DNA from: Gammaproteobacteria bacterium
Lineage (GTDB): Bacteria > Pseudomonadota > Gammaproteobacteria > Pseudomonadales > Azotimanducaceae
Reading direction: 5' to 3'
Length of the DNA stretch: 53,469 nt
Assembly (NCBI GenBank): GCA_026705345.1
Contig: JAPPAV010000119.1
Coordinates: forward strand, 1-53,469
Positions 1-53,469 of the stretch are shown here, piece by piece. Below the pieces are notes generated by a model. The model worked only from the letters and a program-made list of their open reading frames with translations, was not told the DNA's origin and did not search any database. The first letter of the stretch is position 1. Each line of letters begins with the position of its first letter. The position numbers and the translations under genes were made by a program.

Positions 1-1
1 A

Positions 2-1063
2 CAGCAGGGGGCGCTCGATCCCGTGCTGTGCACCGACCGGGGACTCGTCGGCTTGGGCATGGTCACGGAACTGGTCGGCGCATTGGGCAACGAGCCGGTA
101 CCGACGGTCTTCGACGGAACCCCGGAAAACCCCACGCAGGCGGCCGTGGAAGAGGCGACCGCGGTGTATCGGGAGGCGGGCTGCGACGGGGTCGTCGCTT
201 TCGGCGGCGGCTCTTCGATGGATCTGGCGAAGGCGGTCGCACTGGCGGTGACGCACGAAGGGGACTTGCTGGGGTACACCGCGGGTCTCGACGGCACGGC
301 GAGGATTGGCCCCGTCGCTCCGCTGGTCGCCATTCCCACCACGGCCGGCACGGGTAGCGAGGTCTCGAGTGGCGCGGTCATCATCATGGCCAACGGCGAG
401 AAGCTGATCCTCGCCAGCCGGCACCTGGTCCCCCGCACCGCCGTGTGCGACCCGAGCCTGACCGTCGGCTTGCCGCCCCGCCTGACGGCGGCAACCGGCA
501 TGGACGCGATGACGCACTGTATCGAGGCGCTTCTCTCTCCCGAAGTGAACCCCCCTGCGGAAGCAGTGGCCTGCGACGGCATCGAGCGGGGAATCAGAGA
601 AGGCAATCTCCTGCGAGCGTTTCAGGACGGCAGCGACAAGGATGCCCGGTGGCACATGATGATGGCTGCCACCGAAGGCGCCATGGCTTTCAGCAAGGGG
701 TTGGGTTCAGTCCACTCCATGAGCCACGCCTGCGGCGCCGATCAGACCCTCCGGCTGCACCATGGAACCTTGAACGCGGTCCTGCTCCCCACGATTCTGG
801 ACTTCAATCGCAATCACGTGGGTGACAAATACGCAAGGCTCAATGCCGCGATGGGTTGCGAAGCCGGGGCAGATCCGGCGGAGTTCATTCGACAGGTCAA
901 TGCTGCGCTCGGACTGCCCGCGGGCTTGCGTGAGATGGGTGTCCTGGCAGACGCTATTCCAAGCCTTGCGGCGCACGCCGCCAAGGACGTCTGCACGTTC
1001 ACAAACCCCCGCCCATGTTCGGCTGACGACTTTCAGCGTTTGTTCGAGGTGGCGCTTTCCTAG
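2..1063 (+). CDS. Iron-containing alcohol dehydrogenase (5' partial)
   Basis: This is an Fe-ADH family (type III) NAD(P)-dependent dehydrogenase that would interconvert an alcohol and an aldehyde or ketone in the cytoplasm. The frame is open to the first base of the window, so the true start and part of the N-terminal Rossmann half lie outside. Numbering from the first in-window GTG at 23, the nucleotide-binding GGGSSMDLAK is at residues 61-70 and TTAGTGSEV at 106-114. The probable metal ligands are Asp161, His165, His231 and His247, the family pattern. The substrate cannot be told from sequence. The next gene is convergent on the minus strand about 90 bases downstream. Confidence 0.93.
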   Translation, partial: QQGALDPVLCTDRGLVGLGMVTELVGALGNEPVPTVFDGTPENPTQAAVEEATAVYREAGCDGVVAFGGGSSMDLAKAVALAVTHEGDLLGYTAGLDGTARIGPVAPLVAIPTTAGTGSEVSSGAVIIMANGEKLILASRHLVPRTAVCDPSLTVGLPPRLTAATGMDAMTHCIEALLSPEVNPPAEAVACDGIERGIREGNLLRAFQDGSDKDARWHMMMAATEGAMAFSKGLGSVHSMSHACGADQTLRLHHGTLNAVLLPTILDFNRNHVGDKYARLNAAMGCEAGADPAEFIRQVNAALGLPAGLREMGVLADAIPSLAAHAAKDVCTFTNPRPCSADDFQRLFEVALS

Positions 1064-1150
1064 CCGGGGCGGAAGCGCTTTAGCACCCCGCGGGAGCCAA
1101 TCGGCTCCGCAACCGGCCCGGCCACGCCGACCGGTTACCGAGGGCCGACG

Positions 1151-2371
1151 TCAGTCGAGGATCGCCTGCCGGATGGCGTTTTCGAAGTCTCGGCGCGCAG
1201 GCCCGTACGGTTGCTGCAGCATGATGACGCCGGCGAGTTCCTCGGCCGGGTCGGTCCAGGATAGGGTCCCTGCCGCGCCGCCCCAGCCGAATGCCCCCGC
1301 ACTGCGTCGGCTGCCCGCCGCAATCGGGTCGAGAACAACCGAGACGGTATAGCCGAAGCCCATTCCCTTTCTTCCCTTCGGGCCACCGGCGAACAGATCG
1401 CCCACGTGGTTGCTGGACATCATCTCGACGGAACCGGGGCTCAGCACACGACGACCGAAGAGTTCGCCGCCGTTCGCGAGCATCTGCTGGAAGTGGAGAT
1501 AGTCTCTCGCCGTGCTCCACAGGCCGCCGGAGATCCTCTCACCGTCCCACTTCGACATGTCGGCACCCCGGATGACGACCCGTCGCGACATTTTCGATTG
1601 CGGGACGCTGAAGTGCGTGTCGTTCATTTCCAGCGGATCGAAAATCCGCGTCTGCAGGAACTCGCCGTACGGCATGCCGGAGACGACCTCGATGATGCGG
1701 GCGACGACCTGCAGTCCACCGCCGTAGGACCAGCGCGATCCGGGCTGGAAGTCCAGCGCGAAGTCCCCAAGCGCGGGAATGTAGCTGGCTAGCGTCTGGC
1801 GGTTTGTCCCAGGCTCGAGCCGCGTTCCCAGTCCGCCGCTCACGAGTCCGGACGTGTGCGTCAACAGGTGCTCGATCGTGATCGGCGTATTCGCGGGCAC
1901 GAGCCGATGCGGCGGCGGGTCGAGGCGATTCACCTTGAGCGGACTGATGTCCCTGTCCGTCGGATCCTTGAGCACCGCCACCTGCATGTCCGCGAATTCG
2001 GGAATGTACTTCCCGACCGGATCGCTCGGGCGCATCAACCCCTCGTCGATCAGGATCATCGCGGCGACGCCGAGAACCGGCTTCGTCGAAGACGCCATGA
2101 CGAAAATCGCGTCCCGCGGCATCGGACGTTCGGCCTCGACGTCGATGAGCCCGTGGGCCTTGAAGTGAACTACCTTGCCCCGACGGGCCACGGCGGTCAC
2201 CACGCCCTGGATCTTGCCGGCATCGATGTGCCGCTGCATCGCCGCGTCGATCCGCTGCAGCCGCTCCGTCGACATGCCGACCGACTCCGCCTTGGCGACG
2301 GGGATTTCACCGCCGCAGACCGCGACCGCGGAGATAGCACAAATGGTCAAAAGACCTGTTCTCAAGTACAT
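1151..2371 (-). CDS. Secreted serine hydrolase, beta-lactamase/PBP-like (class C fold)
   Basis: This is a 406-residue member of the beta-lactamase/esterase (Pfam Beta-lactamase) family. A hydrophobic N-terminus (about residues 4-19) suggests export. The nucleophile motif SxxK is Ser94-Ser-Thr-Lys97. The second motif, usually Tyr-x-Asn, reads Tyr216-Gly-Gly, and a GWGGAAG segment near the C-terminus takes the third-motif position. Such proteins are usually esterases or peptidases rather than antibiotic-resistance enzymes. I chose ATG 2371 over the in-frame TTG 2401 because it gives a clean signal peptide and has GGGGCGAGG upstream. It is divergent from the sulfatase at 2481 and is a paralogue of the gene at 6933-8180. 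Confidence 0.9.
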   Translation of the reverse strand: MYLRTGLLTICAISAVAVCGGEIPVAKAESVGMSTERLQRIDAAMQRHIDAGKIQGVVTAVARRGKVVHFKAHGLIDVEAERPMPRDAIFVMASSTKPVLGVAAMILIDEGLMRPSDPVGKYIPEFADMQVAVLKDPTDRDISPLKVNRLDPPPHRLVPANTPITIEHLLTHTSGLVSGGLGTRLEPGTNRQTLASYIPALGDFALDFQPGSRWSYGGGLQVVARIIEVVSGMPYGEFLQTRIFDPLEMNDTHFSVPQSKMSRRVVIRGADMSKWDGERISGGLWSTARDYLHFQQMLANGGELFGRRVLSPGSVEMMSSNHVGDLFAGGPKGRKGMGFGYTVSVVLDPIAAGSRRSAGAFGWGGAAGTLSWTDPAEELAGVIMLQQPYGPARRDFENAIRQAILD

Positions 2372-2480
2372 ACCGAGTGCCTCGCCCCAAGAGAACCGCA
2401 ACTTAGCACTCTATGGCTTTGTTCGGTTGCAGCATGAGGCTAGGGTATTGGTTCCAGAGAGTGGCAACGAAGCAGGCAAC

Positions 2481-3938
2481 ATGAAAAGTCGATGGATCTT
2501 GTGGTGGCTCTGCATTGCTGTCCCCGGTTCGACCTGTCTGGCCGCCGATCACCTGAATGTTCTCTTCATCACCGTGGACGACATGAATCGGGACTCGGTA
2601 GGCGTGTACGGTTCGAAGGTTCCGGGAACGACGCCCAACATCGACCGGCTTGCGGCTGGGGGACTGCGGTTCGAGCACGCGCACGTTACGGTAGCGATTT
2701 GCCAGCCGACGCGGGCGGTCTGGATGACCGGCCGCTATCCGCACAACAGCGGCGCGCTGGGCTTCGACGAGATTCGAGCCGGCGTACCCACGTTGCCGGA
2801 GACGCTGAGGCGGAACGGTTTCTACACCGGGATCCTCGGCAAGACCTATCACGTCGTGCCGTCGAGAGAGAACGCCTTTGAATATCGTCGCCAACGCGAG
2901 GAGATGCTGTACGGAAGAAGCCCGGATCTGTATGGGAAATTTGTCGCGGAGTTTCTGCGCGAGGCCAGGCGCTCGGATCGGCCGTTCTTCCTCATGGTCA
3001 ATACGGACGATCCGCATCGACCGTTTGATACGCGAACGCCTGCGGCGGAACGATCACTTCTCGAAGTCGACCCTGCGACGAACGACAAGACAGCCTGGTA
3101 CAGCGCCGAGTTCCCCGCGCCGTCTCGAATCTATCAGCCGGAAGAAATCGTCGTGCCGGGTTTCCTGCCGGATCTGCCGGCGGTCCGCGAAGAAATCGCG
3201 AGGTACTACTCCTCTGTGCGGCGAGCGGACGATGTTGTCGGCCGAGTGCTCGACGAGTTGAGAGCAGCCGGGTTTGCCGACGACACCCTGGTGATGCTCA
3301 AGTCGGACCACGGCATATCCATGCCGTTTGCGAAAACCAATGTCTGGCGGCATTCGACGCTGACGCCGTGGATTGTCCGTTGGCCCGGCGTGATAGAGCC
3401 GGGCATCCACGACACGGAACATCTCCTGGCCGGAGTCGACTTTGCGCCGACAATACTCGATGTGCTCGGCATCGATGCGATGCAGGGCATGGACGGGCGA
3501 TCCTTTCTGCCGGTGTTGGAAGGCGAAAAGCAGGATGGTCGTGAGTTCGTCTATACCCAGATCAACACGCTCATCACGGGAGCTTCCCATACCATGCGAT
3601 CGATCCAGGGAAAACGCTTCGGGCTGATCTGGAATGCCTGGAGCGATGGCACGACGGTATTCAGGAACGAGTCGACGAAAGGGCTCACTTGGAACGCGAT
3701 GGTCAGCGCGGCCGAATCCGATCCGGCCGTGGCAGCGCGCGTGAAGCACTTTCAGTACCGCGTGCCGCTGGAGTTCTACGACTATGAGCAGGATCCGGAT
3801 GCCCTCGACAACCGAATCCACGACCCCAAGGTAAGGCACGTGATTCAGGACTATGCCGTGCAGCTCGGCGAGTTCATGCACTCGACCGGCGATTTTGCCC
3901 AGCCCGACTACGAGAGGCTAGGCATGAGCAAACCGTAG
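2481..3938 (+). CDS. Secreted sulfatase (type I, heparan N-sulfatase-like)
   Basis: This is a 485-residue formylglycine-dependent sulfatase hydrolysing a sulfate ester or sulfamate, probably periplasmic. A signal peptide (residues 1-21) precedes the metal-binding Asp33-Asp34 of the LFITVDDMN strand. The maturation motif is Cys74-Gln-Pro-Thr-Arg, and a SDHG segment supplies further metal ligands. The frame is open far upstream, but ATG 2481 is the start because the signal peptide begins there. The stop codon TAG is part of the GTAG head of a REP-like element starting at 3935. The sulfated substrate is unknown. A second sulfatase lies at 5201 and a serine hydrolase is divergent. Confidence 0.93.
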   Translation: MKSRWILWWLCIAVPGSTCLAADHLNVLFITVDDMNRDSVGVYGSKVPGTTPNIDRLAAGGLRFEHAHVTVAICQPTRAVWMTGRYPHNSGALGFDEIRAGVPTLPETLRRNGFYTGILGKTYHVVPSRENAFEYRRQREEMLYGRSPDLYGKFVAEFLREARRSDRPFFLMVNTDDPHRPFDTRTPAAERSLLEVDPATNDKTAWYSAEFPAPSRIYQPEEIVVPGFLPDLPAVREEIARYYSSVRRADDVVGRVLDELRAAGFADDTLVMLKSDHGISMPFAKTNVWRHSTLTPWIVRWPGVIEPGIHDTEHLLAGVDFAPTILDVLGIDAMQGMDGRSFLPVLEGEKQDGREFVYTQINTLITGASHTMRSIQGKRFGLIWNAWSDGTTVFRNESTKGLTWNAMVSAAESDPAVAARVKHFQYRVPLEFYDYEQDPDALDNRIHDPKVRHVIQDYAVQLGEFMHSTGDFAQPDYERLGMSKP

Positions 3939-3993
3939 GGGCGACCCTTGTGGTCGCCCGTTCGACAAACGGGCGGGACAAGCCCGTCCCTAC
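3935..3993. repeat. REP/BIME-like element, two inverted hairpins
   Basis: The left hairpin has head GTAG, stem GGGCGACC, loop CTTGT and stem GGTCGCCC. The right hairpin has stem GGGCGGG, loop ACAAG, stem CCCGTCC and tail CTAC. The two arms are inverted copies of one another, as in a bacterial interspersed mosaic element. The TAG of the GTAG head is the stop codon of the preceding sulfatase. Confidence 0.85.
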
Positions 3994-4016
3994 CGTTCCG
4001 TTGTTCCCCGCCCGTT

Positions 4017-4034
4017 CCCCACATCCATGTGGGG
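4017..4034. other. Perfect inverted repeat between two REP-like elements
   Basis: CCCCACAT and ATGTGGGG are perfect complements separated by CC. It lies between the REP element at 3935 and the single hairpin at 4050. There is no T-tract, so a simple terminator reading is weak. Confidence 0.4.
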
Positions 4035-4049
4035 TGGCGATACGGGCTC

Positions 4050-4074
4050 GTAGGGGCGATGCTTGTCATCGCCC
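4050..4074. repeat. REP-like single hairpin
   Basis: GTAG head, stem GGGCGATG, loop CTTGT, stem CATCGCCC. Relative to the copy at 3935 both sides of the stem have changed together (ACC/GGT to ATG/CAT), which keeps the pairing. Confidence 0.8.
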
Positions 4075-4136
4075 GCTGTTGGGCACCGAACCATGCGGAG
4101 TTCGCGCGGCGAACCCTGCAACAAGGAGCTGCTGTC

Positions 4137-5063
4137 ATGCGAGTGGGATTCATCGGCCTCGGCGGTATCGGCAAGCCGATGGCCATCAGCGTCGCCCGCG
4201 CAGGGTTCGAACTCACCGTCAACGACCTGCGCGAGGAGCCGCTCGAGGATCTCGAGCTGCATGGTGCGCGCGTCGCCCGCACGGCCCGGGAGGTGGCGTC
4301 CGCTTCGGACATCGTCCTCGCGTCGCTGCCGTCCAACGAGGTCAGCGAGGAGGTGGCGCTCAGTGCCGATGGCGTGCTGGCGGGCGCCTCGAACGGCGAC
4401 ATCTACATAGAGCTCAGCACCATCAGTCCCGAGGTCGTTCGCCGCATCTCGCGGCAAGCTGCCGAGAGCGGCGTGGAAGTCCTCGACGCGCCGGTCAGCG
4501 GCGGCCTCGCCCAGCGCCGGGAGGGACGGCTCTCTGTCATGGTCGGTGGCGATGCAGCGACCCTGGCGCGGGCCCGGCCGGTACTCGAGGCGATCGGGGA
4601 GCGGATCTTCCACGTCGGCGGCACCGGGGCGGGGGCCACCGTGAAACTCGTCAACAACCTGCTGAACGGCATCGGTGCGGTCGCCACGATGGAAGCTCTG
4701 GCGCTTGGCGTGAAGGCGGGTTTGAGCGTCGAGTCGATGAAGGAGGTCATCAGCGCGAGCAGCGGCGCCAGCCGGGCGTTCGACGGGACGGTTGCCTCGA
4801 TCGGGCGTAGCTCCGAGCCGCCACCCGGGGGGACGGCCAACATGGGCCTTGGAACGATCGGCAAGGACATGCGCTTGGCTGTCGAGCTTGCCGCCGACCT
4901 TGGCGTACCCCTGTCGGTAGGCTCGAGTGCGCTGCAACTCTACCTCGCGGGGTTCGGGCATGGTTGGGCGGACAAGGAGAGCTGGGTGATCATGGAGCTC
5001 GTCGAACGGTTGAGCGGTGTCCGGGTGCGACCGCCCGACGCGAGCGACAGCGACGACGGATGA
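4137..5063 (+). CDS. Beta-hydroxyacid dehydrogenase (3-hydroxyisobutyrate/threonate dehydrogenase family)
   Basis: This 308-residue cytoplasmic NAD(P)-dependent dehydrogenase belongs to the beta-HAD family (GarR, MmsB, LtnD). The N-terminal Rossmann motif is Gly7-Leu-Gly9-Gly-Ile-Gly12. The substrate loop DAPVSGG is at 117-123. The catalytic Lys170 with Asn174 sits in an all-helical C-terminal half. ATG 4137 has AAGGAG eight bases upstream. It lies between two sulfatases. The window also encodes OtnK, OtnC and an isomerase-like protein, so a role as the first oxidative step on a four-carbon acid sugar (LtnD-like) is plausible, but this is inference; tartronate semialdehyde reductase is an alternative. 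Confidence 0.9.
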   Translation: MRVGFIGLGGIGKPMAISVARAGFELTVNDLREEPLEDLELHGARVARTAREVASASDIVLASLPSNEVSEEVALSADGVLAGASNGDIYIELSTISPEVVRRISRQAAESGVEVLDAPVSGGLAQRREGRLSVMVGGDAATLARARPVLEAIGERIFHVGGTGAGATVKLVNNLLNGIGAVATMEALALGVKAGLSVESMKEVISASSGASRAFDGTVASIGRSSEPPPGGTANMGLGTIGKDMRLAVELAADLGVPLSVGSSALQLYLAGFGHGWADKESWVIMELVERLSGVRVRPPDASDSDDG

Positions 5064-5104
5064 GAACCCGTGCCGGGGCACTGCAAGGCGTCCGTCGTTG
5101 GTCA

Positions 5105-5173
5105 CGAGAATGCGCAAGCATTCTCGAAACGCGCCCGAAGGGCGCGCCGGGACGGGACAAGCCCGTCCCCTAC
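5105..5173. repeat. Composite hairpin cluster with right-arm REP-like element
   Basis: Three hairpins lie in the gap between the dehydrogenase and the second sulfatase. The first is CGAGAATGC, loop GCAA, GCATTCTCG (5105-5126, perfect 9-bp stem). The second is GCGCCC, loop GAA, GGGCGC (5131-5145). The third is the REP right arm, stem GGGACGGG, loop ACAAG, stem CCCGTCCC and tail CTAC (5149-5173). The first two do not match the REP consensus. Confidence 0.7.
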
Positions 5174-5200
5174 GATGGGAACAGAAGGGGAACATCCATT

Positions 5201-6559
5201 GTGAAACGAGCTAGCGCATCGCTCGTCGTTTTTGCCGGGATCGTGCTGTCCGCGCCGCTGATGGCCGACAAACCTAACGTGATATTGGTGATGTCGGACG
5301 ACCACGGTTGGACGCAGACCGGCTATTACGGCCACCCGCTCGTCAAGACGCCGAACCTCGACGATATGGCGGCGAAGGGTTTGCGGATGGATCGATTCTA
5401 TGCCACCGCTCCCATGTGCTCGCCAACGCGCGCCGCGGTCTTGACCGGCCGATCCAACGATAGGACCGGCGTGTTCAATGTTGGCGATCCGATCAACACG
5501 CAGGAAATGATGCTGTCCACGGCCTTCAGGGAGGCCGGTTACTCCACCGCGCATTTCGGCAAGTGGCATCTCAACGGGAGCGGAAACCCGGATCACCAGA
5601 TACCGGCCAGCGACCCGCGCAATCCCGGTCAACTCGGCTTCGACTATTGGCTGAGCATTTCCACGCAGTTCAACCTCAACCCGGTGTTGAGTCGAAACGG
5701 TGTCCCGGAACAGTTCGAAGGCGACGGTTCCGAGGTGATCGTCGACGAAGCTCTGGAATTCATCGCCCGGGAAACCAAGAAGGGTCGTCCCGTGTTCGTC
5801 GTCGTCTGGTACTCGACACCTCACCGCGTCTTCGAGGCGACCGAGGAGGATGTTGCCCCCTACCTCGACCGCACCGATAAGAGCTCGGCCCTGCAACTCG
5901 GGGAATTGGCCGCGATGGATCGTTCCATCGGTACCCTGAGGCAAGGACTTCGAGACCTCGGAGTCGCCGGGAATACGCTCGTTTGGTTCACCAGCGACAA
6001 TGGCGGTCTTCCCGACATCGACTATGGGGAACACTTGGGAGTCCATCCCGACACCACCGGTCACCTACGGGGATTCAAGAAGGACCTCTACGAAGGGGGC
6101 ATACGGGTGCCGACGGTAATAGAGTGGCCAGGAGCAATCGAACCCCGGGTTTCGCACTATCCGTCCAGCACGACGGATATCTTCCCGACATTGATTGAAC
6201 TCGCGCGTCTCGATCCGAACTCCATCAACCCGGTGAACGACGGTATCTCGTTGGCTCGCGTCCTGGCGAACGACGAGCCGCCGCGGCGCGACAAGCCCAT
6301 GGGATTCCGGGCCGTCGCCGGGAGGGCCTGGTTGGACAACGACTGGAAGCTGGTGCGGAACTACACGAGTGGCGAGGATGGCGCGTTTGAGCTCTACAAC
6401 CTCGTCGGTGACCCGTCCGAGTCTAGGAACCTGATAAGCCAACGGCCTGACATCGCCGCTCGAATGATGAAAGACCTCAGCGTCTGGGATGCGAGTATCG
6501 AGCGGAGCATCACCGGCGCCGACTATCGGGAAATACCCGTCCAAGCGCTTCCGAAATAG
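5201..6559 (+). CDS. Secreted sulfatase (type I, arylsulfatase-like)
   Basis: This is a 452-residue formylglycine-dependent sulfatase. A signal peptide (about residues 1-21) is followed by the metal-binding Asp33-Asp34 in ILVMSDDHG. The maturation motif is Cys73-Ser-Pro-Thr-Arg. A TSDNGG segment supplies further metal ligands, and the C-terminus has the usual ELYNLVGDPSE region of arylsulfatases. GTG 5201 is chosen because it begins the signal peptide and has AGAAGGGGAA upstream. It is distinct from the sulfatase at 2481 (CSPTR rather than CQPTR), so the two may act on different linkages. Its 3' end overlaps the convergent VOC gene by 37 bases. Confidence 0.94.
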   Translation: MKRASASLVVFAGIVLSAPLMADKPNVILVMSDDHGWTQTGYYGHPLVKTPNLDDMAAKGLRMDRFYATAPMCSPTRAAVLTGRSNDRTGVFNVGDPINTQEMMLSTAFREAGYSTAHFGKWHLNGSGNPDHQIPASDPRNPGQLGFDYWLSISTQFNLNPVLSRNGVPEQFEGDGSEVIVDEALEFIARETKKGRPVFVVVWYSTPHRVFEATEEDVAPYLDRTDKSSALQLGELAAMDRSIGTLRQGLRDLGVAGNTLVWFTSDNGGLPDIDYGEHLGVHPDTTGHLRGFKKDLYEGGIRVPTVIEWPGAIEPRVSHYPSSTTDIFPTLIELARLDPNSINPVNDGISLARVLANDEPPRRDKPMGFRAVAGRAWLDNDWKLVRNYTSGEDGAFELYNLVGDPSESRNLISQRPDIAARMMKDLSVWDASIERSITGADYREIPVQALPK

Positions 6560-6906
6560 AGCGTGTGGCCGTCCGGATCCTCGATCACGAACTCGGTCAT
6601 TCCCCACGGGCGGTCGGTAATGCCTTCGACGATCTTCACGCCGGCTTCCTGAACTTGCCGGAAAGCGGCTTTGATGTCGTGCACCGCGAAGTGGACGTGA
6701 AGGTGCTGTCCGCTTCGAACGAAGTCGATGCTCGGGTCGGGCTCGTCCACCCGTTTGAGGTGGATCATCCGGTCGCCACGGCTGACACCGGCGTAGAAGT
6801 CCTGATACCTGAAGGAAAGTGCGAAGCCAAGCTTCTTGGTATAGAAACGGATTGCGCGTTCGAGGTCCGTGGTGCGGAGTTGGGGTACGAGTTCTTCAAT
6901 CTCCAT
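6523..6906 (-). CDS. VOC-family protein (glyoxalase/bleomycin-resistance fold)
   Basis: This 127-residue protein shows the two beta-alpha-beta-beta-beta modules of the vicinal oxygen chelate family. The N-terminal module contains LERAIRFYTKKLGF. The second contains HLHVHFAVHDI and DPDGHTLYFGSAW, which carry candidate metal ligands. Such small proteins include lyases, isomerases, dioxygenases and binding proteins, so the reaction cannot be assigned. It runs convergent to the sulfatase and shares 37 bases with its 3' end. The serine hydrolase gene starting at 8180 lies upstream on the same strand with 26 bases between the two, so they may be co-transcribed. Confidence 0.88.
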   Translation of the reverse strand: MEIEELVPQLRTTDLERAIRFYTKKLGFALSFRYQDFYAGVSRGDRMIHLKRVDEPDPSIDFVRSGQHLHVHFAVHDIKAAFRQVQEAGVKIVEGITDRPWGMTEFVIEDPDGHTLYFGSAWTGISR

Positions 6907-6932
6907 CGCGCCGCTCCAGCTCCACCGATGCG

Positions 6933-8180
6933 TCAGTCGTCAATGGCTGACGCAATCGCCTCCGCAATCTTCACGCCTAGGTCTTTCGTGGGTTGCTGAA
7001 CCATGATTGCTACGGCCAACTCCTCTTCGGGATCCGTCCAGGAAACAGTGCCGGCGGCACCGCCCCAGCCGAAAGCGCCTGCGCTGCGGCCCGTTTTCGC
7101 CAACTCCGGATCCACGGTGATTTCAACCGTGTAGCCGAATGCAACCCCGGCGCCTCCCTTGCCGGCTTTGTCGTAGAGGTCACCCACCTGGTCGGTGGAC
7201 ATCATCTCAACCGACGCGGGATTGAGAAGCCGATTGCCGAACAACTCGCCCTTGTTGACCAGCATCTGCTCGAAGTGCAGGTAGTCGCGGGCCGTGCTGA
7301 CCAAGCCGTAGGATCCGGAGAAATAAGTGGTGGGCGTGCCCGCCTTGCCCTCGACAAAGATCAGCATCCGATGCAGTTTGTCTTTCGGCACGATCCAATA
7401 GGTGTCCTTGATGTCCAGCGGGTCGAAAATCCGTTTCTGAACGAACTCGTTGAATGGCATGCCGGATACGATTTCGATGACTCTCGCGACGACATCGAGC
7501 CCACTGCCATAGCCCCAGCGTGTTCCCGGCTGAAAACTGAGGGGCCCCTCGGCAATTATCGGTATCCAGGTGGCCAGTGTGTCGCCTTCGTGTTGTATCT
7601 CCTGGGTTCTGCCGGGGGCTCTGCCAGAGATTCCAGAGGTGTGCGTTAGCAGATCGTGAATGGTGACGGGACGATGGGCGTCAACCAGTCGATACTCGGG
7701 CGCTTCCTTTAGCCCTTTCTTGGTTTTCTTGTCGGCCTTCTCGTCGAAAACAGCCACCTTGATGCCCTTGAACTCGGGGATGTACTTCTCGACGGGATCA
7801 GACGGTGCGAACAGGCCCTCCTCGATCATCATCATGGCAGCAACACCCAGAATCGGTTTGGTGGATGAAGCCATATGAAACATCGCATCCTCCCGCACGG
7901 GTTCACCGTTGGAGACACCCTGCGCTTCGAAGTAGACGACCTTGCCGCGACGGGCGACGCCGACGACGGCGTAGTGGATGCGGCCGTCGTCAATGAATTC
8001 CTGGACGACATCCCGAACCCCGTTCAGTCGTTCCGCCGACATTCCTACCTCTTGTGGCGTTGCGCGCGGCAATTCAGACGCGGCAGTCATCGATCCCCCC
8101 TCTTTTTGCTCGTCGCCGGTCGCATTGCCTGCTGAGGTCAGCATCAGCAAGAGACCCAGAACCATCGCCGGTCTTGTCAC
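6933..8180 (-). CDS. Secreted serine hydrolase, beta-lactamase/PBP-like (paralogue)
   Basis: This 415-residue protein is a paralogue of the gene at 1151. It starts with a signal peptide (MTRPAMVLGLLLMLTSAG). The SxxK motif is Ser105-Ser-Thr-Lys108. The second motif is Tyr224-Gly-Ser rather than Tyr-x-Asn, and the C-terminal GWGGAAGTVSW segment is shared with the paralogue. The GTG start at 8180 has GAGAGAGG at good spacing upstream. It is divergent from the OtnK-type kinase at 8258 across 77 bases. Likely an exported esterase or peptidase; the substrate is unknown. Confidence 0.9.
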   Translation of the reverse strand: MTRPAMVLGLLLMLTSAGNATGDEQKEGGSMTAASELPRATPQEVGMSAERLNGVRDVVQEFIDDGRIHYAVVGVARRGKVVYFEAQGVSNGEPVREDAMFHMASSTKPILGVAAMMMIEEGLFAPSDPVEKYIPEFKGIKVAVFDEKADKKTKKGLKEAPEYRLVDAHRPVTIHDLLTHTSGISGRAPGRTQEIQHEGDTLATWIPIIAEGPLSFQPGTRWGYGSGLDVVARVIEIVSGMPFNEFVQKRIFDPLDIKDTYWIVPKDKLHRMLIFVEGKAGTPTTYFSGSYGLVSTARDYLHFEQMLVNKGELFGNRLLNPASVEMMSTDQVGDLYDKAGKGGAGVAFGYTVEITVDPELAKTGRSAGAFGWGGAAGTVSWTDPEEELAVAIMVQQPTKDLGVKIAEAIASAIDD

Positions 8181-8257
8181 TGCGATCCTCTCTCTGTAGG
8201 GAATGGGAGCGGTGGGAGTATAAGATGTCTCGCCGGGTTTACTGACGAAGGGTTTCT
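8181..8257. promoter_or_regulatory. Divergent intergenic region, possible promoter
   Basis: This 77-base spacer separates the starts of the serine hydrolase (minus) and the OtnK-type kinase (plus). It holds a TATAAGAT sequence at 8219-8226 that could be a plus-strand -10 box, but I see no convincing -35. The kinase has GAAGG at 8247-8251, which fits as its ribosome binding site. Confidence 0.25.
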
Positions 8258-9541
8258 ATGGCGCTCGAACTCGGCGTGATAGCGGATGACCTCACCGGCG
8301 GGATGATGGTCGCGAGCCTGCTGGAGCGGGAGGGTGTCCGGTGTCCCCTGGTCACCTCCGCGGAGGCGCTTGGCCGTCTCGATGCCCAGAGCGATGCGGT
8401 CGTGGTGGGCAAAAAGCTCCGCCTGATCCCCGCCACGGATGCCCGCAGAGAAGTGAGCGCGATCGGGCGTGCGCTTCGGGCCATCGACACGAAACGCATC
8501 TACTACAAGTACTGTGCGACGTTCGATTGCACCGACGAGGGCAACATCGGACCCGCCGCCGAGGCGCTCATGGCGGTGACGGGTGGCGACCGGGTGATAT
8601 TCGCGCCCGCCTTCCCGGAATACAACGTCACGGTGTTCCAGGGCCGTCTGTTCGTGGGCGACAGGCTGCTGTCCGAGTCGTTCAAGCAGTACGACCCCGT
8701 GACGCCGATGACCAATGCCAACCTCATGCAGGTTCTTAAGCCGCAGATGACCGAACCGGTAGGGGTGATTCCCCACCGAGTACTGCATCGTGGTTTGGAG
8801 GCCGCCCGGGACTACGTGGACGCCCAGATTGCGTCGGGCACCCGGGCGTTCGTGATCGATTCCGTCGACGACGACGACGTCACACGGGTCGCCGAGCTCG
8901 TCAACGACTGGGCCGTGACCACGGGTGGCGATGCGTTGCCTGGTTTCCTCGCGCGCCAATGGCTGCCGGCTGATCATCCTCCCGGAGACCGGACGGTGCT
9001 GCCCGCGGCGCCCGGACACGAGGCAGTCATTGCCGGCAGCTGTGCGCCGCCGACGCTTAGGCAGCTCGATGATTTCGAGACCCGCCACCCGGTATTCCGC
9101 ATCGATCTGGTGAGATCGGACCATGGGCTGCTCGATGAGATCCGAAGCTGGGCGGAAGAGCACGTTCCCTTGGGTCCCGTGGCCGTCAGCACGTCGGCGG
9201 ATGTCGCCGGCGTCGAACGCGCCCAAGATGCGCTCGGGAAGGATGGCGCAGCGGCACGAGCAGATCGTCTGCTAGGGGAGGTTGCGAAGATTCTCTACGA
9301 CCTCGGCGTCCGCAAAATCGTCGTTGCCGGTGGCGAGACGAGCGGGCAGGTGTTTGCCGCTCTCGGTATCCACCAGGTCGAGGTGGGTTCCTTCGACGAC
9401 CTGTCGGGCGGCTACTGTTTCAGCCACGCGCCGGGACCGCTCGCCATGGTGGTCAAGGCGGGAGGGTTGGGGAATGCGACGTTCTTCGAGTATGCGCTTG
9501 AACGCATGAGACGATCCGAACTGAACGTGATGCCTAGCTAA
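8258..9541 (+). CDS. otnK: Four-carbon acid sugar kinase (DUF1537/OtnK family), copy 1
   Basis: This 427-residue protein matches the two-domain DUF1537 kinase family. The N-terminal acid-sugar-binding domain begins with LGVIADDLTGG (residues 5-15) and contains YYKYCATFDCT and GNIGPAAEALM. The C-terminal nucleotide-binding domain carries KIVVAGGETSG and GGYCFSHAPG. Characterised members phosphorylate 3-oxo-tetronate (OtnK) or D-threonate (DtnK), giving the 4-phosphate. The immediate downstream class II aldolase is the partner expected of OtnK, which favours the 3-oxo-tetronate assignment. A paralogue lies at 20083. Confidence 0.9.
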   Translation: MALELGVIADDLTGGMMVASLLEREGVRCPLVTSAEALGRLDAQSDAVVVGKKLRLIPATDARREVSAIGRALRAIDTKRIYYKYCATFDCTDEGNIGPAAEALMAVTGGDRVIFAPAFPEYNVTVFQGRLFVGDRLLSESFKQYDPVTPMTNANLMQVLKPQMTEPVGVIPHRVLHRGLEAARDYVDAQIASGTRAFVIDSVDDDDVTRVAELVNDWAVTTGGDALPGFLARQWLPADHPPGDRTVLPAAPGHEAVIAGSCAPPTLRQLDDFETRHPVFRIDLVRSDHGLLDEIRSWAEEHVPLGPVAVSTSADVAGVERAQDALGKDGAAARADRLLGEVAKILYDLGVRKIVVAGGETSGQVFAALGIHQVEVGSFDDLSGGYCFSHAPGPLAMVVKAGGLGNATFFEYALERMRRSELNVMPS

Positions 9542-9604
9542 ACTACTTGAACGGCCTTGAACAGTTGCCATCGTAGGAAGTGATTAAGTATGGGGATCGA
9601 GTAA

Positions 9605-10252
9605 GTGAACGACGAAAAAGCAGTGCGGGAAGAGATCACGGCGTGCTACCGCTATTCGGCGGGTCTCGGATTGAACGAGCTGTCGTCCGGCAACCTAAGC
9701 TGTCGTTTCGAGGACGGCATGCTGATTTCGCCAAGCGGGGCGTCCGAGGCGAACATCGCGCCGGAACGCATCGTGCGGGTTTCACTTGACGGGGACTGGG
9801 AGGGCGACGTCAAGCCGTCGTCCGAGTGGCGGATGCACGCGGAGATCTACCGGCAGCACGAACGGGCGCAGGCGGTGGTGCATACGCACTCGGACCATTG
9901 CGTGGCGCTTTCCTGTCACAACGAGCCGCTGCCGGGCTTTCACTACCTGGTGGGGTCGTTCGGCGGCTATGATGTGCCGTGTGTGCCGTACTCGACCTTC
10001 GGCACGGAGACACTCGCCCAGGATGCGGCATCTGCCTTGAAGGAACGCAACGCGTGTCTCCTCGGCAATCACGGCATGATCTGTCGGGCGGGAAACCTGA
10101 AGGCAGCCGTCGAGCTGGCCCAGCGGCTCGAGATCATGTGCCGGCAGTATCTGCTCGCCCGTCAGTACGGCGAGCCCGACCGCTTGACCAGCGCCCAGTG
10201 GGACGAGTTCTTCGACCGCGCCCGCAAAGTGAGCTACGGGCGCTACATCTGA
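9605..10252 (+). CDS. otnC: Class II aldolase, OtnC-like 3-oxo-tetronate 4-phosphate decarboxylase, copy 1
   Basis: This 215-residue cytoplasmic zinc enzyme belongs to the class II aldolase/adducin family. The metal site is clear: Glu74 (PSSEWRMH), His93 and His95 (VVHTHSDH) and His156 (GNHGMI), almost the same numbering as L-fuculose-phosphate aldolase. In the OtnK/OtnC pathway this protein decarboxylates 3-oxo-tetronate 4-phosphate to dihydroxyacetone phosphate. GTG 9605 is the start; the upstream ribosome site is weak. It follows the kinase by 63 bases. A paralogue with the same four ligands follows the second kinase at 21381. Confidence 0.9.
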   Translation: MNDEKAVREEITACYRYSAGLGLNELSSGNLSCRFEDGMLISPSGASEANIAPERIVRVSLDGDWEGDVKPSSEWRMHAEIYRQHERAQAVVHTHSDHCVALSCHNEPLPGFHYLVGSFGGYDVPCVPYSTFGTETLAQDAASALKERNACLLGNHGMICRAGNLKAAVELAQRLEIMCRQYLLARQYGEPDRLTSAQWDEFFDRARKVSYGRYI

Positions 10253-10280
10253 TCGTAACTCGTTGAACAAGATGGAGCTC

Positions 10281-10358
10281 GTAGGGGCGCCCTTGTGGTC
10301 GCCCGTGCCGAATATCCCGGTCGGCTCGGCAACGGGACGGGACAAGCCCGTCCCCTAC
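10281..10358. repeat. REP/BIME-like element, two inverted hairpins
   Basis: The left arm has head GTAG, loop CTTGT and flanks GGGCGCC and GGTCGCCC, with one base missing from the 5' stem. The right arm has stem GGGACGGG, loop ACAAG, stem CCCGTCCC and tail CTAC. The spacer contains GAATATCCCGG, which also forms the inter-unit spacer of the array at 26042. Confidence 0.85.
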
Positions 10359-10414
10359 GCGCAACGACATCCTTGTCCGGTACACTGATAGTTGCAAGAG
10401 CACTAGGAAGCACC

Positions 10415-11224
10415 ATGTTCAGTTTCGAGGGTTACCGGCCGGTGGACCTGAGTCCGCGCCTCAAGGCTCGGGTCTATCGGGTGGATGGTTCGATAGAGGA
10501 AGGCAATACCGATCCGTACGGCCGGCCCTGGGTCATGAAGGAGGGCCGCTTCCCGGCGGACAATTCGCTGTTCACCCTGTATGCGGCACCGCCGGGCGGT
10601 GACGAAGCCTGGCACCAGGAGCGCATGACCACGCACCACGGCGCCCACCTGCAGGGCGGCAAGGGTCACATCAGTCACTGGGCCGGCGTTCCCGAGGACA
10701 TGAAAGGGTTGTGGGAGATGCCGCTCACCACCTTTATCGGGGAGGCGGCTGTCTGCAATCTCAAGGATCTCGAGCCGCGCGCCATCGCCGATCCGAGCGA
10801 ATATCCCCATGGCGCGGGAATGGCGCTGAAGAGCCGGGAAGGGGACGTGCGCGGCCAGGAGATCAAGCCGGAACATCTCGGCAACGTACGCCAGGGCGAC
10901 ATCGTCTTGATGACCAGCCCGTTTGCCGGCCTCGAGCAGCCGTGGCTGTCCACGGCCACCTGCGAGTGGTTGATCAAGGACCGCAAGATCAAGATGCTGG
11001 GAATCGGCGCGCCGGGCATCGAGTGGCAATACGACCTGAAGTTACCGGCACCGGGCAACTCGCCCGTCCGGCGGGCGCTGCTCGGCGCCAACGTCCCCAT
11101 CGCCCATCCGCTGGTCAACATCGACGCGTTGACCCGGGATCGGGTGTTCTATGTCGGCCTGCCGATGCGGTTCACGAAGTCGGAAGCCAGTTTCATCAGG
11201 GCCATCGCGCTGGAAGAAGAATAG
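10415..11224 (+). CDS. Cyclase-family metal-dependent hydrolase, tandem copy A
   Basis: This 269-residue protein resembles the cyclase/kynurenine formamidase family (Pfam Cyclase), which hydrolyses amides or lactones with zinc or manganese. The usual His-x-Gly-Thr-His-x-Asp motif appears as His74-His-Gly76-Ala-His78-Leu-Gln80, so the metal-ligand Asp is Gln, and the next His is at 85. Conserved C-terminal blocks (KMLGIGAPGIEW, HPLVNIDAL, VFYVGLP) are shared with the following gene. ATG 10415 has AGGAAG five bases upstream. The stop is 14 bases before the start of copy B, so the two are one transcript. The substrate is unknown; a lactone of the acid-sugar pathway is one possibility. Confidence 0.85.
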   Translation: MFSFEGYRPVDLSPRLKARVYRVDGSIEEGNTDPYGRPWVMKEGRFPADNSLFTLYAAPPGGDEAWHQERMTTHHGAHLQGGKGHISHWAGVPEDMKGLWEMPLTTFIGEAAVCNLKDLEPRAIADPSEYPHGAGMALKSREGDVRGQEIKPEHLGNVRQGDIVLMTSPFAGLEQPWLSTATCEWLIKDRKIKMLGIGAPGIEWQYDLKLPAPGNSPVRRALLGANVPIAHPLVNIDALTRDRVFYVGLPMRFTKSEASFIRAIALEEE

Positions 11225-11238
11225 GGAGAGGCAGAGAA

Positions 11239-11970
11239 ATGATCAGTCTCGAAGGACATCGAATCGTCGACCTGAGCTGGGAGCTGGTTTCCCGGGTTAC
11301 CCGAATGGACCAGACCGTCGAAGAAGGCAAGCGCGACGTCTACAACATGCCTTGGATCGTCGAGGAGACCTACAACGAACGGGACGGCACCATCGAACAT
11401 CTGGTGGCGTGCAACCAGGGTACCGTGGCCGCCTGGCCGGTTGGCGGAGTCAGCGGTCACATGGGATCGCACGTCCAACTGGGTATCGGCCACAATGACA
11501 ACTGGACGGGCCTGCCAGAAGGCATGAAGGGCATCTGGGAGATGCCGGTGGATGCTTATTTCGGTGAAGCCTGCGTCTGCAAGCTGGACGATCTGAAAGG
11601 GGAACCGATCCTGCCGGAGCACCTGTCCAACGTACGGGAAGGCGATGTCGTGTTGATGGGCAGCACCAATTCGGGCGACGACATCCCCTGGATCGAGGGC
11701 GATACCGCCTATTGGCTCGCCGAGGAGAAGAAGATCAAGATGCTCGGCGCAGGGGTACCCGGGATTCGCTGGGAGACCAAATCGCTCGACCCGGAACCCG
11801 ACAACTGCCCCACGCACCGCGCGATGACCGGCAACAACATCCCCATCGTGTACCCGCTGGTCAATATTGAGGCCCTCAATCGGGATCGCTGCTTTTTCCT
11901 GAGTCTCCCGCTCAACGTCGAGCGCATGGAAGGCACCTGGGTCCGGGCGATAGCGATCGAAGAGGCGTAG
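11239..11970 (+). CDS. Cyclase-family metal-dependent hydrolase, tandem copy B
   Basis: This 243-residue protein is a paralogue of the preceding gene and very likely made with it. The motif is His74-Met-Gly76-Ser-His78-Val-Gln80, at exactly the same residue numbers as copy A, and again lacks the usual Asp; His85 follows. Shared blocks include KMLGAGVPGIRWE, YPLVNIEALNRDR and FFLSLPLNVERM. Copy A carries about 30 extra residues before PEHLxNVRxGDIV. ATG 11239 is preceded by GGGAGAGG. The long upstream open frame is in the shadow of copy A. A heteromeric enzyme of A and B is possible but unproven. Confidence 0.85.
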   Translation: MISLEGHRIVDLSWELVSRVTRMDQTVEEGKRDVYNMPWIVEETYNERDGTIEHLVACNQGTVAAWPVGGVSGHMGSHVQLGIGHNDNWTGLPEGMKGIWEMPVDAYFGEACVCKLDDLKGEPILPEHLSNVREGDVVLMGSTNSGDDIPWIEGDTAYWLAEEKKIKMLGAGVPGIRWETKSLDPEPDNCPTHRAMTGNNIPIVYPLVNIEALNRDRCFFLSLPLNVERMEGTWVRAIAIEEA

Positions 11971-12024
11971 TAGCCGGTCCGACTTCTCGGGCAACCATAC
12001 ATCGATGCGCGGGTCGTTCGATTT

Positions 12025-12049
12025 CGCCGCTCCGGTGTTCCGAGCGGCG
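12025..12049. terminator. Hairpin after the cyclase pair, weak terminator candidate
   Basis: CGCCGCTC and GAGCGGCG form a perfect 8-bp stem around a nine-base loop, 54 bases after the cyclase stop. It lacks a T-tract, so intrinsic termination is uncertain. Confidence 0.3.
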
Positions 12050-12134
12050 AACTAGAGGTTCGAACCCCTCCGTCAGCCACACGCAGCGTCGGCGGAAGTG
12101 CGCTGGTTGCGCAACCCGGAGCTGAGTCCGCCGT

Positions 12135-12527
12135 CTAGCTCGATACGGCCGTGATGTCCGTCTGCGGGAAATCCGATCCCTTGAACAACAAGGGTTCGCC
12201 CGAGGTCTTCGCCAACGCGTAGGCGAAGCAATCGCCGAAATTGAGGCCGGCGGGATGGCGTCCCTTGCCGTAGCTCCGAAAAGCCGCGCGGGCAACGTAC
12301 GCCTGGTCCGCGTCGACAGACATGAGGTCGATGTCAGCCTTGGCGATGAACAGGTCGAGGTCGCGGACGCCATCCGGACCGTGACGTGAGTCGATGACCA
12401 TCGATGTCTCGAGGAAGGAGGCGACCGAAAGAACGCGCGTGTCGGCCGCATCGATGGCTCGATTGAAGTCGCTTCGCTCTGGCTCGTCCCGCAGGATTGC
12501 CACCAGGGCCGATGTGTCGATGACCAT
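12135..12527 (-). CDS. vapC: Type II toxin, PIN-domain ribonuclease (VapC-like)
   Basis: This 130-residue PIN-domain protein is likely a magnesium-dependent RNA endonuclease toxin. The acidic site is Asp4 (MVIDTSALVAIL), Glu40 (VASFLETSMV), Asp99 (LNFGDCFAYALA) and Asp119 (FKGSDF), the normal VapC arrangement. ATG 12527 shares one base with the TGA of the upstream antitoxin gene (TGATG), so the two are translationally coupled. All four acidic residues are present, so it should be active. Confidence 0.92.
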   Translation of the reverse strand: MVIDTSALVAILRDEPERSDFNRAIDAADTRVLSVASFLETSMVIDSRHGPDGVRDLDLFIAKADIDLMSVDADQAYVARAAFRSYGKGRHPAGLNFGDCFAYALAKTSGEPLLFKGSDFPQTDITAVSS

Positions 12528-12781
12528 CAGGATGGCAGTCCGTGCGCGTCGTAGCCGATGATTTCATCGGGTTCACGGGGGTCGACAACCGGCAGCGATG
12601 CACAGTGTCGTGCGATCTCGTCGAGCTCGTCGCAGAGGTTGCGGCCCGTACGTCGCCGGCGGATCCGGGACAGACGATCACGCAGCGCTTGGGTGACCGC
12701 TTGCGTCTTCGTCTCGCCCGTCAGGCTGGCCAGGGTGCTCGCGAGTTCCTCGGTTGCCTTATTCCTGATGTTCAGTGCCAT
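12527..12781 (-). CDS. vapB: Type II antitoxin, VapB-like (Rv0623/PSK type)
   Basis: This 84-residue antitoxin has an N-terminal DNA-binding segment (MALNIRNKATEELASTLASL) typical of the Rv0623-like VapB group. A basic stretch RIRRRRTGRN follows, and the C-terminal tail (LPVVDPREPDEIIGYDAHG) would wrap and block VapC. The ATG start at 12781 is the first Met consistent with the family. The frame is open further upstream, but that part overlaps the promoter and a decayed gene. It is probably autoregulated with VapC through the promoter just upstream. Confidence 0.9.
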   Translation of the reverse strand: MALNIRNKATEELASTLASLTGETKTQAVTQALRDRLSRIRRRRTGRNLCDELDEIARHCASLPVVDPREPDEIIGYDAHGLPS

Positions 12782-12798
12782 CGCGCTTTCATTACGTG

Positions 12799-12827
12799 TA
12801 GATATAAGGCTGCATAGTATCATCCAA
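12799..12827 (-). promoter_or_regulatory. Candidate promoter of vapBC
   Basis: On the minus strand TTGGAT (12822-12827) and TATCTA (12799-12804) are separated by exactly 17 bases and sit just upstream of the vapB ATG at 12781. The stretch is clearly more AT-rich than its surroundings. Confidence 0.4.
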
Positions 12828-12883
12828 GTCAACGTCTCGAAATTTCGGACCCGATTCGCACCGGGGTCGTCCCATCGTCTGTC

Positions 12884-13338
12884 TTGTTGTCCTGCCCGCG
12901 TTGGTTGCACGCGTTCGGGGATTGCGGACGGCGAATCGGGAGCTCCGACTTGCGCGTTTTCCGACCGCCAGTAGGGTTCCAGCCGGTCGCGCTTGCAGCG
13001 ACGTTGGTGTCTGGGTGCGGCGGTGGCGGTTCCGGCGGAGGGCCGAGCCCCACGCCAGATCCGGACCCGCCGGTTGAACCGACCGGGTTCGAGCTCACCA
13101 CGGACAACGCGACGAGCGCTGCCGCGTCGGCGTTGGCGCTGGTGGCGAACGGGCATGGCGAAGCCGAGTACGCAGTGTTTGTCACGCAAGCCCTCGCAAC
13201 CGCTCTTGCACAGGGTGCCACGTGACGCTGACATGCGCGCCCGACGATCCCGCGGAGCCGCCGACTGTGCGATGGGAGGACGCCAACGCGCCCCGTTGGG
13301 TGGTCGCCACCTCCTACGGCATGTATGTCACCCGCTGA
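12884..13338 (+). pseudogene. Probable remnant of a secreted lipoprotein gene
   Basis: One frame encodes a lipobox-like ALAATLVSGCGGGGSGGG followed by a Pro-rich linker (PSPTPDPDPPVEPTGFEL) and an Ala-rich stretch. It has no credible start codon near the signal sequence and stops at 13225. A different frame immediately after it (13222-13338) reads VTLTCAPDDPAEPPTVRW and ends in TGA. This looks like the 5' end of a decayed lipoprotein gene, caught between two toxin-antitoxin modules. The rest of 12828-13373 shows nothing convincing. Confidence 0.35.
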
Positions 13339-13373
13339 AGGCAGTTACCGCAGGACTTCCGCGTTGGTGGATC

Positions 13374-13808
13374 TCAGTCCTGAAGCGGGTTCCGAACGGC
13401 GAGGTTCGGGAAGCGGCTGAAGTCCCGATCTGCGGTCCAGAATTCCGTCACGCCGTGCCCGACGCAAAGAGAGGCAATCCGCGCGTCGTGTACCACCGGT
13501 CCTCTCACTCGACCGTTCTTGAGTTGACTCTTAAGTTCGCCCCAATGCGAGTCGGTTTCACTCAGGAGCACGGCAGCAGGTGATGCCAGCCATGCGTCGA
13601 CCTGGTCGATCACTTGCGCGGTGGTGGATGGTGGCTCGTAGATTCGAGGATGGCTCGCGATGGCTAGGAACTCGTGCACGCATGGCCAGGGCAGCCCCCA
13701 GGTGACGCGTCCCTCGGCGAGCGAAGCGACACGCGCCTTCGCCTGCGCATGCCATTCCGAGTCCGAGCGGTGGGCGTAGACGAGGATGTTGGTATCCGTC
13801 GCGATCAC
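13374..13808 (-). CDS. Type II toxin, PIN-domain ribonuclease (second VapC-like)
   Basis: This 144-residue PIN protein has Asp5 (MIATDTNILVYAHR), Glu46 (PCVHEFLAIA), Asp108 (VVHDARIASLC) and acidic residues at 127 and 129 (TADRDF), so the nuclease site is intact. It differs clearly from the PIN toxin at 12135 and belongs to the group with a TDTNILVYAH start. Its ATG overlaps the stop of the antitoxin gene by four bases (ATGA), showing translational coupling. Confidence 0.9.
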   Translation of the reverse strand: MIATDTNILVYAHRSDSEWHAQAKARVASLAEGRVTWGLPWPCVHEFLAIASHPRIYEPPSTTAQVIDQVDAWLASPAAVLLSETDSHWGELKSQLKNGRVRGPVVHDARIASLCVGHGVTEFWTADRDFSRFPNLAVRNPLQD

Positions 13809-14050
13809 CCGCCGCGATCCTCGTAGGCGGCTTCACGGATGCGTGGCCAGTCGGCATCGCGATAGCTGGGTTGGAGGCCACGGCCGGCCACGGAGGCGTC
13901 CCGCAGAACAAACCGCTGCGGTTGCCCATCGGCGCGCATCGCGAGGCGCAGGCCTCGTTCGATCAGCGACCGCAGCGTGGTGCTCTCCCTGGCCGCATGG
14001 GCCTTGGCCTTCCGGGCGAGGTCGTCGGCGATCTCGATTGTCGTCTTCAA
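13805..14050 (-). CDS. Type II antitoxin, ribbon-helix-helix-like
   Basis: This 81-residue protein begins with MKTTIEIADDLARKAKAHAA, the beta strand and helices of a ribbon-helix-helix (MetJ/Arc-like) DNA-binding domain common in antitoxins partnered with PIN toxins. The C-terminal region (RDADWPRIREAAYEDRGG) is the probable toxin-binding tail. The start is TTG 14050, which gives the family N-terminus. It overlaps the toxin gene by four bases. Direct and inverted repeats just upstream may be its operator. Confidence 0.87.
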   Translation of the reverse strand: MKTTIEIADDLARKAKAHAARESTTLRSLIERGLRLAMRADGQPQRFVLRDASVAGRGLQPSYRDADWPRIREAAYEDRGG

Positions 14051-14071
14051 ATATGGTCACCCGTTGAATGC

Positions 14072-14111
14072 GATACGGGTGCCCATACTATTGATACTGT
14101 CTGCCCGTATC
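14072..14111. promoter_or_regulatory. Candidate operator of the second toxin-antitoxin pair
   Basis: GATACGGG (14072-14079) and CCCGTATC (14104-14111) are perfect inverted repeats. Between them are two ATACT direct repeats nine bases apart. Ribbon-helix-helix antitoxins often bind such short repeats to repress their own operon, and this site is 22 bases upstream of the antitoxin start. Confidence 0.35.
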
Positions 14112-14274
14112 AACGTGCCGGTTCCTGAAGGCTCGGCAAGCTTGTTCCCGGTGTCATCGACGCCAACAAACGGCGGCAACACAACCCTGTGCATGGCATC
14201 CGCTCGCCATGGGTTGACGGTCGGGCGTGTACGATGGGTCCGATGCGGACCGCCCCCTCATTGGCCAAGACTCC

Positions 14275-15420
14275 GTGAGCGACTCGACGCTGTCCAGTGC
14301 CTCGCTGCATTTCGTACGAGTGACGCACAAGACGTGCTGGACCTTCGTGCGCCTCTACACGGGAGACGGTCGCCTTGGCGAAGGCGAAGCCACACTCACC
14401 GGCCGGGAAGACGCGCTCGTTGCGGCTGCCGAGCGCCTCGTTCCGCTGGCGCTCTCACAAGCCGCCCCGCAGTACCCGGGTGGGTTCGCCGAACGCAACC
14501 CGCCGGCCAGCATCCAGGAGTCCGGCATCGTGAGCGCGATCGACCAGGCGTTGTGGAGCCTCAATGCGCAGGCGAACGGCCACTCGTTGGCACAGACCCT
14601 CGGCGTGCGGCGCGATAGGGTCCCGGTGTATGCGAATATCAACCGGCGCACGGAGGATCGCAGCCCGGAAGGCTTCGCGACCAGCGCCCGGGCGGCAGTT
14701 GGGGCCGGACACGTTGCCTTCAAAGTGGCCCCATTCGATGAGGTGGACCCCCAGGTCTGCGCGCGGGGCGATGGCGTGCGGGCCATGCAAGATGGACTCG
14801 CGCGCATTGCTGCGGTGCGCGAGGCCGTAGATTCACAAGCGCGGCTGATGGTCGATTGTCACTGGCGCTTCGACGAAGCCACCGCCGTTGCGCTCAACGA
14901 GGCCGCGGCTCGCCTGGGCGTGCACTGGATCGAGACGCCGTTGCCGGAATCCGAATCGAACATTCCGGCCCTCGTCCGCCTGCGCCGCCAATGCAACGCT
15001 CTCGGCATGCGCCAGGCAGGTCTCGAAACGAGCGTCGGCTGGGAGACCATGCGCCCCTATTGCGAGGCTGGCGCGTACGATGTGGTGATGCCCGATGTGA
15101 AGTACATCGGCGGGATTCACGAAATGGCGCGTACGGTAGCGGGGTGCGCATCGCTTGGCGTTCAGGTCTCGCCACACAACCCGAGCGGCCCGATCTGCCA
15201 CGCGGCGAGCTTGCAGGTCTCCGCAGCGATCGGGGCTTTCGACATCCTCGAACTGCAATTCGACGAAAGCCCGTTGTTCGATTCGCTCGTGGACACGCCG
15301 TTCGGGGAAATCAAGGATGGCCACGCACGGCTGCCATCCGGGTCGGGCTTGGGCGTGGCTTTGGTCGACACCGTTCTAGCGAGCCACGCCGATCGGTCGC
15401 CGCGCGAGTGGCGGTGTTAG
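14275..15420 (+). CDS. Enolase-superfamily enzyme (mandelate racemase/muconate lactonizing type)
   Basis: This 381-residue protein has the capping domain and TIM barrel of the enolase superfamily. Members abstract a proton alpha to a carboxylate and act as acid-sugar dehydratases, racemases or cycloisomerases. The metal ligands fit Asp in LMVDCHWRFD, Glu in HWIETPLPES and Asp in VVMPDVKYIGG. A Lys in VAFKVAPFDE and a His in VSPHNPSGP are candidate catalytic bases. GTG 14275 starts where homologues usually do; GTG 14227 is an in-frame alternative adding 16 residues. A sugar-acid dehydratase role would suit the surrounding pathway but is not proved. Confidence 0.87.
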   Translation: MSDSTLSSASLHFVRVTHKTCWTFVRLYTGDGRLGEGEATLTGREDALVAAAERLVPLALSQAAPQYPGGFAERNPPASIQESGIVSAIDQALWSLNAQANGHSLAQTLGVRRDRVPVYANINRRTEDRSPEGFATSARAAVGAGHVAFKVAPFDEVDPQVCARGDGVRAMQDGLARIAAVREAVDSQARLMVDCHWRFDEATAVALNEAAARLGVHWIETPLPESESNIPALVRLRRQCNALGMRQAGLETSVGWETMRPYCEAGAYDVVMPDVKYIGGIHEMARTVAGCASLGVQVSPHNPSGPICHAASLQVSAAIGAFDILELQFDESPLFDSLVDTPFGEIKDGHARLPSGSGLGVALVDTVLASHADRSPREWRC

Positions 15421-15440
15421 GGTCCTCCGAGGCTTGGGTG

Positions 15441-15779
15441 ATGCGACTCGGGAACGTGTGTTGTGCGGGGTTCCTTGCCCGGGTTGCTGCGGTGGCGACG
15501 GTTGCGATGGCAAGCCTGCGGGACAGCGGCCTCGCGATCCTGGTCGAGTGTGGCACCGAGGACCAGGCGGACAACGATGTCGGCAACGAGTTCCTGCACC
15601 GCGTCCTTGCGGCCCAGGGCATCCCGCACGAGTATCGCCTTGTCCCGGGCGAGGGGCATTTCCCGGTTGCACCGGAACGTTTCCTTGCGACTTTCGCGTT
15701 CATTGGCGGCGCCCTCGGACACGAGGTGGGGATTCGCAGGCAGACCCGTAGGGGCGACGCTTGTCGTCGCCCGCGCTGA
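15441..15779 (+). pseudogene. Truncated alpha/beta hydrolase (esterase C-terminal fragment)
   Basis: The frame encodes about 112 residues. The segment AILVECGTEDQADND through YRLVPGEGHF matches in kind the C-terminal part of esterases, where the acid and histidine of the triad sit, as in the full-length gene at 15801. The nucleophile half is missing, and an unrelated hydrophobic N-terminus stands in its place. The last dozen codons run through a REP-like hairpin and give a Gly/Arg-rich tail. Probably a decayed esterase rather than a functional short protein. Confidence 0.5.
15748..15772. repeat. REP-like single hairpin
   Basis: GTAG head, stem GGGCGACG, loop CTTGT, stem CGTCGCCC. It lies inside the 3' end of the esterase fragment. 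The stem is another compensated variant of the copies at 3935 and 4050. Confidence 0.8.
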
Positions 15780-15800
15780 CGTGTTTGTTTGGCACGGGCG

Positions 15801-16691
15801 CTACGGTGCCGCAAGCCGCAGCGACTCCACGTGGTGGTCGAACCAGATGTCGCGGTAACGGTCGATGATGGGTTTCTTGGCGTGTCCGTGCCCCTCGATC
15901 TCGAGGTACGTGTGGTCCACGCCGGCGTCCAATAGAGCGCCGTGGAAGTCGCGGATGGTCGGAAGGTGGCCCGTGTCCTGCGTCCCGCACCAGATCTGGA
16001 TGCGTAGCTTGCCCTTGATGCCGGCGAGGTTCTTCCTGAGAAGTTCGAACGCGTCGTTGTCGATGTAGGCCTGCTTGTCGGGACCCAGGTAGTTGTTGGG
16101 GTACGTGTCCGGCTTGGTGGGGTCGAAGTTCTCGGCGGTCCGGGGTACGTTGCCGGCGAAGTTGAACAGCGAACAGAACAGGGTCGGGTATTTCATCGCG
16201 AGTCGGGTCGCGCCGCGGCCGCCCATGCTGTGTCCTTCGATGCATCGGCCCTTGCGATCGGCGATCGTGCGATAGTTGCCGTCTATGTGTGGAATCAACT
16301 CGCGGATGATCAGGGTCTCGCCCAGGAAGCGCCCGTCGTGGGAGTCCTTGAAGAAGGTACGCTTGCCGCCGTTGGGCATGACCGCGATCATCGGTGGCCA
16401 ACGCCCGCCGCGTATTCCCGCATCGAGGACCGCGACCTCGTCGAAGCCGTGTAGTTCGTTGCCGTTGGCGCCATGCAGGTTGTAGATCACCGGGTAGCGC
16501 CCGTCGGCGTTGGTTTCGTAGCCGGGCGGGAGGTAGATGCAGTACCCCACGTCGGTTTCGTGCCCCTCGGAGTGGAACGTCCGATGTGCTACCCCGCGCG
16601 GCAAAGCGCCGGGGTTGGGCTTGTTGACCCAGACGGCGGAAGGGCCTTGTGACAGGGCGGACTCTGGTGGCTTCGGTGTGTCGGCACTCAT
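15801..16691 (-). CDS. Alpha/beta hydrolase, putative esterase (esterase D/feruloyl esterase-like)
   Basis: This 296-residue protein has the fold and motifs of the putative-esterase family. The nucleophile elbow is GHSMGG, the oxyanion strand region is YPVIYNLHGANG, and the C-terminal WCGTQDTGH and IEGHGH segments carry the probable acid and His. No signal peptide is evident, so it is probably cytoplasmic. ATG 16691 is chosen because the homologous region starts soon after; an in-frame start at 16736 would overlap the divergent gene. Its start is only 11 bases from that of the YejA-like gene. Confidence 0.88.
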   Translation of the reverse strand: MSADTPKPPESALSQGPSAVWVNKPNPGALPRGVAHRTFHSEGHETDVGYCIYLPPGYETNADGRYPVIYNLHGANGNELHGFDEVAVLDAGIRGGRWPPMIAVMPNGGKRTFFKDSHDGRFLGETLIIRELIPHIDGNYRTIADRKGRCIEGHSMGGRGATRLAMKYPTLFCSLFNFAGNVPRTAENFDPTKPDTYPNNYLGPDKQAYIDNDAFELLRKNLAGIKGKLRIQIWCGTQDTGHLPTIRDFHGALLDAGVDHTYLEIEGHGHAKKPIIDRYRDIWFDHHVESLRLAAP

Positions 16692-16702
16692 GGCTGGGAA
16701 GA

Positions 16703-18526
16703 ATGATAGACCGGCGCGCGGCGACACTCGCCTCACTTCTTCTGGCGTCCATGTGTCTCGCCGAACAACCGCCGTACCAGCACGGCATTTCCCTGTTGCA
16801 CGAGTTGAAGTACCCCGCCGACTTCCCGCACTTCGACTACGCCAACCCGTCGGCGCCGAAAGGCGGCAGCCTGACCCTCTCGACGACCTGGCCGGTCCGA
16901 AATTTCTCGGGCGCCTGGGGCACCGGCGTTTCCAATGCCAGCGGCTTGGAGCGAACCATGGACCGGTTGTTCGTCCGCTCGGCAGACGAGCCCTCGGCCC
17001 TGTACGGTCTTCTGGTGGACGGCGTGGCGCTTTCCGAAGACAGGAAGTCGCTCTACCTCCGGTTGCACGAGGCGGCCCGCTGGCACGACGGCGTGCCCGT
17101 CACGACCCGGGATGTGAGCTTCTCCTACGACGTGATGGAGGACACGTCGCTGGCTGGAAAGGTCTACCTGCGTTCCTGGATCGAGTCGTTCGAGGTCGTG
17201 AACGACCGGGAACTGGTGATTCATCACCGCGACGTCTTCACCCATTCGAACCTGCTGGCATTGACCACGTTTCCCATGCGCCCGGCGCACTACTACGCCG
17301 ACCGGGATCCGGGACAGGTGACGTTGGAGCCGCCGCTGGTCAGTGGTCCCTATCGCATCGCCGAGTTCAGTCGCAACTACGTGGCGTACGAACGCGTCCC
17401 CGACTATTGGGCCCGCGACCTCCCCGTCAACCTCGGACGCCACAACTTCGACGCGATCCGCTACGACGTGTACCGCGATGCCACGGTGGCGAGGGAGGCA
17501 TTCCGCAAGGGACTTCTCGACATCTTTTTCGAGACCGACGTGCGCTACTGGCATACCGCATACGACACGCCGGCGCAGAACGCCCCTCGGTTGCTAAGGG
17601 ACACGCGCCGGGTCGGCAAGGCCATTGGCCAGGAGCGCGCGCTGACCTTCAATCTCAACCGCGCGATGTTCCGTGACGCACGGGTCCGCGAGGCGCTGAC
17701 GCTGGCCTTCGACTTCGAGTGGCAGAATCGCGTGTTCCACTACGACACCCAGTACCGGGCGCTGAGCTACTTCGCCGGCTCGCCGATGGCCGCCCGGGGA
17801 TTGCCCACGGAGGAAGAGATCGCGTTGCTCGCCCCGTATCGCGATCAACTACCCGAGCGCGTGTTCACCGACGTGTTCCAGCTACCCGTGTCCTTCGGGC
17901 GGGGAGCCAATCGGGCGGCGCTTCAGCGAGCCCGGCAGCTCCTGGCCGATGCCGGGTGGACGCTCGTGGATGGACGACTGGAGAATCCGGACCGGGAGCC
18001 GTTCACCTTCGAGATCGCGACCCAGAATGCCTGGGCCAAGCGGTTGTTGCTTCCGTTTGTCGATTCGCTCGCGAGTCTTGGGATCGAAGCTCGCTTGCGG
18101 CTGCTCGACAACGTTACGGCGGTCAGATTCAAGCGCGAACGCCGATTCGACATGTACTTCCGGGGTCTCGACTTCCTGAACCCGCCCCTGGCCCAGTTGG
18201 TTACCTACTTCGGTTCGGCGAACGCGGAGGCGGGGATGGGCGGCAATCTGGCGGGAATTCGCGACCCGGTCGTCGACGACCTCGTCGAACTCGCCCAGCG
18301 GGCGCCGACCATGGCGGCCGCGACGACGATCTGTCGGGCGTTGGACCGCGTGCTGCTATGGGGCTTCTATCACATTCCTCTGAACATGCCGGAGGAGGAA
18401 CGGTTCCTTTACTGGGACAAGTTCGGCCGCGCCGACGAAACCGTCGCGGCGTACGAATACCTCGATGGGGGCTTGGCGCGCGTCATCGACAGTTGGTGGA
18501 GGAGGGACGCTGGGCCCGACCACTGA
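16703..18526 (+). CDS. ABC transporter substrate-binding protein, family 5 (YejA-like)
   Basis: This is a 607-residue periplasmic binding protein of the oligopeptide/nickel (SBP_bac_5) class. A signal peptide (MIDRRAATLASLLLASMCLA) is followed by the YejA signature HGISLLHELKYP then FDYANPSAPKGG. YejA works with YejB, YejE and YejF in peptide or microcin C uptake. No permease or ATPase gene is in the window, so its transporter is elsewhere or lost. ATG 16703 starts the signal peptide; an upstream in-frame ATG at 16649 would add a non-hydrophobic extension. Confidence 0.9.
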   Translation: MIDRRAATLASLLLASMCLAEQPPYQHGISLLHELKYPADFPHFDYANPSAPKGGSLTLSTTWPVRNFSGAWGTGVSNASGLERTMDRLFVRSADEPSALYGLLVDGVALSEDRKSLYLRLHEAARWHDGVPVTTRDVSFSYDVMEDTSLAGKVYLRSWIESFEVVNDRELVIHHRDVFTHSNLLALTTFPMRPAHYYADRDPGQVTLEPPLVSGPYRIAEFSRNYVAYERVPDYWARDLPVNLGRHNFDAIRYDVYRDATVAREAFRKGLLDIFFETDVRYWHTAYDTPAQNAPRLLRDTRRVGKAIGQERALTFNLNRAMFRDARVREALTLAFDFEWQNRVFHYDTQYRALSYFAGSPMAARGLPTEEEIALLAPYRDQLPERVFTDVFQLPVSFGRGANRAALQRARQLLADAGWTLVDGRLENPDREPFTFEIATQNAWAKRLLLPFVDSLASLGIEARLRLLDNVTAVRFKRERRFDMYFRGLDFLNPPLAQLVTYFGSANAEAGMGGNLAGIRDPVVDDLVELAQRAPTMAAATTICRALDRVLLWGFYHIPLNMPEEERFLYWDKFGRADETVAAYEYLDGGLARVIDSWWRRDAGPDH

Positions 18527-18653
18527 CGGATTCCGACCGGTGGTTGGCGTGCACGGTGGACGCCGAGAATTGGAACTGAGACACTGCGGCCAGGCGTTGA
18601 CACCCCGTCGGCGAACTCATTAGATGATTCTCGGGGCAGTGGGCACGGCGACA

Positions 18654-18905
18654 ATGACCAATATGGACGAGCTAGCGGACACCGTTTCAAAGGCACTGGT
18701 GCCTATTGGACAACGGCTTGCGCGCATCGAAAGACGGATCGAGAGCGTCGATCACCATCTGCGGAGCATTGAGCAACGGCTAACTAGCGTGCAGCAACGG
18801 GTGACGGGTGCCCAGGACCGCATCGACAACGTTCAAATGCGCCTCGACAACCTCGCCAATGACCTTGCGTCACGCGGCGAAGATGCCGGCCAGGAGACCG
18901 AGTAG
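18654..18905 (+). CDS. Small coiled-coil protein of unknown function
   Basis: This 83-residue protein is almost entirely one amphipathic helix with repeating heptads (RLARIERRIESVDHHLRSIE, then QRLTSVQQRV), and would form a coiled-coil oligomer in the cytoplasm. There is no signal peptide or membrane segment. The start could be ATG 18624, 18654 or 18663; 18654 is chosen as MTNMDELAD reads as a natural N-terminus. The function is not recognised. Confidence 0.55.
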   Translation: MTNMDELADTVSKALVPIGQRLARIERRIESVDHHLRSIEQRLTSVQQRVTGAQDRIDNVQMRLDNLANDLASRGEDAGQETE

Positions 18906-18989
18906 ACGCGAAACACCGCTAGAGGATGGATGTAGCGAAAGCGGCTGTACCGGCATGGGTGGGGTGTCCAACCGGACGCGAATCCGGGA

Positions 18990-19829
18990 TCAGAACGCTT
19001 TGTCCGTTAGCCCGACTTCGTAGGCCTCCAGTCCACTCGTCAGGACGGTATCGATCAAGGTTCGAGACCCGGCCAGGTAGTTGGAGTGGCCGCTGTAAAG
19101 GGTCGCCAGGAACCACTGGCGTGCCACAGGCCAGACGATCTGCGGAACGTGCATGTCCCGTTCGAACGTGCACGGCTGTCGGAGCCATTCGGCGATGTCG
19201 CAGAAGCGTGCGCGCCAAACAAAGTAGCTCCAACCTCGAGTGGCGAGCCGTACATCGCTGTCCCAGCCGCTGCTCCCTCCCTCCCACTGCCCGGATAGGC
19301 AGCGGTCCTTCGGGTCGGTCTCACTGGAGAGTATCCGGAACAGCCGATCGGCAACAAACGGCTCGATGTTGCATTCACTGGGGCCCCAGCTCCAGGCTTG
19401 GTCCGCACTGGCGGCGCGATAACCGTCGCTGGGCCCGCAAATCTCCCCCGAGCCGGTGTCGTGGGTCATGCGCAGTCCATTCGCCTCGGCGATTTCGGAG
19501 TTTCGAACCGGTTTCGCCCAGACGTCCGGATCGTCGTCGCCGGGGTCGGATCTCTGGCGGACCGCTCCTTCGGTCCCTTCGGCGACGATCTTCCAGAAAG
19601 GATTCGGCAGCCGGACATAGGCCTCGAACCCGACCGGCAGAAAGTCTCCCACCGTCCAGCTCCCGCCGTTGATGACTATCCCGTCCACATCCGTCTGCTC
19701 CGCCCGGCGATAGAAAGCCGGCAACTCGCTCTTGCGCATCTCCCTGCGTAGCTCTCGCTCCGCTTGCCAGAGCCGGTACCGCATGAGCAGGTGATCCTTC
19801 AATGTCATGCGCTGAGACGGGCCCGCCAT
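18990..19829 (-). CDS. Conserved-looking hypothetical protein, unrecognised
   Basis: I do not recognise this 279-residue protein. It is soluble, rich in Trp and charged residues, and has no signal peptide. Visible features are an N-terminal basic helix (YRLWQAERELRREMRKSE), a segment IVINGGSWTVGDFLP that looks like a beta-rich core, a region with several acidic residues (RSDPGDDDPD) and a C-terminal helical part (WPVARQWFLATLYSGHSNYL). ATG 19829 is chosen as start; the frame is open to 19907. Its length and protein-like composition argue that it is real. Confidence 0.6.
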   Translation of the reverse strand: MAGPSQRMTLKDHLLMRYRLWQAERELRREMRKSELPAFYRRAEQTDVDGIVINGGSWTVGDFLPVGFEAYVRLPNPFWKIVAEGTEGAVRQRSDPGDDDPDVWAKPVRNSEIAEANGLRMTHDTGSGEICGPSDGYRAASADQAWSWGPSECNIEPFVADRLFRILSSETDPKDRCLSGQWEGGSSGWDSDVRLATRGWSYFVWRARFCDIAEWLRQPCTFERDMHVPQIVWPVARQWFLATLYSGHSNYLAGSRTLIDTVLTSGLEAYEVGLTDKAF

Positions 19830-20082
19830 GTATACGATCGTCGACTCGTGCCGATGGGTACGCCTGCGAAAGCGCCACCAGTCGCGTCGGTATCCTCCCC
19901 GCCTCATCGCTCTCTTGTCCCCCAGCAGCGCCGACCGAGATCCATGATCGGCGCATGGCCGTCACCATTCAACGGCACTGACTTGGCATGCGGCGGCGCA
20001 TGCTCCTGCGCCTAGGCTAGACTTCCTCGCCGCAACGACCTGCTATGGCCGGACCGCGATTGCGGCCGGGAAGACCGAACCA

Positions 20083-21360
20083 ATGCTTGAACTGGGCGTG
20101 ATCGCGGACGACCTCACGGGGGGCGTGAAGGTGGCCAGCCTCCTGGAGGAGGATGGCGTTCGATGCCCGGTGGTGACCTCCGTCGAGGCGTTGGAAGCGC
20201 TCGACGACGAGGTCCAGGCCGTGGTCGTGGGGCGGAAGCTGCTATCCCGGCCCGCCGATGAAGCTGTCGCCGATGCGATCCACAGCGCCGAGTCGCTTCT
20301 CGCGCGGGGTGCGAAACAGATCTACTACAAGTACAGCGCCCTGTTTTCGTCGACGGCACGGGGCAACATCGGCCCGGTCGCCGAGGCGCTGATGGAGCTC
20401 ACCCAGACCGACCGCGTTCTGTTTTGTCCCGGGCGTCCCGAACGAGATGCCATGGTCTACCGGGGGCGGTTGTTCCTCGGCTCGAACATGCTGCACGAAA
20501 CACCCAGGCGGTTTGATCCCGTGACCCCCATGACCAACTCGAACCTGGTGGAGGTGCTGCAATCCCAGAGTCGCCTCGAGGTGGGTCTCGTGGACCACGA
20601 TACGATGCGGACGGGCAGGGCGGCCTGCGAACGCTTCCTCGCCGAGCAATCCGCAGCCGGCGTGCGGTTCTTTATTGTCGATGTCATCGATCCGCCCGAT
20701 CTCGACCGTGTCGCGGACCTCGTTCGCCATTGCCCCTTGACCACTGGGTCTGACGACCTCCCCGTCGCGCTTTCGCGTGGTTGGCCGGAACGCAACATCG
20801 CCGAGCCACGGACGTTGTTGCCCCCCGCACCGGGTCACGCCGTGGTGATCTCGGGGAGTTGTACGCCGAAGACTTCTCGTCAGTTGTCCCGGTTCGAAGG
20901 TACGCGCCCGGTGTTCCGGGTCGACCTGGTGGAAGCGGCCCGCGACGAGGGTCTCCTCGATCGGGTCGTGGAGTGGGCCCGCGGCCGGTTGGCACGGGGT
21001 CCCCTGGGTATCGCCACCACCACGGACGCCCAAGGCGTCAAGCGCGCGCAGGCGGAACTGGGTCGGGAAGGCGCCTCGGCGCTCGCTGACGACCTGCTTG
21101 GCCGGGCGTCGCGTGAACTCTACGGGCTTGGCGTGCGCAAATTCGTCGTGGCCGGCGGCGAGACCTCCGGCGCGGTGATAAAGTCGTTGGGCTTGGAGCA
21201 CCTCGAAGTCGGAGCGCACGACGATCTGCTGGGCGGATACTGTCACCGAGCCGGTGACGATCCGGTGTCGCTGGTCGTCAAGTCGGGCAGCGCCGGCGAA
21301 GACGACTTCATTGACAAGGCCCTCGAACGGATGTGGATGGCGGACGCCGCATCCGTCTGA
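20083..21360 (+). CDS. otnK: Four-carbon acid sugar kinase (DUF1537/OtnK family), copy 2
   Basis: This 425-residue paralogue of the kinase at 8258 has the same layout: LGVIADDLTGG at residues 4-14, IYYKYSALFSST and GNIGPVAEALM in the acid-sugar domain, and KFVVAGGETSG with GGYCHRAGDDP in the nucleotide domain. By family it phosphorylates a 3-oxo-tetronate or a related acid sugar. It heads a six-gene operon ending at 26045; the aldolase follows after 20 bases. Differences from copy 1 in the substrate domain suggest either a different stereoisomer or redundancy. Confidence 0.9.
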   Translation: MLELGVIADDLTGGVKVASLLEEDGVRCPVVTSVEALEALDDEVQAVVVGRKLLSRPADEAVADAIHSAESLLARGAKQIYYKYSALFSSTARGNIGPVAEALMELTQTDRVLFCPGRPERDAMVYRGRLFLGSNMLHETPRRFDPVTPMTNSNLVEVLQSQSRLEVGLVDHDTMRTGRAACERFLAEQSAAGVRFFIVDVIDPPDLDRVADLVRHCPLTTGSDDLPVALSRGWPERNIAEPRTLLPPAPGHAVVISGSCTPKTSRQLSRFEGTRPVFRVDLVEAARDEGLLDRVVEWARGRLARGPLGIATTTDAQGVKRAQAELGREGASALADDLLGRASRELYGLGVRKFVVAGGETSGAVIKSLGLEHLEVGAHDDLLGGYCHRAGDDPVSLVVKSGSAGEDDFIDKALERMWMADAASV

Positions 21361-21380
21361 TCGCGACACAGGAGACCAAA

Positions 21381-22037
21381 GTGGCAGGTACCACCGACGA
21401 AGCCGAATTGCGCGAACAGTTGGTCGCGAGCTACAAACGGGTCGAAGCCATCGGCTTAAACGAGATGTCGTCCGGCAACTTGAGCGTCCGGTTCGGCAAC
21501 GGGATGCTGATTTCCCCGAACGGTGCCCGTGCGGACACGATCACCGTGGACGCCGTCGTCGAGACGTCGTTCGACGGCCAATGGCGCGGCGCGGGGAAGC
21601 CGTCCTCCGAGTGGCGCATGCACGCGGCGATCTACGAGCAGCACGCCGATGCCCACGCCGTGGTGCATACCCATTCGGACTATTGCGTTGCCGTGGCAAG
21701 CCACCTGACGCCGTTGCCGGGATTCCACTACCTGGTCGGCGTGTTCGGCGGCGACGACGTGCCTTGCGTACCGTACTCCACCTTCGGGACACAGAGGCTC
21801 GCCGACGACGCGGCGGCGGCGCTCTGCGATCGAACGGCCTGCCTGCTCGGCAACCACGGCATGATCTGTCACGGGCCAACACTCAAGCGGGCCGTCAACC
21901 AGGCGCATCGCCTGGAGATCATGTGCCGTCAGTACGTCCTCGCGCGGCAGTTGGGCGAACCGGCGCGCCTAACGGACGCCGAGTGGCGGGAGTTCCACGG
22001 CAGGGACAAGGCGAGCATGTACGTCCAGAACGGCTGA
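21381..22037 (+). CDS. otnC: Class II aldolase, OtnC-like decarboxylase, copy 2
   Basis: This 218-residue class II aldolase/adducin protein is a paralogue of the gene at 9605. It keeps all four metal ligands: Glu77 (PSSEWRMH), His96 and His98 (VVHTHSDY) and His159 (GNHGMI). It should act on the product of the kinase encoded just upstream, giving dihydroxyacetone phosphate plus CO2 if it follows OtnC chemistry. GTG 21381 is chosen because AGGAG lies at 21370-21374; the frame is open upstream into the kinase gene. The dioxygenase gene follows after 13 bases. Confidence 0.9.
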   Translation: MAGTTDEAELREQLVASYKRVEAIGLNEMSSGNLSVRFGNGMLISPNGARADTITVDAVVETSFDGQWRGAGKPSSEWRMHAAIYEQHADAHAVVHTHSDYCVAVASHLTPLPGFHYLVGVFGGDDVPCVPYSTFGTQRLADDAAAALCDRTACLLGNHGMICHGPTLKRAVNQAHRLEIMCRQYVLARQLGEPARLTDAEWREFHGRDKASMYVQNG

Positions 22038-22050
22038 CGGGATCGAACGA

Positions 22051-23121
22051 GTGAAGCACCAGGCGGAGTTTCAAGAGCGCGTCGTCAGGTACGAGCGGCC
22101 GACGCATCACTATCTGTTTCTGATCGCCTCCGACGGGTCGATGCTGGCCCTCGACGACGTCGGTGCGCTCACGCTGTCCGACGAAGGCGACGACCGGGTG
22201 ATCTGGGATCGGACGCCGGGCGGGGTCAGGCACGTGGCAACCGGGACGGAGGTGGCGGGCAACGTCGATGCCGAGAACTGTACGTTGCGCATGGGAACGG
22301 AGGATGTGCCCTTCCGGATCGGCCACGGCCCCGAGCACCTGCCGAGCGTCTACCTCGAGCACTTGAAGCGGGAAGGCTGGGTATGCCTGACCAGTCTCTT
22401 GACGCCGGAAATCGTGGACGGCCTGCAACGGGTCGCGTGTACCGACGCCTACGAACACCTGGAGCCGAACCGCGACAGTCCCCGGGTCTGCCAGCACAGT
22501 GCGGTCGGCCAGGCCATCTGCGAACCCATATCGCTCTGGCTGATCCGGCAGTACGTGGGAACGCGGAATCTCCACCTCGGACATCCGCCGAACCCCATGT
22601 CGCTGGCCCCCTACGACGGTAAACGCACGCAGGGGTGGCATGCGGACATTCCGTATATTCCGTCGGCCGGCGGGAATCCGGTGGCGGATCGGGGCGGCCC
22701 CATCAAGGCAGTTCAGCGCAATGTCTGCGTCTCCGACTTCAGGAAAGAGAACGGCGCCACGGCGTACAAGCTGGGCTCGCATCGGGCCGAGACGAACCCG
22801 CCGCCCGAGTGGAATCCCGCACGTCACGGCGCCGATCCGGCGACGCGGCCCTATAGCGGTCCCGAGGCCGATGTGGTCGAGGCCCCCGCAGGCAGCATCG
22901 TTCTCTACGACGCGAGGACCTGGCATCGTGCGGGGTTCAACCAGACGAAGCACAAACGCGGCGCGATGCTGATGTCGTTTCAGGTCGCCGACGTCATCCC
23001 CAAGAGAGATACGAGGCCCACCTGCGGGCGACTTCACGAGAGCCCGGTCTATGAGGAACTCGACCGCCGGCAGCAGCGGGAGATCACCGAACTCCTGATG
23101 AATCAGCCCGACGCCGCGTAG
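22051..23121 (+). CDS. Phytanoyl-CoA dioxygenase (PhyH) family oxygenase, operon copy
   Basis: This is a 356-residue Fe(II)/2-oxoglutarate-type oxygenase. The first hundred residues form an extra N-terminal domain not typical of short PhyH proteins. The catalytic core follows, with His197-x-Asp199 (GWHADIPY), a distal His292 (RTWHRAGFNQ) and a nearby basic residue for 2-oxoglutarate. Such enzymes hydroxylate small molecules. Its place inside an acid-sugar operon suggests it prepares a substrate for the pathway, but no substrate can be named. GTG 22051 starts 13 bases after the aldolase stop. Confidence 0.88.
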   Translation: MKHQAEFQERVVRYERPTHHYLFLIASDGSMLALDDVGALTLSDEGDDRVIWDRTPGGVRHVATGTEVAGNVDAENCTLRMGTEDVPFRIGHGPEHLPSVYLEHLKREGWVCLTSLLTPEIVDGLQRVACTDAYEHLEPNRDSPRVCQHSAVGQAICEPISLWLIRQYVGTRNLHLGHPPNPMSLAPYDGKRTQGWHADIPYIPSAGGNPVADRGGPIKAVQRNVCVSDFRKENGATAYKLGSHRAETNPPPEWNPARHGADPATRPYSGPEADVVEAPAGSIVLYDARTWHRAGFNQTKHKRGAMLMSFQVADVIPKRDTRPTCGRLHESPVYEELDRRQQREITELLMNQPDAA

Positions 23122-23155
23122 CGCGGGCAGCCGAACACCACCCAAGAGCACCGTT

Positions 23156-24004
23156 ATGCAAGTAGGAATCATGTCGGGAACCTTCGCCCGACCGACACTC
23201 GGCGAGACGCTTGACGCGATCCTCGACCACGACATCCACCACGTTCAGTTCAACTGGGGTTCCGCCCACCCGTCCGGTCCGCTCCCCGAGGTGATCGACG
23301 CGATCTGTCCCGTGATCCGGGAAGAGACCGCCAAGCGCGACATCGTCATCGCCGCCGTGGCGGGGAATATCAACATGGCCGACACGAACCCCGAGAAACG
23401 CCAACAGGGGATCGACCGCCTGCGGATGGTGATCGGTGCCTGCGAATCCGTTGGCACGTCCGTGGTTGCGACCTGCACCGGTTCCCGCCATCCGGAGAGC
23501 ATGTGGCGGCATCATCCCGACAACGCATCGCCCGAAGCGTGGCGTGACGTCTGCGCAACCCTGGAACAGGTGTTGCCGACGGCAGAGGCGGCCGGCGTGA
23601 TGGTCGCTTTCGAACCGGAGATCAACAACGTCGCGAGCGATGCGAAGAGAAGCCGACGCCTGATCGACGAGATGGGTTCTCCGAACCTGAAGGTCGTGAT
23701 GGACGCCGCCAACATCTTCGGCAAGGACGACCTGCCGCGCATGGCGGAGGTGCTCGACGAGGCGTTCGACCTGCTCGGCGACCACGTCGCCATCGCCCAT
23801 GGCAAGGATCTCGATCACGGCGGTGACGCCGGGCACCTGGCGGCGGGTACCGGCAAGCTCGACTACGCCCGCTACGTGTCCCTGCTCTGCGGGTTGTCCT
23901 TCGATGTGCCGGTGATCCTGCACGGTCTGACCGAAGCCCAGGTGGACGACAGCGCCGGGATGCTCAGACGGCACGCGGCGGCCTATGAGGCGGCGAATCC
24001 GTGA
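23156..24004 (+). CDS. Sugar-phosphate isomerase/epimerase-like TIM barrel (hydroxypyruvate isomerase group)
   Basis: This 282-residue protein belongs to the AP-endonuclease-2-type TIM-barrel family, which includes xylose isomerase-like, hydroxypyruvate isomerase and OtnI enzymes. It has candidate metal ligands in VMVAFEPEINNV (Glu), LKVVMDAANIF (Asp), HVAIAHGKDLD (His, Asp) and a late His in VPVILHGLTE. In the acid-sugar pathway OtnI converts 2-oxo- to 3-oxo-tetronate, which is the job this neighbour could do; family membership alone does not prove it. It overlaps the next gene by four bases (GTGA). Confidence 0.85.
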   Translation: MQVGIMSGTFARPTLGETLDAILDHDIHHVQFNWGSAHPSGPLPEVIDAICPVIREETAKRDIVIAAVAGNINMADTNPEKRQQGIDRLRMVIGACESVGTSVVATCTGSRHPESMWRHHPDNASPEAWRDVCATLEQVLPTAEAAGVMVAFEPEINNVASDAKRSRRLIDEMGSPNLKVVMDAANIFGKDDLPRMAEVLDEAFDLLGDHVAIAHGKDLDHGGDAGHLAAGTGKLDYARYVSLLCGLSFDVPVILHGLTEAQVDDSAGMLRRHAAAYEAANP

Positions 24005-25248
24005 AGGCGAAGGTCGCCCTTCTCGGGTGTGGCAATCCGGCCCGGAAATGGCACTTGCCGACGCTCAGCGAGCTGTCCCGGCGCGGCGAGATCGACTTCG
24101 TCGCCTTGTGCGACATGGACGAGCGGCTTGCCACCGAGAACGGCGCGAAGTACGGCGTGCCGCACTACACCGATGTCGAGGAGATGCTCGAGAAGCACAA
24201 GGACATCCTCGTGGTGGACATCGTCACCGGCGACCCGACGCACCACCTACTCGCCGGGCTAGTCGCGGAGCACGGCAAGCACGTCATGGTGGAGAAGCCA
24301 ATGGCGCTGACCCTGCCGTGTTGCGACCACATCATCGACACCTGCCGTAGGAACGGCGTCCATTTCGAGGTGGCCGAGAACTACTTCCGGATGTCGAAAC
24401 AGCGGATGATCGTGAAACTCGTCGAAGCGGGCGTCCTCGGCGACATCGTGCGGGTCTATTTCGTCGAACCCAAGCGCCAGGTTCCATTCGAGCCGACGGT
24501 CACCCACAACGGCTTGAGCCGCCCGATCTCGGGTTTCGGTCGAACGTCGGGCATGTGCATGGACATGGGCGCGCACCGGTTGTCCCAGTTGCGGCTGTAC
24601 GTGCAGAGCGAGCCCACGCAGATCAGCGCGACCGTGCGGAAGTACATGTCGGATCCCAACCGGATCCATGAGGACTGGGCGCACGCGCTAATCGATTTCG
24701 GCAGCGGCGCGGTGGGGATCTACGAGACGTCCCGGCTCGGCGAGGCGCAGAAGTACTGCCAGATCACGGGGACGCTCGGCGGCATTTTGGACAACGACAC
24801 CTTCGGACCCGAGATCCCGTTGCGACTGCGCCTTGGCGACGATTGGGAAGACATCCCGGTCGAAACCGAACGCCGCCGGATCGACGGCGTCGATGTCCTG
24901 CAGCGCATCGTCGTCCATGCCGACACCCAGATCGTCTACGAGAATCCGTTCCGGGACTACGCCATCGACGACTGGTCGGTTGGCCATGCATCCGAGATCA
25001 TGTCGATCGCCAACGCGGCGCTCAACGACGAACCGGCGGAATATGGCATCGAAGGGCGCAAGGACGTCGAGATGGCCATGGCGATCTACGAGTCGTCCTT
25101 AAACGGCATGGCACCCGTTGCTTTGCCCTTAGCGGGGCTGACCACCTACGAGCAGATGGTGCACGAGGACTACCACGCGAAGTTCGGCCGACCGATCGGG
25201 CCTTTCTGGCAACCCTCGGCAAAGGGGGAGCGGACCGCCGTGGGCTAG
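24001..25248 (+). CDS. Gfo/Idh/MocA-family oxidoreductase
   Basis: This 415-residue NAD(P)-dependent oxidoreductase starts with the Rossmann motif VALLGCGNPA. It contains the family EKP motif (MVEKPMALT), whose Lys is catalytic, and a DMGAHRLSQLRLY segment carrying a probable catalytic His. Members oxidise or epimerise sugars, cyclitols and related polyols. Its GTG start overlaps the upstream stop by four bases, so it is translationally coupled to the isomerase. In this operon it may generate or interconvert a keto-sugar before the kinase step. Confidence 0.9.
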   Translation: MKAKVALLGCGNPARKWHLPTLSELSRRGEIDFVALCDMDERLATENGAKYGVPHYTDVEEMLEKHKDILVVDIVTGDPTHHLLAGLVAEHGKHVMVEKPMALTLPCCDHIIDTCRRNGVHFEVAENYFRMSKQRMIVKLVEAGVLGDIVRVYFVEPKRQVPFEPTVTHNGLSRPISGFGRTSGMCMDMGAHRLSQLRLYVQSEPTQISATVRKYMSDPNRIHEDWAHALIDFGSGAVGIYETSRLGEAQKYCQITGTLGGILDNDTFGPEIPLRLRLGDDWEDIPVETERRRIDGVDVLQRIVVHADTQIVYENPFRDYAIDDWSVGHASEIMSIANAALNDEPAEYGIEGRKDVEMAMAIYESSLNGMAPVALPLAGLTTYEQMVHEDYHAKFGRPIGPFWQPSAKGERTAVG

Positions 25249-25277
25249 GATGGCCCGGTTGGACTGGGAGAGTGACG

Positions 25278-26045
25278 TTGCAGCCGTTGACCGACGATCG
25301 GAAGCGGGATTTCGTCCAGAACGGCTTTCTGCATGTCGCGGATGTCGTGCCGCCTCGGCTGGTGGCCCGGGCCAGGCGCGCCATCAACAACTCCCTCGGC
25401 GCCGGGATCGACGCTGAGCAAATCGTTCGCTTCAACAACCAGACGTTCTGCCCCGAACTCGGGGACGATCCACGCTTGCTGCGCCTCGCGACGACGCCCG
25501 AGGTTTGGTCGCATGTGCGGGCCTTGCTCGGCGACCACCGGGTGGTTCGCCCGAAAGGGTGCCAGATCGCACTGCGGTTCCCGCTCCCCGAAGGCACACC
25601 GCGACAGGTCACGGGGGGACATATCGATGGTTACCACACGCCGAGAAACGGCGTGCCGGACGACGGCATTGTGCGGAGTTTCACCCTGCTGCTCGGTATC
25701 ATGCTCAGCGATGTCCCCGCGCCCTTGAGCGGGAACTTCACGGCCTTGCCGGGAACGCACCGGCGCTTGGCGCACTACTTCCGCGATCACGGTGTCAACA
25801 CCCTCGACGGCGGTAGCGTCGAGTCGCTGGGCCTGCGCCTGCCCAAACCGGTGCCGGTCACCGGCGAGGCGGGTGATATCGTTCTGGCCCACTACCAGAT
25901 GGCCCATACGGTGTCGCCGAACCTGTCCGGGGACATCCGCTACATGTGCTTCTTCCGATTGTCGGTGCGCGGTTTAGCGAGTCACCGGGTCGAGTCCATG
26001 CTCGACATCTGGCGTGACTGGCCGGCGTTGCGCCCAGCCCCGTAG
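25278..26045 (+). CDS. Phytanoyl-CoA dioxygenase (PhyH) family oxygenase, operon end
   Basis: This 255-residue Fe(II)/2-oxoglutarate oxygenase has His115-x-Asp117 (GGHIDGYH) and distal His210 (HYQMAHTVSPN), so the iron site is complete. It is shorter than the PhyH at 22051 and lacks its N-terminal domain. The start is taken as TTG 25278, which has GGGAG seven bases upstream; GTG 25272 is an alternative but too close to that site. The stop codon TAG is supplied by the GTAG head of the repeat array starting at 26042. Confidence 0.87.
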   Translation: MQPLTDDRKRDFVQNGFLHVADVVPPRLVARARRAINNSLGAGIDAEQIVRFNNQTFCPELGDDPRLLRLATTPEVWSHVRALLGDHRVVRPKGCQIALRFPLPEGTPRQVTGGHIDGYHTPRNGVPDDGIVRSFTLLLGIMLSDVPAPLSGNFTALPGTHRRLAHYFRDHGVNTLDGGSVESLGLRLPKPVPVTGEAGDIVLAHYQMAHTVSPNLSGDIRYMCFFRLSVRGLASHRVESMLDIWRDWPALRPAP

Positions 26046-26418
26046 GGGCGGGCTTGTCCCCGCCCGCGCCGGACATTGACGTTGCCGCCGGAACGGGACG
26101 GGACAAGCCCGTCCCCTACGGAATATCCCGGCACGCCCGTAGGGGCGGGGCTTGTCCCCGCCCGCGCCGGGACGTTGTCGTTGCCGCGGGAGCGGGACGG
26201 GACAAGCCCGTCCCCTACGGAATATCCCGGCACGCCCGTAGGGGCGGGGCTTGTCCCCGCCCGCGCCGGGACGTTGTCGTTGCCGCGGGAGCGGGACGGG
26301 ACAAGCCCGTCCCCTACGGAATATCCCGGCACGCCCGTAGGGGCGGGGCTTGTCCCCGCCCGCGCCGGGACGTTTGTCGTTGCCGCCGGAACGGGACGGG
26401 ACAAGCCCGTCCCCTACG
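26042..26418. repeat. Tandem array of four REP/BIME-like units
   Basis: Four near-identical units begin at 26042, 26139, 26238 and 26337, a period of 97-99 bases. Each unit has a left hairpin (head GTAG, stem GGGCGGGG, loop CTTGT, stem CCCCGCCC) and a right hairpin (stem GGGACGGG, loop ACAAG, stem CCCGTCCC, tail CTAC). The units are separated by a spacer containing GAATATCCCGG. The array exactly joins two convergent PhyH-family genes: its first GTAG gives the stop of the plus-strand gene and its last CTAC gives the stop of the minus-strand gene. It fills the whole 368-base gap. Confidence 0.93.
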
Positions 26419-27349
26419 ATCGCTCAGGTGGGGTTTCTTCTGACGCCCTCGCCTCTTCGCGCAGCCGCTGCAGTTCGGCCTGGTCCGCCTGAACCCTTTC
26501 CCAGATCGGACGGGTATGGTCGTGGGCCCCGTACGCGCTCGGCGGCATCAGCATGTCCCGCTGGTTATCGCTCAGTTCCCCGTAGCGATCGGCGTTGTAG
26601 TAGCAGGGGCTCCAGGCCACCGCGTGGGGGCAGTACTTGTAGAAGATCGTGCGTCGCTCACTGTTGCCCTTCCAGGGCACCGTGCCGTGGGCGCAGGCTT
26701 CCGTGAAGATGATCGCATCGCCAGCCTCGGCCGCCACCCGATCCACGCACTCCGGCATCTCCTCTTGGGTCTTGCTGGTCCGCCAGTCCGCCGGGAGCGG
26801 GAAGTTCACCTTGTGGCTGCCGGGTACGCAGGCGAATCCGCCATCGCCCGGTTGCACGGTGTTCAGTTCGAACGCAACCGCGACCAGGCCGTTGTAGATC
26901 CTGCCGTTGTTGTAGCGGTAGTAGCACTGACCGCCGTCCGACGGGCCGACCCGGTCCCTTTCCCCGCCGGCGCCTTGACCCCCGCCGTGCAGGAAGAGCT
27001 GCTTGAATTGACTGGCCGCGTTGTCGATCTTGATGTAGTCGTGGTCGAGTCGGTATTTCGAACCGAGCAGGGCCTCGAGATACGGCGCAATGCGGGGCAG
27101 GTCGATCAGGTCGATGTACGTACCACCCCACTCGATTAGCGATTTGGCCGAGAAGGCCCCGGATTCCCCTTCGGGATATCGGGTTCGGTCGGACCCGTAT
27201 TGCTCTTTTCTCCCGGGCGACCGCTTTCCTCCCGGCGAGCGCCGCTCTTCGAGTCGATCGGAAAGATCCGCCACCTGTGCCGGCGTCAGCACGTTCTTGA
27301 CGTGGAGGTAGCCACGCAGGTCGAACAGGTATTTCTCTTCGTCGTTCAT
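26414..27349 (-). CDS. PhyH-family protein with His-x-Gly in place of His-x-Asp
   Basis: This 311-residue protein has the PhyH fold: an N-terminal FDLRGYLHVKNVLTPAQ segment, the FACVPGSHK block and a C-terminal AHGTVPW with a following RRTIFYKY. The first iron-ligand motif, usually His-x-Asp, reads His121-Gly-Gly123 (QLFLHGGGQG). The distal His221 and nearby Arg remain. Loss of the Asp is what is seen in Fe/2-oxoglutarate halogenases, but it also occurs in uncharacterised PhyH branches, so the activity is open. ATG 27349 is preferred over TTG 27355. The TAG stop comes from the array CTAC. Confidence 0.85.
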   Translation of the reverse strand: MNDEEKYLFDLRGYLHVKNVLTPAQVADLSDRLEERRSPGGKRSPGRKEQYGSDRTRYPEGESGAFSAKSLIEWGGTYIDLIDLPRIAPYLEALLGSKYRLDHDYIKIDNAASQFKQLFLHGGGQGAGGERDRVGPSDGGQCYYRYNNGRIYNGLVAVAFELNTVQPGDGGFACVPGSHKVNFPLPADWRTSKTQEEMPECVDRVAAEAGDAIIFTEACAHGTVPWKGNSERRTIFYKYCPHAVAWSPCYYNADRYGELSDNQRDMLMPPSAYGAHDHTRPIWERVQADQAELQRLREEARASEETPPERS

Positions 27350-27471
27350 GGGCAAGTGTCGTAACGGTTCGCCTTAATCGTGTTTGAACTCGCCGCCACA
27401 ATCAACCGGACGGCGCACGGGGCGATGTAGACACTTCCCATTTTTGCCAAGACCCGTACGGACGCGCGCTC

Positions 27472-29259
27472 CTAGGCGACGTTGGAGGGAGCAATCTCCC
27501 AGGCCTCAAACGAATGCACATGGGCTTGCGCACCCCTTGAGAAAAGGCGGACGCCAACGCTATCGGCTCGCGCCGGGTAGATCCGCCGCGCAATGGCCTG
27601 CCGGCCGTTCGCGAATACCTCGACCACGGAGTGGTCAACGAAGACGCGGAGCTTCAACCGCTCGCCTTGCATCAGTTCGAGCGGCCCCGCCTCGACCGCC
27701 TTGGGTGTATCAAGCGGTCCCGACCTCCTGGTGTCGACCTTCAACAGTTGCTCCCGGGCGTCGTAGAAAATCGACGTCTCCTCCTGCGAGTCCGGGGAAA
27801 CGCAGACCTTGACGCCGTATGCCGCGTCCTCGCCGCCATCCATCTCGACACGGAGCTCGAGGCTGTTGCCGCCGACGCCGTCGATGGTCACGTCGGTATC
27901 GGCGGACAATTCGAAGGCCGTCTTCGTGAAGGCCTCCTGGCGCAGGGCCTCGATCTCGTCGGGAACATCCATCCTGAGTTGGCCATCATCCCCGAGCGAC
28001 AGGACGCGCGGCAGACTCAGGGTTCCGGACCAGCCATGCTGAGAACGTACGCCGAATTGCGGCTCATCCATGATCCAGGCCCACATGATCCGGCGGCCCT
28101 TGTCGTCAACGAGGCTCTCCGGCGCGAAGAACGAGTTGTCGACCCAGCTCATCTGCGCGTGGGACTCGGGGTGGAACTGTTCGTCCTTCCAAACGCCCAG
28201 GTAGTAGCGGCAGCCAAGACGGTGGCTGATGCACAGCAGAACGTCTCTGTCACCCAAGTTGAATAGATCGGCGCATGACACGTCCTCGTCGAGGGATACG
28301 CCTTCGACCCCGTGCGCGAACAGGTCGCCCACGTAGTTCCACTCGCCTTCCACAGCAGGCGCTTTCGCGACACCCGGGCGCCCACCGCCGAAGATCGCGT
28401 AGTAGGTGTCGCCCTCGAGCCACCCGAATGGGTCCCAAGACTTGTACCTGCCGTGGTGCAGATCGCCCTCTTCGGTCTTCGGCGTGATGGGGTTCGAGTC
28501 GAGCTTCTTCCACTCGTTCAGGTCATCGTCGAGGGCCACCGCCAAGGCGTTTCCCCGGCCCTTCTGGTGATAGCAGATCGTTGGCACACCATCCTGATTG
28601 ATGAAGCAGTTGCCGCTGTACATGCCATCGAGCAGGCGGGTGGGATGGTGGATCCAGTGGAACAGGTCGGTACTGGACACGTGGCCCCAGTGGTCTGCCT
28701 TCCTGCCGAGCCGGGTGTCCTGGAAGATGTAGAACAGGTGGTAGCGGCCCTTCCAGTAGATGGCCCCGTTCGGGTCGAAGGGCATCGCGACGCCTTCCGG
28801 AACCACGAAGTGGTAGCCGGGCCGCGCCGGGTCGCTGAGAATGCTCTCCCGAAGGCTGCGGGCGCTCTCGGCGGTCTCGTGGCCCGATCGGGATCCGGTC
28901 ACGGATTCGCATCGCCAGACGCCGTCCGGTTCCCGCTTCATCCGGATCTCGAACGCGCCGCCACCCGTCGGCGATCGCAGCGTCGCGGGATCGACGATCG
29001 CCGTGTCTTCGTCTACGGTCACCTTGGCGTCGTCCAGAACAAACCGCTTGGCGGCGTCGCGGCCCTGTTCGATCTCATCCTTGAAGTAGGCCAGCAGATC
29101 GGCTTTGGTCATGCCGGCGCTGTCGGCATAGCTCCGAGCGAAGAAAGCCACCTGGCCGTCGGCATCCCCGGCCTCGATCGCCGCGTTGTAGTTCCCGACG
29201 GCGGCCAACACCGCGTCCTCGGCACGCTTGCCTGAAGGCAGCTTCCTACTGGCGCCCAT
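27472..29259 (-). CDS. Glycoside hydrolase family 32 enzyme with N-terminal NTF2-like domain
   Basis: This 595-residue protein has two parts. Residues about 10-130 look like a SnoaL/NTF2-like (DUF4440-type) domain. From about 140 on is a GH32 five-blade propeller plus C-terminal beta-sandwich. The nucleophile Asp162 is in MPFDPNG and the transition-state stabiliser Asp276 is in SWDPFGW. The acid/base Glu of the usual ECPDxF motif is Ser328 (DVSCADLF), with Glu325 nearby. No signal peptide is seen. GH32 acts on fructans or sucrose; the missing Glu makes activity uncertain. ATG 29259 has CGGAG at good spacing. Confidence 0.88.
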   Translation of the reverse strand: MGASRKLPSGKRAEDAVLAAVGNYNAAIEAGDADGQVAFFARSYADSAGMTKADLLAYFKDEIEQGRDAAKRFVLDDAKVTVDEDTAIVDPATLRSPTGGGAFEIRMKREPDGVWRCESVTGSRSGHETAESARSLRESILSDPARPGYHFVVPEGVAMPFDPNGAIYWKGRYHLFYIFQDTRLGRKADHWGHVSSTDLFHWIHHPTRLLDGMYSGNCFINQDGVPTICYHQKGRGNALAVALDDDLNEWKKLDSNPITPKTEEGDLHHGRYKSWDPFGWLEGDTYYAIFGGGRPGVAKAPAVEGEWNYVGDLFAHGVEGVSLDEDVSCADLFNLGDRDVLLCISHRLGCRYYLGVWKDEQFHPESHAQMSWVDNSFFAPESLVDDKGRRIMWAWIMDEPQFGVRSQHGWSGTLSLPRVLSLGDDGQLRMDVPDEIEALRQEAFTKTAFELSADTDVTIDGVGGNSLELRVEMDGGEDAAYGVKVCVSPDSQEETSIFYDAREQLLKVDTRRSGPLDTPKAVEAGPLELMQGERLKLRVFVDHSVVEVFANGRQAIARRIYPARADSVGVRLFSRGAQAHVHSFEAWEIAPSNVA

Positions 29260-29327
29260 CTCCAAACTCCGAATCCATGCCCGCCGCACACTCTACAAGT
29301 GGCGTGTTAACGTCGCAGTAACCATAC

Positions 29328-29345
29328 CGAACGTTCTTGCGTTCG
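29328..29345. promoter_or_regulatory. Inverted repeat between divergent GH32 and esterase genes
   Basis: CGAACG and CGTTCG are perfect 6-bp arms around TTCTTG, in the 112-base spacer between two divergent starts. A regulator site is possible, but nothing else supports it. Confidence 0.25.
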
Positions 29346-29371
29346 TTGAGCCATGGACTCGATGAGGGAAC

Positions 29372-30610
29372 ATGCGAACTCTAATGATGACACTGGCGTC
29401 GCTCGTTGTTGCGACAGGGGCTAAAGGAGCAGAGTACGTGCTGGGCGTTGACTCACTACCGCAGGAGGGCGTGCCCAAGGGCACCGTGACGAACCACACT
29501 TGGGAAGGCAGTCGGGTCTATCCCGGGGCGACGCACGACTATTGGGTCTATGTGCCCGCCCAGTACACCGATGCCGAACCCGCGGCCGTGATGGTATTCC
29601 AGGACGGCCAGGGCTATGTCGGCCCTGAAGGGCCCGTGAGGGCGCCGACGGTTTTCGACAACCTGATCCACAAGGGCGAAATGCCGCTGACCATCGGCAT
29701 CTTCATCAACCCCGGCAAACCCGAACAGGAGGTGGACCAGCGCAGCGCCCAGTACGTTCCGATTGACGATACCTACGCGCGCTTTCTGCTCGAAGAAATC
29801 CTCCCGGCGGTGGGCAAGGACTACAACCTCGTTGACGACGCACAAGGTCGGGCGATCTGCGGCATGAGCGACGGCGGGCTCGCCGCCTTCACCGCCGGCT
29901 GGCACCGGCCGGATGCCTTCAGCAAGGTCGTCAGCCACATCGGAAGCTACACCCGCCTTCGCGGTGGTTCCGAGTATCCCTATCTCATTCGCCGGACCCG
30001 CGACAACCCGAAACCGATCCGCGTCTTCATCCAGGGTGGCATGAACGACCTCAACCTCACGGAAGGGAGCTGGACGCTTGCGAATCTCAGCATGGCCTCC
30101 GCGCTGATGTTCTCCCGCTACGACCATCGCGTCGAAATCGGGGACGGCGGGCACGACATGTTCCACGGCGGCGCGATCTTCCCGGACACGATGCGCTGGC
30201 TTTGGCGCGACTATCCTGGGGTGAAAGGCGCGGACGATGCCCTTTCCTTCGATGCGGTGGTCGGTGAATGGGATGTCGTGACCAACGTTCTCGGCAAGGA
30301 CCGCAACAGCGTGTTGACCATCACCGCGGACGACGGCGCGCTTGCCGCGACGATCAACGACGAGCAGCACGGCGAGATCCAAGCGACGGTCGTCGACTAC
30401 GACGGCGGCGCACTGATCTACAAGTACGTCGAGCCGATACCCGAGTGGGTTTCGTCCAAGGACGGGGATTGGAAGGACGTCGAGTGGACCGGCAGGATGG
30501 CGGCTTGGGTGCGGGTCGCCGGCGACACCTTCGAAGGTGCAGTGGGTAGCGAAGACAAGCCTCTCGACTACTCGGTGAAAGGCCGCCGGCGCGCGAGCCG
30601 GGGCGACTGA
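29372..30610 (+). CDS. Secreted alpha/beta hydrolase (enterochelin esterase-like) with C-terminal domain
   Basis: This 412-residue protein begins with a signal peptide (MRTLMMTLASLVVATGAKGA). It has the putative-esterase fold with nucleophile Ser166 in ICGMSDGGLAAF, the YVPAQYTD and MVFQDGQGYVG strands, and a probable catalytic His in GDGGHDMFHGGAIFP. After about residue 290 a small beta-rich, lipocalin-like domain follows (DAVVGEWDVVTNVLG onward). Such enzymes cleave esters of sugars or siderophores; no substrate is clear. ATG 29372 has AGGGAA just upstream. It is divergent from the GH32 gene. Confidence 0.88.
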   Translation: MRTLMMTLASLVVATGAKGAEYVLGVDSLPQEGVPKGTVTNHTWEGSRVYPGATHDYWVYVPAQYTDAEPAAVMVFQDGQGYVGPEGPVRAPTVFDNLIHKGEMPLTIGIFINPGKPEQEVDQRSAQYVPIDDTYARFLLEEILPAVGKDYNLVDDAQGRAICGMSDGGLAAFTAGWHRPDAFSKVVSHIGSYTRLRGGSEYPYLIRRTRDNPKPIRVFIQGGMNDLNLTEGSWTLANLSMASALMFSRYDHRVEIGDGGHDMFHGGAIFPDTMRWLWRDYPGVKGADDALSFDAVVGEWDVVTNVLGKDRNSVLTITADDGALAATINDEQHGEIQATVVDYDGGALIYKYVEPIPEWVSSKDGDWKDVEWTGRMAAWVRVAGDTFEGAVGSEDKPLDYSVKGRRRASRGD

Positions 30611-30651
30611 CCTGACACGCCGTCCGAACCTGCGCGGGCAACGAGACGATC

Positions 30652-30676
30652 GTAGGCGACGCCCTTGTGGCGTCCC
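30652..30676. repeat. REP-like single hairpin, diverged
   Basis: GTAG head, inner stem GACGCC, loop CTTGT, stem GGCGTC. The stem again differs on both sides from other copies but still pairs. It lies between two convergent genes. Confidence 0.6.
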
Positions 30677-30683
30677 GGGCTGA

Positions 30684-31619
30684 TCAGTCGCCGAACTGCT
30701 GGATATGCGCCAACGTCTCGCGAAGCACGTCGGCTTCGGCTTCCTGGATCAACCAATGCCCGACGTCCAACTCCACCAATCGGTAGGGACCCTCCATCAA
30801 CGGTGGCGTGGCGGTGACGCCGGGGCGGCCGATCGCGGAGTCCTGGTTGCCCCAGAGCAGCACGGTCGGCACCGAGATCTTGCCGACGGGTTTGCGGTCC
30901 GGGGTTATCCCGCCCCGATACCAGTTGAGCGCCCCGGTCATCGCGCCCGGTTGGCTGAGTACCCGCACGTACTCCTCCACCTGCTCGGGCGAGGACGCAC
31001 TCCAGATATTCCGTAGGGCGGCGAAGTCGTTGGCGGAGAGTGCATCTTCCGCTGTCCCGACTTGCCGGAAGAACAGCATGTAGCCGCTGCGCTGGCGCTG
31101 CTCGGCGTTGTTGGCGATGGCCTCACCGAACGCATCGATGTGGGGAACGGAGAGGGCCGTCCAACTGATGAGCCGATCCGCGTGCCGCCCGGCCATATAC
31201 CATCCGAGGCCCGCGCCGTGGTCGTGTCCGACGAGATGGAACCGTTCCTTTCCGAGTGCATCCGCCATGGCGAGAATGTCGCCCGCCATCGAGCCATGGC
31301 TGTAGTGCTCGGCTTCCGCAGGCCTGGCGCCGGGGCTGTAGCCCCTGAGATCCGGTGCCAACGCGGTGTAGCCGTTCGCCGCCAGGTGTTCGAGCAGCGG
31401 CAGCCACATGTGCGACGTCTCCGGGAAACCGTGCAGCAGGATGACGAGGTCCTCCCCGTCGCCCGCCCGGCGAACCTCGTAGGTGTAGTCGCCGGCCTTC
31501 ATCTGGGTTTGCTCGATCGTCATTGGGGATGATCCTCCGTCCAGGTTTGCGCACCCCGCGAAGGCAAGGGCGAACGGCAATGCCGCCACGGTCAGAAGTG
31601 TCCGTGTCCGCAAGCTCAT
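30684..31619 (-). CDS. Lipoprotein alpha/beta hydrolase (epoxide hydrolase/dehalogenase-like)
   Basis: This 311-residue protein begins with a lipoprotein signal (LPFALAFAGC, lipid-attached Cys23), so it is membrane-anchored in the envelope. The alpha/beta fold shows LLHGFPETSHMW (oxyanion hole, 62-72), an Asp nucleophile at 133 in VGHDHGAGLGW, and a C-terminal VGHWLIQE with the catalytic His. An Asp nucleophile and HGxP are typical of epoxide hydrolases and haloalkane dehalogenases. The ATG at 31619 overlaps the stop of the upstream DUF1330 gene (ATGA), so the two are coupled. The long open frame upstream is a shadow. Confidence 0.9.
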   Translation of the reverse strand: MSLRTRTLLTVAALPFALAFAGCANLDGGSSPMTIEQTQMKAGDYTYEVRRAGDGEDLVILLHGFPETSHMWLPLLEHLAANGYTALAPDLRGYSPGARPAEAEHYSHGSMAGDILAMADALGKERFHLVGHDHGAGLGWYMAGRHADRLISWTALSVPHIDAFGEAIANNAEQRQRSGYMLFFRQVGTAEDALSANDFAALRNIWSASSPEQVEEYVRVLSQPGAMTGALNWYRGGITPDRKPVGKISVPTVLLWGNQDSAIGRPGVTATPPLMEGPYRLVELDVGHWLIQEAEADVLRETLAHIQQFGD

Positions 31620-32092
31620 GACTCGAACACGGCCAGGTTGACTTGCCCATCGAGGCCCTCGGCGCGGTGCACGTGCGCCTCCTGGTATGCCGGCGATTGG
31701 CTCATCTGGATGAGCGAGCGTGCATTCGGGTAGCGCACTAGCGCCACGGCATCCCACTCGGCGCCGCCGATCAGCGTCGCCTGGCACTGTCCCGAGAAGA
31801 TGATCTCGGCACCGACCTCTTTCAGGATGGTTTGCATCGCCTGGCCGTACTTGCCGTACTCCTGCGCGCCGTCGCCGTCCTTGAACTTGAGCAGGTTCAC
31901 CATGACCACGGGCCGGTCCGGGAGCGCCAGGAACTGCTGGAGCTGCTCCGGCGTCGGACCCATTCGATTCAACTCCACAACTTCTGCGGCAGCAGCCGAC
32001 TGTCCGCCAACGGTGGTTGCCAGGGCCGCCACGCCGGCAGCCGCACCCGTCTTGCGGATGAAATCCCGGCGCTCGTGATCCGGTTCGCTCAT
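31616..32092 (-). CDS. DUF1330 protein with Tat signal
   Basis: This 158-residue protein begins with a twin-arginine signal (ERRDFIRKTGAAAGVAALAT), so it would be exported folded. The mature part matches the ferredoxin-like DUF1330 family: VVMVNLLKFKDGDG, followed by EIIFSGQCQATLIG and EWDAVALVRYPNA. DUF1330 proteins have no settled function. The gene overlaps the lipoprotein hydrolase by four bases and the two are presumably one operon, so it may assist that enzyme. Confidence 0.88.
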   Translation of the reverse strand: MSEPDHERRDFIRKTGAAAGVAALATTVGGQSAAAAEVVELNRMGPTPEQLQQFLALPDRPVVMVNLLKFKDGDGAQEYGKYGQAMQTILKEVGAEIIFSGQCQATLIGGAEWDAVALVRYPNARSLIQMSQSPAYQEAHVHRAEGLDGQVNLAVFES

Positions 32093-32251
32093 TGTTTCTC
32101 CCTCGTTGGCGGCGCGAAGCCCGCGAGCCTAGCCCGTCGATGGGGTCGAGACAACCGAAACTGCTGCGGGCAACGCACACGTGTCGCGTCCACGGATCGC
32201 GGTCGGCTAGGATGGCGGCTTGACCGGAGCCCGCCGAGGTCGCTGATCACC

Positions 32252-32800
32252 ATGGCACGTACTGAAGAACGTCACGCGGTCGCCACTGCCGAGTCGCCCA
32301 CCCGCGTCCCATCGGACGGATTCGGCGAGGTGCAGTCCCGTGCGGGTCGCCATGTCGTCGTGTTCCGCCGCCGATTTGGTCATGCACCCGCGCGCGTGTG
32401 GGCCGCCATTGCCGAACCGGCCGAGCGAGCGGACTGGGTTCCAGGCATGCGGTTCGAGCCGGTCCCCAATGGGCGGTTCGATATCTGGTTCGGCGATGAG
32501 TGCGAGGGTCCCGCCCATGTATCGGGCCGAATTGCGGTCTTCGACCTACCGAGGGCTCTCCAACTCGGGTCGATGCGTTTTGAACTGGCGCCGACCGCCG
32601 AAGGCTGCCTTCTCGAGTTCTCGGATGTCCTGTGGTTCGACGACTCGCGCTCCCGATTCGACTTCGCGAACGCGGTGCTTGCTGGTTGGCATCGCTTTCT
32701 CGACACGCTGGAGATCTGGCTGGACGAGGGCGTGTCTGCGCTGGACTTGCCGGAACCCGACTACTCGGCGATTGACGTGCCCGGTCGTGACAGCCTATGA
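32252..32800 (+). CDS. SRPBCC-family protein (AHSA1-like)
   Basis: This 182-residue protein has the START/Bet v1-type hydrophobic-ligand fold. After an N-terminal tail of about 35 residues the segment RRFGHAPARVWAAIAEP and the pattern WVPGMRFEPVPNGRFDIWF match the Aha1-like branch; LLEFSDVLWFDD and a long C-terminal helix (FANAVLAGWHRFLDTLEIWL) complete it. Functions range from toxin resistance to polyketide or lipid binding. ATG 32252 is the first Met giving this layout; there is no strong ribosome binding site. It is divergent from the DUF1330 gene. Confidence 0.8.
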   Translation: MARTEERHAVATAESPTRVPSDGFGEVQSRAGRHVVVFRRRFGHAPARVWAAIAEPAERADWVPGMRFEPVPNGRFDIWFGDECEGPAHVSGRIAVFDLPRALQLGSMRFELAPTAEGCLLEFSDVLWFDDSRSRFDFANAVLAGWHRFLDTLEIWLDEGVSALDLPEPDYSAIDVPGRDSL

Positions 32801-32821
32801 CAGTCACGGTAGCGCAGGATG

Positions 32822-33187
32822 CTATTGGCTCTCGACGCCGCGCAACGTCTCCAGCCGAACAACCCTTTCCCGGACCCCGGCGATTTCGTTTTGAATGGCG
32901 GCACTCTGCGTGCGCAACTCCTGCAGCGTCTCGCCGTGCAGCCGCTCCATGGTGCCGCGCAGGTCCGAGACTTGCTCGTTCAACAGTCCAAAACCCCCAA
33001 GGATCGTGACAAGGGCGAAGCTGCCAAGCCACTTGAACAACCGGAATTCGTCCTGACGGACAAAATCAGCGTGGCCCTGTCGATGGATCTCGTCGCTCGT
33101 GGCCAACGCCTCGGCATCCGTAGAACGCGAAGCCTCCAATGCGGCCAAACGAGCGCCCATCCGATCAAGCTCGTCTCGGGTGATCAT
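32822..33187 (-). CDS. Membrane-anchored coiled-coil protein, unknown function
   Basis: This 121-residue protein has an N-terminal helical segment (DELDRMGARLAALEASRS), one clear membrane segment (WLGSFALVTILGGFGLL, about residues 53-69) and a C-terminal coiled coil (LNEQVSDLRGTMERLHGETL onward). I do not recognise it. The start is ATG 33187, where MITRDELDRM reads naturally; the frame is open to 33316. It is convergent with the SRPBCC gene and divergent from the acyl-CoA synthetase. Confidence 0.6.
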   Translation of the reverse strand: MITRDELDRMGARLAALEASRSTDAEALATSDEIHRQGHADFVRQDEFRLFKWLGSFALVTILGGFGLLNEQVSDLRGTMERLHGETLQELRTQSAAIQNEIAGVRERVVRLETLRGVESQ

Positions 33188-33266
33188 CGAACAACACCAT
33201 CCTGTCGGCAACAACTCTGCACCGAGAACGGGGCAAGGACAACGGGTAAGTGACTGTTTCCGGCCA

Positions 33267-33282
33267 AAAGTCGGGCGACTTT
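33267..33282. promoter_or_regulatory. Inverted repeat in the 293-base gap before the acyl-CoA synthetase
   Basis: AAAGTCG and CGACTTT are perfect 7-bp arms separated by GG. The gap 33188-33480 otherwise shows no gene and no clear promoter. The repeat could be an operator or a simple hairpin. Confidence 0.25.
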
Positions 33283-33480
33283 CGGGGGGCTGATATTGCG
33301 GCGACATCGAATCCAACTGCCACGTCCGCCCAATACCGAGCGCGCGCCGCGTCTCGGTGTTGTTGGGGCCACGTCACGTTCGAAGCCAAGGGTCGCGCAC
33401 ACTTCGAATTGGCGTTTGCCCGCGTTGGGCGAACATGGTATTCGACCCTCTGTTTGCCGGAGGGGTAGTCCCGCGTATTC

Positions 33481-35139
33481 ATGGCAATGCAGCGCACACC
33501 GTTGTTGATGGCCCGTCTGATCGAGCGCGGTGCCGTGCTGTCGCCGGACACCGAGGTGGTCACGGCGACCGCGGAGGGAACGCGTCGGCAGACCAACCGG
33601 GACACGCTGCAACGGGCGCATCGGCTGGCGCATGCGCTCCGCGACGCCGGGGTCGGGATTGGCGACCGGGTCGGCGTATTCATGTGGAACGGCTCGCGCC
33701 ACCTCGAGGCGTATTGGGCCATCGCCTGCATGGGCGCGGTGCTCCACAACCTGAACGTGCGTTTGCCCGGCCACGATCTCGACTACATCATCAACCACGC
33801 GCAGAGCAAGTTGATCATCGCCGATGCGGATCTGCTGCCGCTGCTCGAACCCTTGGCGGGGCGCTTGCCGAGTGTCGAGAAGATCGTGGTGGCGGTGGAG
33901 GAGGGGTCCGAGGACTGGTCCACGTCGTTGCCGGGGCCGGTCGACTACGAGGACTTCATCGCGCCCTGGCCCGAGGGCTTCGCTTGGCCGTCGCTCGACG
34001 AGAACGCGCCACTCGCACTCTGCTACACGAGCGGCACGACCGGGCGTCCGAAGGGAGTGGAATACGAGCACCGCTCCCAGTACCTGCACACCATGGCCAT
34101 GTGCATGACCGACGCGATGGGCCTGTCCGCGACGGATACGGTATTCGGCGTGGTGCCCATGTTCCACGTCATGGGATGGGGTTTGCCTTGGGCCGCGCTG
34201 ATGCTCGGCTGCAAGCAGGTGATGCCCCATCGCTTTACGAGCCCGGAGCGGCTCGTGCGCCTGATGGCGGACGAGGCGGTGACGCTCGCGACGGGCGTCC
34301 CCACCATCTGGCAGAACGTGCGAACCGCGTGCATGGCCCGTCCCGGCGCGCATGATCTGTCGAACCTCGCCCGCATCGTCAGCGGTGGATCCGCGGTGCC
34401 GCCGTCGCTCGCCCGTTGGTATTGGGAAGCGCTTGGCGTCGAGATGATCCAGGAGTGGGGAATGACCGAAACCAGCCCGCTGGCGACATTCTCCCGCCGT
34501 CGGTGGACCCCCTCGCGTACAAGGTCGGCGACGGCGCCGGACGAATACCTGGCCGAGGTTGCCAAGGCCGGGCAGGCGCTGCCGGGGTTGGAGGTTGAGA
34601 TCGTCGACGAGGAATTCGCGCCACTCCCCCACGACGGGCAGCAGACCGGCGAGATCCTGGTTCGCGGACCGTGGGTGTGTGCGGACTACTACCGCGATCC
34701 GCAGCCCGGGAAGTTCCACGGCGATTGGCTCATCACCGGCGATGTGGGCCGGATCGACAACCGGGATTGCCTCGTGCTCGCGGACCGTTCGAAGGACCTC
34801 GTGCGATCGGGCGGCGAATGGATTTCCTCCGTCGATCTCGAGAACCACATCCTGGCGCTCGCCGGTGTGGCCCAGGCCTGCGTCGTGGCGCAATCACATC
34901 CCACCTGGGACGAACGTCCGGTGGCACTCGTGGTTCTAGACAGGGGTGCCGAACTCGCCGTGGACCAGGTGCTGGAGCACTGTTCGAACCGATTCGCCAA
35001 GTGGCAACTACCCGACGACGTACTCTTCGTCGAGTCGATTCCGCTGACCTCGACGGGCAAGATGGACAAGAAGGCCGTGCGTGCCGACCTCGCCGAGTCG
35101 GGCTATACGCTGCCCGGTCTGCGACAGGCCAGCCCCTAG
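33481..35139 (+). CDS. Acyl-CoA synthetase (AMP-binding, fatty-acid-type)
   Basis: This 552-residue ATP-dependent ligase activates a carboxylic acid as acyl-AMP and then acyl-CoA. Adenylation motifs are complete: YTSGTTGRPKG at 182-192, GMTETSP, then ITGDVG, the RSKDLVRSGGEWISS hinge region and the C-terminal TSTGKMDKK with the catalytic Lys. It resembles medium- or long-chain fatty acyl-CoA synthetases. The ATG at 33481 has no strong ribosome site. Its stop overlaps the stop of the convergent FAD gene in a CTAG palindrome. Confidence 0.94.
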   Translation: MAMQRTPLLMARLIERGAVLSPDTEVVTATAEGTRRQTNRDTLQRAHRLAHALRDAGVGIGDRVGVFMWNGSRHLEAYWAIACMGAVLHNLNVRLPGHDLDYIINHAQSKLIIADADLLPLLEPLAGRLPSVEKIVVAVEEGSEDWSTSLPGPVDYEDFIAPWPEGFAWPSLDENAPLALCYTSGTTGRPKGVEYEHRSQYLHTMAMCMTDAMGLSATDTVFGVVPMFHVMGWGLPWAALMLGCKQVMPHRFTSPERLVRLMADEAVTLATGVPTIWQNVRTACMARPGAHDLSNLARIVSGGSAVPPSLARWYWEALGVEMIQEWGMTETSPLATFSRRRWTPSRTRSATAPDEYLAEVAKAGQALPGLEVEIVDEEFAPLPHDGQQTGEILVRGPWVCADYYRDPQPGKFHGDWLITGDVGRIDNRDCLVLADRSKDLVRSGGEWISSVDLENHILALAGVAQACVVAQSHPTWDERPVALVVLDRGAELAVDQVLEHCSNRFAKWQLPDDVLFVESIPLTSTGKMDKKAVRADLAESGYTLPGLRQASP

Positions 35140-36884
35140 TTCGATCCGGTCGCGTCGGCGGCCTCGAAGGCGTCCCGATCGATCTGGTCGTTCAGAAGAC
35201 GCAGTTGCTCGAAGTCGATCAATTGCGCCTGCTCGCCGCGCACGGCGTGCGCGAGGAGATCCGGGCCACGTTCAGTGGGCATGGTCGGGGTGGAATCCGT
35301 GGCAGGGGCCTCGCTCTGCTTCGCATCGACCCACGCATCCGTTTCCGGAAGCTCGAGCCACTCGTCGCCCAAGAGGAATGCCAGGTCCCGGGTGCGCTGC
35401 ACGGCCTGTCGCTCGACGATCTCTAAGGCCGTGGTGAAGAAATACACGCCGCTGGTGAGCGGGCCCAAGGCGAACATCCGCGGTTCACCCGCGACGACGC
35501 CCGGTCTGGACACCACTTGCCCGGTTTCGAAAACACAATCCACGCCACCGAAGCGGTGCGGAACCACGAGGCCGTTCGCCAGGAGATTGCGCATAAGCGG
35601 ACTGTCTGCGTCCTCGATGCGATTGGCGGATCCCGTCGCGGCCACGAGGTGCCGACAGTCGATGCGGGATCCGTCTTCGAAGTTCGCCTGGAAGTTGCCC
35701 GTCGCGGCATCGAACCGGAACCCGGTGACGCCTCCGGCAACCGTTAGCTGGCCCGACTTCAACAGCGCGAGCATTCGTTCCGCGTTCTCGCGCGGAATCG
35801 ACGCCCGGTAGGTCAGCCAGTCGTTCAGCCATTGGGAGGCCAGGATCTGCTTGTCTTCCTCCTCGAGGTGGTGCCACAGGAGATCGATGTTCCGGTTCGT
35901 CGCGTAGAGCACGGTCTGCCAGGGTCTCGCCTTGCCTTTGGCCAGCGCGATTTCGCGCTCGTAGTACTCCACGGGCGGCAGATCCTCCCTCATGATGGCG
36001 CCGAGGTCGACCGGGCGACCCGCCGCATGCTCGATCTCGGTGCCGAGCATTGCAGCGACATCCACCAGCCGTAGTTTGGCCTTGGCATGCACCAGCTTCT
36101 TCACGAGTTCGTCGCGTTCGAGATGCATGAACTCGTAGCGGCCCTGGTCCCCCCGCACGGCGGGCAGCCGACCGCCGCGCGAGACGCAGTGAATCTTGCC
36201 CTTGTGGCCTTGCCCGACCAGGCCCAGGACGACGTCGATGGCGCTTAGGCGGGTACCGATCACGCCGACCGAGGACTCCTTGGGAATCTCCCGGGTCAGC
36301 CGGGTGATGGGGTACGGTTGGTGGTAGTAGCGGTCGTGGTCCTGGTAGGCCTCGGTCTTGGCGCGATCGAGATGGCCGAGCGCGAGATAGACGTACCGAA
36401 CCTCGACCTTGCCCGACTTCGTCCGCACCACGTAGTTGCCATCGCCGGCGTCGGGGGGCGTGATGTCGACCACCTCGTCTGTAATCACTTCGAGCCGCAT
36501 TCCGCGTTCAGCGGCCTTGTGCGTGGCGTGTTGGACGAGGTCGGACAGGTACGACCCCACCACTGGCCGGGGCAGGTACGTGGTTGTGTCGAGTTGGCCC
36601 TCGCCCACGTAGGGCTGCCATTTCGCGGGATTGTCCCTGGCCCAGTCGAGGATGCCGAACTCACCCCCGAATGCCCGATCCACTGCGCCACAGGTGGTGT
36701 TCATCAGGTTGCTCGCGACATCGGGAGCGTAGGCGGCGCCGCCGATGCAGCCACGGGCGTCGATGAGGGCGAGGGACACCGTGGCAGTGCTCAGTCCGAC
36801 CGGCAGCGCCTCGACGATCTTGTTGGCGAGGCAGACCCCCGTGGCGCCGCCACCAATGATCGCGATCGTGTAATGGCGTTCCAT
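35136..36884 (-). CDS. FAD/NAD(P)-binding protein (NAD_binding_9 type)
   Basis: This 582-residue cytoplasmic flavoprotein starts with a Rossmann FAD motif (IAIIGGGATGVCLANK, Gly11-Gly16) and a second region DARGCIGGAAYAP. A second Rossmann-like site is VGVIGTRLSAIDVV. The layout matches the FAD-NAD(P)-binding family of uncharacterised monooxygenase- or hydroxylase-like proteins, some of which act in natural-product pathways. No partner gene is obvious. The ATG at 36884 is chosen because the FAD motif starts right after it. Convergent overlap of four bases with the acyl-CoA synthetase. Confidence 0.85.
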   Translation of the reverse strand: MERHYTIAIIGGGATGVCLANKIVEALPVGLSTATVSLALIDARGCIGGAAYAPDVASNLMNTTCGAVDRAFGGEFGILDWARDNPAKWQPYVGEGQLDTTTYLPRPVVGSYLSDLVQHATHKAAERGMRLEVITDEVVDITPPDAGDGNYVVRTKSGKVEVRYVYLALGHLDRAKTEAYQDHDRYYHQPYPITRLTREIPKESSVGVIGTRLSAIDVVLGLVGQGHKGKIHCVSRGGRLPAVRGDQGRYEFMHLERDELVKKLVHAKAKLRLVDVAAMLGTEIEHAAGRPVDLGAIMREDLPPVEYYEREIALAKGKARPWQTVLYATNRNIDLLWHHLEEEDKQILASQWLNDWLTYRASIPRENAERMLALLKSGQLTVAGGVTGFRFDAATGNFQANFEDGSRIDCRHLVAATGSANRIEDADSPLMRNLLANGLVVPHRFGGVDCVFETGQVVSRPGVVAGEPRMFALGPLTSGVYFFTTALEIVERQAVQRTRDLAFLLGDEWLELPETDAWVDAKQSEAPATDSTPTMPTERGPDLLAHAVRGEQAQLIDFEQLRLLNDQIDRDAFEAADATGSN

Positions 36885-36985
36885 GATGGCGGCAGAGCGG
36901 CGGGGTTTCGGGAAGAGGCAACGTAGCAACCGGCGACGCGGGGGGCAAGCGTGTCCTGGGATCGACCGATGCCAACGGAATCCTG

Positions 36986-39454
36986 GTGTATGCTCGTGCC
37001 GCCGTGTTGCCTTGGAGTGTGCGCATCGTGCCAAGCGGCATTCCGGACGCGTCGTGGCGTACTCGTGTGCACCATGGGCGTGCGGCACGGGTGTTGCTCA
37101 CGGCATTGGCTATTGCCCTCAGCGGCACCAGCCTATCGCGGGACGACATCCCCGCGGACCAGCTGCCGTCGGCTGGCACAAACGGCGCGAGCACGATTGT
37201 TGTCGACGAAGGTCGCCAGCGCGTGTGGAGCGTCAATTCCGACAGCGACACGGTCACGGTGATCGATGCCGCGAAGCTCCTGAGACTCGCCGAGACGTCG
37301 GTCGGCAAAAACCCGCGCACGCTCGCTATCGCACCGGATGGCACGGTCTGGGTTGTCAACCAGGGCGACGCGACCATCAGCCTGGTCGACGGCGGGACGG
37401 TGAGGGAACGGGCGCGGATCGCGCTGCCTTACGCGTCAAGGCCCTACGGGATTGCATTCAGCCCCCGCGGCGATGTCGCCTACGTGACCCTGCAGGCCAC
37501 GGATCGTCTACTGGAGATCGTCGGGGATGGCACGGTGGAACGCGCCGTCGACGTGGGTCCGACGCCCCGGGGTGTCGCAGTCTCCGCAGACGGCAGACGG
37601 GTTTTTGTCACACGCTACATCTCCCCGGTGAACCACGGCGTGGTGACCGAGGTGGATGCCCGCTCGATGAAGATCGTCCGGCACTTCGAGCTTGCCGTCG
37701 ATCCGGGTCCGGACAGTCCGGTCGGGGGCCGGGGCGTGCCGAACCACCTGGCGGCAATCGCCATCGCCCCGGACGGGCGGCACGCATGGATTCCCTCGAA
37801 GAAGGACAACACGGGGCGGGGGCTTCATCTCAGCGGTCAAGCGCTGACGTTCGAGTCGACGACCCGGGCCATCGTCTCGCAACTGGACCTAGGCGCCAAT
37901 CGCGAGATCCTCGCCGCGCGCCGCGACCTCGATGATCGCGCGATGGCGGTGGCCGTGGCCTTCGACTCCCGGGGCGGACACGCATTCGTCGCGCTGCAGG
38001 GCAGCAACGCCGTGGACGTACTCGATGCCCGAACCGGTGCCCTGACGACGTCCATTTCGGACACCGGGTTCGCACCCCAAGGGCTTGCCGTCGATCGGCG
38101 CGGTCGCTTGTTCGTGCAGAACTTCCTGTCCCGCGACGTTGCCGTCTACGACGTTTCGGACGTTGCACCGGGCGCGGAGATTGCGCTGCTGGGACGGATC
38201 GCGACGATCGAGCGCGAACCCCTGCCTGAAGTCGTTCTGTTGGGCAAAAGAGTCTTCTACAACGCCGCCGACCCGCGCATGTCCCGGGACGGCTACGTCA
38301 GTTGCGCAGGCTGCCACATAGAAGGCGGCAGCGACGGGCGGGTCTGGGACTACAGTGATCGCGGCGTCCACGGCGGCGGGCTGCGGAACACCAAGTCGCT
38401 CCTGGGTCCCGCCGGAATGGCGCACGGTCCCCTGCATTGGCGCGCCGATATGGACGAGATACAGGACTTCGAGATCCTCGTGCGCACAACCTTGCAGGGG
38501 CGCGGATTCGTGAGCGATGCCGTGTTCGATGCCCGCCGCGCCGATTGGGTCTTTGGACCGTCGAACGCGGGTCTCAGTCCGGAGCTGGACGCGCTCGCGG
38601 CCTATCTCGCCACGTTCGACGGGGTGAATCCGAGTCCGCATCGCCATCGGGGCGGCGTGATGACCGAGGAGGCCCTTGCCGGTGAGCTCATCTTCTACTC
38701 TTCCGAGACGGGTTGTGCGACGTGCCACGCCGGCGCGCGGTTCACGGACAGTTCGTTGCAGCGGAAACCGGTCGGCGGATCGCGGGGGACGCACGCGTTG
38801 CCGTTTCCCATGCACGACGTGGGCACCCTGTCGAGGGCCGCCGGGGACTTCAGGCCGAACACGCTGCGGGCGCTGGACACGCCCACAATGAAAGGGGTTT
38901 GGGAGACACCGCCGTATCTGCACGACGGTTCCGCGGCCACGCTGATGGACGTCATCACCGTGCGCAACCCCGATGATCGGCATGGCCGCACGTCGCAGCT
39001 GACCCCGATGGAAAAGTCGCAACTGGTGGCGTACTTGGAACAGCTTGACGACATGGCGGTGGACACGTCGATCAACGTTGCGCCGCTTGATCCGGCGAAT
39101 GCCGTGCCGGGGGTGTTGGGGTTCGAAGTCGCCGTGGGCGAGCGCGGCGGCGTCGGCGTGGAGAGCGTGACGGTGCGTCTCGAAGCATCGGGCGGGGCCG
39201 CCTCGACCGCTGCAATCTATGTCGACGAGAATGGCAACGGGCGAGTCGACGACGACGATTCGCTTGTTGGCCAGGAGACCCTCGAGGGATCTGGCACACA
39301 GACCATCACGTTTCCCACGACCGTGTTGATCGAAGCGGGGCATGCGGCGTTGTTGCTCGTGGCGGTTGACCGCAGCGCTGTCGTCCTGACCGATGTCGGT
39401 GCCCGGGGCCTCACCTCGAGGACACGCTCTCGGGTGATGGGCACGCCGCTGTAG
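36986..39454 (+). CDS. Beta-propeller/dihaem cytochrome c fusion (YVTN and peroxidase-like)
   Basis: This protein of up to 822 residues is exported. A YVTN-type beta-propeller (about residues 65-400) is followed by a two-haem region with CAGCH at 440-444 and CATCH at 577-581. The order resembles a propeller fused to a MauG/cytochrome c peroxidase-like part. A late segment DENGNGRVDDDDS resembles a calcium-binding EF/dockerin loop. The start is uncertain: GTG 36986 gives a long leader, while GTG 37067 gives a compact signal peptide. The TAG stop is the GTAG head of the REP-like hairpin at 39451. Confidence 0.88.
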   Translation: MYARAAVLPWSVRIVPSGIPDASWRTRVHHGRAARVLLTALAIALSGTSLSRDDIPADQLPSAGTNGASTIVVDEGRQRVWSVNSDSDTVTVIDAAKLLRLAETSVGKNPRTLAIAPDGTVWVVNQGDATISLVDGGTVRERARIALPYASRPYGIAFSPRGDVAYVTLQATDRLLEIVGDGTVERAVDVGPTPRGVAVSADGRRVFVTRYISPVNHGVVTEVDARSMKIVRHFELAVDPGPDSPVGGRGVPNHLAAIAIAPDGRHAWIPSKKDNTGRGLHLSGQALTFESTTRAIVSQLDLGANREILAARRDLDDRAMAVAVAFDSRGGHAFVALQGSNAVDVLDARTGALTTSISDTGFAPQGLAVDRRGRLFVQNFLSRDVAVYDVSDVAPGAEIALLGRIATIEREPLPEVVLLGKRVFYNAADPRMSRDGYVSCAGCHIEGGSDGRVWDYSDRGVHGGGLRNTKSLLGPAGMAHGPLHWRADMDEIQDFEILVRTTLQGRGFVSDAVFDARRADWVFGPSNAGLSPELDALAAYLATFDGVNPSPHRHRGGVMTEEALAGELIFYSSETGCATCHAGARFTDSSLQRKPVGGSRGTHALPFPMHDVGTLSRAAGDFRPNTLRALDTPTMKGVWETPPYLHDGSAATLMDVITVRNPDDRHGRTSQLTPMEKSQLVAYLEQLDDMAVDTSINVAPLDPANAVPGVLGFEVAVGERGGVGVESVTVRLEASGGAASTAAIYVDENGNGRVDDDDSLVGQETLEGSGTQTITFPTTVLIEAGHAALLLVAVDRSAVVLTDVGARGLTSRTRSRVMGTPL

Positions 39455-39475
39455 GGGCGACCCATTTGGTCGCCC
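39451..39475. repeat. REP-like single hairpin
   Basis: GTAG head, stem GGGCGACC, loop CATTT instead of CTTGT, stem GGTCGCCC. Its TAG is the stop of the cytochrome gene. Confidence 0.75.
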
Positions 39476-39509
39476 ACGCAGGAAGCGGCGCGACGCCCGA
39501 CGGATCTCT

Positions 39510-40601
39510 CTAGTAGATTCCCGGCACCAGCCGATAGCGCACCTTGCGGCGGTACTCGGTCCACAGCTCGCCGTACTTCCTGGCGCAGCGGCCGTCGTCG
39601 ATCCGTTCGCGGACGATGAAGAACGCGGTCAGGTAGACGAAGTAGACCCACGTCCAGCCGTTGGCGAAGTGGCCGATGGCCAAGGCCATGCCGAGGGCTT
39701 CGAGGATCTCGCCGAGGTAGTTCGAGTGCCGGGACAGTCCCCAGAACCCGCTGACGAGCAGGGTTTTTCGGCCGTCGGAAACCGTCGCCGGTTTCATGAA
39801 CCCGAGGAAGGCGCGTTCCGGCCAACGCTTGAACGCGTATTTCTGCAGGTTGGCGCCGCGGGTGATCACGCAGCCGACGAGGAACACGACCGCCGCACCG
39901 CCGAGCCACAGGACGTCGAACTGCGGGTCGATGTCCGGCGCGGGCAGTCCCGCGGTGCCCCACAGCACAACCGGGAACAGGCACGGATAGACTAGGATGC
40001 AGCCGACGATCAGCTTGAAGCCCACGCCTTCTTCGATGATGTCGAAGGTGTATAGCTGCACCCGCTCGAACAGGAAGTAGTCCGCCACGAACCACACCCA
40101 CATCGCGGCGTGCAGCAGGATGCCGGGATTGAGGGCGTCGCCGAACTGCCCCACGTGGTAGGCCGCGGCCGCCAAGACGTTGAGGGCGAGCAGGATGCCG
40201 CCGAAGACGTACAGGAACATCTTCGCATCCACGTGGTCGCGGAACATGACGTTGCGGGAGCGGCCCTCGATCCACTGCACCCAGCTTGGCCGGTCGTCGG
40301 CGGGAGCGCGCAGGACCATCCAGATTGTGAGCACCACCGAGAGCGTCGTCGCACCGGCGATGGCGTGCCACTTGGCGCGCCAGAGCCAGTCCAGGGGCGC
40401 GAGCCACGCGACCGCCCAGATGGCGAGCGCGAAGGCGAAGACGAGGAGCCCGTTCAGGCGGTATCGACAGGGCGTTTGCGAGGTGTTGGGGTGGGCGTAG
40501 CCGAGCACGCGCCGTGCTGGCAATACGGCGTGGAGCACGAGCAGAAGAACGAAAACCGCCGTGGGCGTGAGAAATCCGGCGATGGTTTCCAGGTTGGTCA
40601 T
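39510..40601 (-). CDS. ERG4/ERG24-type sterol reductase homologue (membrane)
   Basis: This 363-residue integral membrane protein has about eight hydrophobic segments. The C-terminal signature matches the sterol C14/C24/C7 reductase family: SGFWGLSRHSNYLGEIL, a VYLTAFFIVRERIDDGRC stretch and EYRRKVRYRLVPGIY. These eukaryote-type enzymes reduce sterol double bonds with NADPH, and a minority of bacteria carry homologues. The ATG start is at 40601. Its neighbours are not sterol genes, so the substrate may be another isoprenoid or an imported sterol. Confidence 0.85.
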   Translation of the reverse strand: MTNLETIAGFLTPTAVFVLLLVLHAVLPARRVLGYAHPNTSQTPCRYRLNGLLVFAFALAIWAVAWLAPLDWLWRAKWHAIAGATTLSVVLTIWMVLRAPADDRPSWVQWIEGRSRNVMFRDHVDAKMFLYVFGGILLALNVLAAAAYHVGQFGDALNPGILLHAAMWVWFVADYFLFERVQLYTFDIIEEGVGFKLIVGCILVYPCLFPVVLWGTAGLPAPDIDPQFDVLWLGGAAVVFLVGCVITRGANLQKYAFKRWPERAFLGFMKPATVSDGRKTLLVSGFWGLSRHSNYLGEILEALGMALAIGHFANGWTWVYFVYLTAFFIVRERIDDGRCARKYGELWTEYRRKVRYRLVPGIY

Positions 40602-40637
40602 TTCACGGGCCTCTGTTCGTCTGCGTCGATGCGAATG

Positions 40638-43325
40638 CTACCTGTCCCATTGCCACGGCTGGTTCGCGGCGACGGTCGAGAGGTTGGTGAGGTGCCCGGT
40701 TTCCCGGTTCTCGAGCAGGCTCATCACCCGGATCGGCTGTTCCGAGGTCACGGTCAGCCGCCATTTGCCGGTACCGGTACCGAGTGCGCCGCTGAAGTCG
40801 TCGTGCCCAGCTTCCAGTTCCTGGCTGGAGAAAGAACGCGCAGTGCCGGCCGGGACGGTCAGGACCACGGTGCCAGTGGACGGACCCCCGGCGCTGTCGG
40901 TGCCCGAGATGCTGACCGAGGCATCCTGGGCACCGGTATTCAGGATCCGAAGGTGGCTCACCTGGTCGGTGTTCTTGCCGGGATTGAAGAACGCCACTTC
41001 GTAGGTGTCGGTCCCGGTGCGCCGCACGAAGTCGTGCATGCTGGTCAGGAACCCGTCGCTGGTGCGGCGAATGTAGGCCAGGACGTCGAGGTCGAGTTCG
41101 CTGCTCAACGTCAAGCGCCAGTCTCCTTGGCCGCTGCCGATACCGTCCGTCCAATCCGCACCCTCGCCGGTTTCGAGATGTTCGGAGTTGAAGTGCACGG
41201 ACTGGTTCGCTTGCACAGGCAGAGTGAGGGCTTCGAAGTCCCCGTTCGTGTCGTCTTGGACGCGGATCTCGACGGATCCGTCGTTGTCGCCGCGATTGAT
41301 GATCCGTACGAAACCCTGACGATCGTTGGCGTCGCCGTGCGCGGGAAACAGCGGGACGAAGTGCGTGGTCGACATGCCCTCGGTGGTCTTGTTGTCCGGC
41401 ACGGTGGACAGGTTGGTCAAGTGCCCGGTTGGGCTCGCGAGCAGGCCCGCAACCAGGATGGGCTGATTCGACGCCACCACCAGGCGCCACTTTCCGGCGC
41501 CGGTGCCGAGTCCCTGCGCGTCGTTGAGACCCTCCCCGGATTCCAGGTCTGCGGCGGGGATAGAACGCGACGCCCGCCGGGCCAGCGTGAGCGCCGCCGC
41601 GTTCTCGCCTGACGCCCCTTGGCTGTCGATGCCCGTGATCGTGACGTCGGCGGCGTGGTCGCCGGGATTGACGAGGCGCAGCATGCTCACCTGGTTGATG
41701 TTGCGGCCCGGGTTGAAGATCGGCACGTCGTACCGGTATTCGTAGGATCGCTCCCCGTCGTCGTGGTCGACGACGGTCACGGGCCCGAGTAGGGGCGCCG
41801 TGTCGTGCAGGCTGGTGACGAAGCCGTCCTCGGTGCGCATGTAGGAAAGCACTTCCAGACCGTCGCCGCGAAGTTCGATGCGCCAATCGCCGGCACCGGC
41901 CCCGATGCTTCCGGACAGGCCCTTGTCCTCGTTGCCGTCTTCCAAATCGGCGGAGTTGAAGTGCCGGGCGTGGCCGGCTTCGAGGGCGAGTGTCACCGGT
42001 CCGTGACGTTGGCCGGCAGCGTTGAACGCTTCCATCTCGATGGTGGCCGTCGTCTCGCCATGATTGACGACCCGGGCGAAGCCTTGCCGCGTCTCATGGC
42101 TCTTGGGCGCGAACGTCGGAATGTGGGCGGTGTCGGCGCAGCCCGTGGGCGCCGTGTCGCCGTCCGGGGGGGTGTAGCGCACCCGGTAGATGCGCCCCCG
42201 GTGGTCGTCCGCAATGAGGAGGCTCCCGTCTTGGCCTACGACCACGTCGTTGGGTCTGCCGGTGCGGACTTGGGTCTGGTCGTTCAGCCAGTCTGCGAAG
42301 GACGCGTAAGCGGCACCGGAACCCCTCGGCGCGTCGCTGTCCGAAAAGCGGAGCACGCTGACCTGGTGTCCGACCCGGCCGTTGTAACGGTTCCACGAGC
42401 CGTGCTCGGCGATGAACATGGCCCCGCAGTAATGCGAAGGGAACTGGTCGCCGGTGTAGAAGGCGACGCCTAGGGCGGCGGAGTGCGCCTGGATTAGGTG
42501 TTCCGAACGCAGGTAGTCGCTAGCACTCTTGCTGCCGCCGAACTGCGGGTCCCGATAGTCGATGGGTTCGCCCGTACGATGGTCCTGGTGGAAGTAGGGA
42601 AAGCCGTAGTGGCCACCCGGGGTTTGCACGCGATTGATCTCGTCGGCAGGCAGGTCGTTCCCGGAGTGGTCGCGCCCGTTCTCCGAGAACCAGAGTTGGC
42701 CGGTCACCGGGTGCCAGGCCATGCCCACGGAATTGCGCACGCCGCGGGCATAGACGGTGGTTTCGCCGCTGTCCGGATCCATGCGCAGGATGGTCGAAAA
42801 CCGCTCGTCGGAGCGTTCGCAGACGTTGCAGGGCGCACCGACCGGAACATAGAGGTAGCCGTCCGGACCGAAGACAAGGTACTTCCAGCCGTGCCAGTTG
42901 TCGTCCGGCAAGTCGTCGGCTACGACTTCCGGCGCGGGTTCGTCCCGGAACGTGTCCATGATGTTGGGGTAGCGCAGCACCCGATCACGCGCGGCGACGT
43001 AGAGGTCATTGCCCCGAAGTGCAACGCCGCTTGGGCAACGTAGAAATGTGTCCACGGTGACCACTTCCGCATCGCCATCGTCTCTCGGCACGACGGCATA
43101 GACGTTCGCGACTGGACCACGGTCACAGCTGGATGACGACCCAACGAACAGCGTGCCATCCGGCGCTTCGGCAATCTGACGCGCCAAGGGCACGTCGTCG
43201 GTAACAACCTCCAGCGTGAATCCTTCCTCGAGGAACGTGGTTTGGGCGTCGGCGTAGCCCGCGAGACCGGCCAGAAAAACGACAGCGGCCAGCAATCCGG
43301 TGTTTCGCATCGGGTCGTTTGCCAT
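40638..43325 (-). CDS. PQQ-type sugar dehydrogenase (sorbosone dehydrogenase-like) with duplicated C-terminal repeats
   Basis: This 895-residue protein has a signal peptide (MRNTGLLAAVVFLAGLAGYADA region). The N-terminal propeller, to about residue 385, is like soluble glucose/sorbosone dehydrogenases: GPDGYLYVPVGAPCNVC, then ARGVRNSVGMAWHP, then WFSENGRDHSGNDLPADEI and GHYGFPYFHQ. The rest is two copies of an A-B pair of beta-rich modules; A carries RQGFxRxxNxG and B carries FNPGxNxxQVSxLRxxN. The start is ATG 43325, where AGGTGGG lies upstream. Confidence 0.9.
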   Translation of the reverse strand: MANDPMRNTGLLAAVVFLAGLAGYADAQTTFLEEGFTLEVVTDDVPLARQIAEAPDGTLFVGSSSSCDRGPVANVYAVVPRDDGDAEVVTVDTFLRCPSGVALRGNDLYVAARDRVLRYPNIMDTFRDEPAPEVVADDLPDDNWHGWKYLVFGPDGYLYVPVGAPCNVCERSDERFSTILRMDPDSGETTVYARGVRNSVGMAWHPVTGQLWFSENGRDHSGNDLPADEINRVQTPGGHYGFPYFHQDHRTGEPIDYRDPQFGGSKSASDYLRSEHLIQAHSAALGVAFYTGDQFPSHYCGAMFIAEHGSWNRYNGRVGHQVSVLRFSDSDAPRGSGAAYASFADWLNDQTQVRTGRPNDVVVGQDGSLLIADDHRGRIYRVRYTPPDGDTAPTGCADTAHIPTFAPKSHETRQGFARVVNHGETTATIEMEAFNAAGQRHGPVTLALEAGHARHFNSADLEDGNEDKGLSGSIGAGAGDWRIELRGDGLEVLSYMRTEDGFVTSLHDTAPLLGPVTVVDHDDGERSYEYRYDVPIFNPGRNINQVSMLRLVNPGDHAADVTITGIDSQGASGENAAALTLARRASRSIPAADLESGEGLNDAQGLGTGAGKWRLVVASNQPILVAGLLASPTGHLTNLSTVPDNKTTEGMSTTHFVPLFPAHGDANDRQGFVRIINRGDNDGSVEIRVQDDTNGDFEALTLPVQANQSVHFNSEHLETGEGADWTDGIGSGQGDWRLTLSSELDLDVLAYIRRTSDGFLTSMHDFVRRTGTDTYEVAFFNPGKNTDQVSHLRILNTGAQDASVSISGTDSAGGPSTGTVVLTVPAGTARSFSSQELEAGHDDFSGALGTGTGKWRLTVTSEQPIRVMSLLENRETGHLTNLSTVAANQPWQWDR

Positions 43326-43449
43326 GGGACACCCACCTCGACCTGGTGGGTTGAACATACTCCGCATCCGACGGGGCAACAACGCCGCGAACGGTAGCGG
43401 ATGCCGTCTACAATGTCCGTATGAACAACCGGCGAGATCTCGGCGCTTG

Positions 43450-43977
43450 GTGAGGCGCTACCAACTGCTAGTCGAGTTCGCGGCCCGGACACCGGTCCTG
43501 ATCACCACGGCGGTGGTGGCGATTGCCTTGTTGGTTTTCGCGTTCCCGGCACTGCCCCTTGGCGGTGAACTGCTCGACGTCCGGTTTGGCTACTCGTATG
43601 CCGACGTGAACGCGGCCATGTCCGCCTACGGCGAACAGGGCCGGCGTGTCTACGTCTGGGCGAGCCTCACGTTGGACACGCTGCTGCCAATCGCCTACGG
43701 GGGGTTCCTGGCGGGCATGCTTTACCGGTTGCGGCCCCGGGACGGTCTCTGGACGTTGACCCTGCTCCCGTTGGCCGCCGGGTTGTTCGATCTCGGCGAG
43801 AACGCGCAGATCGTTGCGATGCTCATCGGCTACCCGGATGTGTCGTCGGGCCAGGTCGCGTTGGCGTCGGCGTTCACCCAGGCCAAGACCTGCGCGACTC
43901 TTGCCGCCATGGCGCTTGTCGTGGTGTTCGTGGTCTTGGCCCTCGGTCGTCGATGGACCCGACAACGGCACGGCTAG
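43450..43977 (+). CDS. Small polytopic membrane protein, unknown
   Basis: This 175-residue protein has four hydrophobic segments (about residues 13-33, 60-80, 88-108 and 140-162). A loop DLGENAQIVAMLIGYPD looks conserved, but I recognise no family with confidence. The start is GTG 43450, after which the first membrane helix follows quickly; TTG 43447 is equally possible. It ends just before, or slightly overlaps, the HAD gene, so the two are probably co-transcribed. Confidence 0.6.
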   Translation: MRRYQLLVEFAARTPVLITTAVVAIALLVFAFPALPLGGELLDVRFGYSYADVNAAMSAYGEQGRRVYVWASLTLDTLLPIAYGGFLAGMLYRLRPRDGLWTLTLLPLAAGLFDLGENAQIVAMLIGYPDVSSGQVALASAFTQAKTCATLAAMALVVVFVVLALGRRWTRQRHG

Positions 43978-43991
43978 TCTGGCGGCGACGC

Positions 43992-44747
43992 ATGGCACAA
44001 ATGCCCCGGGCATCGGCCGCGCCGCCGAAGGCGATCATTCTCGACCTCGACGACACGATCCTCGACTCCGGCGAGGCGGATGTATCCTGGCGGCGGATCT
44101 GCGCCGAATTCGCCGGGAACTTCGACGGCGTGACGCCCGAGGGGTTCTTCGACGCGTTGATCGATGCCCGGGATTGGTTCTGGGATAACGACCGGCAGGC
44201 GCGGGAGGGCCGGTTGGACCTACTGGCGGCCCGTCGGACGATCTTCAAGCGGGCGCTCTCTTCGCTTGGGGTCGCAAGCCCCGAGCCGGCCCTGGTCGAC
44301 GCGATGGCGAGGCGCTACACCGGGCTCCGGGAGGAGGCCGTTACGCCGTTCCGGGGTGCGTTGGCGGCCCTCGAACGGCTTCGCGGAAGCGGTGTCAGGC
44401 TTGCCCTGCTGACCAACGGCAGCACCGAAACGCAGTGGGGGAAGATCCGCCGATTCGGACTGACGGGTTTCTTCGACCACATCCAGGTGGAGGGCGACCT
44501 CGGCTTCGGCAAGCCGGATGCGCGCGCGTTTCGCTACGCGCTGGCCGCCCTGGACGTCGAGTCGGATGAGGCGTGGATGGTAGGCGACAACCTGCTGGCC
44601 GACATCGAGGGTGCGCAACGGGCGGGTATCTTCGCGGTCTGGATCGACGCCCACGGTAGCGGACTCGACACCCGCGACGGCGTCGCACCGGACCGGGTAG
44701 TGAAATCGCTCGACGAATTGCTGGAGACGCTTCCTCGCGATCAGTAG
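43992..44747 (+). CDS. HAD-superfamily phosphatase
   Basis: This 251-residue cytoplasmic hydrolase has all four HAD motifs: DLDDT (Asp18, Asp20), ALLTNGST, the Lys of GFGKPDARAF and MVGDNLLADIEGAQ. The helical cap between motifs I and II marks subclass I, as in phosphoglycolate or sugar-phosphate phosphatases. The ATG at 43992 is preferred because the DxD motif follows after about 17 residues; ATG 43953 would overlap the membrane-protein gene by 25 bases. It is convergent with the next gene, overlapping it by seven bases. Confidence 0.9.
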   Translation: MAQMPRASAAPPKAIILDLDDTILDSGEADVSWRRICAEFAGNFDGVTPEGFFDALIDARDWFWDNDRQAREGRLDLLAARRTIFKRALSSLGVASPEPALVDAMARRYTGLREEAVTPFRGALAALERLRGSGVRLALLTNGSTETQWGKIRRFGLTGFFDHIQVEGDLGFGKPDARAFRYALAALDVESDEAWMVGDNLLADIEGAQRAGIFAVWIDAHGSGLDTRDGVAPDRVVKSLDELLETLPRDQ

Positions 44748-45856
44748 ACGAGATTGCCGCCGAAGTCGGGCATGCGGCCGCCCTCGACGAGCGCGGTCCA
44801 GTCGGCCAGCTTGTCGCTCGGCCAGAACTTGGAGCAGAGTTCGAAGTACTCCAGGACCACGTCCTTTTCGCCCCGTTCGAGCAACTCCGCCGCGAGGCTC
44901 ATATTCGGTCCGAAACTGCCAAGCGGGGCCGAGCCCTCGACCTTGCCGGCTTCCAGCAAGTGGTAGCTGGCTAGGGCGACGTCGTCCTCGACCAGGGCTA
45001 ACCTGCCCAGAATGATGTTCGCCTTGTGGGTTCCCGATTCCCTCGAAAAAGGGCCCGGCTCGCTTTGCAGCACCGCTGTGGCGTGGGCGCGCGCATCGTC
45101 GTAGCGTTCGGCTAGGAAGGCGGCGGTCGCGAGTTCCCCCAGCAAGGATGTCCGCTCCATGTCGCTCTCGGCCACTTCGACAGCGCGCTCGAACTGCTCC
45201 AAGGCCATGGCGGCGCTTGCCGTTGCATCCGCCGGTGTCGTTTTGAACAGACCGGCCAGACCATCCGGGAGGTCGAGGTCGTCGACATCGATCCCCTCGG
45301 GCATCTTCAAACCCTTGCCTCCGAACATAGCCTCCCTGAGATACAGATGGCCCAGAAGCACCGGCCATCTGGAATTGCCGGGATCGAGCGATTGGACCTT
45401 CTGCAGTATTCCGACGACCAGTGCGCGATCCTGGCGGTCCGAGAGGAAGTTCGCCGCGTTGCCGTGGATCTTCACATTCTTCGGCTCTTCTTCGAGGTGG
45501 CCAATCCACGCGCGCTTGCCTTCGAGGTAGCCCTCGGCATTGTTGAACGGATCGATGGTGGCGAAGGGATACGCCAATACGTCGGCTCGCGGCGCGTTCG
45601 CGATCAACCAGAGCACGTGGCGGCTGTGAACGTCCCGTATAGCGGGATCCATGATCGACTTTCCCTTGTAGTAGACGACAATTTGGCTGCGGGCTTGGAG
45701 GTCGTTGGAATCGGCGTCGAGCCGGGCTTCCAACGCTTCGGCCTGTTCCGGCGTGAGTCTCATGCCCGCCATGACGTCGTCGTAGTCACGCGCCAAAGTC
45801 GGCCCTGTGCCGAGCAGGCCAAGGGTGAGCAAAAAGAGGGTCAACCAACGGTTCAC
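44741..45856 (-). CDS. Exported helical-repeat protein, unknown function
   Basis: This 371-residue protein has a signal peptide (MNRWLTLFLLTLGLLGTGPTLA) and a soluble part rich in short helices with TPR-like spacing, for example ALEQFERAVEVAESDMERT and LGELATAAFLAERYDDARA. No catalytic motif is visible. It probably binds proteins in the periplasm. The GTG start has an exceptionally strong ribosome binding site. It is convergent with the HAD gene and divergent from the large protease. Confidence 0.7.
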   Translation of the reverse strand: MNRWLTLFLLTLGLLGTGPTLARDYDDVMAGMRLTPEQAEALEARLDADSNDLQARSQIVVYYKGKSIMDPAIRDVHSRHVLWLIANAPRADVLAYPFATIDPFNNAEGYLEGKRAWIGHLEEEPKNVKIHGNAANFLSDRQDRALVVGILQKVQSLDPGNSRWPVLLGHLYLREAMFGGKGLKMPEGIDVDDLDLPDGLAGLFKTTPADATASAAMALEQFERAVEVAESDMERTSLLGELATAAFLAERYDDARAHATAVLQSEPGPFSRESGTHKANIILGRLALVEDDVALASYHLLEAGKVEGSAPLGSFGPNMSLAAELLERGEKDVVLEYFELCSKFWPSDKLADWTALVEGGRMPDFGGNLVY

Positions 45857-45868
45857 GGATCACCTCCT
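45857..45868 (-). promoter_or_regulatory. Near-perfect Shine-Dalgarno site
   Basis: On the minus strand AGGAGGTGATCC directly precedes the GTG at 45856, with six bases between AGGAGG and the start. It matches the 3' end of bacterial 16S rRNA over its whole length and fixes the start of the exported repeat protein. Confidence 0.85.
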
Positions 45869-46075
45869 AGCGTGGCGTCTCATGGAATACCGAGCCTGAT
45901 CGGACCTTACGCCCCGGTGCGCCGCTTGTCACGACCGGGCGACTCCGGCCGAACTAGGGAGCGCCGTGCCATCAACTGTCATTAGACACCACCGCGATGA
46001 GCCCACGGGTAGCTCGACCAGGCTTGTTATATGATCCGCCGTCCAATCCAAGGAGGCGTGCCGCGCCGTAACGCC

Positions 46076-49000
46076 ATGCAACGGACTTGCTTCTTGGTTG
46101 CCGTTGTCGCGGGCTGTATCGGGCTCGGCGCCGTGTGGTGGCTCGGCGTTGAGCGCAACGGCGCGACTGCAGACGAACCGGATCAGCAAACCCCGAGTGG
46201 TACTGCGGTCGAGGGCGAGATCCTGGCAACGGTTGTCACCGAGGTTGCCGCCTACGGCGGGTCAGACCCTGACCTGCCCCCGGTTCAGGCCGCGCCCCGA
46301 CGCCTTGCCAACGCCTCCGCCGTTGCGGAAGCCGAAACGTCGACTCTCTCGCCTCCAGAGGGCTTCGCGTTCGTTGAACATCACGGCGAGATTCGCACGC
46401 ACCGGTTTGAACCAAGCCAGGTCGAGATCGACCGGGCTGAGGACAACAGCCTCGACTGGCTGAATGCGGTGGACGCCGTACCGCGGCTCGTCGCCCAGGC
46501 CGAGGGGGCGAGTCGGGACTGGTCCTTCGGGTGGATCCGGCTGGGACCGGCGTCGCGCCTGGTTGATGTCGAAGACGACTTGGCGGCACTTGGGGTTGTC
46601 GTGGAGGGTTCCGCTGGTGCCCTGGTCCGGGCCCGATTGCCAGGTGCTTCGTCAAGTCTTGATGCCATCGGGGCATTGCCGTCCGTCGCCGGCATGGGTG
46701 CGCAGCCCCTCAACGCGAAACTGGCACGCTTCTTCGCCGAGCACGCGAAGGGCCAAGGTGCGTCGGAGGTCGTACCGGTATTCGTGACGCTGATGACCGA
46801 CGACCCCGACGGTCGATGGCGAGGCGAACTGGAACGACTCGGCGCCGTGGTCGGTGGCTACGATGCGGATACCCGCGCCTACGTGGCAAACGTAGCCTAC
46901 GGAAACCTCGAGACCGTCGCGGCGGCCGACTACGTGCAGTTCGTCGAACCGGTAGGCGTTGCTCGGGCCGCGCTCGACACGGCGGTACCGGGCATGGGGG
47001 CGGACGTCCTGCGGACCTACGACGGGGCGACGGGCAGTTTCACCGGCACGGCCGGCGCGGGCGTGCCGATCGCGGTCATGGATTCCGGTCTCAACGTCAA
47101 CCACCCGGACATCGTGTCCAACCGGGACAGCATTTGTGGGGCGAACTTCATCACCCCGAGCCGAGTGGAGGACCAGGACTTGTGGGCCGACGAGCGTGGG
47201 CATGGCACCCACGTGACGGGAACGATTGTCGGCAACGGTGCCGGGGCACCCCACTATGCTGGCGTGGCCCCCTTGGTGGGCGACATCCGCATTGCCAAGG
47301 TTCTCAACCGTTTCGGGTTCGGGCCGTTCACGGCCATCAACGCAGGGATGGACTTCCTCTCCGAATCGTCCGAGTGTTCGGACGGCGGCTGGTCCTCGAA
47401 CCCCGTCAAGCCGCTGGTCGTCAACATGAGCTTGAGCGCCAATGCGCTTGTCTACGAAGGTCGCGACCAATCCGCTCGCAAGCTCGACGCCGTGGTGTGG
47501 GGCCATAGGCAACTCTACGTCGTCGCACAGTCCAACGCCTCGATTCACGGCTTTTCAAACTACGGCGCGGCGAAGAACTCCCTGGCGGTCGGCGCGGTGC
47601 TGGACAGCGGCGAACTGGCGTCGTTCAGCAGTCATGGTCCGACGGCGGATGGACGTCTCGCACCCCAGGTTGTTGGTACCGGCGTCAGTGTTTTCTCGGC
47701 GTCTGGCGGCGGCAGTCCGGGGAGCTACCGGCGCTTGAGCGGCACCAGCATGGCATCGCCTGCGGTAGCGGGCGTGGCGACCCTGTTGATGGAGGCGGTG
47801 CCCGGGCACCAGGAGGAACCCGCCTTGGCACGAGCACGCCTGATGGCGAGCGCGATCAAGCCCGACGCGTGGCTCAAGGATCCCGGCGCTTTCCCGACCG
47901 ACAACAGCGGTGGCCCGGGAGCGATGAACGCGAGGTTTGGCCTCGGAAAGGTCTCGGCGCCGACGAGCGTGCTTACCCGGGACCAGGACGACGGCTGGTC
48001 GAGCGGCAGCTTCACGGCGGCTTTCGCGGACGGCGAATACGCCTACCACGACATCGTGGTGCCGCAGGGAGCGAGCCGCCTGGACGTCGTGTTGACCTGG
48101 GACGAACCCCCCACCGACGTAGTCGCCAGCACGGTGCTGAACGACCTGGATCTGTGGCTCGACCAAGGCGGTGACTGCACCGTCGAGCCGTGTGGGGAAC
48201 ACTCGTCACAGTCGCGTCGGGACAACGTCGAATGGCTTATCGTCCAGGATCCGACGCCCGGAACCTGGCGTGCCAAGGTGGCCGCGACGCGTGTCTACAC
48301 CGAGGCGCCCCGGGCCGCGTTGGCATGGACGGTGATCCGTGGCCCGTCCACGCCGGAACTCGCCATATCGGTCGACAACAGCCCCTTGAATACAGACGGC
48401 GAAGTCGCTTTGACGGTCACCGCGAACGGCTATGTCGCTGCCGGCGTGCGTCTCCATGTCGAGTGCCGGACCCTGGCCAGCCAGGCGGGCGACCAACCTG
48501 GGGAGATCGTGCCCTGCAATGCGTCGGGGAACTACCTGGTTGCCAATGCCGACGGGGTCGACCGACCTGCCGGCAGCCTAGACCCCGGGTGGTTCCTGTC
48601 GTTGGGCGACATCGCGGCGGGTGCGTCCCGAGTGGTCCGTTTCGACTATCCCTCGGGCGATGCGGCGGCACTGCACTTCACGGCCACGTCCTGGAACGCG
48701 ACCGCCGCCTCGATCTCGGTCCCCATGAGCGCGGCCACGCCCGACGACGTGGCCGCCGTCGACGTTCCCGGCAACGACTCGTTCGCCGGGGCGGAAGTTC
48801 TCACGGATGCAGAGGGCAGCCGTCAAGTCGACATGCTCCATGCGAGCACCGAGCCGGGCGAGGCGGATTACACGCGGGGAGCCGGTCGACCGGCGGGCTC
48901 GGTCTGGTATCGATGGAAGGCCACGACCGCAGGCCCCGTCCACTTCGGCGCCGTTTTGGACGACGACTTCGCACTCAGGGCAATCCACGACCTCGATCGA

Positions 49001-51667
49001 TGGGCAATGCGGATTGACGTCTACGTTGGGGATAGCTTGGCGGGCGTCCGAAAAGTTGCTTCTTCTCCCTGGGGCGCATCATTCTTTGCCCTGCCCGATA
49101 CAGACTATGTCGTGCGCATTGCCACCGGGGACCGGGTGGGACCGGCCACGGTGTATTGGCAACGGGGGGAGCGGCCCGAGAACGACCGTTTCGATGCCGC
49201 CACGGCGATCAGCGGCGAGCAAGGCAGCGAAGTCGGTACCAACTTGGGCGCGACCCTCGACCCCGGTGAATATCACGGGGGGCTTGGTGCGACCGTCTGG
49301 TACAGCTGGACCGCGCCCGACGACGGGGCGTGGAAATTCCGTTCCGGCACGGGTCAGTTGAAGGTGCTGGCGTTCTCGGGGGGGGCCGTCAGCGAGGTTC
49401 GCCTTGTGTCGGGTTATCCCGATTCCTCCGCGGAGTTCCTGGCTCAGTCCGGCGAGACCTACCGAATCGCGATCGCCGCCGAGGACGCCTTCGCGGGCGG
49501 TAGCCGCTTCGACCTGTCCTGGTCGTCGGTGGAGCGCTCAGCGGGCAGCGACGATCTGGCCGGGGCTACGCAGTTGCCCGCCGAGGAGGCGGCATCGTGG
49601 TCTGCCTATGTCGACTCCGGGGCGACAGTTGAACCCGGCGAGCCCCTCGCTACCGGCGTTCGTACACGGTGGTGGTCTTGGACCGCCCCCGCGACCGGCG
49701 AATTTACCTGGCGGCTCACGGATTCGGCGGGCATGACGCTCACCGGGTTCTCGGGCGACTCGCTCGACACCTTGGAGTTGGTCGGTAGCGCACGGGCCAC
49801 CGGCATCGAGTTCTCGTTCGGCGCCGAAGAAGACGAGACCTACCGGTTCGCCGTCGGGCTGGCGAACCGTCACGGCAGTGTTTTCACGCGTTCCTATGTA
49901 CACGGCACCGTGGTCTTCGGTCCGACACCGTCGAACGACGCCTGGTCCGATGCCACCGCGCTCGCCGCCGCCAGCGGTACGGTCACGGGCTCCAATCTCT
50001 ACGCCACCACGGAGCCCTACGAACGGACCTGGGACGTGGGCCACTCGTCGGTCTGGTGGACGTTCGAGGCGCCCGCCGACGGCTGGTACCGGTTCTGGGT
50101 CGACGAGACGAATCTGCCGTTCACGCTATCGGCGTATGTCCACGGGTCCGGGTCGGCTGGCCAGTTGGACATGATCGTCGCGAGTCGCCGGGGCGCTGGT
50201 CGTGTCGAGATCGCTATCCAGGTCGACGCCGGGGAGCGCTATGGGATTCGTCTCGGCACTTTCGGCAACGCGCAGGGCGCAGACTTCACGATGCACTGGG
50301 AGGAGACCGACGCGCCGAACCTACTGCGCTATGTGGGCCAATTCACGCCGAAGAGGGGGGAAGACGAGCTTGATCGACTGGGCCGCATGGCATTCGATTC
50401 GACAGGAAAAGCGCTCTATGTCGTGTCCCCGCATGGACTCTCCGTTCTGGGCCGCGACCCGGAGACCGGCATACTGACGGACAGCCAGTTGTTGTCCGGC
50501 GACCAGGCAAGCGCGGCCTTGTTATGGGACCGCGACAATGCTCGGCTACTGGTGTTCAAGGACTGCGAGGCAAGGGCATACGAGGCGGTCGACGGCACGT
50601 ATCGCCGGCTGCGCGACGCCAGCACGCTGTCGGGCACCGGGACTTCGCCGTGCATCAACGGGCGTGTGTTCACCGACCCGGCGCGTACTTTCGTCTACGG
50701 CGTCAGCGGGCACCAGGGCATCAAGGTCTATGCCGTTGAGAGCGGCGACACGCTACGTCATGTCCAGACTTTCGAGCTGTCGTCGGTGCGAGATGCCGTG
50801 ATCGCCAACGCGGGGGGACATGTCTTTGCGGTCGAAGACCATGTGCTCCATGTCCTGGAACGGGATGGGGAGACCGGTGAAATCGCGGAGACGGGCCGGG
50901 CATCGCTTGCCGATCAGGTCTTCTCGTTGGCGGTGAGCCACGACGACGTACAGGTGTTCACCTTCGGTCGGATCCCGGCGTTTGTACACGACCTGCAAGA
51001 CCCGGCTGACCCGCGATTGGTGGGATATCTCACGCCGCCCACGCAATTCCCGCTCAACCTCAACTGCTCGCTATCCATCGCCCGGAACGATCGCAGCGCG
51101 GCCGACGCGTTCTGCGTGGACAGCGCCTACGCCGTGCAATGGGAATCGTCGACGAATGCGTTCCAGCTCGCGGACTTCGTGTCGAGTTGGCAAACGAATC
51201 GCTACCGTAAACTGCTGCCCGACTTCGATTGGCCCGGCGGCGTCGCGGCGAGCCCTGAGGGTCGGCACGCCTATGTCAGTACCGAACACCACGGCATCCT
51301 GATCTTCGAGCGCGTTGGCAACCCCCTCGTCGAGGTGGAACTGCCCGGCGAGGGCGGCTATGTGCGGCTGGCGGCGCTCAAGGTGTCCGCGGGACGGGTT
51401 GACCTCGGCACGCTGTCATCCGCCAACTGCATCGACATCCAAGACTTGACGGTTGACGGAATCCTCTACGACGTGGACGCCTCGAAGTGGCAGAGACGGA
51501 CTGACGCGAACGGAACGTGGGCGGATATCGCCGGTACCGACCAAAGCGGCAAGATCTGCTCGTACACGCCGACCGCGACCGGCCAGTACCGTTTAGCGGT
51601 CGACATGGAGATCGACACAGAAGCGGGCAAGTACGCCAGCAACGTGCTGGACTACGAGGCGGAATGA
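46076..51667 (+). CDS. Very large subtilisin-like (S8) protease with repeated C-terminal domains
   Basis: This 1863-residue protein has a signal peptide (MQRTCFLVAVVAGCIGLGAV), a propeptide-like stretch and a subtilase domain with Asp336 (AVMDSG), His376 (GHGTHVTG) and Ser558 (SGTSMASP). A jelly-roll-like part follows. Then come four prepeptidase-like (PPC) repeats starting near residues 900, 1035, 1158 and 1287 with ND or SD plus VWYxW-type cores. A lactonase-like propeller spans about 1415-1760, and a short C-terminal domain ends the protein. The ATG 46076 is preferred since AGGAGG at 46051-46056 lies between it and ATG 46031; GTG 46058 is too close to that site. Confidence 0.88.
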   Translation: MQRTCFLVAVVAGCIGLGAVWWLGVERNGATADEPDQQTPSGTAVEGEILATVVTEVAAYGGSDPDLPPVQAAPRRLANASAVAEAETSTLSPPEGFAFVEHHGEIRTHRFEPSQVEIDRAEDNSLDWLNAVDAVPRLVAQAEGASRDWSFGWIRLGPASRLVDVEDDLAALGVVVEGSAGALVRARLPGASSSLDAIGALPSVAGMGAQPLNAKLARFFAEHAKGQGASEVVPVFVTLMTDDPDGRWRGELERLGAVVGGYDADTRAYVANVAYGNLETVAAADYVQFVEPVGVARAALDTAVPGMGADVLRTYDGATGSFTGTAGAGVPIAVMDSGLNVNHPDIVSNRDSICGANFITPSRVEDQDLWADERGHGTHVTGTIVGNGAGAPHYAGVAPLVGDIRIAKVLNRFGFGPFTAINAGMDFLSESSECSDGGWSSNPVKPLVVNMSLSANALVYEGRDQSARKLDAVVWGHRQLYVVAQSNASIHGFSNYGAAKNSLAVGAVLDSGELASFSSHGPTADGRLAPQVVGTGVSVFSASGGGSPGSYRRLSGTSMASPAVAGVATLLMEAVPGHQEEPALARARLMASAIKPDAWLKDPGAFPTDNSGGPGAMNARFGLGKVSAPTSVLTRDQDDGWSSGSFTAAFADGEYAYHDIVVPQGASRLDVVLTWDEPPTDVVASTVLNDLDLWLDQGGDCTVEPCGEHSSQSRRDNVEWLIVQDPTPGTWRAKVAATRVYTEAPRAALAWTVIRGPSTPELAISVDNSPLNTDGEVALTVTANGYVAAGVRLHVECRTLASQAGDQPGEIVPCNASGNYLVANADGVDRPAGSLDPGWFLSLGDIAAGASRVVRFDYPSGDAAALHFTATSWNATAASISVPMSAATPDDVAAVDVPGNDSFAGAEVLTDAEGSRQVDMLHASTEPGEADYTRGAGRPAGSVWYRWKATTAGPVHFGAVLDDDFALRAIHDLDRWAMRIDVYVGDSLAGVRKVASSPWGASFFALPDTDYVVRIATGDRVGPATVYWQRGERPENDRFDAATAISGEQGSEVGTNLGATLDPGEYHGGLGATVWYSWTAPDDGAWKFRSGTGQLKVLAFSGGAVSEVRLVSGYPDSSAEFLAQSGETYRIAIAAEDAFAGGSRFDLSWSSVERSAGSDDLAGATQLPAEEAASWSAYVDSGATVEPGEPLATGVRTRWWSWTAPATGEFTWRLTDSAGMTLTGFSGDSLDTLELVGSARATGIEFSFGAEEDETYRFAVGLANRHGSVFTRSYVHGTVVFGPTPSNDAWSDATALAAASGTVTGSNLYATTEPYERTWDVGHSSVWWTFEAPADGWYRFWVDETNLPFTLSAYVHGSGSAGQLDMIVASRRGAGRVEIAIQVDAGERYGIRLGTFGNAQGADFTMHWEETDAPNLLRYVGQFTPKRGEDELDRLGRMAFDSTGKALYVVSPHGLSVLGRDPETGILTDSQLLSGDQASAALLWDRDNARLLVFKDCEARAYEAVDGTYRRLRDASTLSGTGTSPCINGRVFTDPARTFVYGVSGHQGIKVYAVESGDTLRHVQTFELSSVRDAVIANAGGHVFAVEDHVLHVLERDGETGEIAETGRASLADQVFSLAVSHDDVQVFTFGRIPAFVHDLQDPADPRLVGYLTPPTQFPLNLNCSLSIARNDRSAADAFCVDSAYAVQWESSTNAFQLADFVSSWQTNRYRKLLPDFDWPGGVAASPEGRHAYVSTEHHGILIFERVGNPLVEVELPGEGGYVRLAALKVSAGRVDLGTLSSANCIDIQDLTVDGILYDVDASKWQRRTDANGTWADIAGTDQSGKICSYTPTATGQYRLAVDMEIDTEAGKYASNVLDYEAE

Positions 51668-51705
51668 CCGGCCACCGACCGTTGCGGGTTGCCGGGCGGG
51701 TGCCC

Positions 51706-51772
51706 CGTCGAGGCAATCTTGCGGTCGCCCGTGTGGCCGACGGGGCAACGGGAGGGACACCCGTCCCCAACG
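51706..51772. repeat. Degenerate BIME-like element
   Basis: A left part with GGTCGCCC and a right part with GGGAGGGACACCCGTCCCC resemble the REP family but have lost the exact GTAG head, CTAC tail and loop. It lies in the spacer after the protease. Confidence 0.4.
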
Positions 51773-51827
51773 CATCCGCGCTCCCGGGATGGGAACTCTC
51801 GTCGGAAATGCGCGTTAAACTCTCGCC

Positions 51828-52961
51828 ATGGAAACCGATAACGGTGGCCTGACGCCCTTGGCGCGCGCCGAGGCGCTGGTGCCGAAAATCGCCGCCGCCG
51901 CGGAGGAGATCGACGCCCACCGCGAGTTGCCGGCGGCGCTTGCCGACGCGATGAAGACAGCGGGCTTGTTCCGGCTCCTGGTGCCGCGCTCGGTGGGCGG
52001 CGAAGAGATGGACTGGGTTGAGTACCTGGATGTGGTACGCACCGTCGCCTACGCCGATGGCAGCACCGGCTGGTGCTTCAACCAGGGTGCGGTCTTCGCC
52101 ACGACCTGTTGCCGCGCACCCGTGGCTCTTGCCGAAGAGGTGTGGGGAGATCCGCGCACGGTGATCGGCAACGGTCCGCCCCAGGGCAGCGTCGACCTCG
52201 AGCAGGTCAAGGACGGGTTCCGCCTCAGCGGTCGCTGGATGTTCTCGAGCGGTTGCCGGCACGCCAACTGGATCGCGGCGGTCTCCGGCGGGCGCGGCGA
52301 GCCGCCGCGACTGCATTTGCTACCCCGCGACGACGTGGAGTTCCTGGACGTGTGGCAGGTCAGTGGCTTGCGCGGCACCGGCAGTTTCAGCTTCCGCGTC
52401 GAGAACCTCTTCGTCCCCGACGGCCACACCATGCGCCTGGACGTGCCGCCCCGGGAATCCGGTCCGATCTACGTGATTCCCCAGGGTCTGCTGTTCGCCT
52501 GCGGATTCGGCTGCGTGGCCCTGGGTGTCTCCCGCGCGGCACTCGATACCACCATCGAACTCGCCAGCGACAAGCGACCCCGGTTCGGTTCCCGCCCGCT
52601 GTGCGAGGATCCCGTGATCCAGCAGCAGATCGGCAAGGCCGAGGCCAGGTGGCAGGCCGCCAAGGCGTTGCTCTACGAGTCGGCTGGGAGCGTCTGGACG
52701 TCCGTGTCGGCCACCGGGAAGATCACCATGGCCGAGCGTATTCAGCTACGAATGGCGGGCACGCACGCCATCCGCGAATCCGCTGGGGTCGTCGACATCG
52801 CCTACAACCTAAGCGGGTCGACGGCGATCTTCCACGACCGCGCCATCCAGCGGCGTTTCCAGGACGCCCACGTGATCACCCAGCAGGTGCAGGGACGCGA
52901 AGCGCATTACGAGACCGCGGGACAGTATTTTCTCGGGCTGGATCCCAAGGGCGTGATCTAG
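51828..52961 (+). CDS. Acyl-CoA dehydrogenase-like flavoprotein (HpaH/DszC-type monooxygenase group)
   Basis: This 377-residue protein has the three-domain acyl-CoA dehydrogenase fold: an N-terminal helical part (EALVPKIAAAAEEIDAHREL), a central beta part (FRLSGRWMFSSGCRHANW) and a C-terminal helical part ending QGREAHYETAGQYFLG. The SSGCRHANW segment and C-terminal layout are typical of flavin-dependent monooxygenases related to HpaB/DszC rather than beta-oxidation enzymes. Its substrate and reductase are unknown. The ATG at 51828 fits the family N-terminus. Confidence 0.87.
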   Translation: METDNGGLTPLARAEALVPKIAAAAEEIDAHRELPAALADAMKTAGLFRLLVPRSVGGEEMDWVEYLDVVRTVAYADGSTGWCFNQGAVFATTCCRAPVALAEEVWGDPRTVIGNGPPQGSVDLEQVKDGFRLSGRWMFSSGCRHANWIAAVSGGRGEPPRLHLLPRDDVEFLDVWQVSGLRGTGSFSFRVENLFVPDGHTMRLDVPPRESGPIYVIPQGLLFACGFGCVALGVSRAALDTTIELASDKRPRFGSRPLCEDPVIQQQIGKAEARWQAAKALLYESAGSVWTSVSATGKITMAERIQLRMAGTHAIRESAGVVDIAYNLSGSTAIFHDRAIQRRFQDAHVITQQVQGREAHYETAGQYFLGLDPKGVI

Positions 52962-52989
52962 GGCGGGACGCCACAAGGTCGCCCCCTAC
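52962..52989. repeat. REP-like right arm
   Basis: The loop ACAAG, flanked by GGGACGCC and GTCGCCCC, is followed by the CTAC tail, giving the right-arm orientation. It starts immediately after the stop of the flavoprotein gene. Confidence 0.55.
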
Positions 52990-53211
52990 CGGGCCGTCGC
53001 TTGAACACCGCTCTGCATTGGTCAACCCGTGAGGGGTGATGGCTTACAACGCCCGTATCAAGATTAGGCGGAGCGTTCGCGGTCATGCGGAGGCCAACGG
53101 GGCGCAGCCTGGACAGAACATCGCCCCGTACGATCTGGCCGGCGAGGTTGCGGTGACGGTAGGAGATCGGCGGAAGGGAACATCGCCCGTTTCAAATCCA
53201 GGGACCGAGTT

Positions 53212-53445
53212 GCGTTTTTCCACCCTTCGCCCACCGCGCCTCCGGTTTGTTTGGGACCGGCGCCGTGGACGAAGCGTGGAAAACGCGCCGGCGCTGCAGA
53301 GGGGTCGGAAGCAGCAGAACCGGAGCGCTCGCGGCTGGGGCGAGCGGCTCGGCGCCGGGCTTGGCAGGGAGCGTTTTCCACGGGCTGTCCACGGCCGCGG
53401 TCCCCCAGATGAATACAGCGGCGGTGGGCAGGCGGTGGGAAACGC
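53212..53445. repeat. Repeat with alternating GCGTTTTCCAC motifs, end of window
   Basis: GCGTTTTTCCAC (53212), its inverse GTGGAAAACGC (53276), GCGTTTTCCAC (53371) and GTGGGAAACGC (53435) occur in alternating orientation. The two inverted pairs have the same internal spacing (64 bases) and lie 159 bases apart, suggesting a tandem array cut by the window edge. In 52990-53211 I see no convincing gene. Confidence 0.5.
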
Positions 53446-53469
53446 GGGGCCGGGTCGTCGGAAACGGTC

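Follow-up and report, generated by a model that had tools for sequence, protein, structure and literature searches.

A conserved gene module with a PhyH-family oxygenase, an OtnK-like kinase and a FucA-like aldolase in the Azotimanducaceae

Introduction

The L-fucose route uses the kinase FucK and the aldolase FucA. The catabolism of tetronates proceeds through LtnD, OtnI, OtnK and OtnC, and its kinases belong to the DUF1537 family (Zhang et al., 2016, as cited in PMC12540250). Fe/2-oxoglutarate (2OG) enzymes acting on modified sugars or sugar rings were also described: the dioxygenase SqoD opens sulfoquinovose in the sulfo-ASDO route (PMC12890257), and PHYHD1/FJS are PhyH-family 2'-O-methyl nucleoside demethylases (PMC12709175). 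In poribacterial sponge symbionts, PhyH was reported to be the most abundant domain family, with its function mostly unassigned (PMC3909097). Here, we compare with these systems a locus in a 53,469-nucleotide gammaproteobacterial contig, the whole of which is referred to as the window.

Results

Organization of the locus

Six open reading frames at 20083-26045 on the + strand belong to the families that an initial annotation had given them, and all score above the Pfam cut-offs. In gene order, their Pfam matches are an SBD_N/NBD_C kinase, Aldolase_II, PhyH, an AP_endonuc_2 TIM barrel, GFO_IDH_MocA and a further PhyH. The features are as follows.

16649..18526, + strand: family-5 ABC solute-binding protein (SBP; SBP_bac_5, PF00496, 179.7 bits), upstream of the six genes first annotated
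20083..21360, + strand: DUF1537-family (OtnK-like) kinase, clade i (PF07005/PF17042; NF043035)
21381..22037, + strand: class II aldolase, FucA-like (PF00596, 158.6 bits, scanned as a longer frame from 21333)
22051..23121, + strand: PhyH-A, Fe/2OG oxygenase, the linked one (PF05721)
23156..24004, + strand: xylose-isomerase-like TIM barrel, sugar 3-epimerase-like (PF01261, 94.3 bits)
24001..25248, + strand: Gfo/Idh/MocA oxidoreductase, Gfo (PF01408, 67.3 bits)
25272..26045, + strand: PhyH-B, Fe/2OG oxygenase, adjacent non-member (PF05721, 38.3 bits)
8258..9541, + strand: paralogous OtnK-like kinase at a separate locus, placed in clade iii by the tree and 51% identical to the module kinase
9605..10252, + strand: paralogous class II aldolase at the separate locus, 64% identical to the module aldolase
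about 10430-11224 and 11230-11970 (starts assumed), + strand: two cyclase-like proteins accompanying the clade iii pair

The aldolase probably starts at the GTG at 21381, which is preceded by an AGGAG-like site and lies 20 bases past the kinase end; a start at 21333 would put it in overlap with the kinase. PhyH-B starts at the GTG at 25272, 23 bases past gfo, and the remaining junctions (13 bases, 34 bases and a 4-base overlap) agree with the spacing first described.

The paralogous kinase/aldolase pair lies 12 kb upstream of the module. The first of its accompanying cyclase-like proteins matches PF04199 with 29 bits and the second has a weak arylformamidase match (28.5 bits); such a pair also adjoins clade iii kinases in six relatives (L079, L081, L086, L088, L093 and L096).

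Kinase, aldolase and TIM barrel compared with the tetronate enzymes

The name OtnK, given to the kinase in the initial annotation, proved right as to likeness and not as to identity: on the OtnK model NF043035 the kinase scores 338 bits, below the cut-off of 350 (322 bits for the paralogue), and two Asp residues shared by solved relatives are absent, the motifs reading DDLTGGVK for DDxTGxxD and FSST for FDST. The Asp of DDxTGxxD is replaced by Lys or Met in 27/27 kinases of the bacterial family, and that of FDST is lost in all 18 kinases of clades i and ii and kept in all nine of clade iii. Both residues are present in five solved relatives and in E. coli YgbK. Among six control kinases from other families of the order, the first Asp is present throughout and the second in the three where the site is visible. 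Based on this two-Asp criterion, which was derived from the relatives compared here and not from a published definition, the module kinase is predicted to be inactive on 3-oxo-tetronate, unlike OtnK.

The aldolase had been labeled OtnC, an identity rejected on its scores: the OtnC model NF043034 gives 106.4 bits (cut-off 250; paralogue, 117.8 bits), whereas two fucA models give 172.5 and 155.5 bits. The lower fucA score was obtained on TIGR01086 and is below the cut-off of 400.25, so the enzyme is termed FucA-like and not FucA. The residues aligned with the Glu and three His of E. coli FucA, its catalytic and metal residues, are kept. Four motif patterns, three of them spanning these Glu/His residues, all occur in 21 of 25 homologues, and the other four homologues each miss one.

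The TIM barrel did not turn out to be OtnI-like. Its blastp comparison with E. coli YgbM gave no alignment at E ≤ 10, no OtnI-named isomerase was found among its NCBIfam matches, and sugar 3-epimerases led its profile and fold matches; in a Foldseek search with the AlphaFold model (mean pLDDT 82.9), the best 50 of 1835 matches were led by D-tagatose/psicose 3-epimerases and UlaE. OtnI was thus rejected as the identity of this protein.

It could be argued that the locus encodes the known L-threonate/D-erythronate pathway (LtnD-OtnI-OtnK-OtnC) with diverged enzymes and PhyH-A as an accessory, which would fit the OtnK-model score of the kinase and the superfamily that the aldolase shares with OtnC. 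We consider this improbable because the aldolase is nearer to FucA, the TIM barrel has no OtnI match and the kinase lacks the two Asp residues. An LtnD-type gene is also absent among the six. Moreover, YgbL-type genes accompany all six control kinases and YgbJ-type genes five of them, and the 4.3-13 kb read around these kinases holds no PhyH-A or Gfo match.

The PhyH-A oxygenase

PhyH-A, one of 75 PhyH matches in the source genome, is extended at its N terminus by about 95 residues and matches PF05721 with 50.1 bits (cut-off 22). Its iron and 2OG ligands (H197-x-D199, H292 and R303) are invariant in 11/11 sequences. The predicted structure is poor outside the N-terminal domain (pLDDT 44), and a fold search with this poor model gave no match at E ≤ 0.001. 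The nearest solved relative is kanamycin B dioxygenase, which raises the alternative of a non-catabolic module, in which PhyH-A and Gfo would synthesize or modify a small molecule in the manner of aminoglycoside biosynthesis. That match, however, is short and weak (about 85 residues, E 1.5e-4), and an uptake protein and a catabolic-type kinase and aldolase are associated; a biosynthetic role is therefore held to be very unlikely.

Co-distribution of the module genes

The module was traced in 146 related genomes; the bin names of the published near relatives of the window are taken here to indicate sponge metagenome origin. The searches scored the best few candidates per genome (e.g., 14 for PhyH-A and 8 for the SBP), and the presence/absence sets and linkage coordinates were compiled by hand from the search outputs. 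The threshold for an orthologue-like PhyH-A was set at 370 bits, and paralogues at 48-50% identity fall just under it; the weakest accepted copy (G029, 49%) is supported by an adjoining aldolase. In 14 of the 18 module genomes or their named duplicates, the kinase type was assigned from its motifs; in the rest, it was assigned from an identity of 79-85% with the window kinase. Several named loci (e.g., L040 and L053) are, by their equal lengths, the same contigs as loci of the numbered genomes and were therefore not counted twice.

Orthologue-like PhyH-A, TIM barrel and Gfo and the module-type kinase occur in the same 18 genomes, which fall in four genera; in the genus of the window, 11 genomes carry all four and 5 carry none. 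The aldolase is present in 18/18. SBP copies of at least 55% identity were found in exactly these 18 genomes, with at most eight candidates scored per genome, and each of the 18 has a copy no more than 10.5 kb from a module gene. The solute-binding protein, which was not among the genes first annotated, belongs to the module set and is likely its uptake component. Fisher values for the co-distribution overstate independence, since the genomes are related and the true gains and losses are few.

Parts of the module occur in two further genomes that were kept out of the 18, namely G017 (TIM barrel at 52%, clade iii kinase) and G070 (clade ii kinase and aldolase, without TIM barrel or Gfo). Genomes without the module still carry PhyH-A paralogues at 38-50% identity, and several module genomes have more than one PhyH-A copy above 50%, of which only the best was counted. 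The G002 kinase is split across two contigs.

Linkage of the module genes

Ten of the 18 module genomes have all five genes no more than 10 kb from PhyH-A, and in seven of the 18 the genes follow the order of the window on one strand. Pairwise, distances of at most 10 kb were observed for TIM-Gfo in 16, PhyH-A-TIM in 15, aldolase-PhyH-A in 14, kinase-aldolase in 12 and kinase-PhyH-A in 11 of the 18. PhyH-A and Gfo are thus linked with the kinase and aldolase beyond this genome and are not chance neighbors, a possibility that had been raised at the outset. The kinase, the class II aldolase, PhyH-A, the TIM barrel and Gfo form a conserved module, to which the sixth gene does not belong.

The linkage is not complete, and the kinase/aldolase pair on the one hand and PhyH-A, TIM barrel, Gfo and SBP on the other might be two pathways favored by the same niche and sometimes found side by side. 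The kinase lies away from PhyH-A in 7/18 genomes, including three (G009, G060 and G080) in which PhyH-A, TIM barrel and Gfo lie together on contigs that hold neither the kinase nor the aldolase; the G080 aldolase adjoins a clade iii kinase and not the module kinase. The aldolase also occurs more widely, in 36/146 genomes, 17 of which have no kinase of the family; where ten of these 17 were read, taking neighbors from protein starts, no kinase of the module's family was near the aldolase and nothing there pointed to a substrate (the G007 aldolase was not recovered by gene calling in this reading). Against two pathways stand the occurrence of both sets in the same 18 genomes and the clustering of all five genes in ten of them, where chance would give roughly 0.4% for each pair in a genome, and we regard this explanation as rather unlikely.

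As side observations, in G005 and G014 the aldolase adjoins an enolase-family gene 67% identical to that of the window. Some relatives have, close to the SBP, an enolase-superfamily cluster that was left out of the module; a protein of it from L040, the single one scanned, passes the galactonate dehydratase model. Sulfatase-like matches lie near module genes in several relatives; they were left out of the module because the genome has 44 sulfatase matches.

PhyH-B

The initial annotation placed both oxygenases in one pathway, which holds for PhyH-A and fails for PhyH-B. The latter shows neither the co-distribution nor the linkage of the module: it occurs in 11/146 genomes (the G060 copy at only 33% identity), among them four without the module (G005, G007, G010 and G014), and is absent from 11 of the 18 with it, by which it was excluded as a pathway member. 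Among the genomes of the genus, PhyH-B and the module are distributed independently of each other (Fisher p 0.59). It stands beside gfo only in G000, G002, G003 and G004 (4/18) and on a contig apart from the module genes in G008, G009 and G060. Around seven PhyH-B loci elsewhere, no module genes were seen among neighbors taken from protein starts rather than by family search. PhyH-B seems to be a chance neighbor of the module.

Distribution beyond the family

Among 398 genomes sampled across the phylum, PhyH-A was found only in the window's own. TIM barrel homologues of 33-37% identity occur in five others, each with a partial Gfo match adjoining. In one of these (L070), the neighbors, judged by eye, also resemble a sugar-ABC transporter, a PfkB kinase and a ribulose-phosphate epimerase, and this gene set differs from the module. 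Two weak partial matches to PhyH-A were found on plasmids. The module may well be a carbohydrate-catabolic set of a single gammaproteobacterial family.

Discussion

The SBP, PhyH-A, TIM barrel, Gfo, OtnK-like kinase and FucA-like aldolase probably act together to catabolize a modified sugar or sugar acid. From these genes, we infer the following steps and their order. An ABC importer would take up the modified sugar or sugar acid, and PhyH-A would oxygenate it, either removing a capping group (e.g., O-methyl) or oxidizing a carbon. Gfo and the TIM barrel enzyme could then oxidize, isomerize or epimerize the product to a ketone adjacent to a free CH2OH, which the kinase would phosphorylate. The aldolase would cut beside the ketone to give dihydroxyacetone phosphate and a small aldehyde, or might release CO2 if it is a decarboxylase like OtnC. 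More specifically, and only tentatively, the route may be initiated by PhyH-A uncapping an O-methylated or otherwise modified sugar (acid) and be finished by the DUF1537 kinase with its altered pocket and the FucA-like retro-aldolase. A modified sugar acid is a possible substrate.

Among the matches listed in a literature search of titles and abstract openings, a DUF1537 kinase and a PhyH oxygenase were not found together, and the module looks like an undescribed route for an unusual sugar. It connects a single PhyH subfamily with a defined set of kinase, aldolase, epimerase, dehydrogenase and uptake protein, by which the open question of PhyH function becomes assayable. If the oxygenase-initiated reading is true, it would provide a substrate class for one branch of the large and mostly unexplained PhyH expansion in such bacteria.

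Compared with the tetronate system, as far as it is outlined in the source cited above, the module likewise has a DUF1537 kinase followed by an enzyme of class II aldolase fold in one operon, with a TIM barrel and an oxidoreductase adjoining. It differs in having no LtnD or OtnI match, a FucA-like aldolase and a kinase without the Asp residues of DDxTGxxD and FDST, and it adds an Fe/2OG oxygenase and a Gfo/Idh/MocA enzyme. With the L-fucose route, the module shares a class II aldolase with FucA-like active-site residues, but it has a DUF1537 kinase in place of the FucK type, plus the oxygenase and the Gfo enzyme. PHYHD1/FJS, compared with PhyH-A by description only, are PhyH-family Fe/2OG enzymes that take O-methyl off a sugar ring; their substrates are nucleosides, and the available part of that account mentions no module-like kinase/aldolase set. 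The sulfo-ASDO route, to the extent that its source describes it, has downstream enzymes other than those of the module, and SqoD is compared with PhyH-A by role; what the two would have in common is an Fe/2OG dioxygenase as the first step on a modified sugar, as proposed here for the module.

Gene Content of the Locus

Six open reading frames follow one another on the plus strand from 20083 to 26045, as described in the initial annotation, and each belongs to a Pfam family above its cut-off. These frames, together with a solute-binding protein gene upstream, are as follows:

16649-18526, solute-binding protein (SBP)
20083-21360 (+), DUF1537-family kinase
21381-22037 (+), class II aldolase
22051-23121 (+), PhyH oxygenase (PhyH-A)
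23156-24004 (+), xylose-isomerase-like TIM barrel protein
24001-25248 (+), Gfo/Idh/MocA oxidoreductase (Gfo)
25272-26045 (+), PhyH oxygenase (PhyH-B)

Given the preferred starts of the aldolase (21381) and PhyH-B (25272), the spacings are 20, 13, 34, -4, and 23 bases. The genome holding the window comprises 5.07 Mb in 151 contigs.

Distribution and Linkage in Relatives

Each protein was used as a query against 146 relatives. Orthologue-like PhyH-A (at least 370 bits) was detected in 18 of them, and the carriers among named relatives are gammaproteobacterial and Pseudomonadales MAGs; any match was obtained in 36, because paralogues of 38-50% identity are common. The TIM barrel was found in 19 relatives, Gfo in 18, and the kinase (at least 45% identity) in 20, and the same 18 genomes, spread over four genera, are common to all four sets. 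The exceptions are G017, with a 52% TIM match and a kinase of the paralogous clade iii, and G070, with a clade ii kinase and neither TIM nor Gfo. Within the window's genus, 11 of 16 genomes carry all four genes and 5 carry none. Fisher values of about 1e-21 assume an independence that is absent among related genomes, so the evidence lies in the pattern itself rather than in the number. All 18 module genomes have the aldolase, which also occurs in 17 genomes without a family kinase.

Linkage was counted within 10 kb using best copies only, and was found for TIM-Gfo in 16 of the 18 module genomes, PhyH-A-TIM in 15, aldolase-PhyH-A in 14, kinase-aldolase in 12, and kinase-PhyH-A in 11. All five genes lie within 10 kb of PhyH-A in 10/18, and the window's order on one strand is kept in 7/18. 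The trio of PhyH-A, TIM, and Gfo often stays together when the kinase and aldolase lie at another site (loci L040 and L042), though not in G001, G029, and G075.

A six-gene operon with two oxygenases had been proposed; conserved linkage holds for five genes, PhyH-A among them, but not for PhyH-B. Although it lies within the gene row, PhyH-B is not a module member: it occurs in 11 of the 146 genomes, 4 of them module-less, is missing from 11 of the 18 module genomes, sits on a separate contig in G008, G009, and G060, and adjoins gfo only in the window's own genome and three near relatives. That genome has 75 PhyH matches, one per ~68 kb, so such a neighbor is unremarkable; it also has 44 sulfatase matches. 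Four of its PhyH-A paralogues (45-48%, L044-L047) have different surroundings, where a tblastn search gave no hit to TIM, Gfo, or the kinase. Directly after PhyH-B, 26045-26418 contains tandem direct repeats of ~99 bases, with a 45-base core present four times and inverted arms of 32-34 bases. A third PhyH gene (26414-27355, minus strand, opposite to the operon) and a GH32-type protein with an N-terminal stretch ahead of its GH32 domain (27472-29289, minus strand) were seen, among the long loci compared, only in near relatives.

The SBP, outside the gene row as initially delimited, belongs to the module. Copies of at least 55% identity occur in exactly the 18 module genomes among the 146 searched, the best genomes beyond them reaching 49, 47, and 44%, and the distance from a copy to a module gene is at most 2.5 kb in 14/18 and at most 10.5 kb in 18/18. 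Several genomes have multiple such copies, and in some the nearby copy differs from the one closest to the window's. Between SBP and kinase, an ORF without a Pfam match (18990-19907, minus strand) encloses a predicted tRNA-Pro (cgg; 19609-19695), likewise on the minus strand; in a close relative a PhyH gene sits there (L037:7101-7994).

Kinase Family and the Second Kinase/Aldolase Pair

The kinase is nearest to OtnK (338 bits vs. a cut-off of 350) and 35% identical to E. coli YgbK. The DDxTGxxD Asp, present in YgbK and five solved DUF1537 members, is replaced in all 27 aligned family kinases (Lys in 10, Met in 17). The FDST Asp is lost in all 18 kinases of clades i (the module type) and ii and kept in 9/9 of clade iii. 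Among six control kinases from other families of the same order, the first Asp is present in 6/6 and the second in all three in which the site is visible; YgbJ- and YgbL-type genes adjoin five of them, four also with a YgbM type, and the sixth has the YgbL type alone. The three clades separate in a tree, with support of 82/96 for clade i, 99/99 for clade ii, and 53/8 for clade iii, whose unity is thus poorly backed.

A paralogous pair at 8258-10252, 51% (kinase, clade iii) and 64% (aldolase) identical to the module pair, is a separate locus, followed by two cyclase-like proteins up to 11970. Both cyclases lie near seven of nine clade iii kinases, the window's included, the exceptions being L076 and L084; L088 also has a 3-hydroxyisobutyrate-dehydrogenase-like protein 91% identical to that at 3948-5063. 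This locus probably acts on a sugar acid.

Predicted Pathway and Known Systems

Assignment of the module to the OtnC/OtnI pathway was not upheld. The aldolase is 37% identical to FucA over 194 residues vs. 34% to YgbL over 184, and fucA profile models score higher. The TIM barrel, confidently predicted (mean pLDDT 82.9), has D-tagatose/psicose 3-epimerases and UlaE as its leading fold matches, while a 2-hydroxy-3-keto-glucal hydratase and YcjR stand lower among the best 50 listed; its profile match is D-tagatose 3-epimerase (E 7.6e-4). The closest solved sequences to Gfo, 4,5-dihydroxyphthalate dehydrogenase and DgpA1, are not specific. PhyH-A has a complete HxD...H...R motif, and its closest solved match, kanamycin B dioxygenase, covers only ~85 residues.

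The genome comparison itself shows the gene set and its linkage. Judged by protein family, the most likely steps and order would be import of the substrate, oxygenation by PhyH-A, oxidation and epimerization or isomerization by Gfo and the TIM barrel, and phosphorylation beside a ketone; the aldolase would then yield dihydroxyacetone phosphate by aldol cleavage or by decarboxylation. There is a real chance that the operon encodes new chemistry. In the known pathway, L-threonate is converted by LtnD, OtnI, OtnK, and OtnC to dihydroxyacetone phosphate (PMC12540250). For the proposed first step, SqoD, described as an Fe/2OG enzyme acting on sulfoquinovose (PMC12890257), and FJS/PHYHD1, described as PhyH-family O-demethylases (PMC12709175), may serve as precedents by reaction type.
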